Positions 1 through 64,000 of a stretch of 64,000 bases of DNA are shown one piece after another; position 1 is the first letter of the stretch; every line of letters starts with the position of its first letter. The DNA is from Heliocidaris erythrogramma (taxonomy: Eukaryota; Echinodermata; Echinoidea; Camarodonta; Echinometridae). The stretch spans positions 28,781,410 through 28,845,409 of the forward strand of contig CM046873.1 of the NCBI GenBank assembly GCA_025617745.1, read 5' to 3'. The notes under the pieces are model-generated. The model did no database searches, had not been told where the DNA came from, and saw only the letters and a list, made by a program, of their open reading frames with translations. A program made the translations under genes and the position numbers.

Positions 1-3000
1 TCCTCGGCCAGCGGTGGTGGGGTCTCGGGTTTCGTCTCAGCAGAGTCATGATCGATAGCTACAGATGCTGAACGATTGTCTCTATAAGGTGATGAACATG
101 ATAAAGATGGCAGTCGAATTTTGGTTTCAGCACTCTCTACACTTCCCTTCTTTTCAGTTCCTTCGTCAAGAGATTTTATACTGGAAGATTTTGATTTCGT
201 CGACTTGGAAGATTTTGCCCTCTCATTTCGGGTCTTTTTCTTTGTTTTGAATGATTTTGTAGAAGGCGGGGGTGACGGTGGTGGTAAAATGTCCGGCTGT
301 GTTATAATGGGTTCGTCCATCATCATTGGCGGTTCGATATCATTATCGCTATCATGGCTATCGTCGCTATCACTCCTCTGTCGTCTGCGAAGCTTTACCT
401 TCCGTGATTTGTTCGTGCGGAGAAAGTCCACGCGCGGTTTGTCCGTTTGCGCGCCCTCCACACAACAAGCCTCGCAACTTCTGCGGAAATGTGTCGGAGA
501 ATGAGAAGGTGCGGGTTTTCTGCGCTTCTCTCTATCTCGTCTTTCCTGTATTTTCTTCTCTTCCTCCTCTACGTCAATATTCAACACATCCCAGTCGTTG
601 ATGTGCGATTGGACGTATCGGATATCGAAGTTGAGATCTACGTGTGGGCGTGGACTAGTCAAATCTAGTGCTTCAAATATGGCAAGAGGCTCGCTGTTAG
701 CCATTGTCATGTTCTCAATGATTTCCGAGGCCTCGTCATTTTCAATTTCTTTCTCTACCATGTCTTTGTACCACTCCTCTGAGCCCCTCTCGTACATTGT
801 CATTTGGAGCCCTTCTTCCATGGCCGAATTTTCCCGCGCCGTCTGTCCGTTGAGCTGTCGTCTGACCGCGCGTAGCTTCTTGCAGAGCGCAACATCGAGT
901 TGTTCCTTCGCATAGATGAGCCGACGGTAGGTGGGCGAGTTGCTTCGAGAGTGGTATCCATATTTCGAAGGCTCAACGATGACTTCTCTATTGGAGTCTC
1001 GGTGGTGTCTTGTCTGAGATGTGGCGGATTCCAGTCTAGATGGGAGTGAGTTCGGGCGGGGTGATATCTTCGGTGATCCGTTGACGATGCTCACCTGCGA
1101 ATGAAATCAATAATAATAATAATAATAGTATTGTCCATTTACATAGCACAGATACTATACAAATACCCTCTATTTTTTACCCCAGCTTTAGCCAAGATGC
1201 CATGAAAAGACACTCAAGCATTAAAGGAATTTCTAGCTGCCGGGTACCCATTTACTTCACCTATGTGGAGAGTGGCAAATGTAGATTAATGTCTACATGT
1301 GATGCGCAGTTCGGTGACGCATCCACTAGACCACGACATGCTCTTATTAATTTATTCAGTCTTCACTGGTTTTCATGTGAATATCTTCAACGTGTGTGTT
1401 ATAGTGCAATTAGTGCCATTGGGTCCAAAAGCATAAGGAAACTACAATAACATTTTGTGACAGGGACAGGCCTATGCATTTTGGGCCTACTGTGATGAGA
1501 TTGATCATGATCGTAATGAATAATTATTTGCTCAGTCTACCTTTTCGAGCTTTAACATAGACAAGTATAAACGTTGAAATATAAATTACCGATTTGAATA
1601 CTATTGTGTAAAGATGCTGCAACGAGGAATCGTTTAAAAATATAAATAATGTTACACTATTAAATACAAGATTGATTCAATACAACTAGAAAGTGATTAA
1701 GATCATTCCTACACTGCAAATTACGTTTGTTGAAAAGGCTGCACAGAGAATGGTCATAATAAAGAAAAATGTCTTTATTGTTTTATCGGTAAAACGAACC
1801 AAAACACAGTGGAACAAAATTTATCTTTGTATACGCAGTGAAACCAGAAATGTTCGAGAATTTCGCGCAAGTCCAATGCCGCGAAATAATTGAATTAGCA
1901 CTGACACATCACCGAATGTTTAAGATTCATTTTTCTCGTTTTACATTAACTGTTTATTAATAGTTTTAAGTTTACCTTTAATTTTGGGTTATTGGCCAAA
2001 CTTCTTAGAGCTGACACCCGCTCAGTCAGACCATCGCACGACGCACTAATCAAGGCATCAGCTCGTCCGTCTGTATTAGAAATTAATGGAAGACTCGAGG
2101 TTGAACTGGAAGAAAACCGCGACATCGAGCGAGAAGAGACCTTCGGCATCGTGCACCACGTCGAAGACCTGGCGAGTTGCGGTCGGGGTCGTTCGCCGCT
2201 CACACCAGTGAGGTTGATCCTCGGCGTGTGGAGCTCGGCCACCGTGTGCGATCTCGTCAGGCCGAGCTCGCGAGTAGGGAGGTCAGAACGAACCTGACGT
2301 CGACTGAGCTGCGGGGATACCAGGGCGGTGAAGGAGTGGCGGTCGGAAGCACGGGAGACCAAGCCGTTGTGGACCCAGCTTCTGTAAATGAGAAGGAGCA
2401 CGAACAGGTCATGAGAAAGATGGTCTAAGTTTATAGCGGATAGAATAATGCAGTATTTCTCTTGAGTTTTCGTTATCAGTCTTTCCCAATGAAAAACGTT
2501 GATTTCAAAATCCCTGACAAAGTCTAGAAAGTCACCAACAAGAAAGCAACAACAACAAAGAACGAAATAAAAAGTCAAGAAAGCAATAATAATTAACGCA
2601 AAACAAAACAAAATAAAAAATAATAAAAAAAAGCACGAATGGAATTCAACCAATATTTTGCATTGTTTTGCAATGTTTCATTAGTATATAGAATATTTTC
2701 TTTCTTATTCCCTTCGCATGGTCATCGAATATATTGTTAAGTTGAAAATATCCAAACTTATTTTCAAGAGCAATCTGGTGAATACTGCCTTTCATCAGGT
2801 TAGAGGTTTCGTGGTCTAGTGGATACGTCACCGCGGATTTTGGATCATATGGTGCGCGGTTCGAGTCCCGCCGCGGCACTAATGTCTTTGGAAAGCTATT
2901 GAACTACACTGATATACATTTGACACTCTCCACCCAGGTGCAGTAAATGGGTATATCAATTTATTCCTTGAATACTTTCAGCGCCTTAGGGCAGCTCGGT

Positions 3001-6000
3001 TAAAGCCAGGGTAACAGTAGTACTTTGTATGCGCCTTGACCATCCCCTGGGATGGATATGTGCGCAATACAAATGTAGCTATTATTATTATCGTAACGAA
3101 CAAAACAGTCAACTTCTAGTTTTAGAAATATAGGCATAAAAGGCCGGGGCTGAGGGGCTAGGCTGCAGTCTCCAAAATTTATTTAGAATAAACTTACGAA
3201 TATTTGGGCAACCGCCACCTTACATTTTGGCCATGCGATGGCCTATTTGTATTTTTATATCTTAGTTTGCTTTATTTCAATGAAAAATTGCATGTTACTA
3301 TATAATAAAGTGTCAGTTTTGGTCGATCGCTTCGCTCGTTCGCAAAACTTACTACTTTTTAGAAAATGGAAAGGTTACATTCGGGTAAAATACGTTAGCC
3401 CGTAACGAAACTATCCCCATATTTTTGTGCAGACAGAGAGAGGAAGAGAGAGAGAGAGAGAGAGGGGGGGGGGGGGTGGGGGTCCCCTTATACCCCTTCA
3501 AATCGCTTCTAGCCCATGTCCGGCCTTAGTTGAATCTAACGATTACATGGATATACCATGCATTTTTTCTGGATACCTGGTGAGCGTTTCATCAAGCGTT
3601 TTGTCAGTGATTTTTACCGACAACTGTTATAAGCTACTGAAATCCTTGCATCTGATTGGCTGAGAGCAAATTTGTTAGTAAAAATCGCTGACAAAACGCT
3701 TGATGAAACTCTCCCCAGATGTTTATGAATGGGTAAACACATACAGAACATACCAGTGTGTCTTCTCAATGTGAAAGCAACGGTTTTTTTTTATACTGGT
3801 GCTTGGTTTAATCTCTACAGAATATATGATAACAAATGTGCCTTACATGAAGATTTTTACAATAGTTTCGCCGATGAAAGTTATGTACCGAATTCAGATA
3901 GAATTAATTAAGATAATAAAACGATGACAAGAAAACAGTTTCGTTTTCGACTTACTGGGTAGTCATGGTAACGTCTCTCATAATCCAACACTTTGAAAAC
4001 AAGTCAAATCAGGTTTATACAACATGTACAACCAAAGGTACAATCCCACTCCTGACGCAAACAGTTTATCCACCAGGCATAAGAATAGCTTAAGAATAGC
4101 ATGTAGGCATTGTTCCATCGGAGTTTCAAGAGGGTAAAGTTGAGAATTACACGAACGGGAGTCGTATTCAGGCCTATATCTGTTTCAGAGCTACACCTCT
4201 CATCGTGCACAAGATTGTGAATGATCTTGTGAATATCTGAGAGCTGAAGCATTCTTTGTTGTTTTACGACACCATGATCTTTCCTTGTTAAAGTAGATAT
4301 TCAAAGAAAATCACAAATATGGCAATTAATGTATCACTAGAAACTGGGAAGCTTACAGATGGCAATCGTATAAGTTTTATGTCAACTGCGTATCTGGTGA
4401 TTATAAAAACAACACAAATAAAAGCTCTTCTCAGCATCTGGAATATCCGAGGATTCGCCAGAAATATAGCGATGTTTTGATGTCGTCACACTCGGGATTG
4501 ATCCTGCTTAAGCAGACGACGTCCTATAATGAATGAACGTAATTGCAATGCAATTATTTATCAAATTATAAAGAGTTTGGTGTATTTAAACATGACCTTA
4601 TTTCACACCATTATAAAGGGAAAGTGAAACTGATTCTGATAGCTAAAACCGTTTGATTGTAAATACATAGGAGAAGGGTCAATGATCAATGAAATAAACC
4701 CCACTTTCAAATTGAAAAGCCCTCCGAATAATAGCAGGATGGTATTCGTTCCCTCTTGAAACGCCGAACATGCCCCGGTGCAAGCAGCTGAAAATACAAT
4801 GGCGTCTTATTTTGTTTACAAGTGACTGATTCCTTTATTTTTTTAACGCTGCATTTTTCATCAAAATAATACCATACACGAAGTTAAGAGTGAGGCAACA
4901 GACTAACATTAAGACTGACACTAGTGAAGGAAGAGAAATAAGTGAAGAGGAGATGACAAAATAGGCTCTGAAAAATGTGTAAGATGTTATGGGACATCGT
5001 CTGCTTAGACAGGACTGGTCCACGGTGTGTCGTCACATATCTCAGCAGCGTTCGAGGAGCTCTATATCGGGGGCTGTATTTTACCGTTTTGTAATTGATA
5101 ATAATCATTACTTCAAATGTTTCCAAGCGTTGAATTTGGATAACCTTGTTTAATTTATGCCATCTATGCAATAATAAGTATTAAGCCAATATTTAAAATC
5201 ATTAACGTTCTACTTTAAACTGCTTGTGACAGCTGACATATAGGTCTATACACCAGAGAGACAAAGAGCTAAACTATAGCACTTTCTCCATGAGCGACCG
5301 GACCCCGTTTTCTATGACTTCAGCAATTATTCCTGTCTTTGATTTTCTGAGGCTGTCAAGAACTTGGCGACGCCATCTTCGTATCAAACGTTCATCACTC
5401 TTACAGAGGCTTAATGTCAATGTCCAAATCCAGCAAAGATATATAAACAAATATGAATCCAGATTATACAGGCAGGATGGAGTAGAACTATACTAACCTA
5501 CTTTGGGCTGAGCTTATTGACTTGGTACAGTCCAAGTCAAAAGAATTTCGCAGAAGCGGAACAGCCTCCGTTCTCTCTGTGTGAAACAAACAGATTCCCG
5601 ACAGCGGTAAAACGAAGAATTCCTTCAGGAAAGTAATTCACCCAGAGCGGACAGAATTAAGAAAGATCCATTTATGATAAAATTTCCAAAAAGAAATACA
5701 ATCCATTAGAAAAGTTGAGCGATATACTTTCCACAAGATGAAGAAAACCAGATAAATCGCCACGCGCAGCCTCACCCCGTCTTGGAGATCGGTCACACAG
5801 GGGTGATGCTAAGTCCCGCGTAAACAAAAAAGAATCTTCCCTTCCTATCGTCTGCGCTAAGAGCCGTTGCGATCAATATTGATTAAGTCATGTCCGATAA
5901 CTATGATCGTACCTGTTTCTGAGGCGGTCTAGTCAGTCGTTGGGTGAAGGGGTGAAGGGTGAAGGGATAAAGAGATCGCCACCGCCTCTTGGGGTTTCCT

Positions 6001-9000
6001 TTGATTCCGAAATTGTGTAACACCACTTCACCTCTTTAAGGACGACATGTTCTTATTGAATATACATGAAGAGGATGACAACAGAGAGCTTTTTGAGCAT
6101 TCTCTCTTATTATTACAATCGCTGAGAAAATGTCTGCTTGTCGGCTAGTCTCACGATAAATTGGTCAACTAGTAAACACGATTTTGGGAATATTTTTTAA
6201 TCATCATTAGAAAATACTGCATAAATTATCATACCATTCAGTTATACCCCAGTTACACCTACATCAGACCGACAACAGATGGAACAAAAATTATATTAGC
6301 CCGAATAGCCCAGAATCGGTGGCTGTGGAATCAGTGTGGTTGTGTGACTGAGGCATTTTACCAAATGCCATAAGATTTGTGTATTTTCTGCAGTAATGAC
6401 TGTGTTCAGCTGCATGCAGGAAGTCAGGTCCGATTTTCCCATTAAAGGGGAAACATGCTTTTAATTTGCATGGAGTCACAGGCATCGATGGGTGTGATGT
6501 GTCAGGCGATTCGCATGGCAGGACTCACCCTATCATCTCATCGATTATCATGTACCAGGGACAATGGGCGATCGATTACTATAGGTGGTAAACAAGAAAT
6601 TACTTCTCCGGAAGCGACCAAGGGCCAAGACTTGATGCCACCTAGAAGGGCATGAAGGATGTGGCCTTACACCCTCTTGTACCCTAAGATTTCCAGTACA
6701 GGTGAATGGTACAGAGAGAGGGAGAGGGGGAGGGGGGAGAGGGGCGGGTAGGGGAAGAGAGAGAGAGAGCAAGAAGGGGGCAATGGTTAAAAGCGTTCTT
6801 GTTTTCAGGTCTGATCAGTCCTCAAGTAATAGGTCTACAGTGTAAAACTGTGCACGCACAGATATCAAGGACAACAGGGGGAAAATTCTTTTTTTTTAAA
6901 GAAAGAAAGATAAGAGAAGACTAGGATTAAAATGAACATCTTTTAAAGTAGATATTCAAAGAAAATCACAAATATGGCAATTAATGTATCACTAGAAACT
7001 GGGAAGCTTACAGATGGCAATCGTATAAGTTTTATGTCAACTGCGTATCTGGTGATTATAAAAACAACACAAATAAAAGCTCTTCTCAGCATCTGGAATA
7101 TCCGAGGATTCGCCAGAAATATAGCGATGTTTTGATGTCGTCACACTCGGGATTGATCCTGCTTAAGCAGACGACGTCCTATAATGAATGAACGTAATTG
7201 CAATGCAATTATTTATCAAATTATAAAGAGTTTGGTGTATTTAAACATGACCTTATTTCACACCATTATAAAGGGAAAGTGAAACTGATTCTGATAGCTA
7301 AAACCGTTTGATTGTAAATACATAGGAGAAGGGTCAATGATCAATGAAATAAACCCCACTTTCAAATTGAAAAGCCCTCCGAATAATAGCAGGATGGTAT
7401 TCGTTCCCTCTTGAAACGCCGAACATGCCCGGTGTAAGCAGCTGAAAATACAATGGCGTCTTATTTTGTTTACAAGTGACTGATTCCTTTATTTTTTTAA
7501 CGCTGCATTTTTCATCAAAATAATACCATACACGAAGTTAAGAGTGAGGCAACAGACTAACATTAAGACTGACGCTAGTGAAGGAAGAGAAATAAGTGAA
7601 GAGGAGATGACAAAATAGGCTCTGAAAAATGTGTAAGATGTTATGGGACATCGTCTGCTTAGACAGGACTGGTCCAGGGTGTGTCGTCACATATCTCAGC
7701 AGCGTTCGAGGAGCTCTTCAGCTGCTATATCGGGGGCTGTATTTTACCGTTTTATAATTGATAATAATCATTACTTCAAATGTTTCCAAGCGTTGAATTT
7801 GGATAACCTTGTTTAATTTATGCCATCTATGCAATAATAAGTATTAAGCCAATATTTAAAATCATTAACGTTCTACTTTAACAATGAAAGAATTAAAACA
7901 TAAGAAGAAATATATTTCAAAATGAGACAGATTGAAAGAGGGAGAGGGGTGAGAGGAAATGGATGTAGTACAAATATGAGGGATAGTAAAGGGACGAAAG
8001 CTTAGCTAGAGAGAGAGAGAGAGAGAGATAGAGAGGGAGAGAGAGAGAGGGAGGGAGAGAGAGAGACTATAAGCAAAAATAACTATGGAGCAAAATATCA
8101 CAACCTGTCGAAGGCCAGTTCATTGGCATGACTCAAAGCATGTCGATCACAACAAAACATTGGCCATACAACAAAAGCTCGACCACAATCCAGTTGAACA
8201 AACCCCAACAACCACAATGACAATGTTGCCAATCAATAATGATATCGATGTCGAAAGCGACTAACCTTTGGCCAAAACGCAAGTCCTGCATTCTCCGATT
8301 GGTTGAAAGACAAGTTGAGTTTGGGGTCTGAATTTGCGTTTATTCGCATTTCTTTTCATCATCGAGGGTCAAGACCAAAAGACTGACAATACCACCATTA
8401 CCATTTTAAGTGTATCTTTTAAAGAACATAAGGGGGCGGTTATTGGGAATAAACTTTGAATCCCTCCCTGGCATATTCGAATTGGTTATGTTTTCAATAG
8501 TGAACACGATAAAAACTACTTTCGAAAAATCAACTGAAAACAATTTCAATAGCCCTGTCTATCACCTTTAGAAATGTGCGAACATTACAATCGCCTATTA
8601 CGTAATCCGAACCTGATTTCTATGGGCAGTACAATATACCTTTGAAATTGCCCTTGAGTTTATTTTTCGAAAGTAGTTTTGATCGTGTTAGTGCAGATTC
8701 CAATACTATTTAAAAACAATTTATATCTTGATCGAAACTCCTACTTTAGATATTTGTGATTGATTTTATGGGTTTAAAAAATGGGGGGGGGGGGGGGAGC
8801 TGAGGTCAAGAGAATTATGTTTATGGCAAAATTCGCGCATTGCTTGAGTCAAAAGAAGGGTCTTACGGTCCCTTGTGGGGATCCAGGGACAAAGCCCCCA
8901 CCCCTCGAATCACTGAATGTTTTGGAGATTTTTTAATGCGACAAATCAAAACAAAACTTCTAGATGCTTTGAGACAATAAAATCAGTTTTTATTTTATTT

Positions 9001-12000
9001 ATTTAATTTTTTTTTTGCTTTCTTAGATATACAAAAAATCTATTATCATTATTATAACCTAGAAATAATATTTCTTTATAGAGCTCTACAGATCGGTTAT
9101 GGCCAGTTTAGTACGAAACTATTAAGCTTATAATCTTATTAGCAAACTATCCATGTAGCACACTTTGCCATTTGAGGCTGACTATCGGCGGGGGCTGTAA
9201 GTGGAGGTTTTGCCCCGACGTCAACGATGCACCATCCCTTGGTACCCCAATTTCCGTTTGGTTAATTCTGTGAGGGCGAAGCAGTTTTCAGATGACTATG
9301 GTAAATCAAAACAACGTCAAGCCTCAAGCATCAAAATAATGAAGACTCTGAACTAATTCTTTTGGCATCCCTTTGAAACTACGATCTCCGTAAGCAAATC
9401 TTAACAGCTGATTTGTGCTTTTTATTACAGAGGAAAAACTTTTCGAAAGTTTATTTTTCACGAAACACCCAAACATCCTATCAAAATAATTTCACTTGGC
9501 AGCACTTTAGTAAAACTAAAGATATTATCAGAAACATAACATAACATAACATACATTAGTCATGTTAGTTAAACACGTTATTTTTACTTTATCTTACCTT
9601 ATTTTCCCCGTACATGTAGTGCTCGTGTGTGAATTATTACTATGACAATTACGATCCCATAATATCCCTTGATGTTAATTTTAATACTTCAGTTAACCTT
9701 TCAGACAACGAAAACTATTTGGGATAACACAAAATTGTAAGTGTTGATCATCCTCATCTTTGAACATATAACAACGACGAGATTCTGACAGAAATCCCTC
9801 CAAAACCGAATGCAGAATTCTGAAAATTTTGGTTGCTGTTTATAACCAGGACCTACAGTATTATGCTGGCGACTGCAATTCGTCTTTTTTTTCTTCTTTG
9901 GTACCCTCCTCCCCTGTTGCTAAGTACTAGGAACGTTGAGCGGCATCTAAATCAAATATTGTGAACCTTTATAATAACGACTTTGCGCCCCGGTTCCTCA
10001 TGGTACTTTTGTCCCTCATCTTCCATTTGAAGGGATTCTTAGAATCAGTTATACCAAATGAAAAAAGGGAAGCACAACAAGTACATTATTCTTGCGAAAT
10101 GTAACTGACTTGGGGGGGGGGGGTGGCTTTGCCCGAGGGAGGGGCACTTTGATTATAAATATTTTAGATGAGGATGTGATATCGTGTGAGAGAAAAACCT
10201 TGAAATTCTTACAAATTGAAAGAGTAGCAATGTTAGGGGTGCTTTCAAACCATAGCATGTGTACGGGTTTAAGAGATCACATTTTCCCAGCACCATTGAA
10301 CAAAATAGGCTATACCAAACATCCACGGGCTGTGGATTGCCATTTTTGTATGGTATTTGTAGTACCATAATGAACGGATTCCAACTAATGGTCTACACCA
10401 ACACATGACTAAAGAAATCACACTTATTACCACTCGATTATTACAGTACAGTGTCTGTAATGTATTGCGTATACAATTATGTTCGGACCATAACAATTAG
10501 ATGCCACGATGGGTTGATTTTTATCACGTTTGCGATCGTGCTTTTCACAACACAGGGAGCCTTTTATATAGGTATAACTTACAAGTCCAAAGTTTAACCC
10601 TTCATCTCTCACACACAATGCCCCTATATATAGGTATAACTTACAAGTCCAAAGTTTAACCCTTCATCTCTCACACACAATGCCCCTAAAATTATTGTTC
10701 CCTAAAATGATTATGACACTGAATCATATATGAATCTCAATATACCGACGATTTAAAATGTAGCCCGTATAGATAGAAATACATGGGCTATATAAATACG
10801 AGTTTAATAATAGATTACTAAAACATGTTTTTTATGTGTCGAGTAGACTTTGTACAGGTCACGTGTTTGGTTTATTTGCACATTTGCAGCAGGGTATCGC
10901 AAGGTCAATTTGAAAAGAGGGACCGGGGGGGGGGGGGGGGGGGGGGGGGGTTCGTACCAAATTTGCCGATAAGTTACACTAGTATACTTTGCAACAATGA
11001 TTAAAAAGAATATCGTAATTTAAAATTTGCGGAGACGGTAAGATACTAATATCAGGGGAGCGTTTCATCAATTGTTTATCAGTGATTTTTACCGACAACT
11101 GTTATAAGCTACCGAAATCCTTGCATCTGATTGGCTGAGATCAAATTTATCGGTAAAAATCACTGGCAAAACACTTGATGAAACGCTCCTCAGGTCCGAC
11201 AAGGGTACATAAAATTTCAGAACGAAAAAAGCACGGTCTTTAGATGTAGACGTTTGCCGACCATACCGATTAGGCTTAAACCCTACCGGAAACTGGAAAC
11301 ACAAAAGTTATGGATTTGCAGCCAGAAATTTCGAATAGGAATGTCACCTTCAGTTGCGAATCCAAAAGGGGTGCAGGGGGCACGTCATCTGGCATACCTA
11401 ATATTCAAATTGTGTTCTTGTGCCCATTTTAGACGCAAAAGGGCACCTGAAAGAGATGGGAAATATTATTTGTTTGCTCGTCAGAGATTCTTCGGAATTG
11501 TATCTCCCATTACAGATTTCTGGATCTGCCCCTTGTCACATCCTCTTCTCTTGCGACTCATCTGGGGGCGATTCATCAAGTGGCTTGTTGGTGACAAATT
11601 TGCTCTCAGCCAATCAGAAACACTGATTTCAGTAGCTTATAACAGTTATTACAACTTGTCATTGATGACGAGTTTTATGAAACAGGGCCCTGATTGCACG
11701 TGTTGCCATGAACATTGCATTAGGCCTATCATGTCAAGATGTTTGTATACAAGGATATGAACAAAAACACCTTTTGTCTTTCATAGAAATGTTATCTGTA
11801 CGCGTGATTCGGAGCGACATGACGACGCTGGCGCGCCTTGACATGAAGAACCTCTCTCATATTAGATCTTCAGTTAATTGCAAATGAAGTACTTGATAAT
11901 GCAGCGGCGTAACTATAGCTACAGGGGCATGGAGAATGTGCCCCTGCAGTTGAAGGGCAGGAAAAATGGGGAATTTGAAGAGAGAGAGGGAGTGAAGAAA

Positions 12001-12786
12001 GGGTGAGGGGAAAAGGAACTTGAAAGAAGATGAAAGAACCTCTTCCAACACCTCCCTCATAATCGGTGGTATTGTTTATTCACATTTCACCCTTCTAGTA
12101 AGACGGGTGCCCCCTAATGATGCCAGCACCCGCCCGCCCCCACGATGGCTGGGTCCATGGCATGTTCCGTAATTATATTTGCACGCAGCAAGTTATCAAG
12201 TTCAGAGTTGTTGCGTTTCAACGACCAGACAACAGTTTCCATTGAATTTTCTTCTGTATAAAAATTGGATCTAGGTATGACTCCTTTATAGATTATCATG
12301 ATTAGGAAGTTTATATCAACAATATTTTGCCTTTGTTTTTTTGTGGGCGGGGGATATCGTGAGATTCCTGTTAGGGCATGCCAGGTTTGAGGGGTTGAAA
12401 GGGACTGTTTCTTCTTTTTCAACAAATCAATCAATTAAATATTGATACTGAACTTTTGAAATGTTGATAGTTGATACATAGTTACATACCCTTTGTTCTG
12501 ATGATCATTCCGCCTTCTCTCCAGATCAGCTGAAGCACACAGTCCCATTCGTCCCTTTCTATGTCTAGTTGACCGACCACTGTGTAAGGCGGCCATCCGT
12601 CGGTCATAGTACATCGAAATGTCACTGGATGGGGTACCCAGAGGTCTGGGGCCAGATGTTCTGCTCTTCATGCTGGATCGTACATGGTCCTGGCGAGCTG
12701 AAGGACTTTGGTTCGACACAGATCTACTGGGTGATTTGAAACGCATCTTGTCCGAATTCGTCATTGCTATCAGTCATTAATTTTGC
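1..12786 (-). CDS. Uncharacterised Ser/Arg-rich basic protein, 5' part (3 exons, partial)
   Basis: Three minus-strand exons join in frame. Exon 1 is 12490-12786: ATG at 12762-12764, an in-frame TGA 12 nt upstream, a CAG acceptor just before 12786 that implies a separate 5' non-coding exon, and donor GTATGT. Exon 2 is 1976-2381: acceptor after a TTCTCATTTACAG tract, donor GTAAAC. Exon 3 is 1094 down to base 1: acceptor CATTCGCAG, open to the window edge. Phases match (91 codons+2, then 1+135 codons, then 364 codons+2), giving at least 591 residues. Exon 1 is rich in Ser and Arg. Exon 2 has a Ser run (FSSSSTSS). Exon 3 carries a charged helical stretch (EEEEKKIQERRDREKRR), an acidic Asp/Ser patch (SDSDDSHDSDND), a proline run (LPPPSPPP) and a Lys/Ser-rich tail. 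I recognise no domain or family; low-complexity composition suggests a disordered scaffold-like or cytoskeletal/nuclear protein, which is a guess. Intron 1 is about 10.1 kb and could hide another exon. Confidence 0.72.
1108..1342 (-). repeat. tRNA-derived SINE in intron 2 of the uncharacterised gene
   Basis: Read on the minus strand, this has a box A-like TGGTCTAGTGGATGCG near 1335, the shared body (CATTTGCCACTCTCC) and a 3' tail of ATT repeats at 1109-1128. The box B segment present in the copy at 2.8 kb is missing. The tail ends about 14 bases upstream of the exon 3 splice acceptor, so it occupies the likely branch-point zone. Confidence 0.7.
2806..3095 (+). repeat. tRNA-derived SINE, near full length
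   Basis: It starts with a tRNA-like head: box A GTGGTCTAGTGGATACG and box B GGTTCGAGTCCC. A body shared with the copies at 1.2, 20.6 and 25.2-26.3 kb follows (TTGACACTCTCCACCCAGG), then GCGCAATACAAATG and a short ATT-repeat tail near 3083-3095. The head cannot form a proper acceptor stem, so it is a SINE and not a tRNA gene. It lies in the long intron 1 of the uncharacterised gene. Confidence 0.8.
3430..3482 (+). repeat. GA-rich and poly-G simple repeat
   Basis: A run of GA dinucleotides passes directly into a G homopolymer with one T interruption. It is low-complexity purine sequence. Confidence 0.9.
3576..3718. mobile_element. Short palindromic MITE, family 'GGGAGCGTTTCATCA', copy 1
   Basis: A ~143 bp element with terminal inverted repeats: GTGAGCGTTTCATCAAGCG at the left, CGCTTGATGAAACTCTCCCC at the right. 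The core TGCATCTGATTGGCTGAGAG is shared by all copies in the window (11.05, 11.56, 13.48, 15.40 and 34.53 kb). It has no coding capacity and is probably mobilised by a TA-targeting mariner-type transposase. Confidence 0.8.
4288..5218 (+). mobile_element. TTAA-flanked non-autonomous element A, copy 1 (923 bp)
   Basis: The element spans 4292-5214 and is bounded by TTAA at 4288-4291 and 5215-5218. Its ends are AGTAGATATT and the near-inverse GTTCTACT. It is almost identical to copies at 6.9 and 20.8 kb. TTAA duplication is the hallmark of piggyBac-type transposition. Short reading frames inside show no transposase, so it depends on a partner element. Confidence 0.85.
5219..6942. other. Intronic spacer between two copies of element A
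   Basis: Unique-looking AT-rich DNA inside the long intron 1 of the uncharacterised gene. A purine-rich tract lies at about 6713-6775. I see no exon with good splice signals on either strand. Confidence 0.5.
6943..7881 (+). mobile_element. TTAA-flanked non-autonomous element A, copy 2 (931 bp)
   Basis: The element spans 6947-7877 with TTAA at 6943-6946 and 7878-7881. It is in the same orientation as copy 1 and differs mainly by small indels, such as an extra TCAGCTGC near 7720. The low divergence indicates recent activity. Confidence 0.85.
7926..8066 (+). repeat. Purine-rich simple repeat (GAGA)
   Basis: Clusters of GA repeats with AT-rich interruptions. No coding signal. Confidence 0.85.
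8500..8693. mobile_element. Palindromic MITE, family 'GAACACGATAA', copy 1
   Basis: A ~190 bp inverted repeat. The left arm reads GAACACGATAAAAACTACTT and the right arm ends AAGTAGTTTTGATCGTGTT. The same family is at 22.05-22.22 kb, where an empty site is also visible. I could not define a clean target duplication at this copy. Confidence 0.75.
8694..11052. other. Intronic spacer with poly-G tracts and a short tandem duplication
   Basis: Mostly AT-rich DNA inside the long intron of the uncharacterised gene. It holds G homopolymers at 8783-8797, 10112-10123 and 10925-10950, and a tandem duplication at about 10570-10694. I found no coding exon. Confidence 0.5.
10570..10694 (+). repeat. Tandem duplication of a ~62 bp unit
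   Basis: Two adjacent, essentially identical units contain GGTATAACTTACAAGTCC and end with CACACACAATGCCCC. GGTATAAC recurs at 10571 and 10633, giving the 62 bp period. Confidence 0.9.
11053..11193. mobile_element. Palindromic MITE 'GGGAGCGTTTCATCA', copy 2
   Basis: It begins CAGGGGAGCGTTTCATCA and ends TTGATGAAACGCTCCTCAG, with the shared core ATCCTTGCATCTGATTGGC. Structure and length match the copies at 3.6 and 15.4 kb. Confidence 0.85.
11562..11692. mobile_element. Palindromic MITE, variant related to 'GGGAGCGTTTCATCA'
   Basis: It reads inverse to copy 1 in the core (CTCAGCCAATCAGA). One end is GGGCGATTCATCAAG and the other is TTATGAAACAGGGCCCTG. The second end type is shared with the variants at 13.48 and 34.53 kb. 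Confidence 0.75.
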
Positions 12787-13482
12787 CTGTAAATAATATG
12801 TTCATGATGAGAGAGAAAAATAATCATTTATGATAAAAGTATATTTGCTAAAGAAAGACAAGGAATAACAGTAACAGGAGGGGGGGGGGGTGGAGGGGGC
12901 TGTAGCCCTGCAGCCCCGCCCACTCATTTGAAGAGTTAATCGATTGTACCACACATATCTCCGATGAATGTTCATTCCAAAAGTATAGTCTTCATGCATT
13001 TCCTCACATTTATCGTAATATTTAAAATGCTTTAGTACTTCTCGACAAATTTGTATACCGGGATTCATTATTAAGTAGTCTTTGATGCAATTATCGAAGA
13101 CAAATTGAATAATATGATTGGACTATATCAACTGCCTGTAGTCATTATAATTATGACATTGATCAAAGGTGATTATATTTTCTTTTGGTCATGCATGAGG
13201 ATGGATTCATTACATATATTTTTAAACAAATTATTTCCCCCAAAATGCAATATGAAAATTATAGAAATGGTTAAAACACATAAAAAATGTTGGGTTGAAT
13301 CAGTTAGAAACAATTTTGTGATGTATCAAGGCATAGTCAACAATTTCCCGACAGTTTATTATCTGGTACTTCAAATATTGATTCGATAGCTAATGGGTCT
13401 TCGATCTACCTGACATGCATCGGACACAAGTAGATCTCAGCAAACACTTCATTAGACCACAAAGTGCCAGTACTCCCTTGAC
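12787..13482. other. Sequence upstream of the first coding exon of the uncharacterised gene
   Basis: This would contain intron and possibly a 5' non-coding exon, because an acceptor (ATTATTTACAG) directly precedes the ATG-bearing exon. A G-rich tract lies near 12880. I see no convincing promoter motif. Confidence 0.4.
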
Positions 13483-13623
13483 CTGGGCCCTGTTTCATAA
13501 AACTTGGCATCAATGACAAGTTGCAGTAACTGTCATAAGCTACTGAATGTCTTGCATCTGATTGGCTTGAGAGCAAATTTGTTAGTAAAATCACTGACAA
13601 GACACTTGATGAAACGTCCCCAG
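13483..13623. mobile_element. Palindromic MITE variant (GGGCCCTGTTTCATAA type)
   Basis: The left end is CTGGGCCCTGTTTCATAAAA and the right end is CTTGATGAAACGTCCCCAG. It therefore combines the two terminal types seen separately elsewhere, around the common core CTTGCATCTGATTGGCT. Confidence 0.75.
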
Positions 13624-13763
13624 TATAATCACAATTTTATTAGGCCTTATCGATTTTACAATATTAAGACGCGAAATAAAATGAAATCCGGGAGGTTTGA
13701 TCCAGGCCATCACCTATAAAGTGTCACCGTCTGTATGGTCTGATTATCTCAGAAGTATTATCA

Positions 13764-13795
13764 CCCCCCCCCCCCCCACAGAGGGGGGGGGGGGG
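13764..13795. repeat. Poly-C / poly-G perfect hairpin
   Basis: Fourteen C, a five-base spacer (ACAGA), then thirteen G. It can fold into a GC-only hairpin or competing G-quadruplex/i-motif forms. Confidence 0.9.
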
Positions 13796-15402
13796 CAATC
13801 GGATGGTGCCCCTCCCCCTTTTGGAAAACACAAGTTGCATACCTCAAGTACACAACTCCAAGAAAATTCCCCTTCCCGCTGTTACTTAAAATGCCAGCCT
13901 GGGTAAATCAAATGAATCAAGTGAAAATGAAACACAAATTAATCTTGGTATTGCAAGCTCAGGATGATACTGCCCGAAGGAAATGTATATATACGTATAA
14001 TTCTAAGGCATCTTTGAATTATCATCGCTAAATAATAATACCTGGCATTTATAACGGGGGGGGGGGGGGGGTGGCTGACGCCTTTTGCGCGAATATTAAG
14101 TAAAAAATTGACATTTTCTGAAGTGAAAATGTACGGAAATTGCATATTCGGACACATTGCTGTCCAAATGTGCGGATAATCATACGCCTATATTGTGCAT
14201 TACGTTACATGGAATGTAGAACATATAGACGCTCATCGTTTCTTATTGTCCTTTTTAAATTGAGAGTCTGGTCCCATTCACTATTTTGCCGAACGGAACA
14301 TATCATTAACCAAATAAACCGTGAGAATTATTGTATTCAAATCGATATTTTTCTTATAAAATATGTTTTTTTTTTATCTTGGCCGGAAATATCACTTTAG
14401 CGCATCATTATCGATACTACTCCTTTATTAAATTAAATTACCTTCATTATTACAAAAAAACACCCCGAAACAACATACAAAAAAGAAAAAAAAAGAACAC
14501 AACAAACAAATTAACAAACACACACTCACACACAACCCCAGAATGCAGGAGTTACAATGCAGATTAACTTTAAGAACGAGGTCTTGTTAATGGCATGGCA
14601 TAGAGCAGTTGTCCTTAGCATTCGGTCATACATGTACCATCACAGTTAAAATACACATTATAAAGAGTTGAAAATAATTCGTATTCAATTATAAACACAG
14701 CCTTGCATATTGTGACTCGATGTACCTTCAATGTTGGCAAAAATTTATACCACTCGTTTCCCATTTATCTGTAAGCGTGTGCTTACATGGAACAAAACTG
14801 TACTGAGTATATTATATGATAATGAAACTTACCGAAGAAAAGCATAGATCAAAGTTCCGGGCGACGAATAATTAACTCGTCAACCAATTTATTCCATGTC
14901 GAGTATTAGATAAGTTCTCAATTTAGTGTCGAAATACGCCATGATCCTGCAGGAATATAATTTTTAAGTCATAAATAGTTGATAAATCCCATGTTATCGC
15001 GGGGACATGATCTGTAGTCTGTGTTAATTGTCCTTGGGTTAACCTTACTCCGATATCCACTAGGCCTCGGTTGTTTGGTCCTTCGTATAATGGGACCTGC
15101 TTGCAAATGGTTTACAGGGGAGGGGGTTCTCTGCTGCCGAGATTTGCTCCGGGCCCATTCAACCGAGCCACTGGAGTGAGGTACGATATTGACTCAGTGC
15201 GGGTCCTTTTCATAGTATATTAGACATTTCGACCCAAGGCGATTCGTCCTGTTTTTGAATTCGACATTAATTTGTGAGATGCCCTTGTGATAATAGGTGA
15301 AGAATGCTCAGTAAAATGACACCGTGGAAAACCATTTTTGTCTCTCTAAAACACCACGTTTTTTTTCTATTTAGGACAACTCGAACTGACCCGTGCGAAA
15401 TT
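13796..15402. other. Intergenic AT-rich DNA
   Basis: It contains a 16-base G tract at 14056-14071 and A-rich runs near 14455-14530. No gene or clear element was recognised. Confidence 0.5.
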
Positions 15403-15543
15403 AGGGGAGCGTTTCATCAAGCGTTTTGTCAGTGATTTTTACCGACAACTGTTATAAGCTACTGAAATCCTTGCATCTGATTGGTTGGGAGCAAATTTGT
15501 CGGTAAAAAGCACCGACAAAACACTTGATGAAACGCTCCCTAG
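15403..15543. mobile_element. Palindromic MITE 'GGGAGCGTTTCATCA', copy 3
   Basis: The left end is TTAGGGGAGCGTTTCATCAA and the right end is CTTGATGAAACGCTCCCTAG. The flanking TA on both sides fits a TA target duplication. Confidence 0.85.
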
Positions 15544-15785
15544 GCCCTGCTCTCTACGGAGATCTTGATTTGGCTTTGTAGAATGATATGTTTTGGTTGA
15601 CTATTGTTATATGGCAATCAGTCAAATTTGACTATTATCACCAACAATCTTTTCATTATTTTTTTTTGCAGATTTTAATCATTTAAAATAATACAATTGA
15701 GTCCTCTTTTTTTGGTAGTTATAATCTTTTTAAATTTTTTTTTTCTTTTCCTTTTTTAAAGATAAAATGGTATCATGCCAGGTTA

Positions 15786-15905
15786 CCGTGTGTGTGTAAT
15801 TGGGTTTTTTACAGACGTGTATCCATCAGATATGATTATTTACGTCTGGGGACCGACCTTTAACGTCACCATCCGAAAGACGTGGTCCTGTCGGTTCTAA
15901 ATTGG
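15786..15905 (-). repeat. 7SL-like SINE, 5'-truncated copy
   Basis: On the minus strand this matches the 3' two-thirds of the SINE at 35.5 and 41.2 kb: ACGTCTTTCGGATGGTGACG, then TTAAAGGTCGGTCC and a tail ending ATTACACACACACG. The 7SL-like head is missing here. Confidence 0.75.
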
Positions 15906-16560
15906 CACCGTCCTGACAAACCTGCTCATAGGCTCTTTATTAGTCTTTCCATTATTCACCTATAGCGACGCTGCGATAGTAGTTCGGTGTCAGTATTTTC
16001 TCTCGAGAGAATTATAAAGCTTTTCACGTTGGTGTAAATTGGTTAAATAACTTGAAAGCTCAAGTTGATACAAATGTCAGGAAGACATCGTGATAACGTA
16101 TCGCAGAATATTCTGCATTATTGATTCGCACCACTGATCAGTGATCAATGATTTGCACTTGTGTCTCGCAAATTCGGCCGAAATAGCCTAGCCCACTGGC
16201 CGAAGAATCGAAAGGCCGATCTACTCCACAACGCCAACAGGTTTTTCTATTCATTCGCTCAAGCCACCTAACAACGCGATTTGTTTATACGATTTAGCAC
16301 TCTGTGTACCTGCTCGTTCCCATTCATGAGTATTGAAAAATAGGATACTCCTTTTTGTGAACTGGGTTCTGTTTGAAAAGAAGGATTTAAACTGTGTTTA
16401 GCGACTCATTCTTGCGTATTAACGACCAAGGTCTGCAGGATCTGAGATTTAGCACTGTGACGTCAGAAATTTTAATTGATTGAATCAAGGAGGTACTATA
16501 AAGCAAGCTACCTCCTCGATTGAATGTAACAGAAAATCGCACAGTAAGAGACTTGGGGGA

Positions 16561-16570
16561 ATGAGAGAGA

Positions 16571-16618
<48 letters not shown>

Positions 16619-16650
16619 GAGAAAGAGGGGGGGGGGGAAGGAGGGAAAGG
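16561..16650 (+). repeat. GA/CAGA simple repeat with G tract
   Basis: GA dinucleotide repeat with CAGA interruptions, ending in a G homopolymer. The opposite strand gives a spurious Ser/Leu-rich reading frame. Confidence 0.9.
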
Positions 16651-16974
16651 GGTACATAGGGGACAAAATTATGTCGTATCCGAATGTTTATGTACCTATT
16701 GTAAACAGGGTCGTATATTATGAATTTATGATGAAATGCAAATAGTGTCATCACTGATGTTGAGTTGACTCTTAGCTAAAAAAAAAAAAATAGGTGCTCA
16801 GTGTTTTAGGGTCTCTTTTTAACTACTTTTTAGCTACAGCACCAGCACCCTCTACAGCACCCCAGCATCCTCAGCCTTCTAAATTCTGGGGTTGCTGCAG
16901 CACCCCCAGCACCCCCGGCTCCAAATGCAATAATATAATATATGCCTCCTTTAATTTCAAATCTTAAAGTTTCA

Positions 16975-17060
16975 TCTTAATTGTATAATAATAAAGATAT
17001 ATTTATACAGCGCATCATAAACTATGCCGTTTCTCTATGCGCTTTACTATGTAAATACAA
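16975..17060 (-). repeat. SINE 3' end fragment
   Basis: The minus strand reads AGCGCATAGAGAAACGGC and then GCGCTGTATAAATATATC with an ATT-type tail. This resembles the 3' ends of tRNA-type SINEs. No tRNA head is present. Confidence 0.5.
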
Positions 17061-17461
17061 CAAAATGACAAAAGAAAAAAGAAAAAAAAGGATGAAATCA
17101 GATAATTTCTTAAACTTAGTATTACTACAAAGATAACAAATATTACATTAAAATTGCAATTTGGTAACCGAAATGTATGACCAACATTACATCGTTATTG
17201 GATAGTAATAAAAATATATGTATACACCAAATGATGCAATAGTCATGACAATCAAACTGTCATATAGCCTAACACATGTGTTAAAACAGTGCCGGATCCA
17301 GTATTTTGTGAGGTGAGGGAGGGGGCCCAATATTATGTAAATTTTCTGACAAGCAAAAATCACAAATGGTCATCAGCATATTTGAGGTGTCTGACAAGCA
17401 AAAAAAAAATGTTTTAATTAAGAAAAAAATGGAAAAAAGGTCATCACCGATTTTGGGGCCC

Positions 17462-17747
17462 TTAAAGGGATACGCCACCGGGCGGCCGTGGGAAAAGTCA
17501 GGATTGCGTAAGCCCCATTCACCCGTACACAAAGTTTGTGCGTCGAACGTGTCCGTTGGACTAAGTGGGATTACATTTCGACTGCACGAAGCCGACCGAA
17601 TCTTGCACGAGAGCTCGAGCATGTTTGTGCGGCGACCAGACTATCCGAGGTTTGCGCCCCACGGGGCAACGGCACGATCAGGTAACGATCACGGTGCCCT
17701 CTCGCGGCATTAAAACGTCCGCAATCTGTGGTTGAGTATCCCTTTAA
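17462..17747. mobile_element. TTAA MITE 'AGGGATACGCC', copy 1 (278 bp)
   Basis: The element spans 17466-17743 with TTAA at both borders. Terminal inverted repeats are AGGGATAC and GTATCCCT. The interior is GC-rich compared with its surroundings, so long reading frames appear by chance. A second copy is at 36.72-37.02 kb. The TTAAAGGGA border resembles the TTAAAGGRR border of the Xenopus T2 MITEs. Confidence 0.88.
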
Positions 17748-17943
17748 TTATTCCGGGTATAAGGTTCACAGCGCACCAATACCCTCTAGTTAATATTCTT
17801 TTTTTTTGTTTAGAACCTGACTCATTTTTAATGGTATTGCGATTTATTTCCGAAATCGGATCGCAATCGATTTACACTTTTGTCGTTATATATAAAAAAA
17901 AAACCTATAAACTGTCATGTGTGAACACACCTTTAAAATGCAG

Positions 17944-18275
17944 TTAATAATGGTAATATCAATACTACTACTAGTACTACTACTACTACTAATGATAATG
18001 ATAATAATGATAATAATAACAATAGTAATAATAATGATGATAATAATATTATTAATAATAATAATAATAATAATAGTAGTAGTATTATTATAACGATAAT
18101 TTTGCGACTTAAGGCGAATCCTAACAATCGGTTTATTTCGTCACAATAGAAATTCAACGTTTGGGCGAAATGAGTGTAAGTTAGGGCGAAACGGAACAAA
18201 AGAACGAGACAAAATATTTCGCCCTAAGTCGCAGTTAGAGTTATAATAATAATAATAGTAATAATGAAAACAATG
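17944..18275 (+). repeat. TAA/TAC trinucleotide microsatellites
   Basis: Imperfect ACT, ATA and ATG trinucleotide runs at 17958-18090 and 18240-18265, separated by ~150 bp of unique sequence. The opposite strand gives only a poly-Leu artefact frame. Confidence 0.9.
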
Positions 18276-18412
18276 ATAATACTAGTGGCTTCTTGTATAC
18301 GTTCAGGTCCGTCACCTCGTGACGCTCACGGCGCTCCAACATTATTATTTTTGTCCCCACTGAATAATGGAAGAGCTCAATCTTTTCCGTTACGGTTCCT
18401 TTTATTGTACGG

Positions 18413-19050
18413 TATAAGATGAAAAGACAAGATGACGAGTTGTTGAAACTTGGCATTGCAAGTCGACTTGTTTGGTATAAGACGAGTTGCCGAGTTATTG
18501 GAATTCGGCAAGTCGACTTGTTTGGGGCAAGAAGACAAGATGACGAGTTGTTTGAACTCGGCAAGTCGATTTGTTTAGGACAAGAAGACGAGATGACGAG
18601 TTAATGCAACTCAGCGAGTCGACTGGTTTGGGACAAGAAGACAAGATGACGACTTGCGAAGTTGCATTAGCTTGTCATCTTATCTTCTTGTCCAAAATAA
18701 GTCCACTTGCCGAGTTCCAACAACTTGTCTTCTCGTTTTTTGTCTCAAATAAGTCGGCATGCCGAGTTCCAACAACTTGTCTTTTCGACTTCTTGTCCAG
18801 AATAAGTCGACTTGCCAAGTTCCAACAACTCGTCTTCTGGTCGTTTTATCTTGTTTTCTCGTCTTCTTATCTCGTCTTCTCGCCATTTAACCTATTTTCT
18901 CGTCTTCTTATCTCGTCATCTGGTTGGCACTTATAAGCTTCCGTATATACCAGTCGACTTGCCGAGTTCCAATAACTCGTATTCCTGTCATTTTAACTTG
19001 TCTTCTCGTCTTCTTATCTCGTCATCTGGGTGGCACTTATAAGCTTCCGT
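18413..19050. mobile_element. Fold-back element made of inverted ~35-60 bp repeats
   Basis: The left half repeats units containing GACGAGTTGTT...CGGCAAGTCGACTTGTTT. The right half repeats the inverse, AAGTCGACTTGCCGAGTTCC...AACTCGTCTTCTCG. A terminal segment (GGCACTTATAAGCTTCCGTA) occurs twice at the right end, near 18925 and 19026. Inverted arrays like this are typical of fold-back DNA elements. No coding signal. Confidence 0.7.
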
Positions 19051-19764
19051 ATTTTATTGTTTACACGCGCTAAACAAAAGAGTTCAGTCATCGGTTTACG
19101 TTTAAATCTAGCTGTGTGTTAAAAACGTTAACGAGTCGTACTGCCCTCCCGGGGGTGTGCCTCTGTCAATCTCAAAACAGGGGGCTAAGGAGCTAAATGG
19201 TTAATTGAGGAAGCTCATTTTTGAGGGTCTAAGGATCGAAAGGGCTCATGGGCAGAGCTAATTTTAGCTGCTCCCGATCTCACTACTCATGCGGTGCATG
19301 TGCTGAGCTGAGTCAGCGGTCGCAGCGCTGTTTTTAACTCTGTACATGCCACTGCACTGAATTCAGTGGTAAGAGTAGTTCAGTACATGCACTGAACTCG
19401 ATGTCGCATGCAGATTGAACTCGCTGAGCCGCCGCTAGCACCAGGGGCACTAGGCCGCCCAGCTCCCCCCTCCCCCCCCCCCCCCCCGCTGCGCTGGCCT
19501 GGGAGGCTAGGGAGCGACCGTTCCCGGACAATGGCCTGTGCGCATTGTTTTCTCATATCTAGGGAGCAAGTCGGAAGCCAATCGAGGTGCGGTTAGTGAA
19601 AATCGCATATCATGGGAGCGGCCCGAGAAGTTTGAAAATGGGGGGACGTCACAGCGGCACATACATGTGTGACATTATTTACGAGTGCCCCCCCCCCCCC
19701 GGGACTGCCCTATTTGGGAAGGTTGTTGAATGATGCATGCAGTCTCGGTCGTCTTGAATATATG

Positions 19765-20373
19765 CATAGGGACTTTTAGAAGCAGTGGACTAGTACTTCG
19801 TCCCAGTCGACTAATTCGCGCATGTCAACGTCGTCGACTGCCCATGTTGACTACAGTTCTGATCATTTTAGATTCACTCGACGTGTACGTACCGTCGACG
19901 TCAACCAGAAGTAAACACTCAACGGATGAGCATAATACACTATGAACACGATGACATATAGAGCGGACAATTTATGCAGCTCCTCATTGTACCCTCCACA
20001 ATAGCTCTAGTAGACAAAAGGACATCCCTTCACTGCTATTATGTGACACCTGTTCTATTTTTACAGGATAGCAATGGATGGATGTTCTTTTGTTAACCAG
20101 TGCAATTGTGAAGGGTACAATAAGGAGCTGCATAAATTGTACGCTTCTTTGTTCGTCATGTTCATAGTGATAGTTGAGCTGTTCTGATGACGTCATATAC
20201 GTGAACCTCGTCGAAGATTTCGGAGCACCGCAAAAACGAAGTGAACACGTTCTCGATTTTGCAAGTCAGGGAGGAGGACAGGGAGAGGGCGAGTGGCGCA
20301 TGCGCAGTGGCGTAGAATGATGTCCTTGCGTACCAGTCGACTAAGTGGACGTGCAATTCTAAAAGTCCCTCAT
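19765..20373. mobile_element. MITE 'AGGGACTTTTAGAA', copy 1, carrying a nested element
   Basis: The element spans 19768-20370. Inverted ends are AGGGACTTTTAGAA and TTCTAAAAGTCCCT, with a 3 bp duplication CAT on both sides. Its uninterrupted sibling is at 50.10-50.47 kb. After removing the nested insert and one ATA, this copy is 368 bp against 369 bp for the sibling. Confidence 0.88.
19935..20172. mobile_element. Nested 232 bp element with CACTA-type ends
   Basis: Element 19938-20169 begins CACTATGAACACGATGAC and ends GTTCATAGTG, flanked by ATA on both sides. The sibling host copy at 50.27 kb shows the unoccupied site, with a single ATA. CACTA termini plus a 3 bp duplication are the signature of the CACTA (En/Spm) superfamily. 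It is too short to encode a transposase. Confidence 0.85.
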
Positions 20374-20544
20374 ATCGATGACGTTGGCTGGTGATTAAAG
20401 GCGGCGTGCAGCAAGCTGCACGCTTGTGTCGACTTCCCGCTATTCCGAGCGTTTCGAGGATCGACCAGAATATCGACAGAGCAACACAGCCGCCTTGATT
20501 GAAGGCTACGGTCATAGCCGAGCCGCCAAATAATTATGTAGCGC

Positions 20545-20700
20545 TCTAGCATATCGGGTACATCTACACCTGGGTAGAGAGTGACAAACGTGGATTAATG
20601 TCATGCCAAAAGACGTTCGTGCCCGGCTGGGATTCGAACCCTCAACCCCTTGAGAGTCAAGTGAAAGAACCAATTTACCAAGATACCTCTACGTTTTAAG
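20545..20700 (-). repeat. tRNA-derived SINE, 5' portion
   Basis: The minus strand has a box A-like TGGTAAATTGGTTCTTTC, box B GGTTCGAATCCC and the family body (GTTTGTCACTCTCTACCCAG). The 3' end seems truncated. Confidence 0.7.
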
Positions 20701-20831
20701 CATTATAATTACTATCATGCAAATCAAGACATTTAAAAAAAATACATTTATTCAAAAAATGAAATTATGTCAAGGAGAAAACTAAACTCCATCAGGTTTG
20801 ACTTTTCTGCAATAGATTATACTTTTTTTCT

Positions 20832-21771
20832 TTAAAGTAGAACACTCAAGAAAATCACAAATATGGCAATTAATGTATCACTAGAAATTGGGAAGCTTAC
20901 AGATGGCAATCGTATGAGTTTTATGTCAACTGCGTATATGATGATTATAAAAACAACATAAATAAAAGCTCTTCTCAGCATGTGGAATATCCGAGGATTC
21001 GCCAGAAATATAGCGATGTTTTGATGTCGTCATACGAGGGATCGATCCTGCTTAAGCAGACGACGTCCTATAATGAATGAACGTAATTGCAATGCAATTA
21101 TTTATCAAATTATAAAGAGTTTGGTACATTTAAACATGACCTTATTTCACACCATTCTAAAAGGGAAAGTGAACTGATTCTGATAACTAAAACCGTTTGA
21201 TTGTAAATACACAGGAGAAGGGTCAATGATCAATGAAATAAACCCCATATTCAAATTGAAAAGCCCTGCGAATAATAGCTGGATGGTATTCGTTCCCTCT
21301 TGAAACGCCGAACATGCCGCGGTGCAAGCAGCTGAAAATACAATGGCGTCTTATTTTGTTTACAAGTGACTGATTCCTTTATTTTTTTAACGCTGCATTT
21401 TTCATCAAAATAATACCATACACGAAGTTAAGAGTGAGGCAACAGACTAACATTAAGACTGACGCTAGTCAAGTAAGAGAAATAAGTGAAGAGGAGATGA
21501 CAAAACAGGCACTGAAAAATGTGTATAATGTTATGGGACATCGTCTGCTTAGACAGGACTCGCCCCTCTTGTGTCGTCACACATCTCAGCAGCGTTCAAG
21601 GAGCTTTTCAGCTGCTATATCGGGGGCTGTATTTTACCGTTTTATAATTGATAATAATCATTAATTCAAATGTTTCCAAGCTTTAAATTTGGATAACCTT
21701 GTTTAATTTATGCCATCTATGCAATAATAAGTATTAAGCCAATATTTAAAATCATCAGTGTTCTACTTTAA
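20832..21771 (+). mobile_element. TTAA-flanked element A, copy 3 (932 bp)
   Basis: Element 20836-21767 with TTAA at 20832-20835 and 21768-21771. It is more divergent than copies 1 and 2. The empty site TTTCTTTAATCTCTC survives in the neighbouring duplicate near 22390 and confirms one TTAA before insertion. Confidence 0.9.
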
Positions 21772-22045
21772 TCTCTCTCCCTCTCGCTCTATCTATCCTA
21801 TCTCTTATTTAATTTGCTTTCTTCCATAACTAACACTTGCTTTGTCATGCAACCTAAATCCTGACGTCTCTATCTCCACTCCTTTGAACTCATGTCTTGC
21901 ACTTTTATCCAAATTCCCTTTTCTTATTTCTAGCTAAACCTATTATTCTATTCCAAATATTCTCATTGTACATTGCACATTTTACATGTATAGTAAGTAA
22001 GAAAGAGTAACATAACTGATACTATTTTAGAATTATACCACTGAA

Positions 22046-22225
22046 CACGATAAGAACTACTTTCGAAAAATAAACTCAATTTCAAAGGCCTATTAGGCTA
22101 TAGAAACCAGGTTCGGATTATGTAATACACCGTTGTAATGTTCGCACATTTCTAAAGGTGATAGACAGGGCTATTGAAATTGTCTTGAGTTTATTTTTTC
22201 GAAAGTAGTTTTTATCATGTTCGGA
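22046..22225. mobile_element. Palindromic MITE 'GAACACGATAA', copy 2
   Basis: The left arm is CTGAACACGATAAGAACTAC and the right arm is GTAGTTTTTATCATGTTCGG. The unoccupied sequence ATTATACCAGGTGGTG is present in the adjacent duplicate near 22667, which locates the insertion. The interior is inverted relative to the 8.5 kb copy. Confidence 0.82.
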
Positions 22226-22256
22226 AGGTGGTGAAAAAATTAACCAACGAATTAAA

Positions 22257-22296
22257 GGAAGTAGTAGTAGTAGTATTAGTAGTAGTAGTAGTAGTA
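22257..22296 (+). repeat. TAG trinucleotide microsatellite
   Basis: (TAG)n with one TAT interruption, at the end of the left duplication unit. Confidence 0.9.
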
Positions 22297-22331
22297 GTGC
22301 TATCCACACTTAATAAAGAGTAATGGGAAAT

Positions 22332-22712
22332 AAAGGAGAAAACTAAACTCCGTCAGGTTTGACTTTTCTGGAACAGATTATACCTTTTTTCTTTAATCTC
22401 TCTTCCTCTCGCTCTGTCTATCCGACCTCTTATCGGATTTGCTTTCTTCCATAACTAAAAGTTGCTTTGTCATGCAACTTTTAAGTTAAGTCTCTTTTAA
22501 GTCTCTTCACTGCTTTGAACTCATTTCTTGCATTTTTATTCAAATTCCCTTTTCTTATTTCTAGCTAAACCTATTATTCTCTTCCAAATATTCTTATTGT
22601 ACATTGCACATTGTACATGTATAGTAAGGAAGAAAGAGTAGCAAAACTGATACTATTTTAGAATTATACCAGGTGGTGAAAAAAAATTAACCAACGAATA
22701 AAAGGAAGAAGA

Positions 22713-22743
<31 letters not shown>

Positions 22744-22760
22744 GTAGTAGTAGTAGCAGC
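22332..22760 (+). repeat. Tandem segmental duplication, right unit (empty-site copy)
   Basis: The backbone matches 20771-22320 but both mobile insertions are absent. It includes TCTGGAACAGATTATACC, GCTTTCTTCCATAACTAA and GGTGGTGAAAAAAAATTAACC, and ends in a long TAG microsatellite. Confidence 0.85.
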
Positions 22761-22933
22761 AGCGGCAGTATAGTAGTAGTAGTAGTAGTAACATCAGTTT
22801 TAGATATTGTAGTAGTAGTAGTAGTAGTAGTAGTAGTAACAGTAGTAGTATAGTAGTAGTAGTAGTAGTAATAGTAGTAGTATAGTAGTAGTAGTAGCAG
22901 TAGTAGTAATAGTAGTAGTAGTAGCAGTAGTAA

Positions 22934-22975
<42 letters not shown>

Positions 22976-22990
22976 TATTATAGTAGTTAT
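22706..22990 (+). repeat. Long TAG microsatellite
   Basis: About 280 bp of (TAG)n with CAG and TAA interruptions. Reading frames across it (poly-Thr, poly-Tyr) are artefacts. Confidence 0.95.
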
Positions 22991-22999
22991 ATTGTTCTA

Positions 23000-23989
23000 G
23001 TAGTGTAGGAGGAGGAGTAGGAGAAAAGGGAATATTAAAGAAAGAAGGCTTTACTTTTCTTTTGTTCATCTCTTATGAGTTGAAGACCCCAGGAAGCAAG
23101 AATCAAATTCATCTTATTGAAATACGTACCCATTTTACCATAATGCTTTTAATTGAAAGTAATTTAACGAATTTCCAATGAATTATCAAACCAAAACAGA
23201 AATTTTCAAATTAGACAAACAACTGGAATTTTACATTCATATGTTTAAAGCTGTAATAGATGAATAGATAATTGTTTAACTAAGTAAAATAACGATTTTC
23301 TAGTTAATTAAACATAACAATGAACAAAGACTATTTCTAACAAAGAAATAAATTAGATAATTAAATGGATTAATGAACGAAAATAAATACAAAGGAAATA
23401 TAAAGATTTTCAAATGGATTAATTACAACCATGCATAACCAACATTACTTCAAAATTAAAAAAAAATCATAATCAATAGATTTTTTAAAATTAATCATAC
23501 ATGCTAAAATTGTAAGAAAATCACCAAAAGGAATTAAAATAGATTAACCCAACTTTCAAATGAATTAACCTTATCTCTTTTCGAAGATAATTCCGCGATA
23601 ATTTCAAATTAGATAAAAGACTTTACTGTTAAATTCTTTATGCAAAGTTGTGTGAAGTTTTTAAAAAAGTTATTTAAAAAGAGATGTAAATTATTGTAAA
23701 TTTATTAAGCTATTCATCAAAATTGCTAATTTTAAAGTATTCAACTGACTTAATATAAGGAAATTGCCAGATTTAATGAAAAGTTACATGCACGATAACG
23801 ATTTTCGAATGAATTGTTACCATAACCCAGATAATTTAATGATCAACTGATTTTTTTTTTAATTCAAACATGCTAAGTTGTAAGAAAATTACCAAAAGTT
23901 ATACAAAGTTATACCATTTCCACTGAACTAATGCTATTAATTAATGAATATTAGTTCAATATAACGTGGAGAAGGTTTAGGGTTCACCG
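23000..23989. other. Very AT-rich unique stretch
   Basis: Roughly 1 kb dominated by A and T, with many short TTAATT-like words. No open frame, splice pattern or repeat ends were recognised. Confidence 0.5.
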
Positions 23990-24250
23990 TGTGGTTAGTC
24001 CTGAAGAGGACTATTGAGTGAGAAGAAGAAAGTGGATAAAAGTTGGGAGGAGAAGAAAAGGAAAGGCGAGATAGAAATTCAGAGAGTGTAGAAGTAATCT
24101 TTCTTGAAAGTGTGAAGTCCTGAAAAGGACTGTAAACCAGATGAGAAGGCTGAGAGTGGAGAAGACTCGACGTTTCGGACAGGTTGACTGATGACAGGTT
24201 GACTCTGATTACGGACAGTCAACCTGTCCGAAACGTCGAGTCTTATATTT
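23985..24250. repeat. Repeat with GTCCTGAAGAGGAC words and a perfect 29 bp palindrome
   Basis: GTCCTGAAGAGGACT (24000) and GTCCTGAAAAGGACTG (24117) precede an inverted repeat with arms 24162-24190 and 24216-24244, which includes CTCGACGTTTCGGACAGG. The phrases 'GTCCTGAAGAGGACT' and 'GAAACGTCGAG' are common near the ends of Penelope-like and other retroelements, so this may be a retroelement terminal fragment. That assignment is tentative. Confidence 0.55.
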
Positions 24251-24936
24251 TCGCATATTATATGGATAAGTTTAAGGTTTGCACTAAGTGATAAAGCTAC
24301 TGTACGGCGATATCATACATTTTCTCACATAGGAACATTACAAGATAAGCATTTTTGCTCATGGAAGACTCTAACATGATGTTGATAACAAAATGGAGTT
24401 GATACCTTATTACTCATAATGTTTGTCATATTTTCTTGTGTCAAATTGCCCCCTTCTTTTTGGATTGTTAGATCATGGGCCCTACACAGTCTAATTCATC
24501 CTGTGCTTGTGTCACATATACATGACATATAGACGAGGTAAAATTCATTACAAGTTGTTCCTAATAATTATTTGGGAGGTTATAAATGCATATCACAGTT
24601 TGGAACATGCATTAAGCTTTATAAATATCTCCTTTAAAAAAAATCTTTACACGGTAGCATACAGGGGCCGCAAAGCGTTTTGAGAGAGAGAGAGTCTGTG
24701 TGTGTGTGTGTGATTGTGTGGAGGCGGGAGGGGGGGGGGCTGACTTGATTTCACTTCAGTATTAATGACAATTTTCGAACCCTTCTTCCGAGATTTTATA
24801 CTAAAGTGTGGGGGGGGGGGGACTGCAACCTCCCCGTTCCTAAGCCCATTTCATAAGCATTATTTGAAGAAAAGGTGAGATTTCGTACTGGAAATTTTCT
24901 ATACTAAATTATTAAAACTAAATCAAAACCAGTCAA
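24251..24936. other. Region downstream of the apextrin-like stop codon
   Basis: It should contain the 3' UTR of the apextrin-like gene. No canonical AATAAA was found within the first ~100 bases after the stop on the minus strand. GA/TG simple repeats lie at 24680-24720 and G tracts at about 24730 and 24810. Confidence 0.45.
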
Positions 24937-27900
24937 TCAATCACACTGGTCGGGATGCTTGGCACAGAACGTGATAAGCCAGAATACGAGTTCCTCGTTA
25001 AGTTTGATTAAATCCTGAGGTTGGTAGTCAATATCACTTTCATCACCTACGTGGTAATAGCAGTAAACCAGTCGAATGCCACTGCTATACAGACCATTGG
25101 AGGGGTGCACGTCAGATTGCTCAGGAGTACCTTTCGTGTTCCAAAAGCGCCATTCCTTCTTCACAGACATACCGTGAACCTATATACGATAATGATAGTA
25201 GATAAGCTGGTATTAGTAGTAATAATAATACGATAATAGACGTGTCTTGGTCAGGTGGATACGTCACTGGACTGCAGTGGATCACATGGTTCGAGGTTCG
25301 AGTCCCGCCGCGGCATTAATGTCCTTTTCAAGACATTAAAGGAGAATTAACCCCTGATTACACATTTACTTATATTGGAAGATGTAATATATTCCTACTT
25401 ATTGGCCTAAATCATTTTCTAATAAGATATCAGAAAAGGGTATAAATAAAGATATTCCAACACCCGGTATCGTCTCCTACTCATTTCCATGGGGGCTGCC
25501 ATTTTCTTGCTGATTTGGAGTTGTACATGAACCATTGAGAAATTTTCCAGTCAGGAAGATATTTTGAATCCAAGACCTAAATTGATTTTCTTCATTACCT
25601 AAAAATCCCATATGTGACGAAAAATATAAAGTGGGTGTTTACATGTATTATAAAAATTAAATCTTTATAATGATACTTTTAAATTGTCTGGTTTTGCTTA
25701 ACAAAAATCTATTTTCGTGGGTTTGCCAAACAGAGCAGAACATAATATATGCAGCATGCATTCTGACTGTTCAAGTCCCATTATCCGAAAGCAGGTGAAT
25801 GCATAGTTTGCCGCTATAGATGCTTCGGGAAGAAGCATCCATAAAATTTGAATTAATTTGCTCCGTCCCATACGTCTAGTATCGAGAAAATAGATTTCTA
25901 TTAAGCGAATATCGATTTTCAACAGAAATATATAAGGAAATCTTCAGTTTAAAAATAAATTGACATATCCATTCTATATTTTTAATCTCAAATGGGTTTT
26001 TAATTTTGAAAAAGGCAATTGAGCATTTGGATTAAGAAAATCTTCTTGTACACATAAACAAAATGGCAGCCTCCATGTGCTGCTAGCAGACGATACATAT
26101 TGCTAGCAGATGGTAAATTTTGCTCAGAAAATCTTGATTCGTATCGATCTCGTATATTTTGACGCGAAGCCATATAGTCTAACAAGTAGGAGTATATAAC
26201 ACCTTTGTACACTATCATCTTTATTTTTGAGCGTAATTCTCCTTTAATCTGCATTTGCCACTCTCCAACAACGTATAGTAAAAACGTGTAGTAAATGGGT
26301 ACCTGCTCAGACCCTGTTCTTTGAATGCTTTCCGCGGCTTTGAGGCTGTTATTATAATGACTACCCAGTTACAAAGAGCAAATCTAATACGTTGACAGCG
26401 ACATTAGAATTTTGCCATGGTTAACAACATTTGTTGTTATTGATTCTGTTGAAACATGGGGGGAAGAAAGAACATTTGCTTCTAATTTATCTTATTTATC
26501 TTATACATTATCTTAACATACAATTTTACCAAAGGAGCTCCCCAGCCCCCCCCCCCCCCAGTTCCGCGGCCCATGTATGAAGAGAAAGCATATAAACAGG
26601 TAAACTGTTCTTTGCAATTAATAGTTAACTACTCACCTGTTGACATCGATCAAAGCGCGCTAAGAGCATGAAGTTTACATCAGTAGGGAGGAATATCGAC
26701 TGGGAAATAACGCCATCATTTCTGCAGCAGTACTGGATTTCGGTGTCGGTGCCATATGTCCCAGCAGGCACAACGCCAGTATTTAAACTGGTGTCCGAGA
26801 AGTCATTCTCCTCAGTCCAATGTATGTGACCAGATGTGAAACCTGGGGAAAGAATCCGGTAATAAGATTACTGTGAAGGTCCGTTAATCCGAAGGTTCAT
26901 AATTCAAAAAATGAATTAGGGTTCGTAATTAAATCTGAAAATGACACTGGGCTCATTTTTCCGTTGGTTCGGAAATGCGATGAATGATGCAGGCTTCTAT
27001 TACTAGAACCTTTTCGGAATCATGAACCATCGAAATTAAGAACCTTATTTCATTTTCGGAACTATGAACCTTACTTAAATTTCAGAATTAGGTACCCTAT
27101 TTCATTTTCGGAACTACGAACCTTCGGAATTATGAACCTTCGGAAAAAGCATGTAACCCTTGAATCATCACAGGTTTAGTATCGCATGACGGACGTTACA
27201 TCATCTACGAGTTGATATCGTTGGGATACACACATACACACACACTCACACACACACACACACACACACCCACACACATATGCAATTAGATACATGTGTG
27301 TATATATATATATACTCACTCAACCAAAGAAGTAAGTCCCCGGTAGCATTTTTTTCATATATCTCAAAAAATATTTTGCCAATTTTGATCTCGCAAACGG
27401 TAACCAGTAAATTGTGGAGTACCACAGGGATCTCTCCTTGGACCCTTACTTTTTATCTTATACATCAATGACTTTTATAAATCTTCCTCCATTTTATCTT
27501 TCATATTGTTTGCTGACGATTCCAATCTCTTTTTTTCCCATCGGGAGCCAGCAATTTTACTTTCAACAGTCAATTCCGAGCTGAAACGTGTTACGGATTG
27601 GATAAAAGCGAATAAGTTGTCTCTAAACCTAAATAAAACAAATTACATGCTCTTCAGCAATACTCTTCAATCCCTGCCTGGTAATATTCTTTTTGATAAT
27701 ATACCTATCGAAAAAGTGAAAACTACTAAATTTTTAGGTATAATAATTGACGATAAGCTCTCTTGGAAACCACAGACTGATAACTTGTCAAATTTGATTT
27801 CGCGAAACACAGGAGTAATTAATAAGTTGAAATACCAATTCCCATCCTTTATTTTGTTGTCTCTTTACCTAACCTTATGTTTTCAACATCATAATTATCG

Positions 27901-30190
27901 AATTTTAGCATGGGGCAACTCTACCGCGCAACAACTAAACAGATTACTATTACTTTCAAAAAAAGAACATGAGGATTGTATCTCTTACAGGTTATCTCTC
28001 ACATACTGACCAGCTCTTTCATAGTAATAAAGTTAACAAAGTGTCTGACTTATACTTTTATAATCTGGGTCAATTTATGTTCTAACTAATAAATAATGAA
28101 CTTCCGAATGCTCTCTCAGACCTTTTCACAACTAACAATACACTCCACAACTACCCAACGAGACAATCAAACTTTTTCCATCTTCCCCGCACGAGAACGC
28201 TCCTAGCACACAAAACATTCGTCTTTCCAGGTCCCAAATTTTGGAACAGTCTCGATCCAGACCTTAAGGAAATAGAGAGACTGCATCATTTAAAAAAAAA
28301 CAATTGAAATCTCTTTTGCTGAAACCATATGCTAGAATGCTGCATGGTTGCTGATCTCGATCTGTACTTCGCTTCTCTCTTCTCTCTTCTCTCTTTTCTT
28401 TTCTCTCTCTGTCTCTCTCCACACACACACACACACAAACTCTCTCTCTTTCATTCTATAGCTACTTATTTTTTTATGTTTTCTTTTGTTTCCATCTGCT
28501 GATTTTCGTCCTTTCTTTGTTTCTTCTCATCTTAATGTCCCCATTCTACTTTCCAGCTCCTTTTCTCGCTAAATGGGGACTTAACTCGACCAACCTCGCT
28601 TTTAATAGGTTCCCCCAGAAATGTATATATTGTATGCGTTTATTACATTTACTGGAAGATATTTATTATACTGAGTTATGTTATATGTATTATCCTTTGT
28701 ATTATGTCATACATGTATGTATGTTTATATTTTGCTTTCTCATGTATATATGTAAACCGATTGTGGAAACAAATCAAATCAAATCAAATCAAATCAAAAA
28801 TGGATGCGCAATTTCTTACGCACAATGTGACTAGTAAATCGTTGCCATAAAATTAACTTTTCATTATCAAAAAATGTATTTCCTGATACAAAGTCCAAAA
28901 AAAAAAAGCTGCACTTTTTGTAATGGCATATAAGGTATATTTTGTGTACGAGTAAGCATCTTCATTGAAGATGACCCGACATACAAAACTGTTATGTAAT
29001 TCAGTACTACTGCTACATTGTTCTTAGTGCATGCATGCTTTTTCCAAAAGCATGCATTTTTCTGAAACAACAGGCCTTTCAATATGAAATTGTTGGCATG
29101 CGTAGCGGAACGTCGGGCTTGGACATTGGAAGTGGGGGGGGGGGGGGGGGGGGGGGGGGCTTTGTCAATGACTTACTATGGTTTAACTTTTAAGGGGTCA
29201 AAACTTATGGGTAAAATGGGATGACTATTTCCGGACAGGCTCCTGGCTTATCACTTTTTTGGTTGAATATACATGTATGTCATTGTCATATTCGCATATT
29301 TCAAAAGGTGACGCACCCTACTGCAATTTTCTTCGGTAGATTTTATGAAGATGTTTTGACCAAAATTGTAGTCACATTTAGTCCTCAAATAGAGTTGTTT
29401 TAAGAATAAAAGATCATTACTAAATACACTTCAATCCTATTGATATACCAATTAATAATGTCGTGAAACGACACATTTTATGATTTTTGGCAAGTGATCA
29501 TTTTCTGTGGAATTGCCCCCCATGACTCGTGTGCCCCTCCTCAATCACTTACCGAGAAAATTTTCGAGATTCGAAACCTCGGAGATTGGTGTAGAATTTT
29601 TGTCCGTAGTATATGATAAAACACGGTGACAGAAATTGAAATATAAAACGACTTATGGAAAGAAAAATGAAATTCCAATGGAAGGAATATACATTTATAT
29701 GCAAATCATACCTTGTGGGCATTGTGAACCATACTGGTAAATGCAATACGACCCTGGCTGCCATTGCCATTGCGCACCAGGCATGTCAGGTACGGTTTTC
29801 ATGCAAAATTCTTGTTTCGAATATTGCCCGAACCACCAGCCCGCAAAAGCCTTCCCGTCGCTGCCAGAGTTTGGGTCGCCCTGTGAGGGATGAATGCGAT
29901 TTCCAGCATCCCAGTCAGTGGGACACCCATTGAAAGGACGAGGAAGCCCGTAGACACCGTCCGGCCAGGTGAGCGGGATTCGGATCTCTGGGTCTAAAAA
30001 ATGTTACATGGAGAAGACCATACTCAGAAATTACGTTAAAATGATGATGATGATAATAAGGATTGTGATGATTATGGTGATGATAACAACAACAACAATA
30101 ATAATAAGATAGATATTAATCATCATCATCATCATCATAGTGATCATGATAATTATAATAATAATATTAATAACAATAATAACAATAATG

Positions 30191-30225
<35 letters not shown>

Positions 30226-33200
30226 TTGTTCATAATGACCTAGGGTAGACACATCAGTATTAAGGATCGAACCCGCAACCTCTCGAATGAGAGTCAAGAA
30301 CCTTCTACCACTGTCAGTGCAGTCTTACGTACATCAATCTTATTAGCCTTAGTAAACTAAAAATTAATTTAGCTATTGACGCTGAAGGAATTCTTGAATC
30401 GCGTTTTCTTTCTTGAGCTTCATCTAGTCGTCGGGAGTCTCGGAACCCATCAATTTACAGTTGCCAATTCCCCCTTTTTCTTGAGGAATTTTATCAATGT
30501 ACTTTAAAGGGGATGCCCACCCTGGTTTTAGAAATGAGAAACGCAGCTCAGGGAAAATGTGAGGAAAATCGATAAAGGTTTAGAAACGGAGGTTTAAATT
30601 TGGGATCAATCAAACACAGGTTTTATTATACCTGCATCTTCCATGTACATTTATAATTGGACACATGTTTTTTCCAGTCACACTCTTTAAGTTGAAAATG
30701 TATTTGTTCATCAACAACAAATACAATGAAGCTTGAGATTTCTTTTTTGCATACTTGTGCTGCTCGCTATTCTGTGCCAGTCGCCATATCCATGCAAGGC
30801 AAGGTCCATATTGTCTTTAACTGCGCTCCTATTAAAAGATGCGGTGCAATGGCCTGCTTCTATGTAATCCTTCAGTCCAGTCCAGTAGTCGAGCTCGAAT
30901 ACCTGAGGCATTGCAGCCACCTTTAAACTGATGGGCTCTATAAAAAGACGAGATGATCAGACTTTCATAATTTCTTCATTTCTCTGAACGACGCTCTCTG
31001 CCTTGACAATAAGCCAGTTCGTAATTACAATTTGCGCATGGGCAGATAAAAGTAATTTTTACCGAGTACAGTTGACCGTTAGACCTTTCACAGTGAGCAC
31101 ACCAGGATGCGCGTACCAGTACGATTATTTTAGTTGTTTAACAATGACAATGGCAATGACAATGAGAATGGCATTTAATATCATGTCACACATATGCAGG
31201 GTAATGGAGAATATAATCGTACATGTATAAATAATCATTATATTCAATCAAATAATCTATAAAGCATTTGAAGTATATCATAACAATTAGCGCGTCCACC
31301 GAAACAGATTTGCGTGCACGTACAAATCGGGGTCATTTCAGGGTCATTTCAGGGTCATTTGTACCATGTACGAATTACGAACTGGCTTATTCACGTTATA
31401 ATTTACAAGGAAACATTACATAATGAAAAGGACACGATTCGCAAGCAAATGATACGGCTATATCTATGCCGAATGGTCATGAAAAACAAAACTTGTGAAC
31501 CATAATTACAATCCCTCTGCTTCACTCCCAAATTATTTGTAACTGCTTTAATGGCAGTTTGGAAGTTCGGTAGAATAGCAGAGGTAGATACTGGCGATAT
31601 AAAAGGAGAAATCATCATATTTAAAAAAAAAAAAGAGGGAATAGTGATACTTCGCTTATATCGTACTTTATATTAACCGTTTTTCCATTTCTTTCCGCAA
31701 TATTTCTATTATCAGCACAAAGTCTAATCAAAATGTGGCTTCAGTAACTAAAAAGGGCAAAACGTAAAATAAGTTGGAAGAAGGTTGCTTTAATAATGAT
31801 CATACTTCTAGAAACATCCACTGATTCCCGCTAAAGGAAACTCGAAAAATATGTATTAACAGGCATTATAAAACGGGTTCAAAAATGTAGCCATCCTGAT
31901 TGGTCAAATAACACCACGTGACCGTGCGAAAAAACATACTAAAGCACGGCTGAGCTGTGCGTACGCGTACCTCTAATGCGTGCAAACTTAAAACGCAATG
32001 AAATCGCGTAGTTTTAATTGTCATTTTAGCGCAGGGATTACATGCGCGCACTGAAACCATAGACTGAAACGCACATGAATTTTATCGTGGTGTCCAACAC
32101 ACTCGGCTTGCGCCTCGTACGTAATAAGTACACCACCATAAAAACTATTTATGTTGCCAGATCGCACCAACGCACTCCGAACCATGTACTAATAGTATAA
32201 CGTTTAATGTTCATTTCCCTTTCCATTGTCTAGTAATTTCCTATGTGCGTGGGCGTGCATGTGTGTGGGTGCTTTCTTTCCTTTTTTTTTGACGTTGACT
32301 TCTTGACCTCCTTCCTTTCTTATTTTGTCGGATCACATTCATCTTCGCATTTCTTGAATTTTTTCTCTAATAACCGTCAATAACTTTCAACTTTTCGTGC
32401 GCTGTGAATCGATACAGGGCAAGGTACATACATTTATTTTACACCGAGCACCTCTATGAGGAACACTAAATTCGTTAGGAAATAATCTATTTGTAAATTT
32501 AACTCGTGGAACAATATATTTTTGTTACTTTATGTGCATAGAAAATCCACAGAGAGAGAGAGAGAGAAAGAGAGGATGACGAACTTTCACCATTTGACAA
32601 CCAATCGGTTAAATATCCCACCGTTCAAGGTCTCGCTTCCAATCTTGTACTTTGAGTAACTGCGGCCAAAACTTGTTCCGCTGTCCATTGAGCTAGCGAA
32701 GGATTCCATGTTAACCGAAACGGATGCACTGAATCCAGCATACGCTCCCGAAGCACTGATACTTCCTTCAACCTGTATGTTTTAAAAAAAGATTCAAAGA
32801 CATAATTCCTCCGGGCTGGATTGTTATCCTTTATTCCTGTCTTTTTCAGTTTAGCCTAATTCCCCCATTCCCCTAAGGGCTAAGTGCCCGAAAGCTTATT
32901 AAAAGCGTGGTACCAACAGCTACGTCTGCAGGTGTACTTATTTTGTTGCCTCTCTCTCTCTCTCTCAATATATATACATATGTATATATATATATATATA
33001 AATCATATTCTTACATTTTGCGCAGCATAATTGACGAAGGATGACCTTTCTTCCTCGAGGTTTTCGCCTTCCTTGATTCCCAGAGCAACCTCAATGACAA
33101 CATGCTGTTAAACAAAAGCACACACACATCACAATTAATTTTTCTTTGCAGTAACTGCATTTCAAATATTAACATTAATAATAGACATGATACAGCCTGC

Positions 33201-36200
33201 TCAGGAATTCAACGCAACACACGCACTGACAAAAATGTAAAGGACGGAATGTCTCAAATTCGAAGAGAATACAATGTGATACATTATAGTATTCAGTACT
33301 TTTATTGACCCAGTCAACGTATGGATAGAGCACTGTCACACAGGATGTTTCTGAAAGCAGGAGACCCAAGAGAAAGAGTAAATTATTCAATAATTAAATT
33401 TTGTCCAAAAAAGGTCATGTTCTTTTCTTTTATATGGTACCTGATATCAATACATCACGTACGGGCAGTCTTAAGTGGAAGAAATCCAATTATTGTTGAA
33501 AATAAGCGAATTGCGATAAGTTTATCAAATCGAAAAGGAAGACAGTCTGAGATTACTAAGTGATTTACCCACACACTACTAAACACATAGTCAGAAATGA
33601 CCACTCCGTACATGCCGTAACCATTGCCCCGTGAGCTACTCGCCATGCCTGATTATGTATATATTATAATCCATATCGATGACACATCCCCAGTACTTCC
33701 TGGCTAAAATCATTTATATGAGTTAATAATAATGATGATGATAAATAATAATAAATGATAATAACAATGATAATAAAAAATAATAATTAGAGTATTATTT
33801 TCAAAGTCATTTGATTCAATTATTATTATTATTCTGCATATTACAGTACACATTATCCATTCGCCAGGGAGCATTCCAGCTAGTCGCCTTTTTTACGTGC
33901 CGGGGTTCGAGCCCACGACCTGTGCATCCCCAGTCAAGTGAATAAACCAATCGACTACGACAATATCTACAAATTATAACCACAAAAGTGGAAATTAAAT
34001 ACATATACTTGATTTTTTAATGTAAAGAAATGAAAAGCATTTTTTTTCGGGGTGATTTTTTTTACCGTTCCCCAATTATCCATGAATTCCATGTATTCGT
34101 TCTTTGTCTCGTCTGTGTAAGTGTTTGGAAGGCGGCAAGAGTCAGCAACGAAGCCAGCGGAGAGTAAATGTCTCCCGGAATGTGCAAGTTCAGTCTCGTA
34201 ACGTGCGTGACCAAGGTTTGTTATCGTCTCATTACTCAGGAACACAGATCCTTGACTAGAGGTTTTCGAGGCCACTCGTTGGTAGCCTTTATTAATCAAC
34301 ACAGTCATTCATTAGTAAAAATCATATTAAAATTGGATTCATGGTATGGACATTACATGATTGCAGTGACAGGGGGAATAAAGAGAGAAACTTACGTCTT
34401 GTTTGATAAAGGCTGACATCTAATGGGCTCTTTAGAATGTATTCATTCCTTCGTCCAAACATACCGTACTAATAACAAAAATAGGCACTAACGTTGCTTA
34501 ATAGTCGAATAATTGCGTTGGAATTTACACCAGGGCCCTGTCTCATAAAACTTATTATCAAAAACAACTTGCAATAACTGTAATTTTTATAAGCTACTGA
34601 AATCCTTGCATCTGATTGGCTGAGAGCAATTTTGTCATAGAAATATTGCAGTTGTTACTGATAACAAGTTCGTTTTCGACAGAGGATCCCATTCTGGATC
34701 CTTCCAAGGAGTGGGAAGTAGACCTACTCTAAGTTTTGTTTGAGAAACAATCAAGATTTACGTTTTTGGGTTAAAAAAAATGATTTAGGCATCTTTATCA
34801 TATTTGCTGAGACAGTTAGGCTGAGTGAGGTCAAATGGATACAATACTTAAACTTAAGGTGAAAGGTTAAGATACATATATCGCCGACCTCATTTGATGC
34901 TCAGTGTTGGTGTACATACCAACACACACCGGGGACCATAAAAGAGGTTGCCATGCTAATATTAATTATCAATATAGATTCAACATGGAATAAAAATGGA
35001 AAATTATTGACTTTTTTACTTTTATTTTTTATTTTTACTTTAAAAAATAATTTTACATTGAAAAAGAACTTGTCTTAAACAAACTCTTTCTTTCTCCAAG
35101 TTCGATATTCAAAGTCTGCAACAGGCCAACAATTCAAATAACAAAATATTGAACACAACTGATACGAATTTCTACGACTTTTAGTGGAATTAGAGGCGCG
35201 ATGGCTCAGTGGTACAGCAGTAGTCTCATAACTGAGACGACCAGCGTTCGAAACCAAGTGGATGCGCTGGTGCCCTTTGGTAAGGAATTAATCCTCATTA
35301 ACAAGTCACGCGCAGAGGACTTAGAGCCGTAGGTCCTCTGGGTGCCTATTAACAAGCATGCACATGCTTTCTCAGCAGTCAGGTAGAATAAACCATCAAA
35401 CTTACGGGCACTTGCAGCAAACTGGACACTTGCCGTGGCACCTTCGTATCCACCTAAAAAAAGGAAAGAAGATACAGTGAAAATCACTGGGAAATCACTG
35501 GGCTTTGTGGCGTGCGCCTGTAATCCAGCTACCAGTGGAAGTAATAAACTGATTCAGCGGACCCAGGTTCGAGATTGAGTCACGTCTTTCGGATGGTGAC
35601 GTTAAAGGTCGGTCCCAGACGTAAATAATCATATCTGATTGATACACGTCTGTAAAAACCCAATTACACACACGTTGTCTTTAGCTTTTACCCTTTCAGG
35701 ACAGGAAATATTTAAGGGCTAAATTAATCACATTTTGTTCTTCAAAATGGCAACAATAATATTTTTCTTTTAGATCTACATGGTTCTAATAAGGTGTAAT
35801 GTCTTTGAAAACAATATACATGGTTAGATATTTTGTCAAATAGTTGAAACAATTGCCAATTTTGATGAAAAATAATGATTTTGAACCTCTCAATGTGTTG
35901 CCAATTCAAGGATTGTAAAGCTTATTCTCGTTTTTTAAATTCCTGGCATCAAACGCAATATGGTCATGCCCGTGGAGGGAATTATTCCACACGCCAGTTA
36001 TTGAAAGTATTGTTTGCCCTGTCCATTTTGCAATCGCATTTTAACGATGTCACTCCTTCATGAAGGCGCAAAAGCACCGTACAAGTCATAGCCTTTTGAC
36101 AAGGCCCTCGTGACTTGGCTATTTTTCTTGGCAAGTAAGCTAGTAGTGGCTGCATAACAAGACTAGCCGCCCAGCCCGGTGAATGCGCTATCGAGCGACG

Positions 36201-38376
36201 TGTCGCGATGGCCTTTTGGAACCTGGCTTGTATTTCTTATGTTATCCTTTGTTCCGAGCGAGGATCTGCTACCTTTTTGGTAGGAGCCAATCAGCGGACG
36301 TATCTTCGCATGACGTCAGCATAAATTTGGTATGAAATTCGCCTTCATCTCGAGCACTAGCTCGCTCGGCACGTACTGCACCCGGCGCAAGGCTACATCA
36401 ATCATGACCGAATGGAAAGCAAGCCCCGCAGAGACCGTTGTGATTGGTCGATAATCCTCGGTGTAGGCGTGTTAGCATACGAATGTCAACTCGTGAATAA
36501 TTCATATCGGACGATGGAAACCCAGGTTCCAAAAGGCCTCGCTACTAAAGTCGCTCGATCGCGCGTTCACCCGGCCGTGTTGATTCTTTTCGTCGCCGGC
36601 TAGTCTCATCTCAGGCACAGCATGGCGAGGAAAATGGCCAAGTCACAAGGCCTTGTCAAAAGGCTATACAAGTCACCGACACAGTCCTTATTTCGGCAAT
36701 GACGCCTCGTGTGAGCCGGGTTTAAAAGGATACGCCACCGGGCGGCCGTGGGGAAAGTCAGGATTGCGTAAGCCCCATTCACTCATACACAAAGTTTGTG
36801 CGCCAAACGCGTTCGTTGGACTAAGTGGGATTACATTTCGACTGCACGAAGCCGACCGAATGTCGCACGAGAGCTCGAGCTCAGGTGGAGCGTACATGTT
36901 TGTGCGGCGACCAGTCTTCCGAGGTTTGCGCCCCGAGGGGCAACGGCATGATCAGGTAACGATCACGGTGCCCTCTCGCGGCATTAAAACGTCCACAATC
37001 TGCGGTTGAGTATCCCTTTAAAGGGGAAGTCCGGTCAAAGAATTACATGGTTTTAATAGAAGAAAATAAATAAATGAAACAAAAGCTCGATGAAATCGGA
37101 CAACTAAGAAAGTTATGATTTGTTTTTAATTTACATGAAAAGTAGGGAAAACAATGAAAATCACTAGATACATTGGCAACTCGTGAATGAGTTTGTGACG
37201 TCATTACCTCACAACACACCAATTAATTTCTTGACATAAATAATACAAACTTTCAATTTTTGTCTAGGAATATGATTTCCTCATAACTTGAACCAAATTA
37301 AAAATTTATAGTAATATGTTTTTGTCTTATTAGTTGTCCGATTTTTCTCAAACTCTTAAAAAATTATGTTTGTCTGATTTTTCTGCTTCTATCAAAACCT
37401 AGTAATTCTTTGACCGGACTTCTCCTTTGAGTTAGGCTCCGGAAAGCTATTGCTTTTACAGGAAGATAAACGAGTATGTGTCATAAAACTTACCACATGG
37501 CTGTGGAGGAGGCAAAGATGACATAGTATAATAGAATCAAGGTAGCCAATATATAATATGCATGTCGGAGATCTTCACTGCTTCATATGCAGATAATGCC
37601 AATGTGTAAGATAGTTAACCTAAAAAAGTTACACGTCGTTTTTCCGAAGGTTCGTATTTCCAAAGGTTCGTTACTCCGATAGTTCGTAATTCCGAAAATG
37701 GAATCATGGGAATAGGGTTCGTAATTTCCAAAATGAAAAAGGGTTCATTTGGAACTATGAACCCTTTTCCAAAAATGGTGTCAACTTTGTCGCCATCAAT
37801 TATTCTAGGTTTTATGCAGGGAGGCCTTTCAAGTTCATTTTTTCCATTTCTTCCGTTTTGTCATTCTTTGTATACGAAAGGTTCAAAGGCTTTGTGTTTG
37901 TTTATTTGCAGACGACCTGGTCATTTGGAAATATAATACAAATGATTTTCTATTATTTGAAATATCGAACAGGCTCCCAAGTTCCTATGATACCTACCAT
38001 CTACGTCAACCTGTGCGGAGAGTTTAGAAGCGTAACTTTCGGTACCATAAAACGTTGACAGTGATGATGTTGAAAAGGCGCTGTTACGGCGTACGAAAGT
38101 CACCCCGTCGGGAATTCGATTTTGCTGGTCAGAAGTCAACTCCCCTTGGTCAAAAGTGAATTCGAAGATCCGTCGACTGAGAAGGAGGCCGGGATCCACA
38201 CCACCGGTACTCAGATCGCCCCCTTCTGGGTTGCCCTCTATGATGTTGTAGCCGATGCCGAGAAAGTTGACACCATGCTGGATCGGAAGTTCAGCCGTAA
38301 CAGAACAGCGTTTGATATCTTGAATCATTACCAGTGTTGAGATGATAAGGAGAAAAGCAAGGTTTCCACCGAACAT
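24937..38376 (-). CDS. Apextrin-like secreted protein (MACPF + ApeC), 9 coding exons, complete
   Basis: Exons in order: 38376-37998, 35453-35406, 34286-34066, 33104-33015, 32772-32622, 30937-30755, 29993-29712, 26842-26637, 25179-24937. All have GT donors and AG acceptors, and every junction keeps phase, giving 600 residues. Residues 1 to about 28 form a hydrophobic signal peptide (MFGGNLAFLLIISTLVM). Exons 1-6 make a MACPF domain. Its signature spans the exon 3/4 junction as Y-x6-WGTH at residues 207-217, with small-residue beta-hairpin segments on either side (GYEGATASVQFAASA; SISASGAYAGFSASVSV). Exons 7-9 encode an ApeC domain: WPDGVYGLPRPFNGCP, FCMKT, YCIYQYGSQCPQG, QYCCRNDG. MACPF+ApeC is the known architecture of apextrins, secreted proteins in echinoids, cnidarians and amphioxus, linked to development or innate defence. 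The MACPF part is expected to oligomerise into membrane pores; ApeC proteins of amphioxus bind bacterial cell-wall material. Pore activity here is inferred, not shown. Exon 3 has a weak acceptor (TTAATAAAG). Confidence 0.9.
25239..26362 (+). repeat. tRNA-derived SINE split by a TTAA MITE (intron 8 of the apextrin-like gene)
   Basis: The left part, 25239-25339, has the tRNA-like head: box A TTGGTCAGGTGGATACG and box B GGTTCGAGTCCCGCCGCGG. The right part, 26244-26362, continues the same SINE (CTGCATTTGCCACTCTCC, then AGTAAATGGGTACC). Removing the insert restores the junction ACATTAATCTGCATTTGCC, as in the copy at 1.3 kb. Confidence 0.85.
25336..26247. mobile_element. TTAA MITE 'AGGAGAATTA' (904 bp) inserted in a SINE
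   Basis: Element 25340-26243 has 10 bp perfect inverted ends, AGGAGAATTA and TAATTCTCCT, and TTAA on both sides. The interrupted SINE gives the pre-insertion site. It contains no transposase frame. The TTAAAGGAG border fits the TTAAAGGRR pattern of T2-type MITEs. Confidence 0.9.
26880..27150 (+). repeat. Degenerate 'TTCGGAATTATGAACC' repeat cluster
   Basis: Short units built on GGTTCGTAATT and CCTTCGGAATTATGAACC alternate in both orientations. The same motif family recurs at 37.64-37.78 and 39.67-39.94 kb. Confidence 0.75.
27225..27320 (+). repeat. CA and TA dinucleotide microsatellites
   Basis: (CA)n at 27232-27275 followed by (TA)n at 27300-27314. Confidence 0.95.
27380..28800 (+). pseudogene. 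CR1/L2-type non-LTR retrotransposon, 3' part with broken reverse transcriptase
   Basis: One frame gives CGVPQGSLLGPLLFILYIND and then FADDSNLFF, the conserved reverse-transcriptase palm motifs with the FADD catalytic pair. The frame continues through KANKLSLNLNKTNYMLF and KFLGIIIDDKLSW to about 28005. Frameshifts and stops follow, but the C-terminal block is still readable (NNELPNALSD; PTRQSNFFHLPRTRT; FPGPKFWNSLD). The 3' end carries an AAATC pentanucleotide tail at about 28765-28795, as many CR1/L2-clade elements have short-repeat tails. The 5' half, including the endonuclease, is missing. It lies in intron 7 of the apextrin-like gene, in the opposite orientation. Confidence 0.88.
29134..29159 (+). 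repeat. 26-base poly-G tract
   Basis: Uninterrupted G homopolymer in intron 7 of the apextrin-like gene. Confidence 0.95.
30040..30225 (+). repeat. ATG/ATA/CAT trinucleotide microsatellites
   Basis: Mixed GAT, AAC, ATC and ATA trinucleotide runs in intron 6 of the apextrin-like gene, adjoining the SINE at 30.23 kb and probably partly its tail. Confidence 0.9.
30226..30315 (-). repeat. tRNA-derived SINE head fragment
   Basis: The minus strand reads a box A-like TGGTAGAAGGTTCTTGACTC and box B GGTTCGATCC. A long ATT-type tail lies immediately downstream. Confidence 0.6.
30500..30715. mobile_element. Possible one-ended TTAA MITE fragment (AGGGGATGCCCACCC)
   Basis: TTTAAAGGGGATGCCCACCC has the form of a TTAAAGGRR-type MITE end. 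No matching inverse end was found nearby, so this is at most a truncated copy. Confidence 0.4.
30940..32620. other. Intron 5 of the apextrin-like gene
   Basis: No mobile element recognised except a short GGGTCATTTCA triplication near 31330 and a GA repeat at 32552-32575. I looked here for a missing MACPF exon and found none with correct splice sites and phase. Confidence 0.5.
32950..33001 (+). repeat. CT and TA simple repeats
   Basis: (CT)n followed by (TA)n in intron 4 of the apextrin-like gene, just downstream of exon 4. Confidence 0.9.
33715..33962 (-). repeat. tRNA-derived SINE with AT-rich tail
   Basis: The minus strand has a box A-like TCGTAGTCGATTGGTTTATT and box B GGGCTCGAACCCCGGCACG at about 33896-33915, then a body and ATT-repeat tails at 33822-33832 and 33726-33785. 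It lies in intron 3 of the apextrin-like gene. Confidence 0.65.
34531..34682. mobile_element. Palindromic MITE variant (GGGCCCTGTCTCATAAAAC)
   Basis: It starts CAGGGCCCTGTCTCATAAAA, carries the shared core AATCCTTGCATCTGATTGGC, and has internal inverted arms TTGCAATAACTG and CAGTTGTTACTG. It lies in intron 2 of the apextrin-like gene. Confidence 0.7.
35194..35401 (+). repeat. Second tRNA-derived SINE type, abutting exon 2 of the apextrin-like gene
   Basis: Head GCGATGGCTCAGTGGTACAG (box A-like) and GCGTTCGAAACC (box B-like), then a ~140 bp body unlike the 2.8 kb family. It ends within a few bases of the exon 2 donor at 35405, so intron 2 begins almost directly with SINE sequence. Confidence 0.65.
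35488..35682 (+). repeat. 7SL-like SINE, full-length copy
   Basis: The head GGGCTTTGTGGCGTGCGCCT is followed by GTAATCCAGCTACCAGTGG. This closely follows the Alu domain of SRP (7SL) RNA, where the human gene reads GGTGGCGCGTGCCTGTAG and CCAGCTAC. A box B-like GGTTCGAG and a body ending TTACACACAC follow. It lies in intron 1 of the apextrin-like gene. Other copies are at 41.24-41.41 kb and 15.79 kb (truncated). Confidence 0.75.
36080..36675. mobile_element. 578 bp long-TIR element with 9 bp target duplication (Mutator-like)
   Basis: Element 36089-36666 starts TAGCCTTTTGACAAGGCC and ends with its exact inverse. The arms stay similar for over 100 bp (AGTGACTTGGC-type segments, CTAGCCG, GAACCTGG/CCAGGTTC). 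TACAAGTCA flanks it on both sides (36080-36088, 36667-36675). Long inverted ends plus 9 bp duplications are typical of the Mutator superfamily. Nothing in it encodes a transposase. Confidence 0.88.
36722..37021. mobile_element. TTAA MITE 'AGGGATACGCC', copy 2 (292 bp)
   Basis: Element 36726-37017, closely similar to the 17.46 kb copy, plus a short extra segment (CAGGTGGAGCGTAC near 36880). Its right TTAA (37018-37021) is also the left border of the next MITE. Confidence 0.88.
37018..37430. mobile_element. TTAA MITE 'AGGGGAAGTCCGGTC' (405 bp)
   Basis: Element 37022-37426. Left end AGGGGAAGTCCGGTCAAAGA, right end TCTTTGACCGGACTTCTCCT. The inverted arms include ATTACATGGTTTTAATAGAAG and its near-inverse. 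Borders are TTAA at the left and a mutated TTGA at the right. Confidence 0.85.
37635..37780 (+). repeat. 'GGTTCGTAATTCCGAAAATG' repeat cluster
   Basis: Several degenerate units (TTTCCGAAGGTTCGTA, TTCGTAATTCCGAAAATGG, GGGTTCATTTGGAACTATG) related to those at 26.9 and 39.7 kb. Confidence 0.75.
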
Positions 38377-39190
38377 TCTGCTTTATCACTGAATGCTACA
38401 TGAGATAGAGTCAGAAAAATAAGAATAGATATGTACTACAGGCGTAAGAATATGCTACATGATATATGCTAAAAAAAATTGTTGTTCCGTCTAAAAATCG
38501 CTAAAGTTTGGGGCACTTGAGAAAGGTAACTAAGTGGTTGACTGGGATTAAACTGAAGGGGGGGGGGATTCACATTTTCTAATATGTATGGTAACACCCC
38601 CCCCCTGCCCCCATTCAAAATGTTCTAGCGACGCCCCTAGGAGTGGTAGAGTGACGGTACACTTTTAAAAAAAAAGCCATTTTTTTCACAAGAATTTCCT
38701 GCAGTCAAGATGCCGGGAATGCCCTTTTTTTCCACAGATTTTTATACCGGAAATCAGCATATATTTACAATAAGATTATGTAAATTTACAATAAAAATTT
38801 ACTAAATATATGCTGATTTCCGGTAAACCAACAAACTTGCTGTTGTTTTACAGGAAAAGGCTGTAAAATTAAAATAACGGCAATAACTTTCAAGGGCTAA
38901 AAATCTTGTAGTTTTACAGTTATTTTTTTTTCTTGCATAATTACAAATTAATTATTCTGTCTTTTCCCATTAGCGTTGGCTGTTGCAAATCTACAGCTAC
39001 AAAGCAAATACGATCCACTGATCAACTCATCATCGACAACATCCACCACAGAAAATAACATTTGGTATTTTATAGTTGTTAAAGTGGCCATTAAATGTGA
39101 CATCCCAGTCAACGACTGTATTCAAGCAATGTACTTGTATGTAAACAAATGTGCGTAAGATTCCGAGAAAAGACAACAAAACATGAGAAT

Positions 39191-39224
<34 letters not shown>

Positions 39225-39664
39225 CCACTTTTTTGGTGCTAATTTATTTACAAAAAATAAAAACTGGTACAAGCAAAACTGACTAACAAGACAGATCATC
39301 ATAATGAAAATATGAAAGGGAGCACTTTTTTGGAATGTAAAGCTTTATCAGGGATGTTGGATAATCACTTCTTTTTTACCGTTTTTTTTTCTTCTAATTT
39401 TCAGCATTCAGTGTAATATGTTTTACAAGTATACCACTTAGCTATATACAGTAACAGCCCGCATACAGCATGCATACAAGTATTATATGACCCTAAAGTG
39501 AAGAAGGACTTCAAAGGCTATTGAACTCAATATAGGAACAGTGGCCGAAGACTTCGGAATGAAGATAAATTATTAATAAAAGTAAAGTAATGAAAGTAAC
39601 AAGATCAGAGGGGCCAGTCATGAATTGGTGGAAAGACAGCTTATTAGGTCGACCACTTGGGAGA
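38377..39664. other. Region upstream of the apextrin-like start codon
   Basis: It should hold the promoter and 5' UTR of the apextrin-like gene. An acceptor-like TAGCATTCAG lies 14 bases upstream of the ATG, so the 5' UTR may be spliced. Also present: a poly-G tract near 38560-38570, a perfect 22 bp hairpin (arms 38746-38767 and 38803-38824) and a (TA)n at 39195-39221. No confident TATA box. Confidence 0.4.
38746..38824. repeat. Perfect 22 bp inverted repeat
   Basis: Left arm ACCGGAAATCAGCATATATT, right arm its exact inverse, with a ~35 base AT-rich loop. A short palindromic element or a structured RNA if transcribed. Confidence 0.85.
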
Positions 39665-39945
39665 TACTCGAATTTCCGAAGGTTTTTTTTTTATCCCCGA
39701 AGATTCATAATTCCGAAAATAAAAATGGGTTCATAATTCCGTACATTTGATGCATTACTCCGAAGGTTCGTAATTCCGAAGGTCCGTGATTCCGAAAATG
39801 AAATAGGGTTCGTAATTCCGAAAATGAAAAAGGGTTCATAATTCTGGAAATGACATACGGTTCATAATTCCGAAAAATGAAAAAAAAAAGGATTCATAAT
39901 TCAGAAGTTTCGTAATTCCCAAAATGCAATAGAGCCTTACATAAC
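39665..39945 (+). repeat. 'TTCGTAATTCCGAAAATG' repeat cluster
   Basis: At least six degenerate units of about 25-30 bp (AAGGTTCGTAATTCCGAAGG; ATTCATAATTCCG). Same family as at 26.9 and 37.6 kb. Confidence 0.8.
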
Positions 39946-40969
39946 TTTCCAGAATTGCGAATTTTTAGATTTTCAGATTTTATTTCATTTCATTTTCATT
40001 TTCCAAAGAAACAATTGTGCAATTAACAATGTAAAAATGATTGACAATGAAACTAAGTGCAAAAACACTTTCAGTAATTATAAGCAAAATAAGCAATGTA
40101 AGTAATGTTTGAGTCGTAAGACAAAATAATAAACACAGTGAAGACTAAATTATAGTAATTATATGAAAATGAGAATGAAAGCACAGGCAGGCAAAGAAGC
40201 AGTGCTTGTAGAAGCTCTGATCCCTGGCAACAGGTAAATTATAATTCAGGAAATACATACAAATTATATTGGACAATCAAGTAGGATATGCCAAAAAAGG
40301 GGGGAAAGAAAGAAGAATGAAAAGGGGAAAGAGAAGAAAAGGGGCAAATAAAAGATAGAGAAAAAGAAGACAGATGCATGACCATGGAAAACAAACAAAT
40401 CATCAACAACAAAGAAACATAACAAAACACACTTGTTTAAAAGAGAAAGCATGAAAGAAATTGTAAAAACAAAAATCTGGAAATAGTAAAGACTTAAATT
40501 TTACATAAGATAGAACAAAAGGACAGTTTGACAGGTTGAGCGGGATCTGGAAGGTTTTTTTTTCTAGATTTTATAACAAGTAAACAAAATAGTATATATA
40601 TATTTTTAAATATTATTTTTTATAACTGCTAAAGGGAGATGCCAGTCTCTGCTTAAATAGAATCTTGAAATACTGACATCAATGAGGGTTCAATTTCCAT
40701 AGAAAACAAATAGCGATTAAAAAAAATATATTCTTTTGAATGTACAAAGACTATTACTGTCTCGTATATCCAAAGGGAGGGAGTCAATCCAATGTAGAAA
40801 AATTTCTTTGAAATATATCCGTTTGAATGGTCCCAAACGCTGGCATAGTGTCTGGAACAATTTGAAAAATGCGCCCTTCGCTAGTATTTTTATTTACTCG
40901 CATTATATAAAGAAAAATGAAAAAAATAAAGTAATTTTTGTACTCTACATTCCATAAGACATACTACAT
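39946..40969. other. Intergenic AT-rich DNA
   Basis: Contains purine-rich stretches (40300-40375). No gene or element ends recognised. Confidence 0.5.
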
Positions 40970-41190
40970 ATATTTTCCTCCCTTTTTTAAAATACTCTTT
41001 TCCAATACATATCTACGTATTTAATGTATAATAATGTAAAGTATGTGTGTGTGTGTGGGTGGGTGGGTGGGTGTGCGCGCAAGTGTGGGTGTGCATGAGG
41101 ATTTTGAATGAAATCTGTAATAAAATATTTTGAAAAACAAAAAAAAAGAGGATGGGTGTGGGTGTGTATATGCATCTACGTATCGTTATG
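40970..41190 (+). repeat. Local direct duplication, left unit (TG microsatellite inside)
   Basis: It contains ACATATCTACGTATTTAATG, a (TG)n/(GGTG)n run and GGGTGTGTATATGCATCTACG. The right unit at 41505-41725 repeats all of these, and the sequence after both units (AATAAATATATATCG) also matches. Confidence 0.85.
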
Positions 41191-41228
41191 GTGAACCCCT
41201 CATAAGAGGGAATCTCGCCTTCCTCCTC

Positions 41229-41420
41229 CATGTATGTGTGTGTGTAATTGGGTTTTTACAGACGTGTATCAATCGGATATGATTATTTACGTCTGAGACC
41301 GACCTTTAACGTCACCATCCGAAAGACGTGACTCAGTCTCGAACCTGGGTCCGCTGAATCAGTTTATAACTTCCACTGGTAGCTGGATTACAGGCGCACG
41401 CCACAACGCCCAGTTCCCTC
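41229..41420 (-). repeat. 7SL-like SINE, full-length copy with target duplication
   Basis: The minus strand begins CTGGGCGTTGTGGCGTGCGC, then CTGTAATCCAGCTACCAGTG, GGTTCGAGACTGAGTCACG and a tail ending TTACACACACA. CCTCCTCCATGTAT at the left and CCTCCTCCATACAT at the right form a likely target duplication. It sits inside sequence that the right-hand duplicate at 41.7 kb lacks. Confidence 0.8.
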
Positions 41421-41504
41421 CTCCATACATGTAAATGTAACATTTCTTTTATATGCACAGCAAAATCAGAAGGAAATAAATATATATCGTTTAAAAATGT
41501 GTTT

Positions 41505-41800
41505 ATCTATTTTTCCTCCTTTTTTTAAATACTCTTTTCCTTTACATATCTACGTATTTAATGTATAATAATGTAAAGTATGTGTGTGTGTGTGTGTGGG
41601 TTGGTGGGTGTGCGCGCATGTGTGGGTGTGCATGAGGATTTTGAATGAAATCTCTAATAAAACATTTTGGGAAAAAAAGAGGATGGGTGTGGGTGTGTGT
41701 ATGCATCTACGTATCGTTATGGTATATGCACAGCAAAATCATAAGGAAATAAATATATATCGCTTAAAAATGTGTTTATCTATTTATTTCGTCAAATTTC
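41505..41800 (+). repeat. Local direct duplication, right unit
   Basis: Repeats 40970-41190 and then runs directly into TATATGCACAGCAAAATCA, without the ~250 bp that holds the SINE in the left unit. Confidence 0.85.
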
Positions 41801-42599
41801 CTTTATACAGGGTGGCCCTTCAATAACGACTATGACTCTTCCAAGGGGCCCTGTAAGAAGTAAAAACATATTTTTAAAAATTACACATGAATATGACAAA
41901 ATAAACAAATATATATAAAGAACTAAAAAAATAAAAATAATAATACTGTTCAAACATATTTACAAGATACCAAGTAAGCAAACTTTAAAGGTTGGAAGGT
42001 TGGGATAAAAAAAATGACAAATTAAAATTTATGAGATTCAGATCCAGATGATCAATCTGAATCTTAACCTCATAATATAGTTAAGGTTTAAAAACTTAAA
42101 GCAAAATATAACAGCAGCGCCATCAGGCCCTTCCCGCAAATATTTCCCCAAACCTCAGAAAATTACATCCAATCAACCTTGCAGTAAAAAATATGCTTAT
42201 ATCAGAGAAATCAATGTACAAAGCGCTGCCCAACAAATTAATTATTGAAATATGATTTATCTATAGTTATGATTTTCTCCTGGTATTGAGTAAGATGATT
42301 TTTTTTTTGTCTTACTGCTCCAGGGCTTCAGCATGTTTTCCCAGATGAGTACAATACGTGAACATGCAAGCACAACAAAGGAATGGTTGGCGTTTTAAGC
42401 TGTAGGTAAAGTTTTCAGGGTTACACCATGCATTCTGTCACTTTCGCCACCATGAAAAATCATATGTCGCTGATACTTCACTAAAAAGTTCGAGTTTTGC
42501 TTCAAATATCTCGATATCTCGAGTTTCATGAAATCAAAACAGGTGATGCCATTAGATTGTCAACAATGAAATCAAAACATTTTTATAGTTTACTGTGTG
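41801..42599. other. Intergenic AT-rich DNA
   Basis: No gene or repeat recognised. Confidence 0.5.
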
Positions 42600-42942
42600 A
42601 GTTCAAGAAAAGTGACCCAACTGTATTAAGACATTAGGAAGAACATTTTAACATTCGATTTTGATTGGAAACACATATTAAAAAACAATGAAAAACATTA
42701 CAGTGAAGCAATTCAATTTTAAAGCACTTCATCGTATCTTACCTTTTAGATATAATTTATGGAAATGGAAAATTGTAAATGAAAATTTATGTACTTTTTG
42801 CAAAACAACTGAAACGTTTGTTCATGTTTTGTTAGAATGCCCCAAGGTAATAATATTTTGGAAACGTATTGTTGCATTTATTCGTCATGACTTCAAACAT
42901 ACACTTATATTGAATGAAAAACACTTTGTCACAGCCGATTAA
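42600..42942 (+). pseudogene. L1/Tx1-type non-LTR retrotransposon C-terminal fragment (zf-RVT)
   Basis: A frame from 42688 encodes FNFKALHRILPFRYNLWKWK, then LCTFCKTTETFVHVLLECPK and FWKR. The C-x2-C-x8-H-x4-C pattern after a 'FK.LHRILP' motif is typical of the zinc-binding region that follows reverse transcriptase in L1/Tx1-like elements. The frame stops at 42942 without the rest of the domain, and no reverse transcriptase is adjacent, so this is a short dead fragment. Confidence 0.8.
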
Positions 42943-45900
42943 AGCTAGCCATTTGCTTGTTGTCCAGAGTAACTGATTGAATACCAGACTCAAACAAAAT
43001 ACAATATGAGACATGCATTAAGGGAATTAAGTTTAATTCCAGTCTTCAAAATTCATTTATATATATTTTAACAGTTACAATGTATTTACAGAATGTATCA
43101 TAGAATGTAGTATTCTTCACAAAATGATAATGAACATAGTTTTGGTTTTTAATGTTTACATAATATTTGCCACTAAAGAATTATATCTTGTTACATACTA
43201 TTGCATTTAAACTATTAATGTAGTACTAGAGCATTTAGTGTTGGTTTAAAACAAATATGACATGTCAGAAAAGATATTGAATATTACAGTTTTAGTCCAT
43301 AAGACATAAAACTCGAAATGATGGAGAACCAAGTACATCTGAACACAGGAAACATCTGATCTTCACCCATAACACTGCAAGGTTGCAGACAGCTTTCTGC
43401 CAACTGAAGCACTCGACCCCAGGCCGAATTGGAGAACAGCTTACGCTGACTCTACCCTTCTCTTCTCGAGTCTAGTATCTGACTCCTGAGTCAGAGTTAA
43501 CACCATCTACGAACATGAAATTACACAAGGATAATAACTATCTATCCATAATATGTAATATAATGTATGTAGAGTCCCTGGAATTTATTTGTATAGACGG
43601 TAGAGGGCCTCCTTAATTTTGGAGCGGGCACCTCTGTGCTTTTACTCATACAGGTGAGTTGATCAAACTTGAACAACTTTTATTATACTGGATAATAATA
43701 ATGTTATGCAAAATATTTGTTATGTACATATGTGCATTGTGACAGAGCGATTTTAGTGATCATTTTGATGTATCATGAGGGTTGATATGATTATTTTCGA
43801 AAGCGAGGATTTAATATTAAAATGTGTGATGATTAGCGTTATAATTTGTTCTATGCATTTACGCTGTAATACATGGTCATGTACGTAGAGTTTAATGCGG
43901 TACCAAGTGCATGCGCGTTAATGTTGTACCTGGTCTCAAGGCCAGGGCTACGCTCTAATTCAGGTGATGTGTATAGGTCTTGGTTCAGGAGTAAGGTCAG
44001 TGAAAGATATAGGGAGCATAGTAACGAAGTGCTCATGATAGAAATTGAGTGTTTAAAAGCATTGCCTGTTGTTTATATTTTTGTTGCTAAGGGGATATTA
44101 ATTATGACACATCAAACAGTGATGAACAAACTTTGTCTGAATATTTAGCCATTAGAGGGTTTTCTAGCGCCCTCTATCATCTTAAACCTTATTTTTCATT
44201 TTACAGATTGCTATGAAAAGAATATTGTTACATGTTAAATGTATAGGAATTGTAGGAGAAAGAGCAGTGTTTAGGGTTAGACCAGGAGATTATTGGAGTT
44301 TGTTTGAAAATTAGAAATGTATGGAAGATAAACATTTTGATTGGTGAGTTTGTGGATGTTAGATTTGATGCAGATATGAATATATTTAGTTTCCAGGATT
44401 TATCAATGTCTCTGGGATTGGGATATTCTGATATTTAAAAGCAAGAATATTTTGTCTTTGTTCCATTGTTATAATATTGTTAGTTTCATTATTCACTATA
44501 AAATATGTGCTTTCTTTGAAAAGGGGGAACCAGGATAGCCCTATTTAGGTTTGTGTTGTTGTGATATTTACATGGTCTTAATATTACAATGTCCAAGTCA
44601 AGGGTATATTTTATTGAACAAGAATTGAGGATAAGATCATTAACAAGGCTATATCATTTATTAAATTGTGGTATAGAGGCCACATAATATGTTGGTTAAA
44701 AACGTAAGAAGAGTTTTATATTGACTGTTGAATTTGGGTCAGTTATTTACCTGTGTTCAGCTACTATGGCGATTGGTTTTTAAAGGGTAAAATCACTTGT
44801 TTCACATTTGATAAAAATGACATGTTTTGGGAATGCATGATCTCCATGATAATCAGCATTATTATGTGATATATAATGTGTCAGTTACTGATTACAACTA
44901 ATAAAGACCTCTGTGCTTTTACTCATACAGATACTGAGACCTGTTCCCCACTCGGCTTTCTGTTTACCTCTACATGTAGAATATAACAAAGTTGAGTTTG
45001 CGTAAAAACCATATTTCCACATTTTAGCTTCATTAATGATTACAAATATGTGAAGATAAATTTAACTCCATCTGTAACATTTCACACAGAAATATACTTC
45101 AAGACACACTTTTAAGTCTTATTCATAAGTCTTGTTTGTAATCAACATTTAAGATAAAATTGTGCAATATCTAAACTTCAATGAAATAAGCTTTACTGCT
45201 TCAAGACAATTTAGCACTTGTAACATTTCACTTTTCTTCTGTGATAATAAAAATATTTTGCCTAAATTGTCTTTAAAATTACTGCATAGGAAAATAAATT
45301 AAACTTACAGTTCAACTGATGACATGAAGCTTGGAAGCACGAACACAGCTCCTTGTCCAGTACAGACAAATGCTGGTGACAGCTGGAAACGCTGGAAACG
45401 CACAAAATTGCCACGCCCAGTTTAAAACTAGCAGCTCAAACATGCTGCCATTCGCCTAGCTGCACCTAGCAAACTCCTAGCAGGCAAACTGCTGCTGCTG
45501 CTGCTGCAAGACACCACAAATAGGTCTTGTCTTCCCAAAATCAAAGCTTCAAGTGACCAAACTAGCCACCCCTAATGTTACACCCTACCAAAGAATACGT
45601 TATTATTATCTCCTAGCAACAACCCATGAAAGGAACCTACATGCCAATCTTACATTAAACATGTGCTGAAATAAAAAGAACCTGAATAAAATTATCCTAA
45701 AAGCACTGGCCTGTGTCAGGCCATTCAATAAGCTGCCTGCTACATATATGTATTAGGAACAAAAGACATTGCCAGCTGCTACATCTAGGGCAGTCAGTCA
45801 AACTGGCTGAATTAACTGCTTAGCAACTAAGAACGATAGACATGACTTGTAACACACTTGATTGTCGGTATAGATTCTAAATGTTTAAATGCTAAAGATA

Positions 45901-46270
45901 TAAATATAGTCATTATATACGCACAATATGCAATATATAAAAATGTATATGTTGAACTACTTTCAGGGGAAAACTTATACTAGTTTCACAATATGGCATG
46001 CTTTTAAAAACGAATAACATTTTGATAACATTTCAGATGATATATCAAATGCTATTCAACAATTTATTCCGTGATTATAACCGATTGTTATTTTTCTTTC
46101 TTCCTTTGGAGATTTTTCGTTAAGAAGTGAATGTATATTTATATGTATTTTAATAATGTATTGTTGATTGCATCGAATAAATGACCTCTGAAGAGGTAAA
46201 AAAAAAAATCTTGATACTTTGGAGGCATAGGCTACCGACAAATTCCCTAAAAAACGAAAACTATATCAAA
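42943..46270. other. Intergenic DNA with a distant 23 bp direct repeat
   Basis: Mostly unique-looking AT-rich sequence. A 23-base perfect direct repeat (CTCTGTGCTTTTACTCATAC core) lies at 43631-43653 and 44908-44930. An AATAAA precedes the second copy. No coding exon recognised. Confidence 0.5.
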
Positions 46271-46284
46271 ATACTTAAATACAC

Positions 46285-47065
46285 TAGACACACTGGTCCA
46301 GATGTCTGAGACTCTCTCCCTGCTGATATTCGTAATCTGAAGCCAACATATATTCTTTGAAGAAAGCTGATGTGTACGTATTGATTGCTCGTGTCTCAAT
46401 TTTTTTTTTATTATTCAGCCAATATCGTCCACGACCTGGCGTCTCTAACTTTTGAACCTGCCTCTTATTGTATCAACAGGTGCAATTATAATTTTAGTTA
46501 GAAACCAATACTCTTTCCGCCTTTCCCTAACTTTCTCTGCGAGAAACCATTTTCGTTTTATTTCGCAGTTTTCCTTACGCTGTATGACCTCGCTAGTCAT
46601 AAGGACCGCTATTCATAAGGACCACTTATTCATAAGGACCGCTATCCATAACGCGTGACTAAAGCGCCATGAGCGCCCAATTGAGGCGGATACCGGCGCT
46701 ATAGAAGAAGCCATCATCATCATCAAATGAATAGCGGTTTTGTATGAATAGCGGTCCTTCTAAATAGCGAGCAAACCATAGACAAATTACCTCGCTATTC
46801 ATAAGGACCACTATTCATAACTATTCATAAAGACCGCTATTCATAACGCGTTTTAAATGAATAGCGGTTTTCTATGAATTGCGGTCCATATGAATAGCGA
46901 GCGGACCCGAGCCCTCCTGTATTTAACTGATGTGTGTAAATACATACCCTACATTTCTATGTGTATACTGTGTTGAAAAATTAATCAGATCACAAATGTA
47001 TGTTAATGGAGATGCTGATATATAAACCAATAAATAATATCAAATCAAATCAAATATGTGTTCCC
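46285..47065 (+). pseudogene. Degraded CR1/L2-type retrotransposon 3' end with AAATC tail
   Basis: Near 46290-46370 a frame reads TRHTGPDV, stop, DSLPADIRNLKPTYS, matching the C-terminal block of CR1/L2-like reverse transcriptases. The segment ends in an AAATC tail at 47038-47056, like the element at 27.4-28.8 kb. The region in between is invaded by 'GACCGCTATTCATAA' repeats. Confidence 0.65.
46588..46905. repeat. Inverted array of 'CGCTATTCATAAGGACCG' units
   Basis: Repeated GGACCGCTATTCATAA units in the left part and their inverse (TATGAATAGCGGTCC) in the right part, so the region can fold back on itself. Probably a fold-back MITE inside the retrotransposon remnant. Confidence 0.75.
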
Positions 47066-47124
47066 TCCTATTGTTGAAGTACTCTCAATATTCCACCTTT
47101 TTTCTCTCTCTCCACCTCCCTAGT

Positions 47125-47225
47125 CCTTTAGCAATTATTGCCTCTATATGAATTACCATCTATGACATCACGTATTCACGAAAGATTCACAGCACACCTC
47201 ACATCCGGATCCGGACAGTGCTTTG
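47125..47225 (+). repeat. Dispersed repeat U, partial copy
   Basis: ATGACATCACGTATTCACG and CACACCTCACATCCGGATC resemble parts of the repeats at 49.3/49.8 and 52.2 kb (CACCTCACATCCAGATCAGG). Class unknown. Confidence 0.5.
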
Positions 47226-47359
47226 TTGTGAAGGTTCATGCGTATGTATAGTACAGTGTGCTCGTAATGGATAAATAATATGCTCTCTTGTAGCCTAGTC
47301 TGTTTTTGTCCTGAGGGCAGGGGAGACACAGAAAAACACCTCTGTAAGCCCACTTCCAA

Positions 47360-48454
47360 ACGTGGCGAAGAAGGTTTGCTGTCTTCCTGTTGGGGCCACC
47401 AACAGCATCATCTTTGCCGACAGGACCTCAGGTGGCCTTGGTCTTCAACACCCGAAATCGGAAGCTGACATTCAGACAATTATCCAAGCTGTCAGAATGC
47501 TGAGTTGTCCAGAACAATCAGTGAAGAAGACAGCTCAAACTCAGCTGCGCTCCGTAGTTCACCGAACAATCAAGGAGGTTCCGTCCCCAGAAGTAATCGA
47601 CCGATATATGAGCGGTTCGATGGTCCAGAACAAGAACGGCTGCATGGCGTCTCACGATCTCGTTCTGGCTCCACCTCTGATGTCCAAGTCCTGAATCAAC
47701 TCGGACGGGCTTCAAACCCACGTGGAGTCCGCGGGTTTTTGAGAGAGACGGTGCGGAGGAGTTTCCCCAGCAACCTTACGGCTCTACCCTACCAAGGCAA
47801 GGTCACAGTCTCTCTTCAAAAGGACGGCTTTGGGAATGGTTCAAGATGGCTCACCAGATTTTGCGACTGGAGGTTCATCCACAGAGCTCGCTTGAACTGC
47901 CTTCCAACTAACGCCACGACAAAGGGGTGGAAACCAACACGGTCACAGCATGCAAGATATGCGGCCATGATCTGGAAACCCTGCACCACATCATCAATAA
48001 CTGCAGGCCCAACATGGTCCCAATCCGACGACGACATAACCGACATAACCAGGATCTGGTGAAGAAGTCTATCCGGCATGGTGAGATCTACATCGACCAG
48101 CATGCTCCTGAAGACCCAAACCCTCGAGAACGGCCCGACATCACAGTCATCGAAGGCAACAAGATTGCCATAGTTGATGTCGCTGTCCCATTCGACAACG
48201 GTCCTGAGGCGTGTGCTTCGGCTGTGAGATCGAAGGAAGAAACACACTCCGCCGTATGTCAAACTCTCTCCGATGCTGGCAAGGATGTTGAGGTATATTG
48301 GTTCGTCATCGGCTCACTGGGAATATGGCATCAGGGAAATGAAGAGGTTCTGAAGGGTCACCCGACGTTATCGATCTTTGATGCGCAGACTCTGCTGCGT
48401 GGATGCCATCCGAGGTTCGAGAGACATCTGCATAGCACATATTTAGATTTTTGA
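47360..48454 (+). pseudogene. R2/NeSL-type non-LTR retrotransposon C-terminus (thumb, CCHC, restriction-like endonuclease)
   Basis: Three successive frames carry one protein's parts. 47362-47640: SGGLGLQHPKSEADIQT, a thumb-region motif. 47640-47930: DWRFIHRARLNCLPTNA, the conserved block before the zinc knuckle in R2-like proteins. From 47927: CKICGHDLETLHHIINNC (C-x2-C-x8-H-x4-C), then RPDITV...IAIVDVAVPF, the PD-(D/E)xK-type endonuclease core, ending at a stop at 48454. The order zinc knuckle then restriction-like endonuclease is diagnostic of R2/R4/NeSL-like elements. At least two frameshifts make it non-functional, and the reverse-transcriptase part is missing. The C-terminal frame is open for 175 codons, so the damage is not very old. 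Confidence 0.88.
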
Positions 48455-49052
48455 TATACTTTATTCTCATTCACGGATAAACTATATAATGATTAAGTCA
48501 ATATATACATTATATACATGTATGTATGTTATCTTCTATGTTGATAACTATGATTTGTGATTAATCCCCTGTTATGAATAAATCATTAGTTATAAAACAT
48601 TTACCCACGATGGAGAAAACATTCTCATACAATATCATCTCAGTGTACCAGTAATATACTCCTAAACATTGATAACCTCCATCTCTTTAATTATTGTTAA
48701 CATGAATTACGATTTTAAAAACTTTTGTTTATAAATTTTTATAAAACTTTTCTATATTAGAATAATAGTAAACTTGTTTTACGTAATAACAGCCATTTCA
48801 TCAAAAGAGCGCAGCTGTTTTCGATGTTCATTTCCCGTGTTAAACGGGATTGGACGGAGCGTATGGAGCAGATGTGCGCAAGTTTTCCGTGTTGGCGTTC
48901 CAGCCAACGCGACGCGACGCGAGGCTACCCACCCTTTCGGAACGAGCCGTCATGTATCATGCTTGTCATGGGTAGCGTTCACAATCCTCCTTATCACCAT
49001 GAGTTTCCTAGCATTATCGGCCGATGAAGCGGGGACAGATTGGGGCTGCATC
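48455..49052. other. Downstream of the R2-type fragment
   Basis: Possibly the element's 3' UTR, then unique DNA. No poly-A or short-repeat tail was identified to mark its end. Confidence 0.4.
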
Positions 49053-49350
49053 CCCTAACACCGATACTTTTTTTAATGACCAATAGTTGTGTAACTAGGT
49101 GATCTCTGTGATCTTATTTTGTATATCTGGGCTTTAAAAAAAAATACCCTAAAGAGTCTTTTTTTTCCTCGCTCGCAAAATTTACAGAGTAGAAAATAAA
49201 TATTTGTGCAAAAGACATCGGCCCCTCTGGATAAATTACCTCAGTAGACCTATACCTTAAATTGTATTGATTCATTGCTCTTCCTAGTTAATTATTATAC
49301 AAACTTCCTCGCATCTGTGACGTCACACATGCACATAAGGGCGCACACCT
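49053..49350 (+). repeat. Dispersed repeat U, copy
   Basis: Shares AGAGTCTTTTTTTTCCTCGC, TCATTGCTCTTCCTAGTT, TATACAAACTTCCTCG and ATCTGTGACGTCACACAT with 51.95-52.21 kb. No ends or coding capacity identified. Confidence 0.65.
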
Positions 49351-49849
49351 GTAATTATTTCCCCATAGGGCCTAGGGTCATGTGTTTAAAATGAGAAATT
49401 TAAAAAATCATTCAAACTTGTGTCTTGACTAGTTCAAACAATTTCCTTGACCTCCTGACAATATGAAGGGATCTTCTTTAGCATGTTCTCTCTCTACAGT
49501 GGCTGCAACTTAGACCACTCACAAAACTGGTCTGAGTCTCAGTGGTTATGAGGTTGCTTGGGCTACTAATAAACTCCACATAAAATCCCACTGGCACTGG
49601 GGCCAACTCCTGCTCTCTCATCATGGGACTGATCTGAACCAGTAATTATCCATCTTTATACACATAGAGAAAAAAAGTGATGAAATCTGTATAATTGATT
49701 TTATATGATATTTTTTTTCGACAATTACATCATCTTTGGTACGGGTCGACTGGGGATTACCCTAAATGAAAGGCATGCGTCCATAACTGTCACCGCACAC
49801 CTCACATCCAGATCAGGATACTGGCGTCGTTGCGCAATCATGTATAAGT

Positions 49850-50520
49850 GAGCTTTCGAATGTGTCGAGTTGAACGCCGTCCTAGATCCTCCCAGCTACA
49901 ATGGACTTCTTTGTGTTAGCTGCATACCGCGCTTTGTGCAAGAACGGCTCACCCGTCCACTGGCTTCTCCCTCGTCCACTAGTCAGATCTAGAACGCGTC
50001 AAACATCGTTTTGCCGTCTTCTCTAAAACGTGAACCTCCTTCACCCTTTGTTAGCCTCATGCTTCATCTACTTTGTACGCAGTCAACACAAAGCAGTCCA
50101 TTAGGGACTTTTAGAAGCAGTGGACTAGTACTTCGTCCCAGTCGACTAATTCGCGCATGTCAACGTCGTCGACTGCCCATGTTGACTACAGTTCTGATCA
50201 TTTTAGATTTCACTTGACGTGTACGTACCGTCGACGTCAACCGGAAGTACACACTCAACGGATGAGCATAATAGTTGAGCTGTTCTGATGACGTCATATA
50301 CGTGAACCTCGTCGAAGATTTCGGAGCACCGCAAAAACGAAGTGAACACGTTCTCGATTTTGCAAGTCAGGGAGGAGGACAGGGAGAGGGCGAGTGGCGC
50401 ATGCGCAGTGGCGTAGAATAATGTCCTTGCGTACCAGTCGACTAAGTGGACGTGCAATTCTAAAAGTCCCTATTGTCGCTGGGAGGATCTAGGACGGCGC
50501 TCTACATGTAGTCGACACAT
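49850..50520. mobile_element. Fold-back element (hairpin) carrying a nested MITE in its right arm
   Basis: Left arm 49853-49925 (GCCGTCCTAGATCCTCCCAG, TGGACTTCTTTGTGTTAGCT) is matched by the inverse at 50078-50102 and 50475-50520 (CTGGGAGGATCTAGGACGGC; CAACACAAAGCAGTCCA). The right arm is interrupted exactly by the 369 bp MITE at 50103-50471. No clear target duplication for the outer element. Confidence 0.8.
50100..50474. mobile_element. MITE 'AGGGACTTTTAGAA', copy 2 (369 bp, uninterrupted)
   Basis: Element 50103-50471 with ATT on both sides (3 bp duplication). Same ends as the 19.77 kb copy. It retains the empty site (CATAATAGTTGAG) of the CACTA-type insert. Confidence 0.9.
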
Positions 50521-50673
50521 CCGAAAATACACATGCGAAATTAAGCGAAACTTTAAAATACCTTAACTTTCTTAGTTTACATCCTATTTTGATGAAATTT
50601 TCAGTGTTATGCTTGTTGGATTTTTCTCTATTTATTCAAATCAACTTTTTGTTAGGGTGGACTTGGCCTTTAA
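50521..50673. mobile_element. TTAA MITE 'AGGCCAAGTCCACCC', 3' fragment
   Basis: Matches the right arm of the 58.70-59.31 kb element (GCGAAATTAAGCGAAACTTT, then GGTGGACTTGGCCT) and ends at TTAA 50670-50673. The left arm is absent. Confidence 0.82.
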
Positions 50674-51239
50674 TTATGCCGTAGTGTGCGAGTTAATGCA
50701 TATGCATGATTGCTCTGTTGTATTCGCTGCCTGGGTGTGTCGTTTTAAAAACTTTGTATGAAATTGACAAAAATAACATTATACAGGTGACATACATGGA
50801 AGAAACACACTCCTAAGGTTAGATGAAGTTTTTCCCTCTCTAGTGGAGTGTCGCATTTATTTTTCTTTAGCTTCTACCGTTTTAAAGATTACGTACAAAA
50901 TTGACCTTGAAATGACTCCGTATCAAGATACCGATAACTAATTTGTCTGATTGATTAGATTTCCTTTTATTTTCTCAAAAACCATCTTGCAGATGTCGCT
51001 TCTCGGCCGGACTTCCTTCAACTGCCACTCCTCCACATGTCCACTCCCCTGCTACACACACATCATCCGCCCTATCAATCTGGAACACGACAGGTTGTTA
51101 TATGTCGCCAAGAAGAAAAAGATCCTACTGAGTAATAAGTTTTGAAAAAAAGTGACATTTTAGTCATGTTGTGTGTTGGAGCGAATGGGGCAGTTGTCCA
51201 CATCTACATCACTGAGTGACGCTGCTATTCGGCCAATTT

Positions 51240-51423
51240 GAACTTCCCATAATTATGTTTTGTGATTACAACTTTTAAATATTCATAACTTTCTTATTGC
51301 TTGTCCGATTTCGTTCAAACTTTTCACCAATTTGCTTCTCTGATTTTACCTCTTTCTTTCAATGAAAGCAACTTGCCATTAAGGTGAAATCGGGCACGTC
51401 TATAAGGCGTGCCCGATTTCACC
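51240..51423. mobile_element. MITE-like fragment with perfect 16 bp hairpin
   Basis: ATTCATAACTTTCTTATTGC and GTCCGATTTCGTTCAAAC resemble the arms of the 58.3-58.7 and 37.0-37.4 kb elements. It adjoins a perfect hairpin with arms 51383-51398 (GGTGAAATCGGGCACG) and 51408-51423. Confidence 0.5.
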
Positions 51424-51859
51424 GCCTGCCGAACGTTGAACATTGGGGTTCTCCCCAACAATTCCAAGACCTGTGCCCATGATTAAAATTGGTGGTTCGC
51501 ACCACTCGACAATCCGTTGCTTCATGCCCATATCCCCCTTCCCGGTAAGGAAATCCTCTGTCCACTCTCAATGTTCTTTCTTCCGTTTTGGGCAATTCCC
51601 TGTCCCATGCAAAACATTTCATCCTTAACTTATTTAATTGAAGAAAAGAAAGAAAGAAAAGAAAACAAAAACAACTGAAACAAAATGAAGGGGGGAAGAG
51701 ATACTGGCTGCAACAAACTTAATAATAATTTTTAAAAAGGTGTAGTCACTGTGCAGTGATTTCAGGAAAGAGATATTAGACAGTATTATTTTAAAGGGAT
51801 TTGTCAATGTTGGGGAAATTATATACACTCTCTCTTCTCCCCTACAAAGGGAACGGGGA

Positions 51860-51883
51860 GGGGGGGGGGGGGGGGGGGGGGGG
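51860..51883 (+). repeat. 24-base poly-G tract
   Basis: Uninterrupted G homopolymer within a broader G-rich patch (51851-51883). Confidence 0.95.
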
Positions 51884-51949
51884 ACACGGCCCCCTTCAAC
51901 GACACATAAGTTGGTATACATACACACCTCCTACAAAGTGCCCCCTTTT

Positions 51950-52250
51950 ATAGGCGATGATCTCTGTGTATTTGGTATATTTTGGTTTAGAAAAGTACTA
52001 TTTACCATTAAGAGTCTTTTTTTCCTCGCTCGCGGAATTTACAGAATAGAAAATTGATAATTGTGCAAGGGATATCAGCCCCCTCTGGAGAAATTGCTCC
52101 CGTAGACATGTACCATAAACCGTATTGATTTATTGCTCTTCCTAGTTCTTGAGCATAATCATTATACAAACTTCCTCGACATGAATTATCATCTGTGACG
52201 TCACACATTCACATCACGGTCATTGCACGCCTCACATCCAGATCAGGACA
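51950..52250 (+). repeat. Dispersed repeat U, copy
   Basis: Collinear with 49.05-49.35 kb and, at its end (CACGCCTCACATCCAGATCA), with 49.80 kb. It shares the AGAGTCTTTTTTTCCTCGCT and CATCTGTGACGTCACACATT words. Confidence 0.65.
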
Positions 52251-52630
52251 CTGGGATCGGCCCACCCTCGGAGGGTAAACATTAAACAAAAGAAAGAACA
52301 CTACCTCCTCCCCTTCTAGAGAAAGGGGGGGGGGAACTGGTCCACCCCCTCCCCCTTTGAAACCCAAGTGGCCTATATTTTGTCCACATCTCCAAAAAGG
52401 TGCCCCTTTCTTCAGGTGCCGACTTATTTTGGGGGTTTCTTTTTCCTTGTGCCCCCATGCCCCGGCAAATCCCAGTGTAATAGAAAGATTCACGCATAAA
52501 AGTGCCTTCTGATTTTTTATTGCCTCCCCTTCCTTCTCCTGCAACAATAATTCAGACCAAAGAAGGCACCTGAAATAATAAGAAAAATTGTAAGAATGTT
52601 TGAATAAAAAAGCACCTAAAATTGTGATAA

Positions 52631-52635
<5 letters not shown>

Positions 52636-52665
<30 letters not shown>

Positions 52666-52683
52666 AGAGATTTTTGACTTTTG

Positions 52684-52710
<27 letters not shown>
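52636..52710 (+). repeat. CT microsatellite and 27-base poly-C tract
   Basis: (CT)n at 52636-52664 and an uninterrupted C homopolymer at 52684-52710. Confidence 0.95.
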
Positions 52711-52714
<4 letters not shown>

Positions 52715-55700
52715 ACCGAAACGTCTATCTAACCCTAAAGTTAGATCTTTGTTTTGGGCGATGCCATGAAATGTGCCCCATTCAAAATATCTTATTCTGA
52801 ATGTTACTTTAGTGACCCCCCCAAAAAAAAGAAAAGAAAGATTCTAGCCTGCTGACTTTACGTCTGATTGGTGAAAATTTGTTGAGTGGTCATTGTGTAG
52901 TGATACTGAAAAGACACTTTACTCAATGGTCTTATCAAGTGATTTTTTTTTTCATTTTGGGGGTAAAAAATTACAATATGAAGAAAATATATTGTACCCG
53001 AAATGTTTCACAGAATCGTACTAATATGAAAACCATTAACATGAAAATACAAATAGAGGCTAGCATTGCAATGATATACACAAATATAAGAGACACACAA
53101 TACGTTACATCTGATTTTTGGTTTTATTTACAGTGATGTTGGTTACATTCGAATGCAGTCCGTGTAATACCAGTGACGAATAATGTTAATGATTTTACTT
53201 CATTTATACTCCAGATTAATTTCAAAACTGCATCTTCTTGTTACCATGGTTATCGGGAAAACGAGTGTTTATTTGCAATCTGTCAAATCCCCAGGGCAAG
53301 TGCTTGTAAAACATCACAACGCATTTTATTCATTTTGTTATGATTTGAATAATTTACATCAAAATGTGAGGACATGACAGGAAAATTGAAGGACTACATA
53401 TTATTAATAAAATAACAGACAAAGGAAAATAATTTTTTAACTGGATTACTGTACAAATGAATGATGTTAAAAGAGCACATATCCATATTACCTTTAGAAA
53501 TGTTTTCTGAGGATACTCAAAATGAATGGAAATAAAATATTAACAGAATTTAAAGCTTTTAAGTCGGTAAACTGACAGAATGTGGCAATATGTGGTACAC
53601 GACTTGGCAGGCGAGAACGAAAGCAAAAACAAACAAATATAATGAAGAGCAAATTATCATGAGTAAATTAGACAACAGCATTACACTTGTGCATTATTTC
53701 TGTTGACATTACATACTCAAATACAGACAATATTTTCAAAATGATATTCACGTTCCAGTTTTGAGTATCGTTTCTTTACAAGCAGTGTATAACAAAGATC
53801 AACAGACTTTAAATCATATGCATTACAATAGGATGCAAAAGGCTAATTTAATGCTGTGTATAACGTTGTATTAAGGTATTACAAAAATTTATCTTTAATA
53901 CACAAGTTCCTCCCTAAAAGCATTCAATTACTGAACTTTGGCGAAGATGATAATTTAACATGGAAGCGGAATGTAACAAAAGGTTTTAATACACATATCA
54001 TGCACAGTCGATAATATCACAATGATATAAAGGCACTTATATGTGTAATAACTCGTAAGACAAAACAAAATCATCAACTGCAATTTGTTACTGTGACCTT
54101 AAACCTATCAAAGGAATATCTCCCAAAAATACAAATAAGTGCATAAAGGAATTACATTCTACAAGAAATATTGGTATCACAAAAAATTAAGCAGTACAAG
54201 AACGAATCAAATTATAAAAGGCATCGATTCATTCTAAATTGAGCTTCCATCATCTTTTATACGAGTCATAGTCAAACTTGGATTGTTGCGAATTAGCAAA
54301 ACAGATGACCTAACATTACTTCATTGCGATTCCCTTTTTTTATGTTTTTTTGTTTTTGACGGGGAGGTGACTTGGTTAGTTTCATCACTCCTTATTTTGT
54401 ATGCGTAGCACTGCTCTTGCTCTAATATGCGATTGTTCAGCAAATCATTTTCATTTCCTATCATTAAGACAATACAATTTTCATAATTACTCTTCAAAAT
54501 GGAAGCACATATATGTAATAACAGTCAGCTTTTTGTTGCCTAATTCATAGGGTTTTGGAGATAAAAAAAAAACAGAACCATTGCCAAGAGAAAATAATAA
54601 TCTCAAAGGAAATATATAAAAAAGAAATATTCCATAAAATATTAACTTTCACTGAAACAATTATTGACCCACACCCAAACAAAACTGAAATGCACTTCAT
54701 ACCATTTTCCCAAAATACAGAAATACAGGCTGAAATTTTAAACTTGTCTCTAATATTATCTAGAATAAAACATATCACTAATGTTGAAAACTTCAAAGAA
54801 ATATTGGCTGCATTCCTCAAAATGACAAGAATTCCATGTTGCACCTGGTCTTAAAATTTATTGAAGGGGTGTAAAGTATTTTACATTATAAGGACTTAAA
54901 TTGCCTGACGTTGCCAATTTGAGGATGTGATGAAAAAATAATACATGGAACAGGCTTTTACTTCATTACATTTAAAGGAGCTCCACACTTATAAAACCTC
55001 CAACTTAACTTCCAATTTGTTAGCAACATGAATACAATGCTATTTTTTGCAGTATACGGGCCATTGACAGAGACATGAAGCTAAAACGAACCCTGTTATA
55101 TTAGTAACTGGACCTTCAAGTGTATCATATGAACATTTTTCTACACAACGTCAGATTGCCACATTCTAACATAAACTCTGAATAATGAAAACAAATGGTA
55201 AATAAACCCCATGTACAATACATTAATGATCAGATAAATAGACTTTCCTCTCCTTGAAAACAAAGCAATAACAGAATTTTGGAAAAACGTAAGCTATCTT
55301 AGTTTTGCCATTTTATCAAATTACATCTGTGACCTGCCAAGAAGCATCAGCAAGATTTCATATAGTGGGATTAATGAGCGCCATATGCTGCAACATCTGT
55401 AAAATACAACATTGCTATTAAAGATACAATCTATACTACATGTAATAATAAAGTTTCTGACAATATATATTTACAAACATACAATAAAAAAACAGAAGAT
55501 TCAAAGTGTCTTTAATATCATAGTGCAATAATTGTATCATATATTACTTTCATTATTCACGTTCCAATAATACACAAGCTTTAAAGGTAGAGTTGAGTAA
55601 CTGGGCAGGAATAGTCCTACATGTATTCTGACTGGTTGATCCTGCAAAAAATTAGGCAACCTTTGTTTCAGGAGGCTATCGGGTATACTTACGAAACAAA

Positions 55701-56053
55701 TCATTAAATCTTGCCCAGAATAAAAAAAAACACTGTTGTGAATGTACTGGTGTGTAAAATAATAATGGCCAATTAAAATGGTTATAAATTACTTATCACA
55801 TTTGAAATATGAGATCATTTCAGAACCAATCCTTCCAAAATTACATAGCATCTTCTTGTATTAAACAAGGCAACTTTAATAAATGGATATTATTCGCCTT
55901 AATACCAATACTCTGCAATAACTTTAACGCAAGGATATCCAGACTTCCAAGAAATCAATTCATGGGCAATAGTCCATTTTTTGTAATGTATTCAAATTTA
56001 TACACGTTTGCCTAGTGACAAACTATTACATTCACCTGTAAAACCCTATTCTT

Positions 56054-56169
56054 TTTCAATAGTCAAAATGTGAATTGCATACATTAGGCATTGTTAGGTT
56101 GGACAAACATTTTGGATCGCCCAACCTAGCAACACTTAATGTATGCAATCTGCATTCTGACTACTGAAA
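56054..56169. repeat. Long imperfect hairpin (~49 bp arms)
   Basis: Left arm TTGCATACATTAGGCATTGT plus TAGGTTGG; right arm CCAACCTAGCAACACTTAAT plus GTATGCAA. The loop is about 18 bases. A small palindromic element is the simplest reading. Confidence 0.8.
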
Positions 56170-56734
56170 TACAATGACTTGTAACAGGTGGATGTAATAA
56201 TTTGTTACTAGGAGTTTGGCAAAGAGGTAAGCATTAAAATTTGAATGCATTACGGACACCCAAAGTTATACATTTTTATAGAAATCATGTTCGGGTTATG
56301 TAATATGTCACGGTAATATTTGCAAAGTGTTTGCTGTTGTGTTTATAATACAAACGGAGTAATACCTTAAGAAAAAGTGATCTTCCAGACTAATTGATCA
56401 TCAGGATAACCAATGCCAATCTGCATTTTATCTACAATTTACTATCACAGATCACATGGAAGATTACGGTGACAGTATTCCAACTTCATTCAAGACATGT
56501 CTGTAAATTAAATTCATCAATGGGTGTCCTATTAAAAATGAGAAGATGTTAATGAATTCCCTCCACCATGATTTGAAAAGGACATAAATATGAAAAATTC
56601 AAAGGATTTGGAAGAATATTAGCTACCCTAAAATGAATTGAATAAATAACTATCAAAAATAGGGGAAAAAATTTAAAGGATACCATACACGAATAGATCC
56701 TGTTATCAACAGTTTTCTACAGAGAGTCTACCAC

Positions 56735-56819
56735 ATATCGTCTGTTTGGAGCCAGAAGGGCGTTAACTCCTATCTTTTGTACACGGTTAACGTCCCTTCT
56801 GGCTCCAAACAGACGATAT
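56735..56819. repeat. Near-perfect 33 bp hairpin, first of a related pair
   Basis: Arms 56735-56767 and 56786-56819 pair along their whole length with one bulged base. The core is AGCCAGAAGGGCGTTAAC and the loop 18 bases. Confidence 0.88.
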
Positions 56820-56875
56820 TTCTTTTGAACAAGTTAGTTTGATTTAGAATATTCACATTGTCTGCTTGAAAGCCA

Positions 56876-56926
56876 GAGCCAGAAGGGCATTAACAAAAAA
56901 AAGCACAGTTAATGCCCTTCTGGCTC
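56876..56926. repeat. Perfect 19 bp hairpin, second of a related pair
   Basis: Arms 56876-56894 (GAGCCAGAAGGGCATTAAC) and 56908-56926, with a 13-base A-rich loop. The stem core is nearly the same as in the hairpin 110 bases away. Confidence 0.9.
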
Positions 56927-57266
56927 TCAGAACATGATGTCATGGCTATAGGGTTATCAAAACTCATGTGACAAGGGAATCCAGCGAACTACATGCAGAA
57001 CACATTTTTTGAAGACTCAAACAAGTTTGTCTTTGCTGAAGCACGTCAAAATATCTGGAAAACTGCTTGATTGCTTGGTTTGGCTTGTTCCATGTGCCCT
57101 GAAAAAGTATTTTTGAAATTATCTGAAAACTGCAGGGTTTGAGAGTCTGGCCACTTGCATGTGTCCTGACGTGGATTGGGTACTTCTCATGATCCAACTT
57201 TACTTCTCAGCGGCTCTTGGAGACTTGTAAAAGACACTTGGATGGGATATACTAGACATGCTTTCA

Positions 57267-60200
57267 TCAATAACCGTAATGATCCTGAAAACAAACAAAT
57301 GATAAAACAAAGTAATGTTAGCAACGTTTTTAATTTGTAAACAAATCTTTCGGCATGTTAGCAATGTTAACAAAATACACAGGTGTAATTAAGATATCAT
57401 TTTCATTTCTAAGTTTCAAATTTGAGAGTTTGGCAAAGGTCATGTCAAAGAAAACTTGGACAACTCGACATTATGATCTAACCTTCAGAGCTCATTATTC
57501 AGAATTCCAAGGATTGGCCAAATTTCAAGTCAAATAATTTTACTTTAACTGAAGTATTTCAAGTCAACCGAGTTTGACGCCTTACGACTCTGTACACCAC
57601 TTGTCGAGCCTGGCCCTTGACAAGTGCTCGCCATCCTAATGGCAAATAACAGCTTAATATTCTGGTTAGGTGTGAAAAAGAAAATATACGAAGAGTGAAA
57701 GAAACATACCCATAAGCCATTGGCCACTGAATTCTCTAATTCCCATAGGCTTAATACAGGGATCACCCTGTTCCCGTAGACAATGGCTTAAGAACTGACC
57801 TGTATAGAGTTGACGAGTCCGTTGGCCATGCGGGAGAGCTTGCCGGCGACCTGGTTGACGCCGTCCTTCATGCCGTCCTTTATGGCCCCCAGATCAGCTC
57901 CGGTGGAACCCCTCGTCGTTGTCCTCCCGAAGTACTCGTCGCTTGATATGGATTGCGCGTTCGCGAACCGGGCAGACCGTTGCTGGTTCTCATGCTGCAA
58001 GGAGAAAGGATCAGAGAATGCACTACTGGAAAACCAGAAATTTTTTCGCGTCGACAAAATAATTGAATCTTAACTGATGCAACATGAATTTTCGTGATTC
58101 ACAAAAGTTTCTTGCCTGAAAATCGCTGTCCTTTACAATTTGGTGAAATTTCCCAGTTATTCTGTTTTATACCGCTAAGATTTATTTCTCATAACCGATG
58201 TAATGAGAACAAAGACATGTTAACGGGAAAGACCACACTGGTATTTAGTTGATTTGAATGAGAGCAGAAAAATGAGAGAAACAGTTCAGTGACAGTTTGA
58301 GCGAAATCCGACAAGAAATAAGAAAGTTATGAATTTGTAATCAATCAAACACAAATTGTCAACTCCTCTCCCGTTTGGTCAGTGAAGAAAATTTCATAAA
58401 TTTTTTTCTTAGTTGTTGATGAAGGAATACATTCAGCTTGCTTCATACAGGTTTTGTTTAAATAAATATCTACAATGATTATATCTAGGTTGCATGTATG
58501 ATTAAATATTTTCTTTAAAAAAATTAGAATTTCATGATTTTATGTACTACAGAGCAAATGGAAGAGGACCTCAACAGATACATCCAAGGGTTGCCAGTTT
58601 GTGTTTGATTGATAACAACTTCAGATATTCATAACTTTATTCTTTATCAGATTTTGCTCAAAATGTCATTGCTATGATTGTGGCTTTAACATTTCTCCTT
58701 TAAAGGCCAAGTCCACCCTAACAAAAAGTTGATTTGAATAAATAGGGGAAAATCCAACAAGCATAACACTGAAAATTTCATCAAAATAGGATGTAAAATA
58801 AGAAAGTTATGGTATTTTAAAGTTTCGCTTAATTTCGCAAAACAGTTATATGTACATCCTGCTCAGTATGCAAATGAGGGAACCAGTGACGTCACCCACT
58901 CACTATTTCTTTTGTATTTTATTATGTGAAATATAGAATATTTTAATTTCTGCAGATTTCACAATTAGGAAGCTCTCATTGAATTGCGTATAGGTTGCAA
59001 CAATGGCAATTACACATGTTCAGCGAGGAATCAGACCTTGTTTCACATTATAACAAGGAAAAATTAAAATATTTCGTATTTCATGTAATAAAATACAAAA
59101 GAAATAGTGAGTGGGTGACGTCACTGGTTCCCTCATTTGCATACTGAGCAGGATGTGCATACAACTGTTTTGCGAAATTAAGCGAAATTTTAAAATACCA
59201 TAACTTTCTTATTTTACATCCTATTTTGATGAAATTTTCAGTGTTATGCTTGTTGGATTTTTCTCTATTTATTCAAATCAACTATTTGTTAGGGTGGACT
59301 TGGCCTTTAAGAACCGACTCGATATCATATGGGAAGGAAATGCGAAGAAGTAATCATCGGTGACACTACTTTACATCATCCAAGATATATTGGTGAAGTG
59401 ATCACAAGCATACACACGCAAACATAATATTAAAAGGCAATTGTACCACATGAATTCTGTACTTATTATGTAAGTATCACTTCTCTCTCGTCTATGATAC
59501 AATATTTCCATCTTGTTTGTGTGTAGCCGGAAAAAAAAAATATATGCCAAATTCTGGAATGAAAACAAAAAATAGTGTACTATTACATGTATAATTGGGA
59601 GTCAGAGTGACTGGAGAAAATCTAGAGATCTAGAAAACAGCAGTCATCGAGATGATGCAATATACAGTACCAGAGGTTTTGCTGAATATCACGATTTTAG
59701 TTTGTGCAATTGTGCAAACATGATGCATGAGAAGTGAGAAGCACTGACTAGTTTTTCAAAATGAAATATTATTTTGAAAGTAAAATAGCTCCTCAAAGGC
59801 TTACTGAAACAGTTGACTACCATGCTTGTTGATTAGCTTGTCTATTTTAATTGCAGTGAATATCATGAATCCTTTGTATGCCATAAATTATGTAGAGGTC
59901 ACACAACATTTTGCTGTGATGCCAAACTAACTACTAATGGCCCTCTCAAAATAGCAAATCTTAGGGCCGATTCAGTTACGCGCTTTGATTTGACCTTCAA
60001 GTCCCTCTGACAGGCCAAAATGGTCTGCTAACTAGTGTGTCACCTGAAACTTACGCAAACCACTAATGACAGCCATGGCAGGAAACAATTGTGAATTTCA
60101 AATGTTTCATGCTGTGGTTCATCTATAATTTTCAAAAATTTGAGCCAGGAAACTTCCTGAATCTCAACCATTGGAAAACTTTGCAGAAGTTCCAAGCACG

Positions 60201-60957
60201 CAAATATTTCTGGTTTGATAGTAATGATATTGAGACTTAGCATTGACACAGAAGCATGATCGCAACTCAAACTGCTATTTCATAGTCTGTTGACATTATG
60301 ACAATCATTGCTTCACAAATGGGTAATCCACTGACCTGATAACAAGTAAGTCAATATTAGATAAAACATGATTTTGCTGAGCCTTCTTTGATTTGTGTAT
60401 GTGATAAAAAAGCGATATAAAAATATTTGCTAAGTAATTCATTCTCATAATAAGAACAATGGAAAAACCATCAACATTTCAAAACAATCCAACCTTGATG
60501 TCGAGTTACTTTAACTGAAAGCAGAAAACACAAGCAAAGCATTCTCAGAATTTAAAAATAAATAGCACAAATCATAAGAAAAAACAGAACTCAAACATCG
60601 AGGCTGGATTGCCCTATGTCCGATTTCTTCTGCAGCAGGGACTTGAACCAAGAGCCTAAAGAGAACAGTGCTCAAACTACTAGACCACAACAGTAAAATT
60701 ATAAGTGTGAGGTTTATAGAAAAGTGAAGTTACCATAAAATGTCACATTCTCTCTTTTTTCTTTTTCTCTTTTTCCTTTTTTTTTTTGCATGATGAATAA
60801 ATTACAGAGTATGCTTACATCAGAATCCTTGGATTCCTGGCTGAAAAACTGTTCTGACGATATGCTCTTGGCGTTAGCGAAACGTTTCCAGGCTTCGCTT
60901 GAAGCTCCAGAGTCATAGTCGGTCTTTCTGGTTGTGGATTTGGTTGTGGATTTGGTC
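57267..60957 (-). CDS. ARFGAP2/3: ArfGAP2/3 orthologue, last three coding exons (partial)
   Basis: Exons 60957-60819, 57994-57800 and 57284-57267 join in phase (acceptor CACTTAG, donor GTAAGC; acceptor CTCCTTGCAG, donor GTCAGT; acceptor TTGTTTTCAG). The last exon encodes only DHYGY and a TGA at 57267-57269. ArfGAP2/3 stimulates GTP hydrolysis on Arf1 at the Golgi and works with coatomer (COPI). The catalytic zinc finger is N-terminal and lies off the right edge. Seen here are two ISS motifs typical of this subfamily (RFANAKSISSEQFF and RFANAQSISSDEYFG) and the conserved amphipathic C-terminal helix (GVNQVAGKLSRMANGLVNSI) followed by a tyrosine-bearing end, as in vertebrate ARFGAP3 (SIQDRYGS-like). 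I cannot say whether it is nearer ARFGAP2 or ARFGAP3; invertebrates commonly have one such gene. Confidence 0.92.
58255..58703. mobile_element. Palindromic MITE, partly degraded
   Basis: The left half contains GCGAAATCCGACAAGAAATAAG and AATCAATCAAACACAAA. The right half contains the inverses TTTGTGTTTGATTGATAAC and TCAGATTTTGCTCA. The right end TTCTCCT is followed by TTAA, shared with the next element; the left end is not clear. Confidence 0.65.
58700..59310. mobile_element. TTAA MITE 'AGGCCAAGTCCACCC' (603 bp, nearly full palindrome)
   Basis: Element 58704-59306 with TTAA at 58700-58703 and 59307-59310. Ends AGGCCAAGTCCACCCTAAC and GTTAGGGTGGACTTGGCCT. The arms match over about 250 bp each, including AGTGACGTCACCCACTCACT and its inverse, leaving a ~100 base centre. 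It lies in the ArfGAP intron; a solo right arm is at 50.52 kb. Confidence 0.9.
59311..60597. other. ArfGAP2/3 intron sequence
   Basis: Unique-looking AT-rich DNA between the two ISS-bearing exons. No additional exon or element recognised. Confidence 0.5.
60598..60695 (-). repeat. tRNA-derived SINE head
   Basis: The minus strand reads TGTGGTCTAGTAGTTTGAGC (box A-like) and GGTTCAAGTCCC (box B). The two ends do not pair as an acceptor stem, so it is not a functional tRNA gene. It lies in the last large ArfGAP intron. Confidence 0.65.
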
Positions 60958-62005
60958 CTAAGTGGTTCCAAAAATCATACAGAGAGACACTTAACTTCAT
61001 TCCATCGTAAGCATCTTAACTCTTTATTCGCTATGGATTAAGATCCTGAACTGGTACGTTGTTTGGAGTTTGGAGTTTACTGTATTTGTGACAAAAGTCG
61101 ACTGCGGCATTCTACTATTTGTGCCTTTAGTCTGCCCAAGGCAAGTAAAGAGTTGAGCATTTCATCCCTGAACCACTTATGAGCTTCCAAAAGAAATGAT
61201 CTCTAGAAGTGATCTTTAGAAGCGATTTCATACCAATTAAGTAGGGCATCTGATATGGGCACACATAGTATGTTCTCCCTTATGGCAGGTCTGTTTTATA
61301 CCTCAAAAGCATATTGCCAAAGCAGTGAAGATTACGCTTTTTTTTTCCAGAGTTGATATTTATGAATGAATGTGACCCTCCAATTAAAAATGACAACCAA
61401 TAATTCAAAAATAATAAAAACTGTATTTTTCCAATTACAGCACCATTTACCATTTACAATGCTTTACCACATTGTCTCATAAAGCACTGTACAGCAAAAC
61501 AGCAGAAAAAACATTCACAGATCTGAACGAATTCCTCATTTTATATAGAAAGGATACATTTGCAGGTAATTACAAAAAGTTGCATCTATTTCTTCAATGG
61601 TAATTCAAATTCACAGCAATCCAAAATAGGCATATTTCTCTTCTGGAAAAACACACATACCTTGTTTTAAAATGTTCAAATAGTTTTTTCTAAGATTTTG
61701 AAATAAAATGCACATTCCACAACACTATGACATTCTAAATAGTCCCTGTCATTGACGAAATTTGTGTACACAGAGAAATTGTAGGCAGTCACAGAATTTA
61801 GCTTTCGTTTAAAGTAGACAATAAATTTGTCTGAACATTCCCGTTTTACAATCATCTCCTGGGCAATTCCATGGTTACTCACGTTACTTTTGGAGAGGAT
61901 TTGAGTTATCTCTTAAGCTCCTGTTTTTTTACTACAGGTGTTAGTTAAATGAATTTTAGTCACAACAATGCACGCATATTAGAGTACAGTTCAAAATCTT
62001 CAGAA
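60958..62005. other. Upstream ArfGAP2/3 intron
   Basis: No exon with correct splice signals and ArfGAP similarity recognised. AT-rich unique sequence. Confidence 0.45.
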
Positions 62006-62330
62006 TAAGAAACATACTTTCTGCCAACCCTGCAAATGTTCCGTTACTCTTGTTACATTCATTTTTTAAAATAATGTAACATGAGCAGACCTGCCAACCC
62101 TGAAACCCAAGAAATAGGGACAAATGACAAGGCAGAGGCTGAAAATAGGGACATTTCTGAGTTTCCTATACATTACTACAGACAGATTTCTCCAAAAATA
62201 GGGACACAGTGGTAGAAGTGGCCTTTTCTTTTAACAAAAATTGGGATTGTCCCTGTTAAATAGGGACAGTTGGCAGGTATACATGAGTAACTGAACATTT
62301 GCAGGGTTGGCAGTATGTATGTTACTTCTT
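62006..62330. mobile_element. Hairpin element split by a hAT-like MITE
   Basis: Outer arms: AACATACTTTCTGCCAACCC and TGCAAATGTT at the left, AACATTTGCAGGGTTGGCAG and TATGT at the right. Removing 62086-62287 restores a compact ~110-120 bp hairpin with continuous pairing through ATGTAACATGAGTAAC. Confidence 0.8.
62079..62287. mobile_element. 195 bp hAT-like MITE with ACATGAG duplication
   Basis: Element 62086-62280 starts CAGACCTGCCAACC and ends AGTTGGCAGGTAT, flanked by ACATGAG (62079-62085 and 62281-62287). The internal motif AATAGGGACA is repeated on both arms. CAG-type ends with a duplication of 7-8 bp suit the hAT superfamily. Confidence 0.78.
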
Positions 62331-62917
62331 AAGTTTTTATACTGTATTTAGGTACTTTCATATGTGTGCAAAGTTGTAAATAAAACTCATTTACCTCACA
62401 CATGTAGTAAGAGAACAGTAGCTTAAGATGTAATTCAAAACCACTCCAAATGTAACGTGAATTGTGTTTTTTAATTGGACGGTCATACTTATTGGTGTTT
62501 TCTAATTGGATGATCACACTTATTAATCACAGCTTTCAGATGCCAAGTAGAACACATATTCCAAACTTGGCAGTGATATGAACACGTAAGTACAGATATT
62601 CAATTACAAAATCAGTATCAATGATTTTATTTCTTTTTAAAGTTGAAAACAGGGTAAAAACATAATTTCTTCCTGATATGCAATGCGCCAATAATAATCA
62701 TGGAAATGAAAATAATATGAGCATACTATGCGGGTATAATAGTTAATATATATATATATACTTATTTTTTTTTTCTCTATTTTTGGGCTATACATGAGCA
62801 GGTAATGATACAAACTGAGCTACAAAAAAATACTATAAAAGTATAGGTGAAGGAGAGGAAGGCAGCGTGAATGAAAATGAAAGCTAGCATTGCAAAGAGA
62901 TTTCTACACACTGAGCA

Positions 62918-62930
62918 GGGGGGGGGGGGG
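62918..62930 (+). repeat. Poly-G tract
   Basis: Uninterrupted G run followed by AGAGAGAAAATG. Confidence 0.9.
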
Positions 62931-63091
62931 AGAGAAAATGAGATCCAAGTACAGAATAAAATGGATGAGAGGAAGAAAATGGATGAAATATCAACAACAA
63001 AGAAAGGTGTCAGAGAAAGAAAGGATGGATAAAGCAGAAAAAGTGTGAGGGAGAACCGTAAAAGATGAAATGGAACTAAGTCAGGGAGTGG

Positions 63092-63718
63092 CAGAAAATA
63101 GAAAGCAGTGTCAAGGATATCCTGCACGGAAATTCGACCACATTATGGAATTCCACTTCTTGCGGAAATTGAACGAACTGGCACAGACGCCTCTCTTCGG
63201 GCCAAACAAAAGTCCCGTCTATCTCAAACTGCCGTGGCGAGGGAAAGCATCCCAAAAGTTTGAGAAACTGGTTAAGCAAGCTGTATGCAGCACTTTCCCT
63301 ACCGTCCAGCCACGCGTGGGATTTACCACGCATAGAATGATCTTGTTTGTCAGTAAAGATGTCCTCCCTATTACGCAGATTAGCAATGTTATCTATGAAT
63401 TCAAGCGCAGATTTGAGGCTCGGTACATAGGGCGTACGACTCAAAGACTGGTAGATAGTGTAAATCAGCACGTACCTTCCTCTATTCGGAACCGCTAGGC
63501 TAGTGCGCGGTCACAACCCCTGCGCTCGTTAAAACATGGCAGACAATGCCATTTCTGTTCTCACTCTCCACTTACTTAACTGTCAAGAGTGCGCTGATCA
63601 ATACTGTTCATCTTGGTTCAAAGTTCTCAGCCGAGCGAGGATCTTAACATATCTGCGCATGCTCGAAACCACATACATTCAGCACACTGATCCTGTTCTG
63701 TGAACACAGAAAGAGTCT
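63092..63718 (+). pseudogene. Penelope-like element, 3' part with degenerate GIY-YIG endonuclease
   Basis: One frame to 63498 encodes the linker after reverse transcriptase (PVYLKLPWRGKASQKFEKLV, GFTTHRM) and then the GIY-YIG core: SNVIYEFKRRFEARYIGRTTQRLVDSVNQH. The 'IY' and 'YIG' tyrosines, the R of GRT and a downstream H are present. The two cysteines usually found between IY and YIG in this family are replaced (KRRF). After a stop at 63496, another frame continues the family's C-terminus (ECADQYCSSWFKVLSRARIL, TYLRMLETTYIQ) to about 63700. The reverse transcriptase is not upstream, so it is a broken, 5'-truncated copy. Confidence 0.85.
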
Positions 63719-64000
63719 GTGAGGATGCTCATATTATTTTAGCTCCAGTTATTACAAAACTGGCTGGGACTAAGCCTAATTTCCCATTAGTTTCAGGCAG
63801 CTCGCTTAATTCTTTTAGAGTTCATGGTTTCTACTATGCTTTCTGATCATTCTTAAGGTATACTGTGATGAGTGCAAGACGAAAGAGCTTTAGTAGGACT
63901 CTCTTCAACACCATTTTCCGATAAAGCATTGAAGCAAAGAAAGTGAATTTTAAAAAATGGAAGAAAGGGACAAGATGAAAAGTACATAAGAGAAAACAGT
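63719..64000. other. Sequence after the Penelope-like fragment
   Basis: Probably part of the element's 3' non-coding region or flank. No defined end visible. Confidence 0.4.

Follow-up and report, generated by a model that had tools for sequence, protein, structure and literature searches.

A nine-exon apextrin-type gene with MACPF and ApeC domains in Heliocidaris erythrogramma, and its paralogues

Apextrins are a subfamily of the ApeC proteins, and their architecture is given in the literature as a signal peptide followed by a MACPF and an ApeC domain (PMC8361754, PMC9585378). The founder of the subfamily is the apextrin of Heliocidaris erythrogramma, and the group as a whole is placed between defence and embryonic matrix, with a mode of action that is called unclear in the account cited here (PMC8361754). 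A likeness of apextrin to the apicomplexan perforin-like family was published in 2007 (PMC1896004). The short-form ApeC proteins ACP1/2/3/5 of amphioxus and CgACP1 and BgACP1 of molluscs, unlike the protein treated here, are described as having ApeC but no MACPF domain; ACP5 has a CUB domain. We analysed a stretch of 64,000 nucleotides of the H. erythrogramma genome (C21:28781410-28845409, hereafter the window; the genome comprises 1.06 Gb in 26 contigs), in which one gene codes for a protein with the order of the apextrin subfamily: a signal-peptide-like N-terminus, a perforin-like MACPF domain and a C-terminal, lectin-like ApeC domain. It is likened to the founder apextrin by domain order, not by residues, and differs from it in having a C-terminal tail and no DXED motif. 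The one COX1 match of the genome, on contig C24, contains 11 in-frame TGA codons; under code table 9, AAA reads as Asn in FPRMNNMSFW and ATA as Ile in MPIMIGG, the code of echinoderms and flatworms, and the COX1 protein resembles a sea urchin one.

The gene lies on the minus strand, with nine exons between positions 38376 and 24937 of the window that join in phase into a coding sequence of 1803 nt, which codes for 600 amino acids and closes with a stop codon at 24937. The exons measure, from the first to the ninth, 379, 48, 221, 90, 151, 183, 282, 206 and 243 nt. All eight introns are of the GT..AG type, with phases 1,1,0,0,1,1,1,0. The exons are as follows.

37998..38376, minus strand: exon 1, with the start codon and the hydrophobic N-terminus, residues 1-126, including the LGxGYNxxxGNPxGG...DPG stretch
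35406..35453, minus strand: exon 2, 48 nt, in which the MACPF match begins
34066..34286, minus strand: exon 3, MACPF, first membrane-hairpin region; its last three codons are W-G-T of the signature
33015..33104, minus strand: exon 4, MACPF, opening with the H of W-G-T-H
32622..32772, minus strand: exon 5, MACPF, second membrane-hairpin region
30755..30937, minus strand: exon 6, end of the MACPF region (EPISLK...), beyond the Pfam match
29712..29993, minus strand: exon 7, first half of ApeC, with C381, C421, C441 and C449 and without DXED motif 1
26637..26842, minus strand: exon 8, middle of ApeC, with C490, C491 and C518 and without DXED motif 2
24937..25179, minus strand: exon 9, end of ApeC (C560), 37-residue tail and stop, without DXED motif 3

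A nine-exon gene of 600 residues with every junction in phase had been proposed in a sequence-only reading of this DNA, and its coordinates and length proved right, the strand having been left unstated there. Two in-frame stops lie no more than 12 nt upstream of the ATG, and paralogues begin with MFG or MFR at the same start position. The weak spot of the model is the donor of exon 5, gtggga, which is non-consensus; its position is common to the paralogues, which have gtaagt, gtgaga or gtagga there. Since the Pfam MACPF match stops at profile position 140, a missing exon between exons 5 and 6 was suspected, and it was rejected on finding the same direct LN|EPI join in all five paralogue rows of the alignment.

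Elsewhere in the window, an RVT_1 fragment (27404..28009, plus strand, Pfam 2.3e-14) lies antisense within intron 7 and is no part of the gene, and a zf-RVT match at 42682-42942 (plus strand, 1.1e-7) is another retroelement fragment. An element of approximately 940 bp is present in three copies (4288-5219, 6943-7881 and 20832-21771) and recurs, at 91-95% identity, in stretches of C2 that hold ApeC exons (L003, L004, L013). Minus-strand frames at 57545-58069 and 60714-60974 look like C-terminal exons of an ArfGAP2/3 gene; the three frames tried against Pfam matched no family. Neither Rfam at its gathering threshold nor a tRNA scan gave a match in the window.

The structure of the gene is repeated in its paralogues. 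The closest full paralogue, at C21:44216147-44194668 (hereafter C21:44.2M), has nine exons coding for 605 residues, and 433 of the 597 aligned residues (432 in a second count) are identical to those of the window protein. Its exons (379, 48, 221, 90, 151, 183, 291, 206 and 249 nt) equal those of the window gene in length in seven of nine cases, its intron phases match at all eight positions, and its intron lengths differ. The window gene is under purifying selection relative to this nearest paralogue (Nei-Gojobori, 597 codons: dN 0.179, dS 0.476, dN/dS 0.376). Broken down by part, and for this one gene pair, dN/dS is 0.20 over residues 1-126, 0.37 over exons 2-6 and 0.44 over ApeC; exon 1 is 86% identical between the two. 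Two more distant paralogues, on C2 (L014) and C19 (L009+L010), also have nine exons with the phases of the window gene, and the placed exons of five partly resolved ones (L012, L013, L018, L019 and L025) agree with its structure, apart from spurious placements at the ends (the ninth exon of L012 and the first of L019). The L015 paralogue has broken frames. Exon 2 measures 48 nt in every paralogue where it was located, that is, in all except L019 and L025. In a six-row protein alignment, the window protein shares 49-69% identity with the other rows. Because the splice search accepted only GT/AG sites with the phases of the window gene, within about 30 nt, the weight of the paralogue support rests on sites at offset 0, which were found for all nine exons in C21:44.2M, L014 and the C19 paralogue. 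Judged against these paralogues, the reading from raw sequence placed every splice site of this animal gene, with its nine exons over 13 kb, exactly.

It might be argued that the model is artefactual and describes either a pseudogene or a joining of exons that belong to different genes, and a second, nearly identical copy speaks for this. An inverted near-copy of exons 1-8 lies at C21:30.116-30.129 Mb (within L029+L024+L030, C21:30107000-30136999); its exons 1-6 differ by one substitution, there are one-base indels in its exons 7 and 8, and the 30 kb read did not yield an exon 9. But this copy ends at a gap of 500 N. The four 1-kb bins closest to the gap contain 23, 15, 8 and 10 indel events, against 1-5 per kb farther from it, up to 38 kb, an increase toward the gap as at the tip of a contig. 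The window, for its part, contains no N, the reading frame of its gene is uninterrupted, and all nine exons recur in the paralogue. We therefore hold an artefact to be highly improbable: on sequence grounds, the window gene is real and intact, a complete apextrin.

As for the near-copy itself, it aligns to the window at 26.05-38.5 kb over about 12,380 columns, with 28 substitutions. Divergence then jumps, to 49 substitutions in 753 columns at 38.5-39.3 kb; broken collinear matches continue to 47 kb, and the window at 58.2-62.0 kb shows 40 mismatches over 3,881 columns when aligned to the same region. We did not accept the near-copy as a real tandem gene, given the 500-N gap at its end and the indels that climb toward it. 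On the simplest reading it is probably the contig tip of a retained haplotype piece. Three origins remain for it, namely a retained haplotype with uneven divergence, a duplication, or gene conversion.

The joined protein was searched against Pfam, the check suggested together with the sequence-only reading, and both domains matched, in the apextrin-like order of MACPF followed by ApeC that had been claimed. MACPF (PF01823) matched residues 137-272 at 3.4e-10 (40.9 bits against a cut-off of 21.5, profile positions 2-140 of 214) and ApeC (PF16977) matched residues 367-562 at 5.9e-47 (160.6 bits against a cut-off of 26.5, profile positions 1-208 of 208). Near the N-terminus, residues 6-18 form a hydrophobic run with a 13-residue mean of 2.92 on the Kyte-Doolittle scale, and by this measure of hydropathy the N-terminus is a putative signal peptide. 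The MACPF motif is published as Y/W-G-T/S-H-F/Y-X6-GG in the sources cited (PMC5618198, PMC2954219), so that the W-G-T-H of the window protein, earlier thought unusual, falls inside it with its W. It is followed by V in place of F/Y and by G-I in place of G-G, and five paralogue rows deviate likewise, with V or I in the former position and G-S, G-T or G-M in the latter. The intron described as splitting this signature between T and H is real, although it is not special: it is found, in phase 0, in all eight paralogues that could be placed there (L012, L013, L014, C19, L018, L019, L025 and C21:44.2M), the frame of L015 being broken at this point.

We read the stop of the Pfam MACPF match two thirds of the way through the profile as arising because the second hairpin region joins EPI(S/G/T) directly, a join present in all rows of the six-row alignment. 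In the MACPF superfamily the core has four strands, and its two helical clusters turn into membrane hairpins. The strand-like alternation of the second hairpin region (exon 5) was reached by 0.008 of shuffles, and that of the first region was no better than shuffles (0.18). Results in paralogues were mixed, with values for the first and second region of 0.27 and 0.14 in L014 and of 0.21 and 0.03 in C19. In the ApeC domain all eight conserved cysteines are present, at the positions given above, as is described for amphioxus ACP1/2/3/5 and for mollusc CgACP1 and BgACP1. None of the three DXED motifs sought in this domain was found, and the protein continues for 37 residues (564-600) beyond YCYYH.

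Matches to proteins of solved structure were obtained as well. Residues 35-199 of the window protein match TgPLP1 (PDB 5oup), an apicomplexan perforin-like protein, at 1.8e-5, and the LGxGYNxxxGNPxG...DPG stretch (residues 35-62, exon 1) resembles perforin-like proteins, namely 5oup and, weakly, 9xda (0.038). The scored match to 5oup does not extend past residue 199 and stops short of the signature, for which the alignment stays below threshold. Apicomplexan perforin-like proteins are not known to have an ApeC domain. Complement C9 (PDB 6cxo) was aligned around the signature by the six-row family profile at 0.0041, over 48 profile positions only; the flanking domains of C9 differ from those of the window protein.

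The ApeC domain had also been called rare, which is not borne out in this genome. An ApeC profile search gave 93 exon matches at E <= 0.001, of which 38 begin where the profile begins; these include the window gene and the near-copy, and two of the 38 are partial. With the first 357 residues as query, 114 matches were obtained in the genome, and 32 of these, one of them partial, were of the first-exon type. We estimate that the genome, as assembled, contains roughly 30 apextrin-type genes, a number that would fall if retained haplotype pieces are among them; in the ApeC search there are places on C2 that score equally, as near-identical copies would. The same ApeC search found no match in 14 control genomes. 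A Pfam MACPF census gave no match among 23 candidates in the genome, because the domain is divided over several exons, and matched in one of the 14 control genomes. Within the window there is no further copy beyond matches at E 2.4 and 7.0. In the paralogue at C19:18248000-18267999 (L009-L010) the last exon continues into a second ApeC, which by mechanical splicing gives MACPF-ApeC-ApeC.

DXED motif 1 is present in 19 of the 38 first-half ApeC exons genome-wide. It is missing in the window gene, the near-copy, four exons at C21:44 Mb and one at C7:2.73 Mb, which have a rebuilt loop in common; dissimilar exons on C5, C13, C19 and C20 lack it too, and DXED loss is therefore not peculiar to the group of the window gene. 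In a sample of 24 selected second-half exons, which is not a census, motif 2 occurs in 11 of the 23 that were readable and in none of the six from this group (the window, four on C21:44 Mb and one on C7). Among the gene models, L014 and L018 have three DXED motifs and L025 none; the C19 model has two in its first ApeC, a third match falling in the second ApeC, and C21:44.2M has none in exons 4-8, with DTEG replacing motif 3. An eight-row tree pairs the window protein with the C21:44.2M protein with a support of 100/100. After YCYYH these two proteins carry tails of 37 (window) and 39 (C21:44.2M) residues, ending in KHPDQCD or KHPEECD, with a poorly conserved middle. The L014, L018 and L019 models end two residues past FCYYQ, and L025 has an unrelated extension of 18 residues.

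The distinctive traits of the window protein, the absence of DXED and the C-terminal tail, belong to a small group of paralogues, and as far as its sequence tells it is otherwise an ordinary apextrin. The window gene, the cluster at C21:44.0-44.2 Mb and the gene at C7:2.73 Mb may tentatively be viewed as a subclade of apextrins whose function has changed. The basis of this doubtful proposal is that no exon read from the group retains DXED motif 1 or 2, that the first and second ApeC cysteines enclose a rebuilt loop, and that the two members followed to their ends carry the tails of 37 and 39 residues. Two members stand on the tree, the rest being grouped by loop sequence and by first-exon identities of 75-85%. 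DXED motifs are described as 'relatively conserved' in ApeC and not as obligatory: amphioxus ACP5 and snail BgACP1 lack all three, as does the window protein, and are reported still to bind microbes (PMC9585378). Since binding persists there, DXED loss is not evidence of lost function.

As to what the protein does, we give about an even chance to the reading that it is a secreted defence protein, acting at barrier surfaces or in the coelomic fluid, which would attack membranes with its MACPF domain and be targeted by its ApeC domain. Export would depend on the hydrophobic N-terminus. By comparison with other ApeC proteins, the ApeC domain with its eight cysteines would dock on glycans of the microbial cell wall or surface, and the protein may multimerise through these cysteines, disulphide-linked multimers having been reported for recombinant ApeC proteins. 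Docking and multimerisation would together gather MACPF domains at the surface of the target. There the two hairpin regions are predicted, from the MACPF family and its usual outcome of membrane piercing, to unfold into a membrane-piercing beta-barrel; alternatively, they may hold the complex on the surface. We count in favour of a defence role the intact gene, both Pfam domains, the matches to TgPLP1 and C9, the eight cysteines, the dN/dS ratio and the alternation in the second hairpin region. Counted against it are the partial MACPF match, the V...G-I signature, the absence of DXED and the alternation of 0.18 in the first hairpin region, and also two published observations, that the short amphioxus ApeC proteins tested bind bacteria without killing them (PMC9585378) and that sea urchin apextrin was discovered as an apical matrix protein (PMC8361754). 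A role as immune effector is plausible for the window gene, a label drawn from its relatives.

The protein could instead have a structural role in the apical extracellular matrix: released from vesicles, it would take part in adhesion and reinforce the embryonic or adult epithelium, and its MACPF domain would serve as a scaffold for oligomerisation and make no pore. The founding apextrin of H. erythrogramma is reported as an embryonic apical matrix protein of the larval ectoderm (PMC8361754) and coral apextrin as ectodermal around metamorphosis (PMC1896004), and the glycine pair of the signature and the DXED motifs are altered in the window protein. Many clustered copies, however, would suit defence genes better, and sea urchin genes for ApeC proteins are reported to be up after bacterial stimulation (PMC8361754), so that we regard a matrix role as possible and on the unlikely side. 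We consider it fairly unlikely that the protein recognises microbes without lysing them, its ApeC binding and clumping them and its MACPF no longer forming pores. Such a role would agree with the degenerate signature, with the partial Pfam match of MACPF and with the agglutination, in place of killing, reported for the short ApeC proteins tested (PMC9585378); yet the N-terminus and MACPF are, if anything, more constrained than ApeC, unlike a disused domain, and a clam apextrin is reported to be inhibitory (PMC9585378).

Whichever role applies, the approximately 30 apextrin genes of this genome, with or without DXED motifs and tails, form a natural series for ApeC ligands and for membrane piercing by MACPF. 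If the subclade that includes the window gene is real, its ligand, be it host matrix or a particular microbe, could differ from that of other apextrins.
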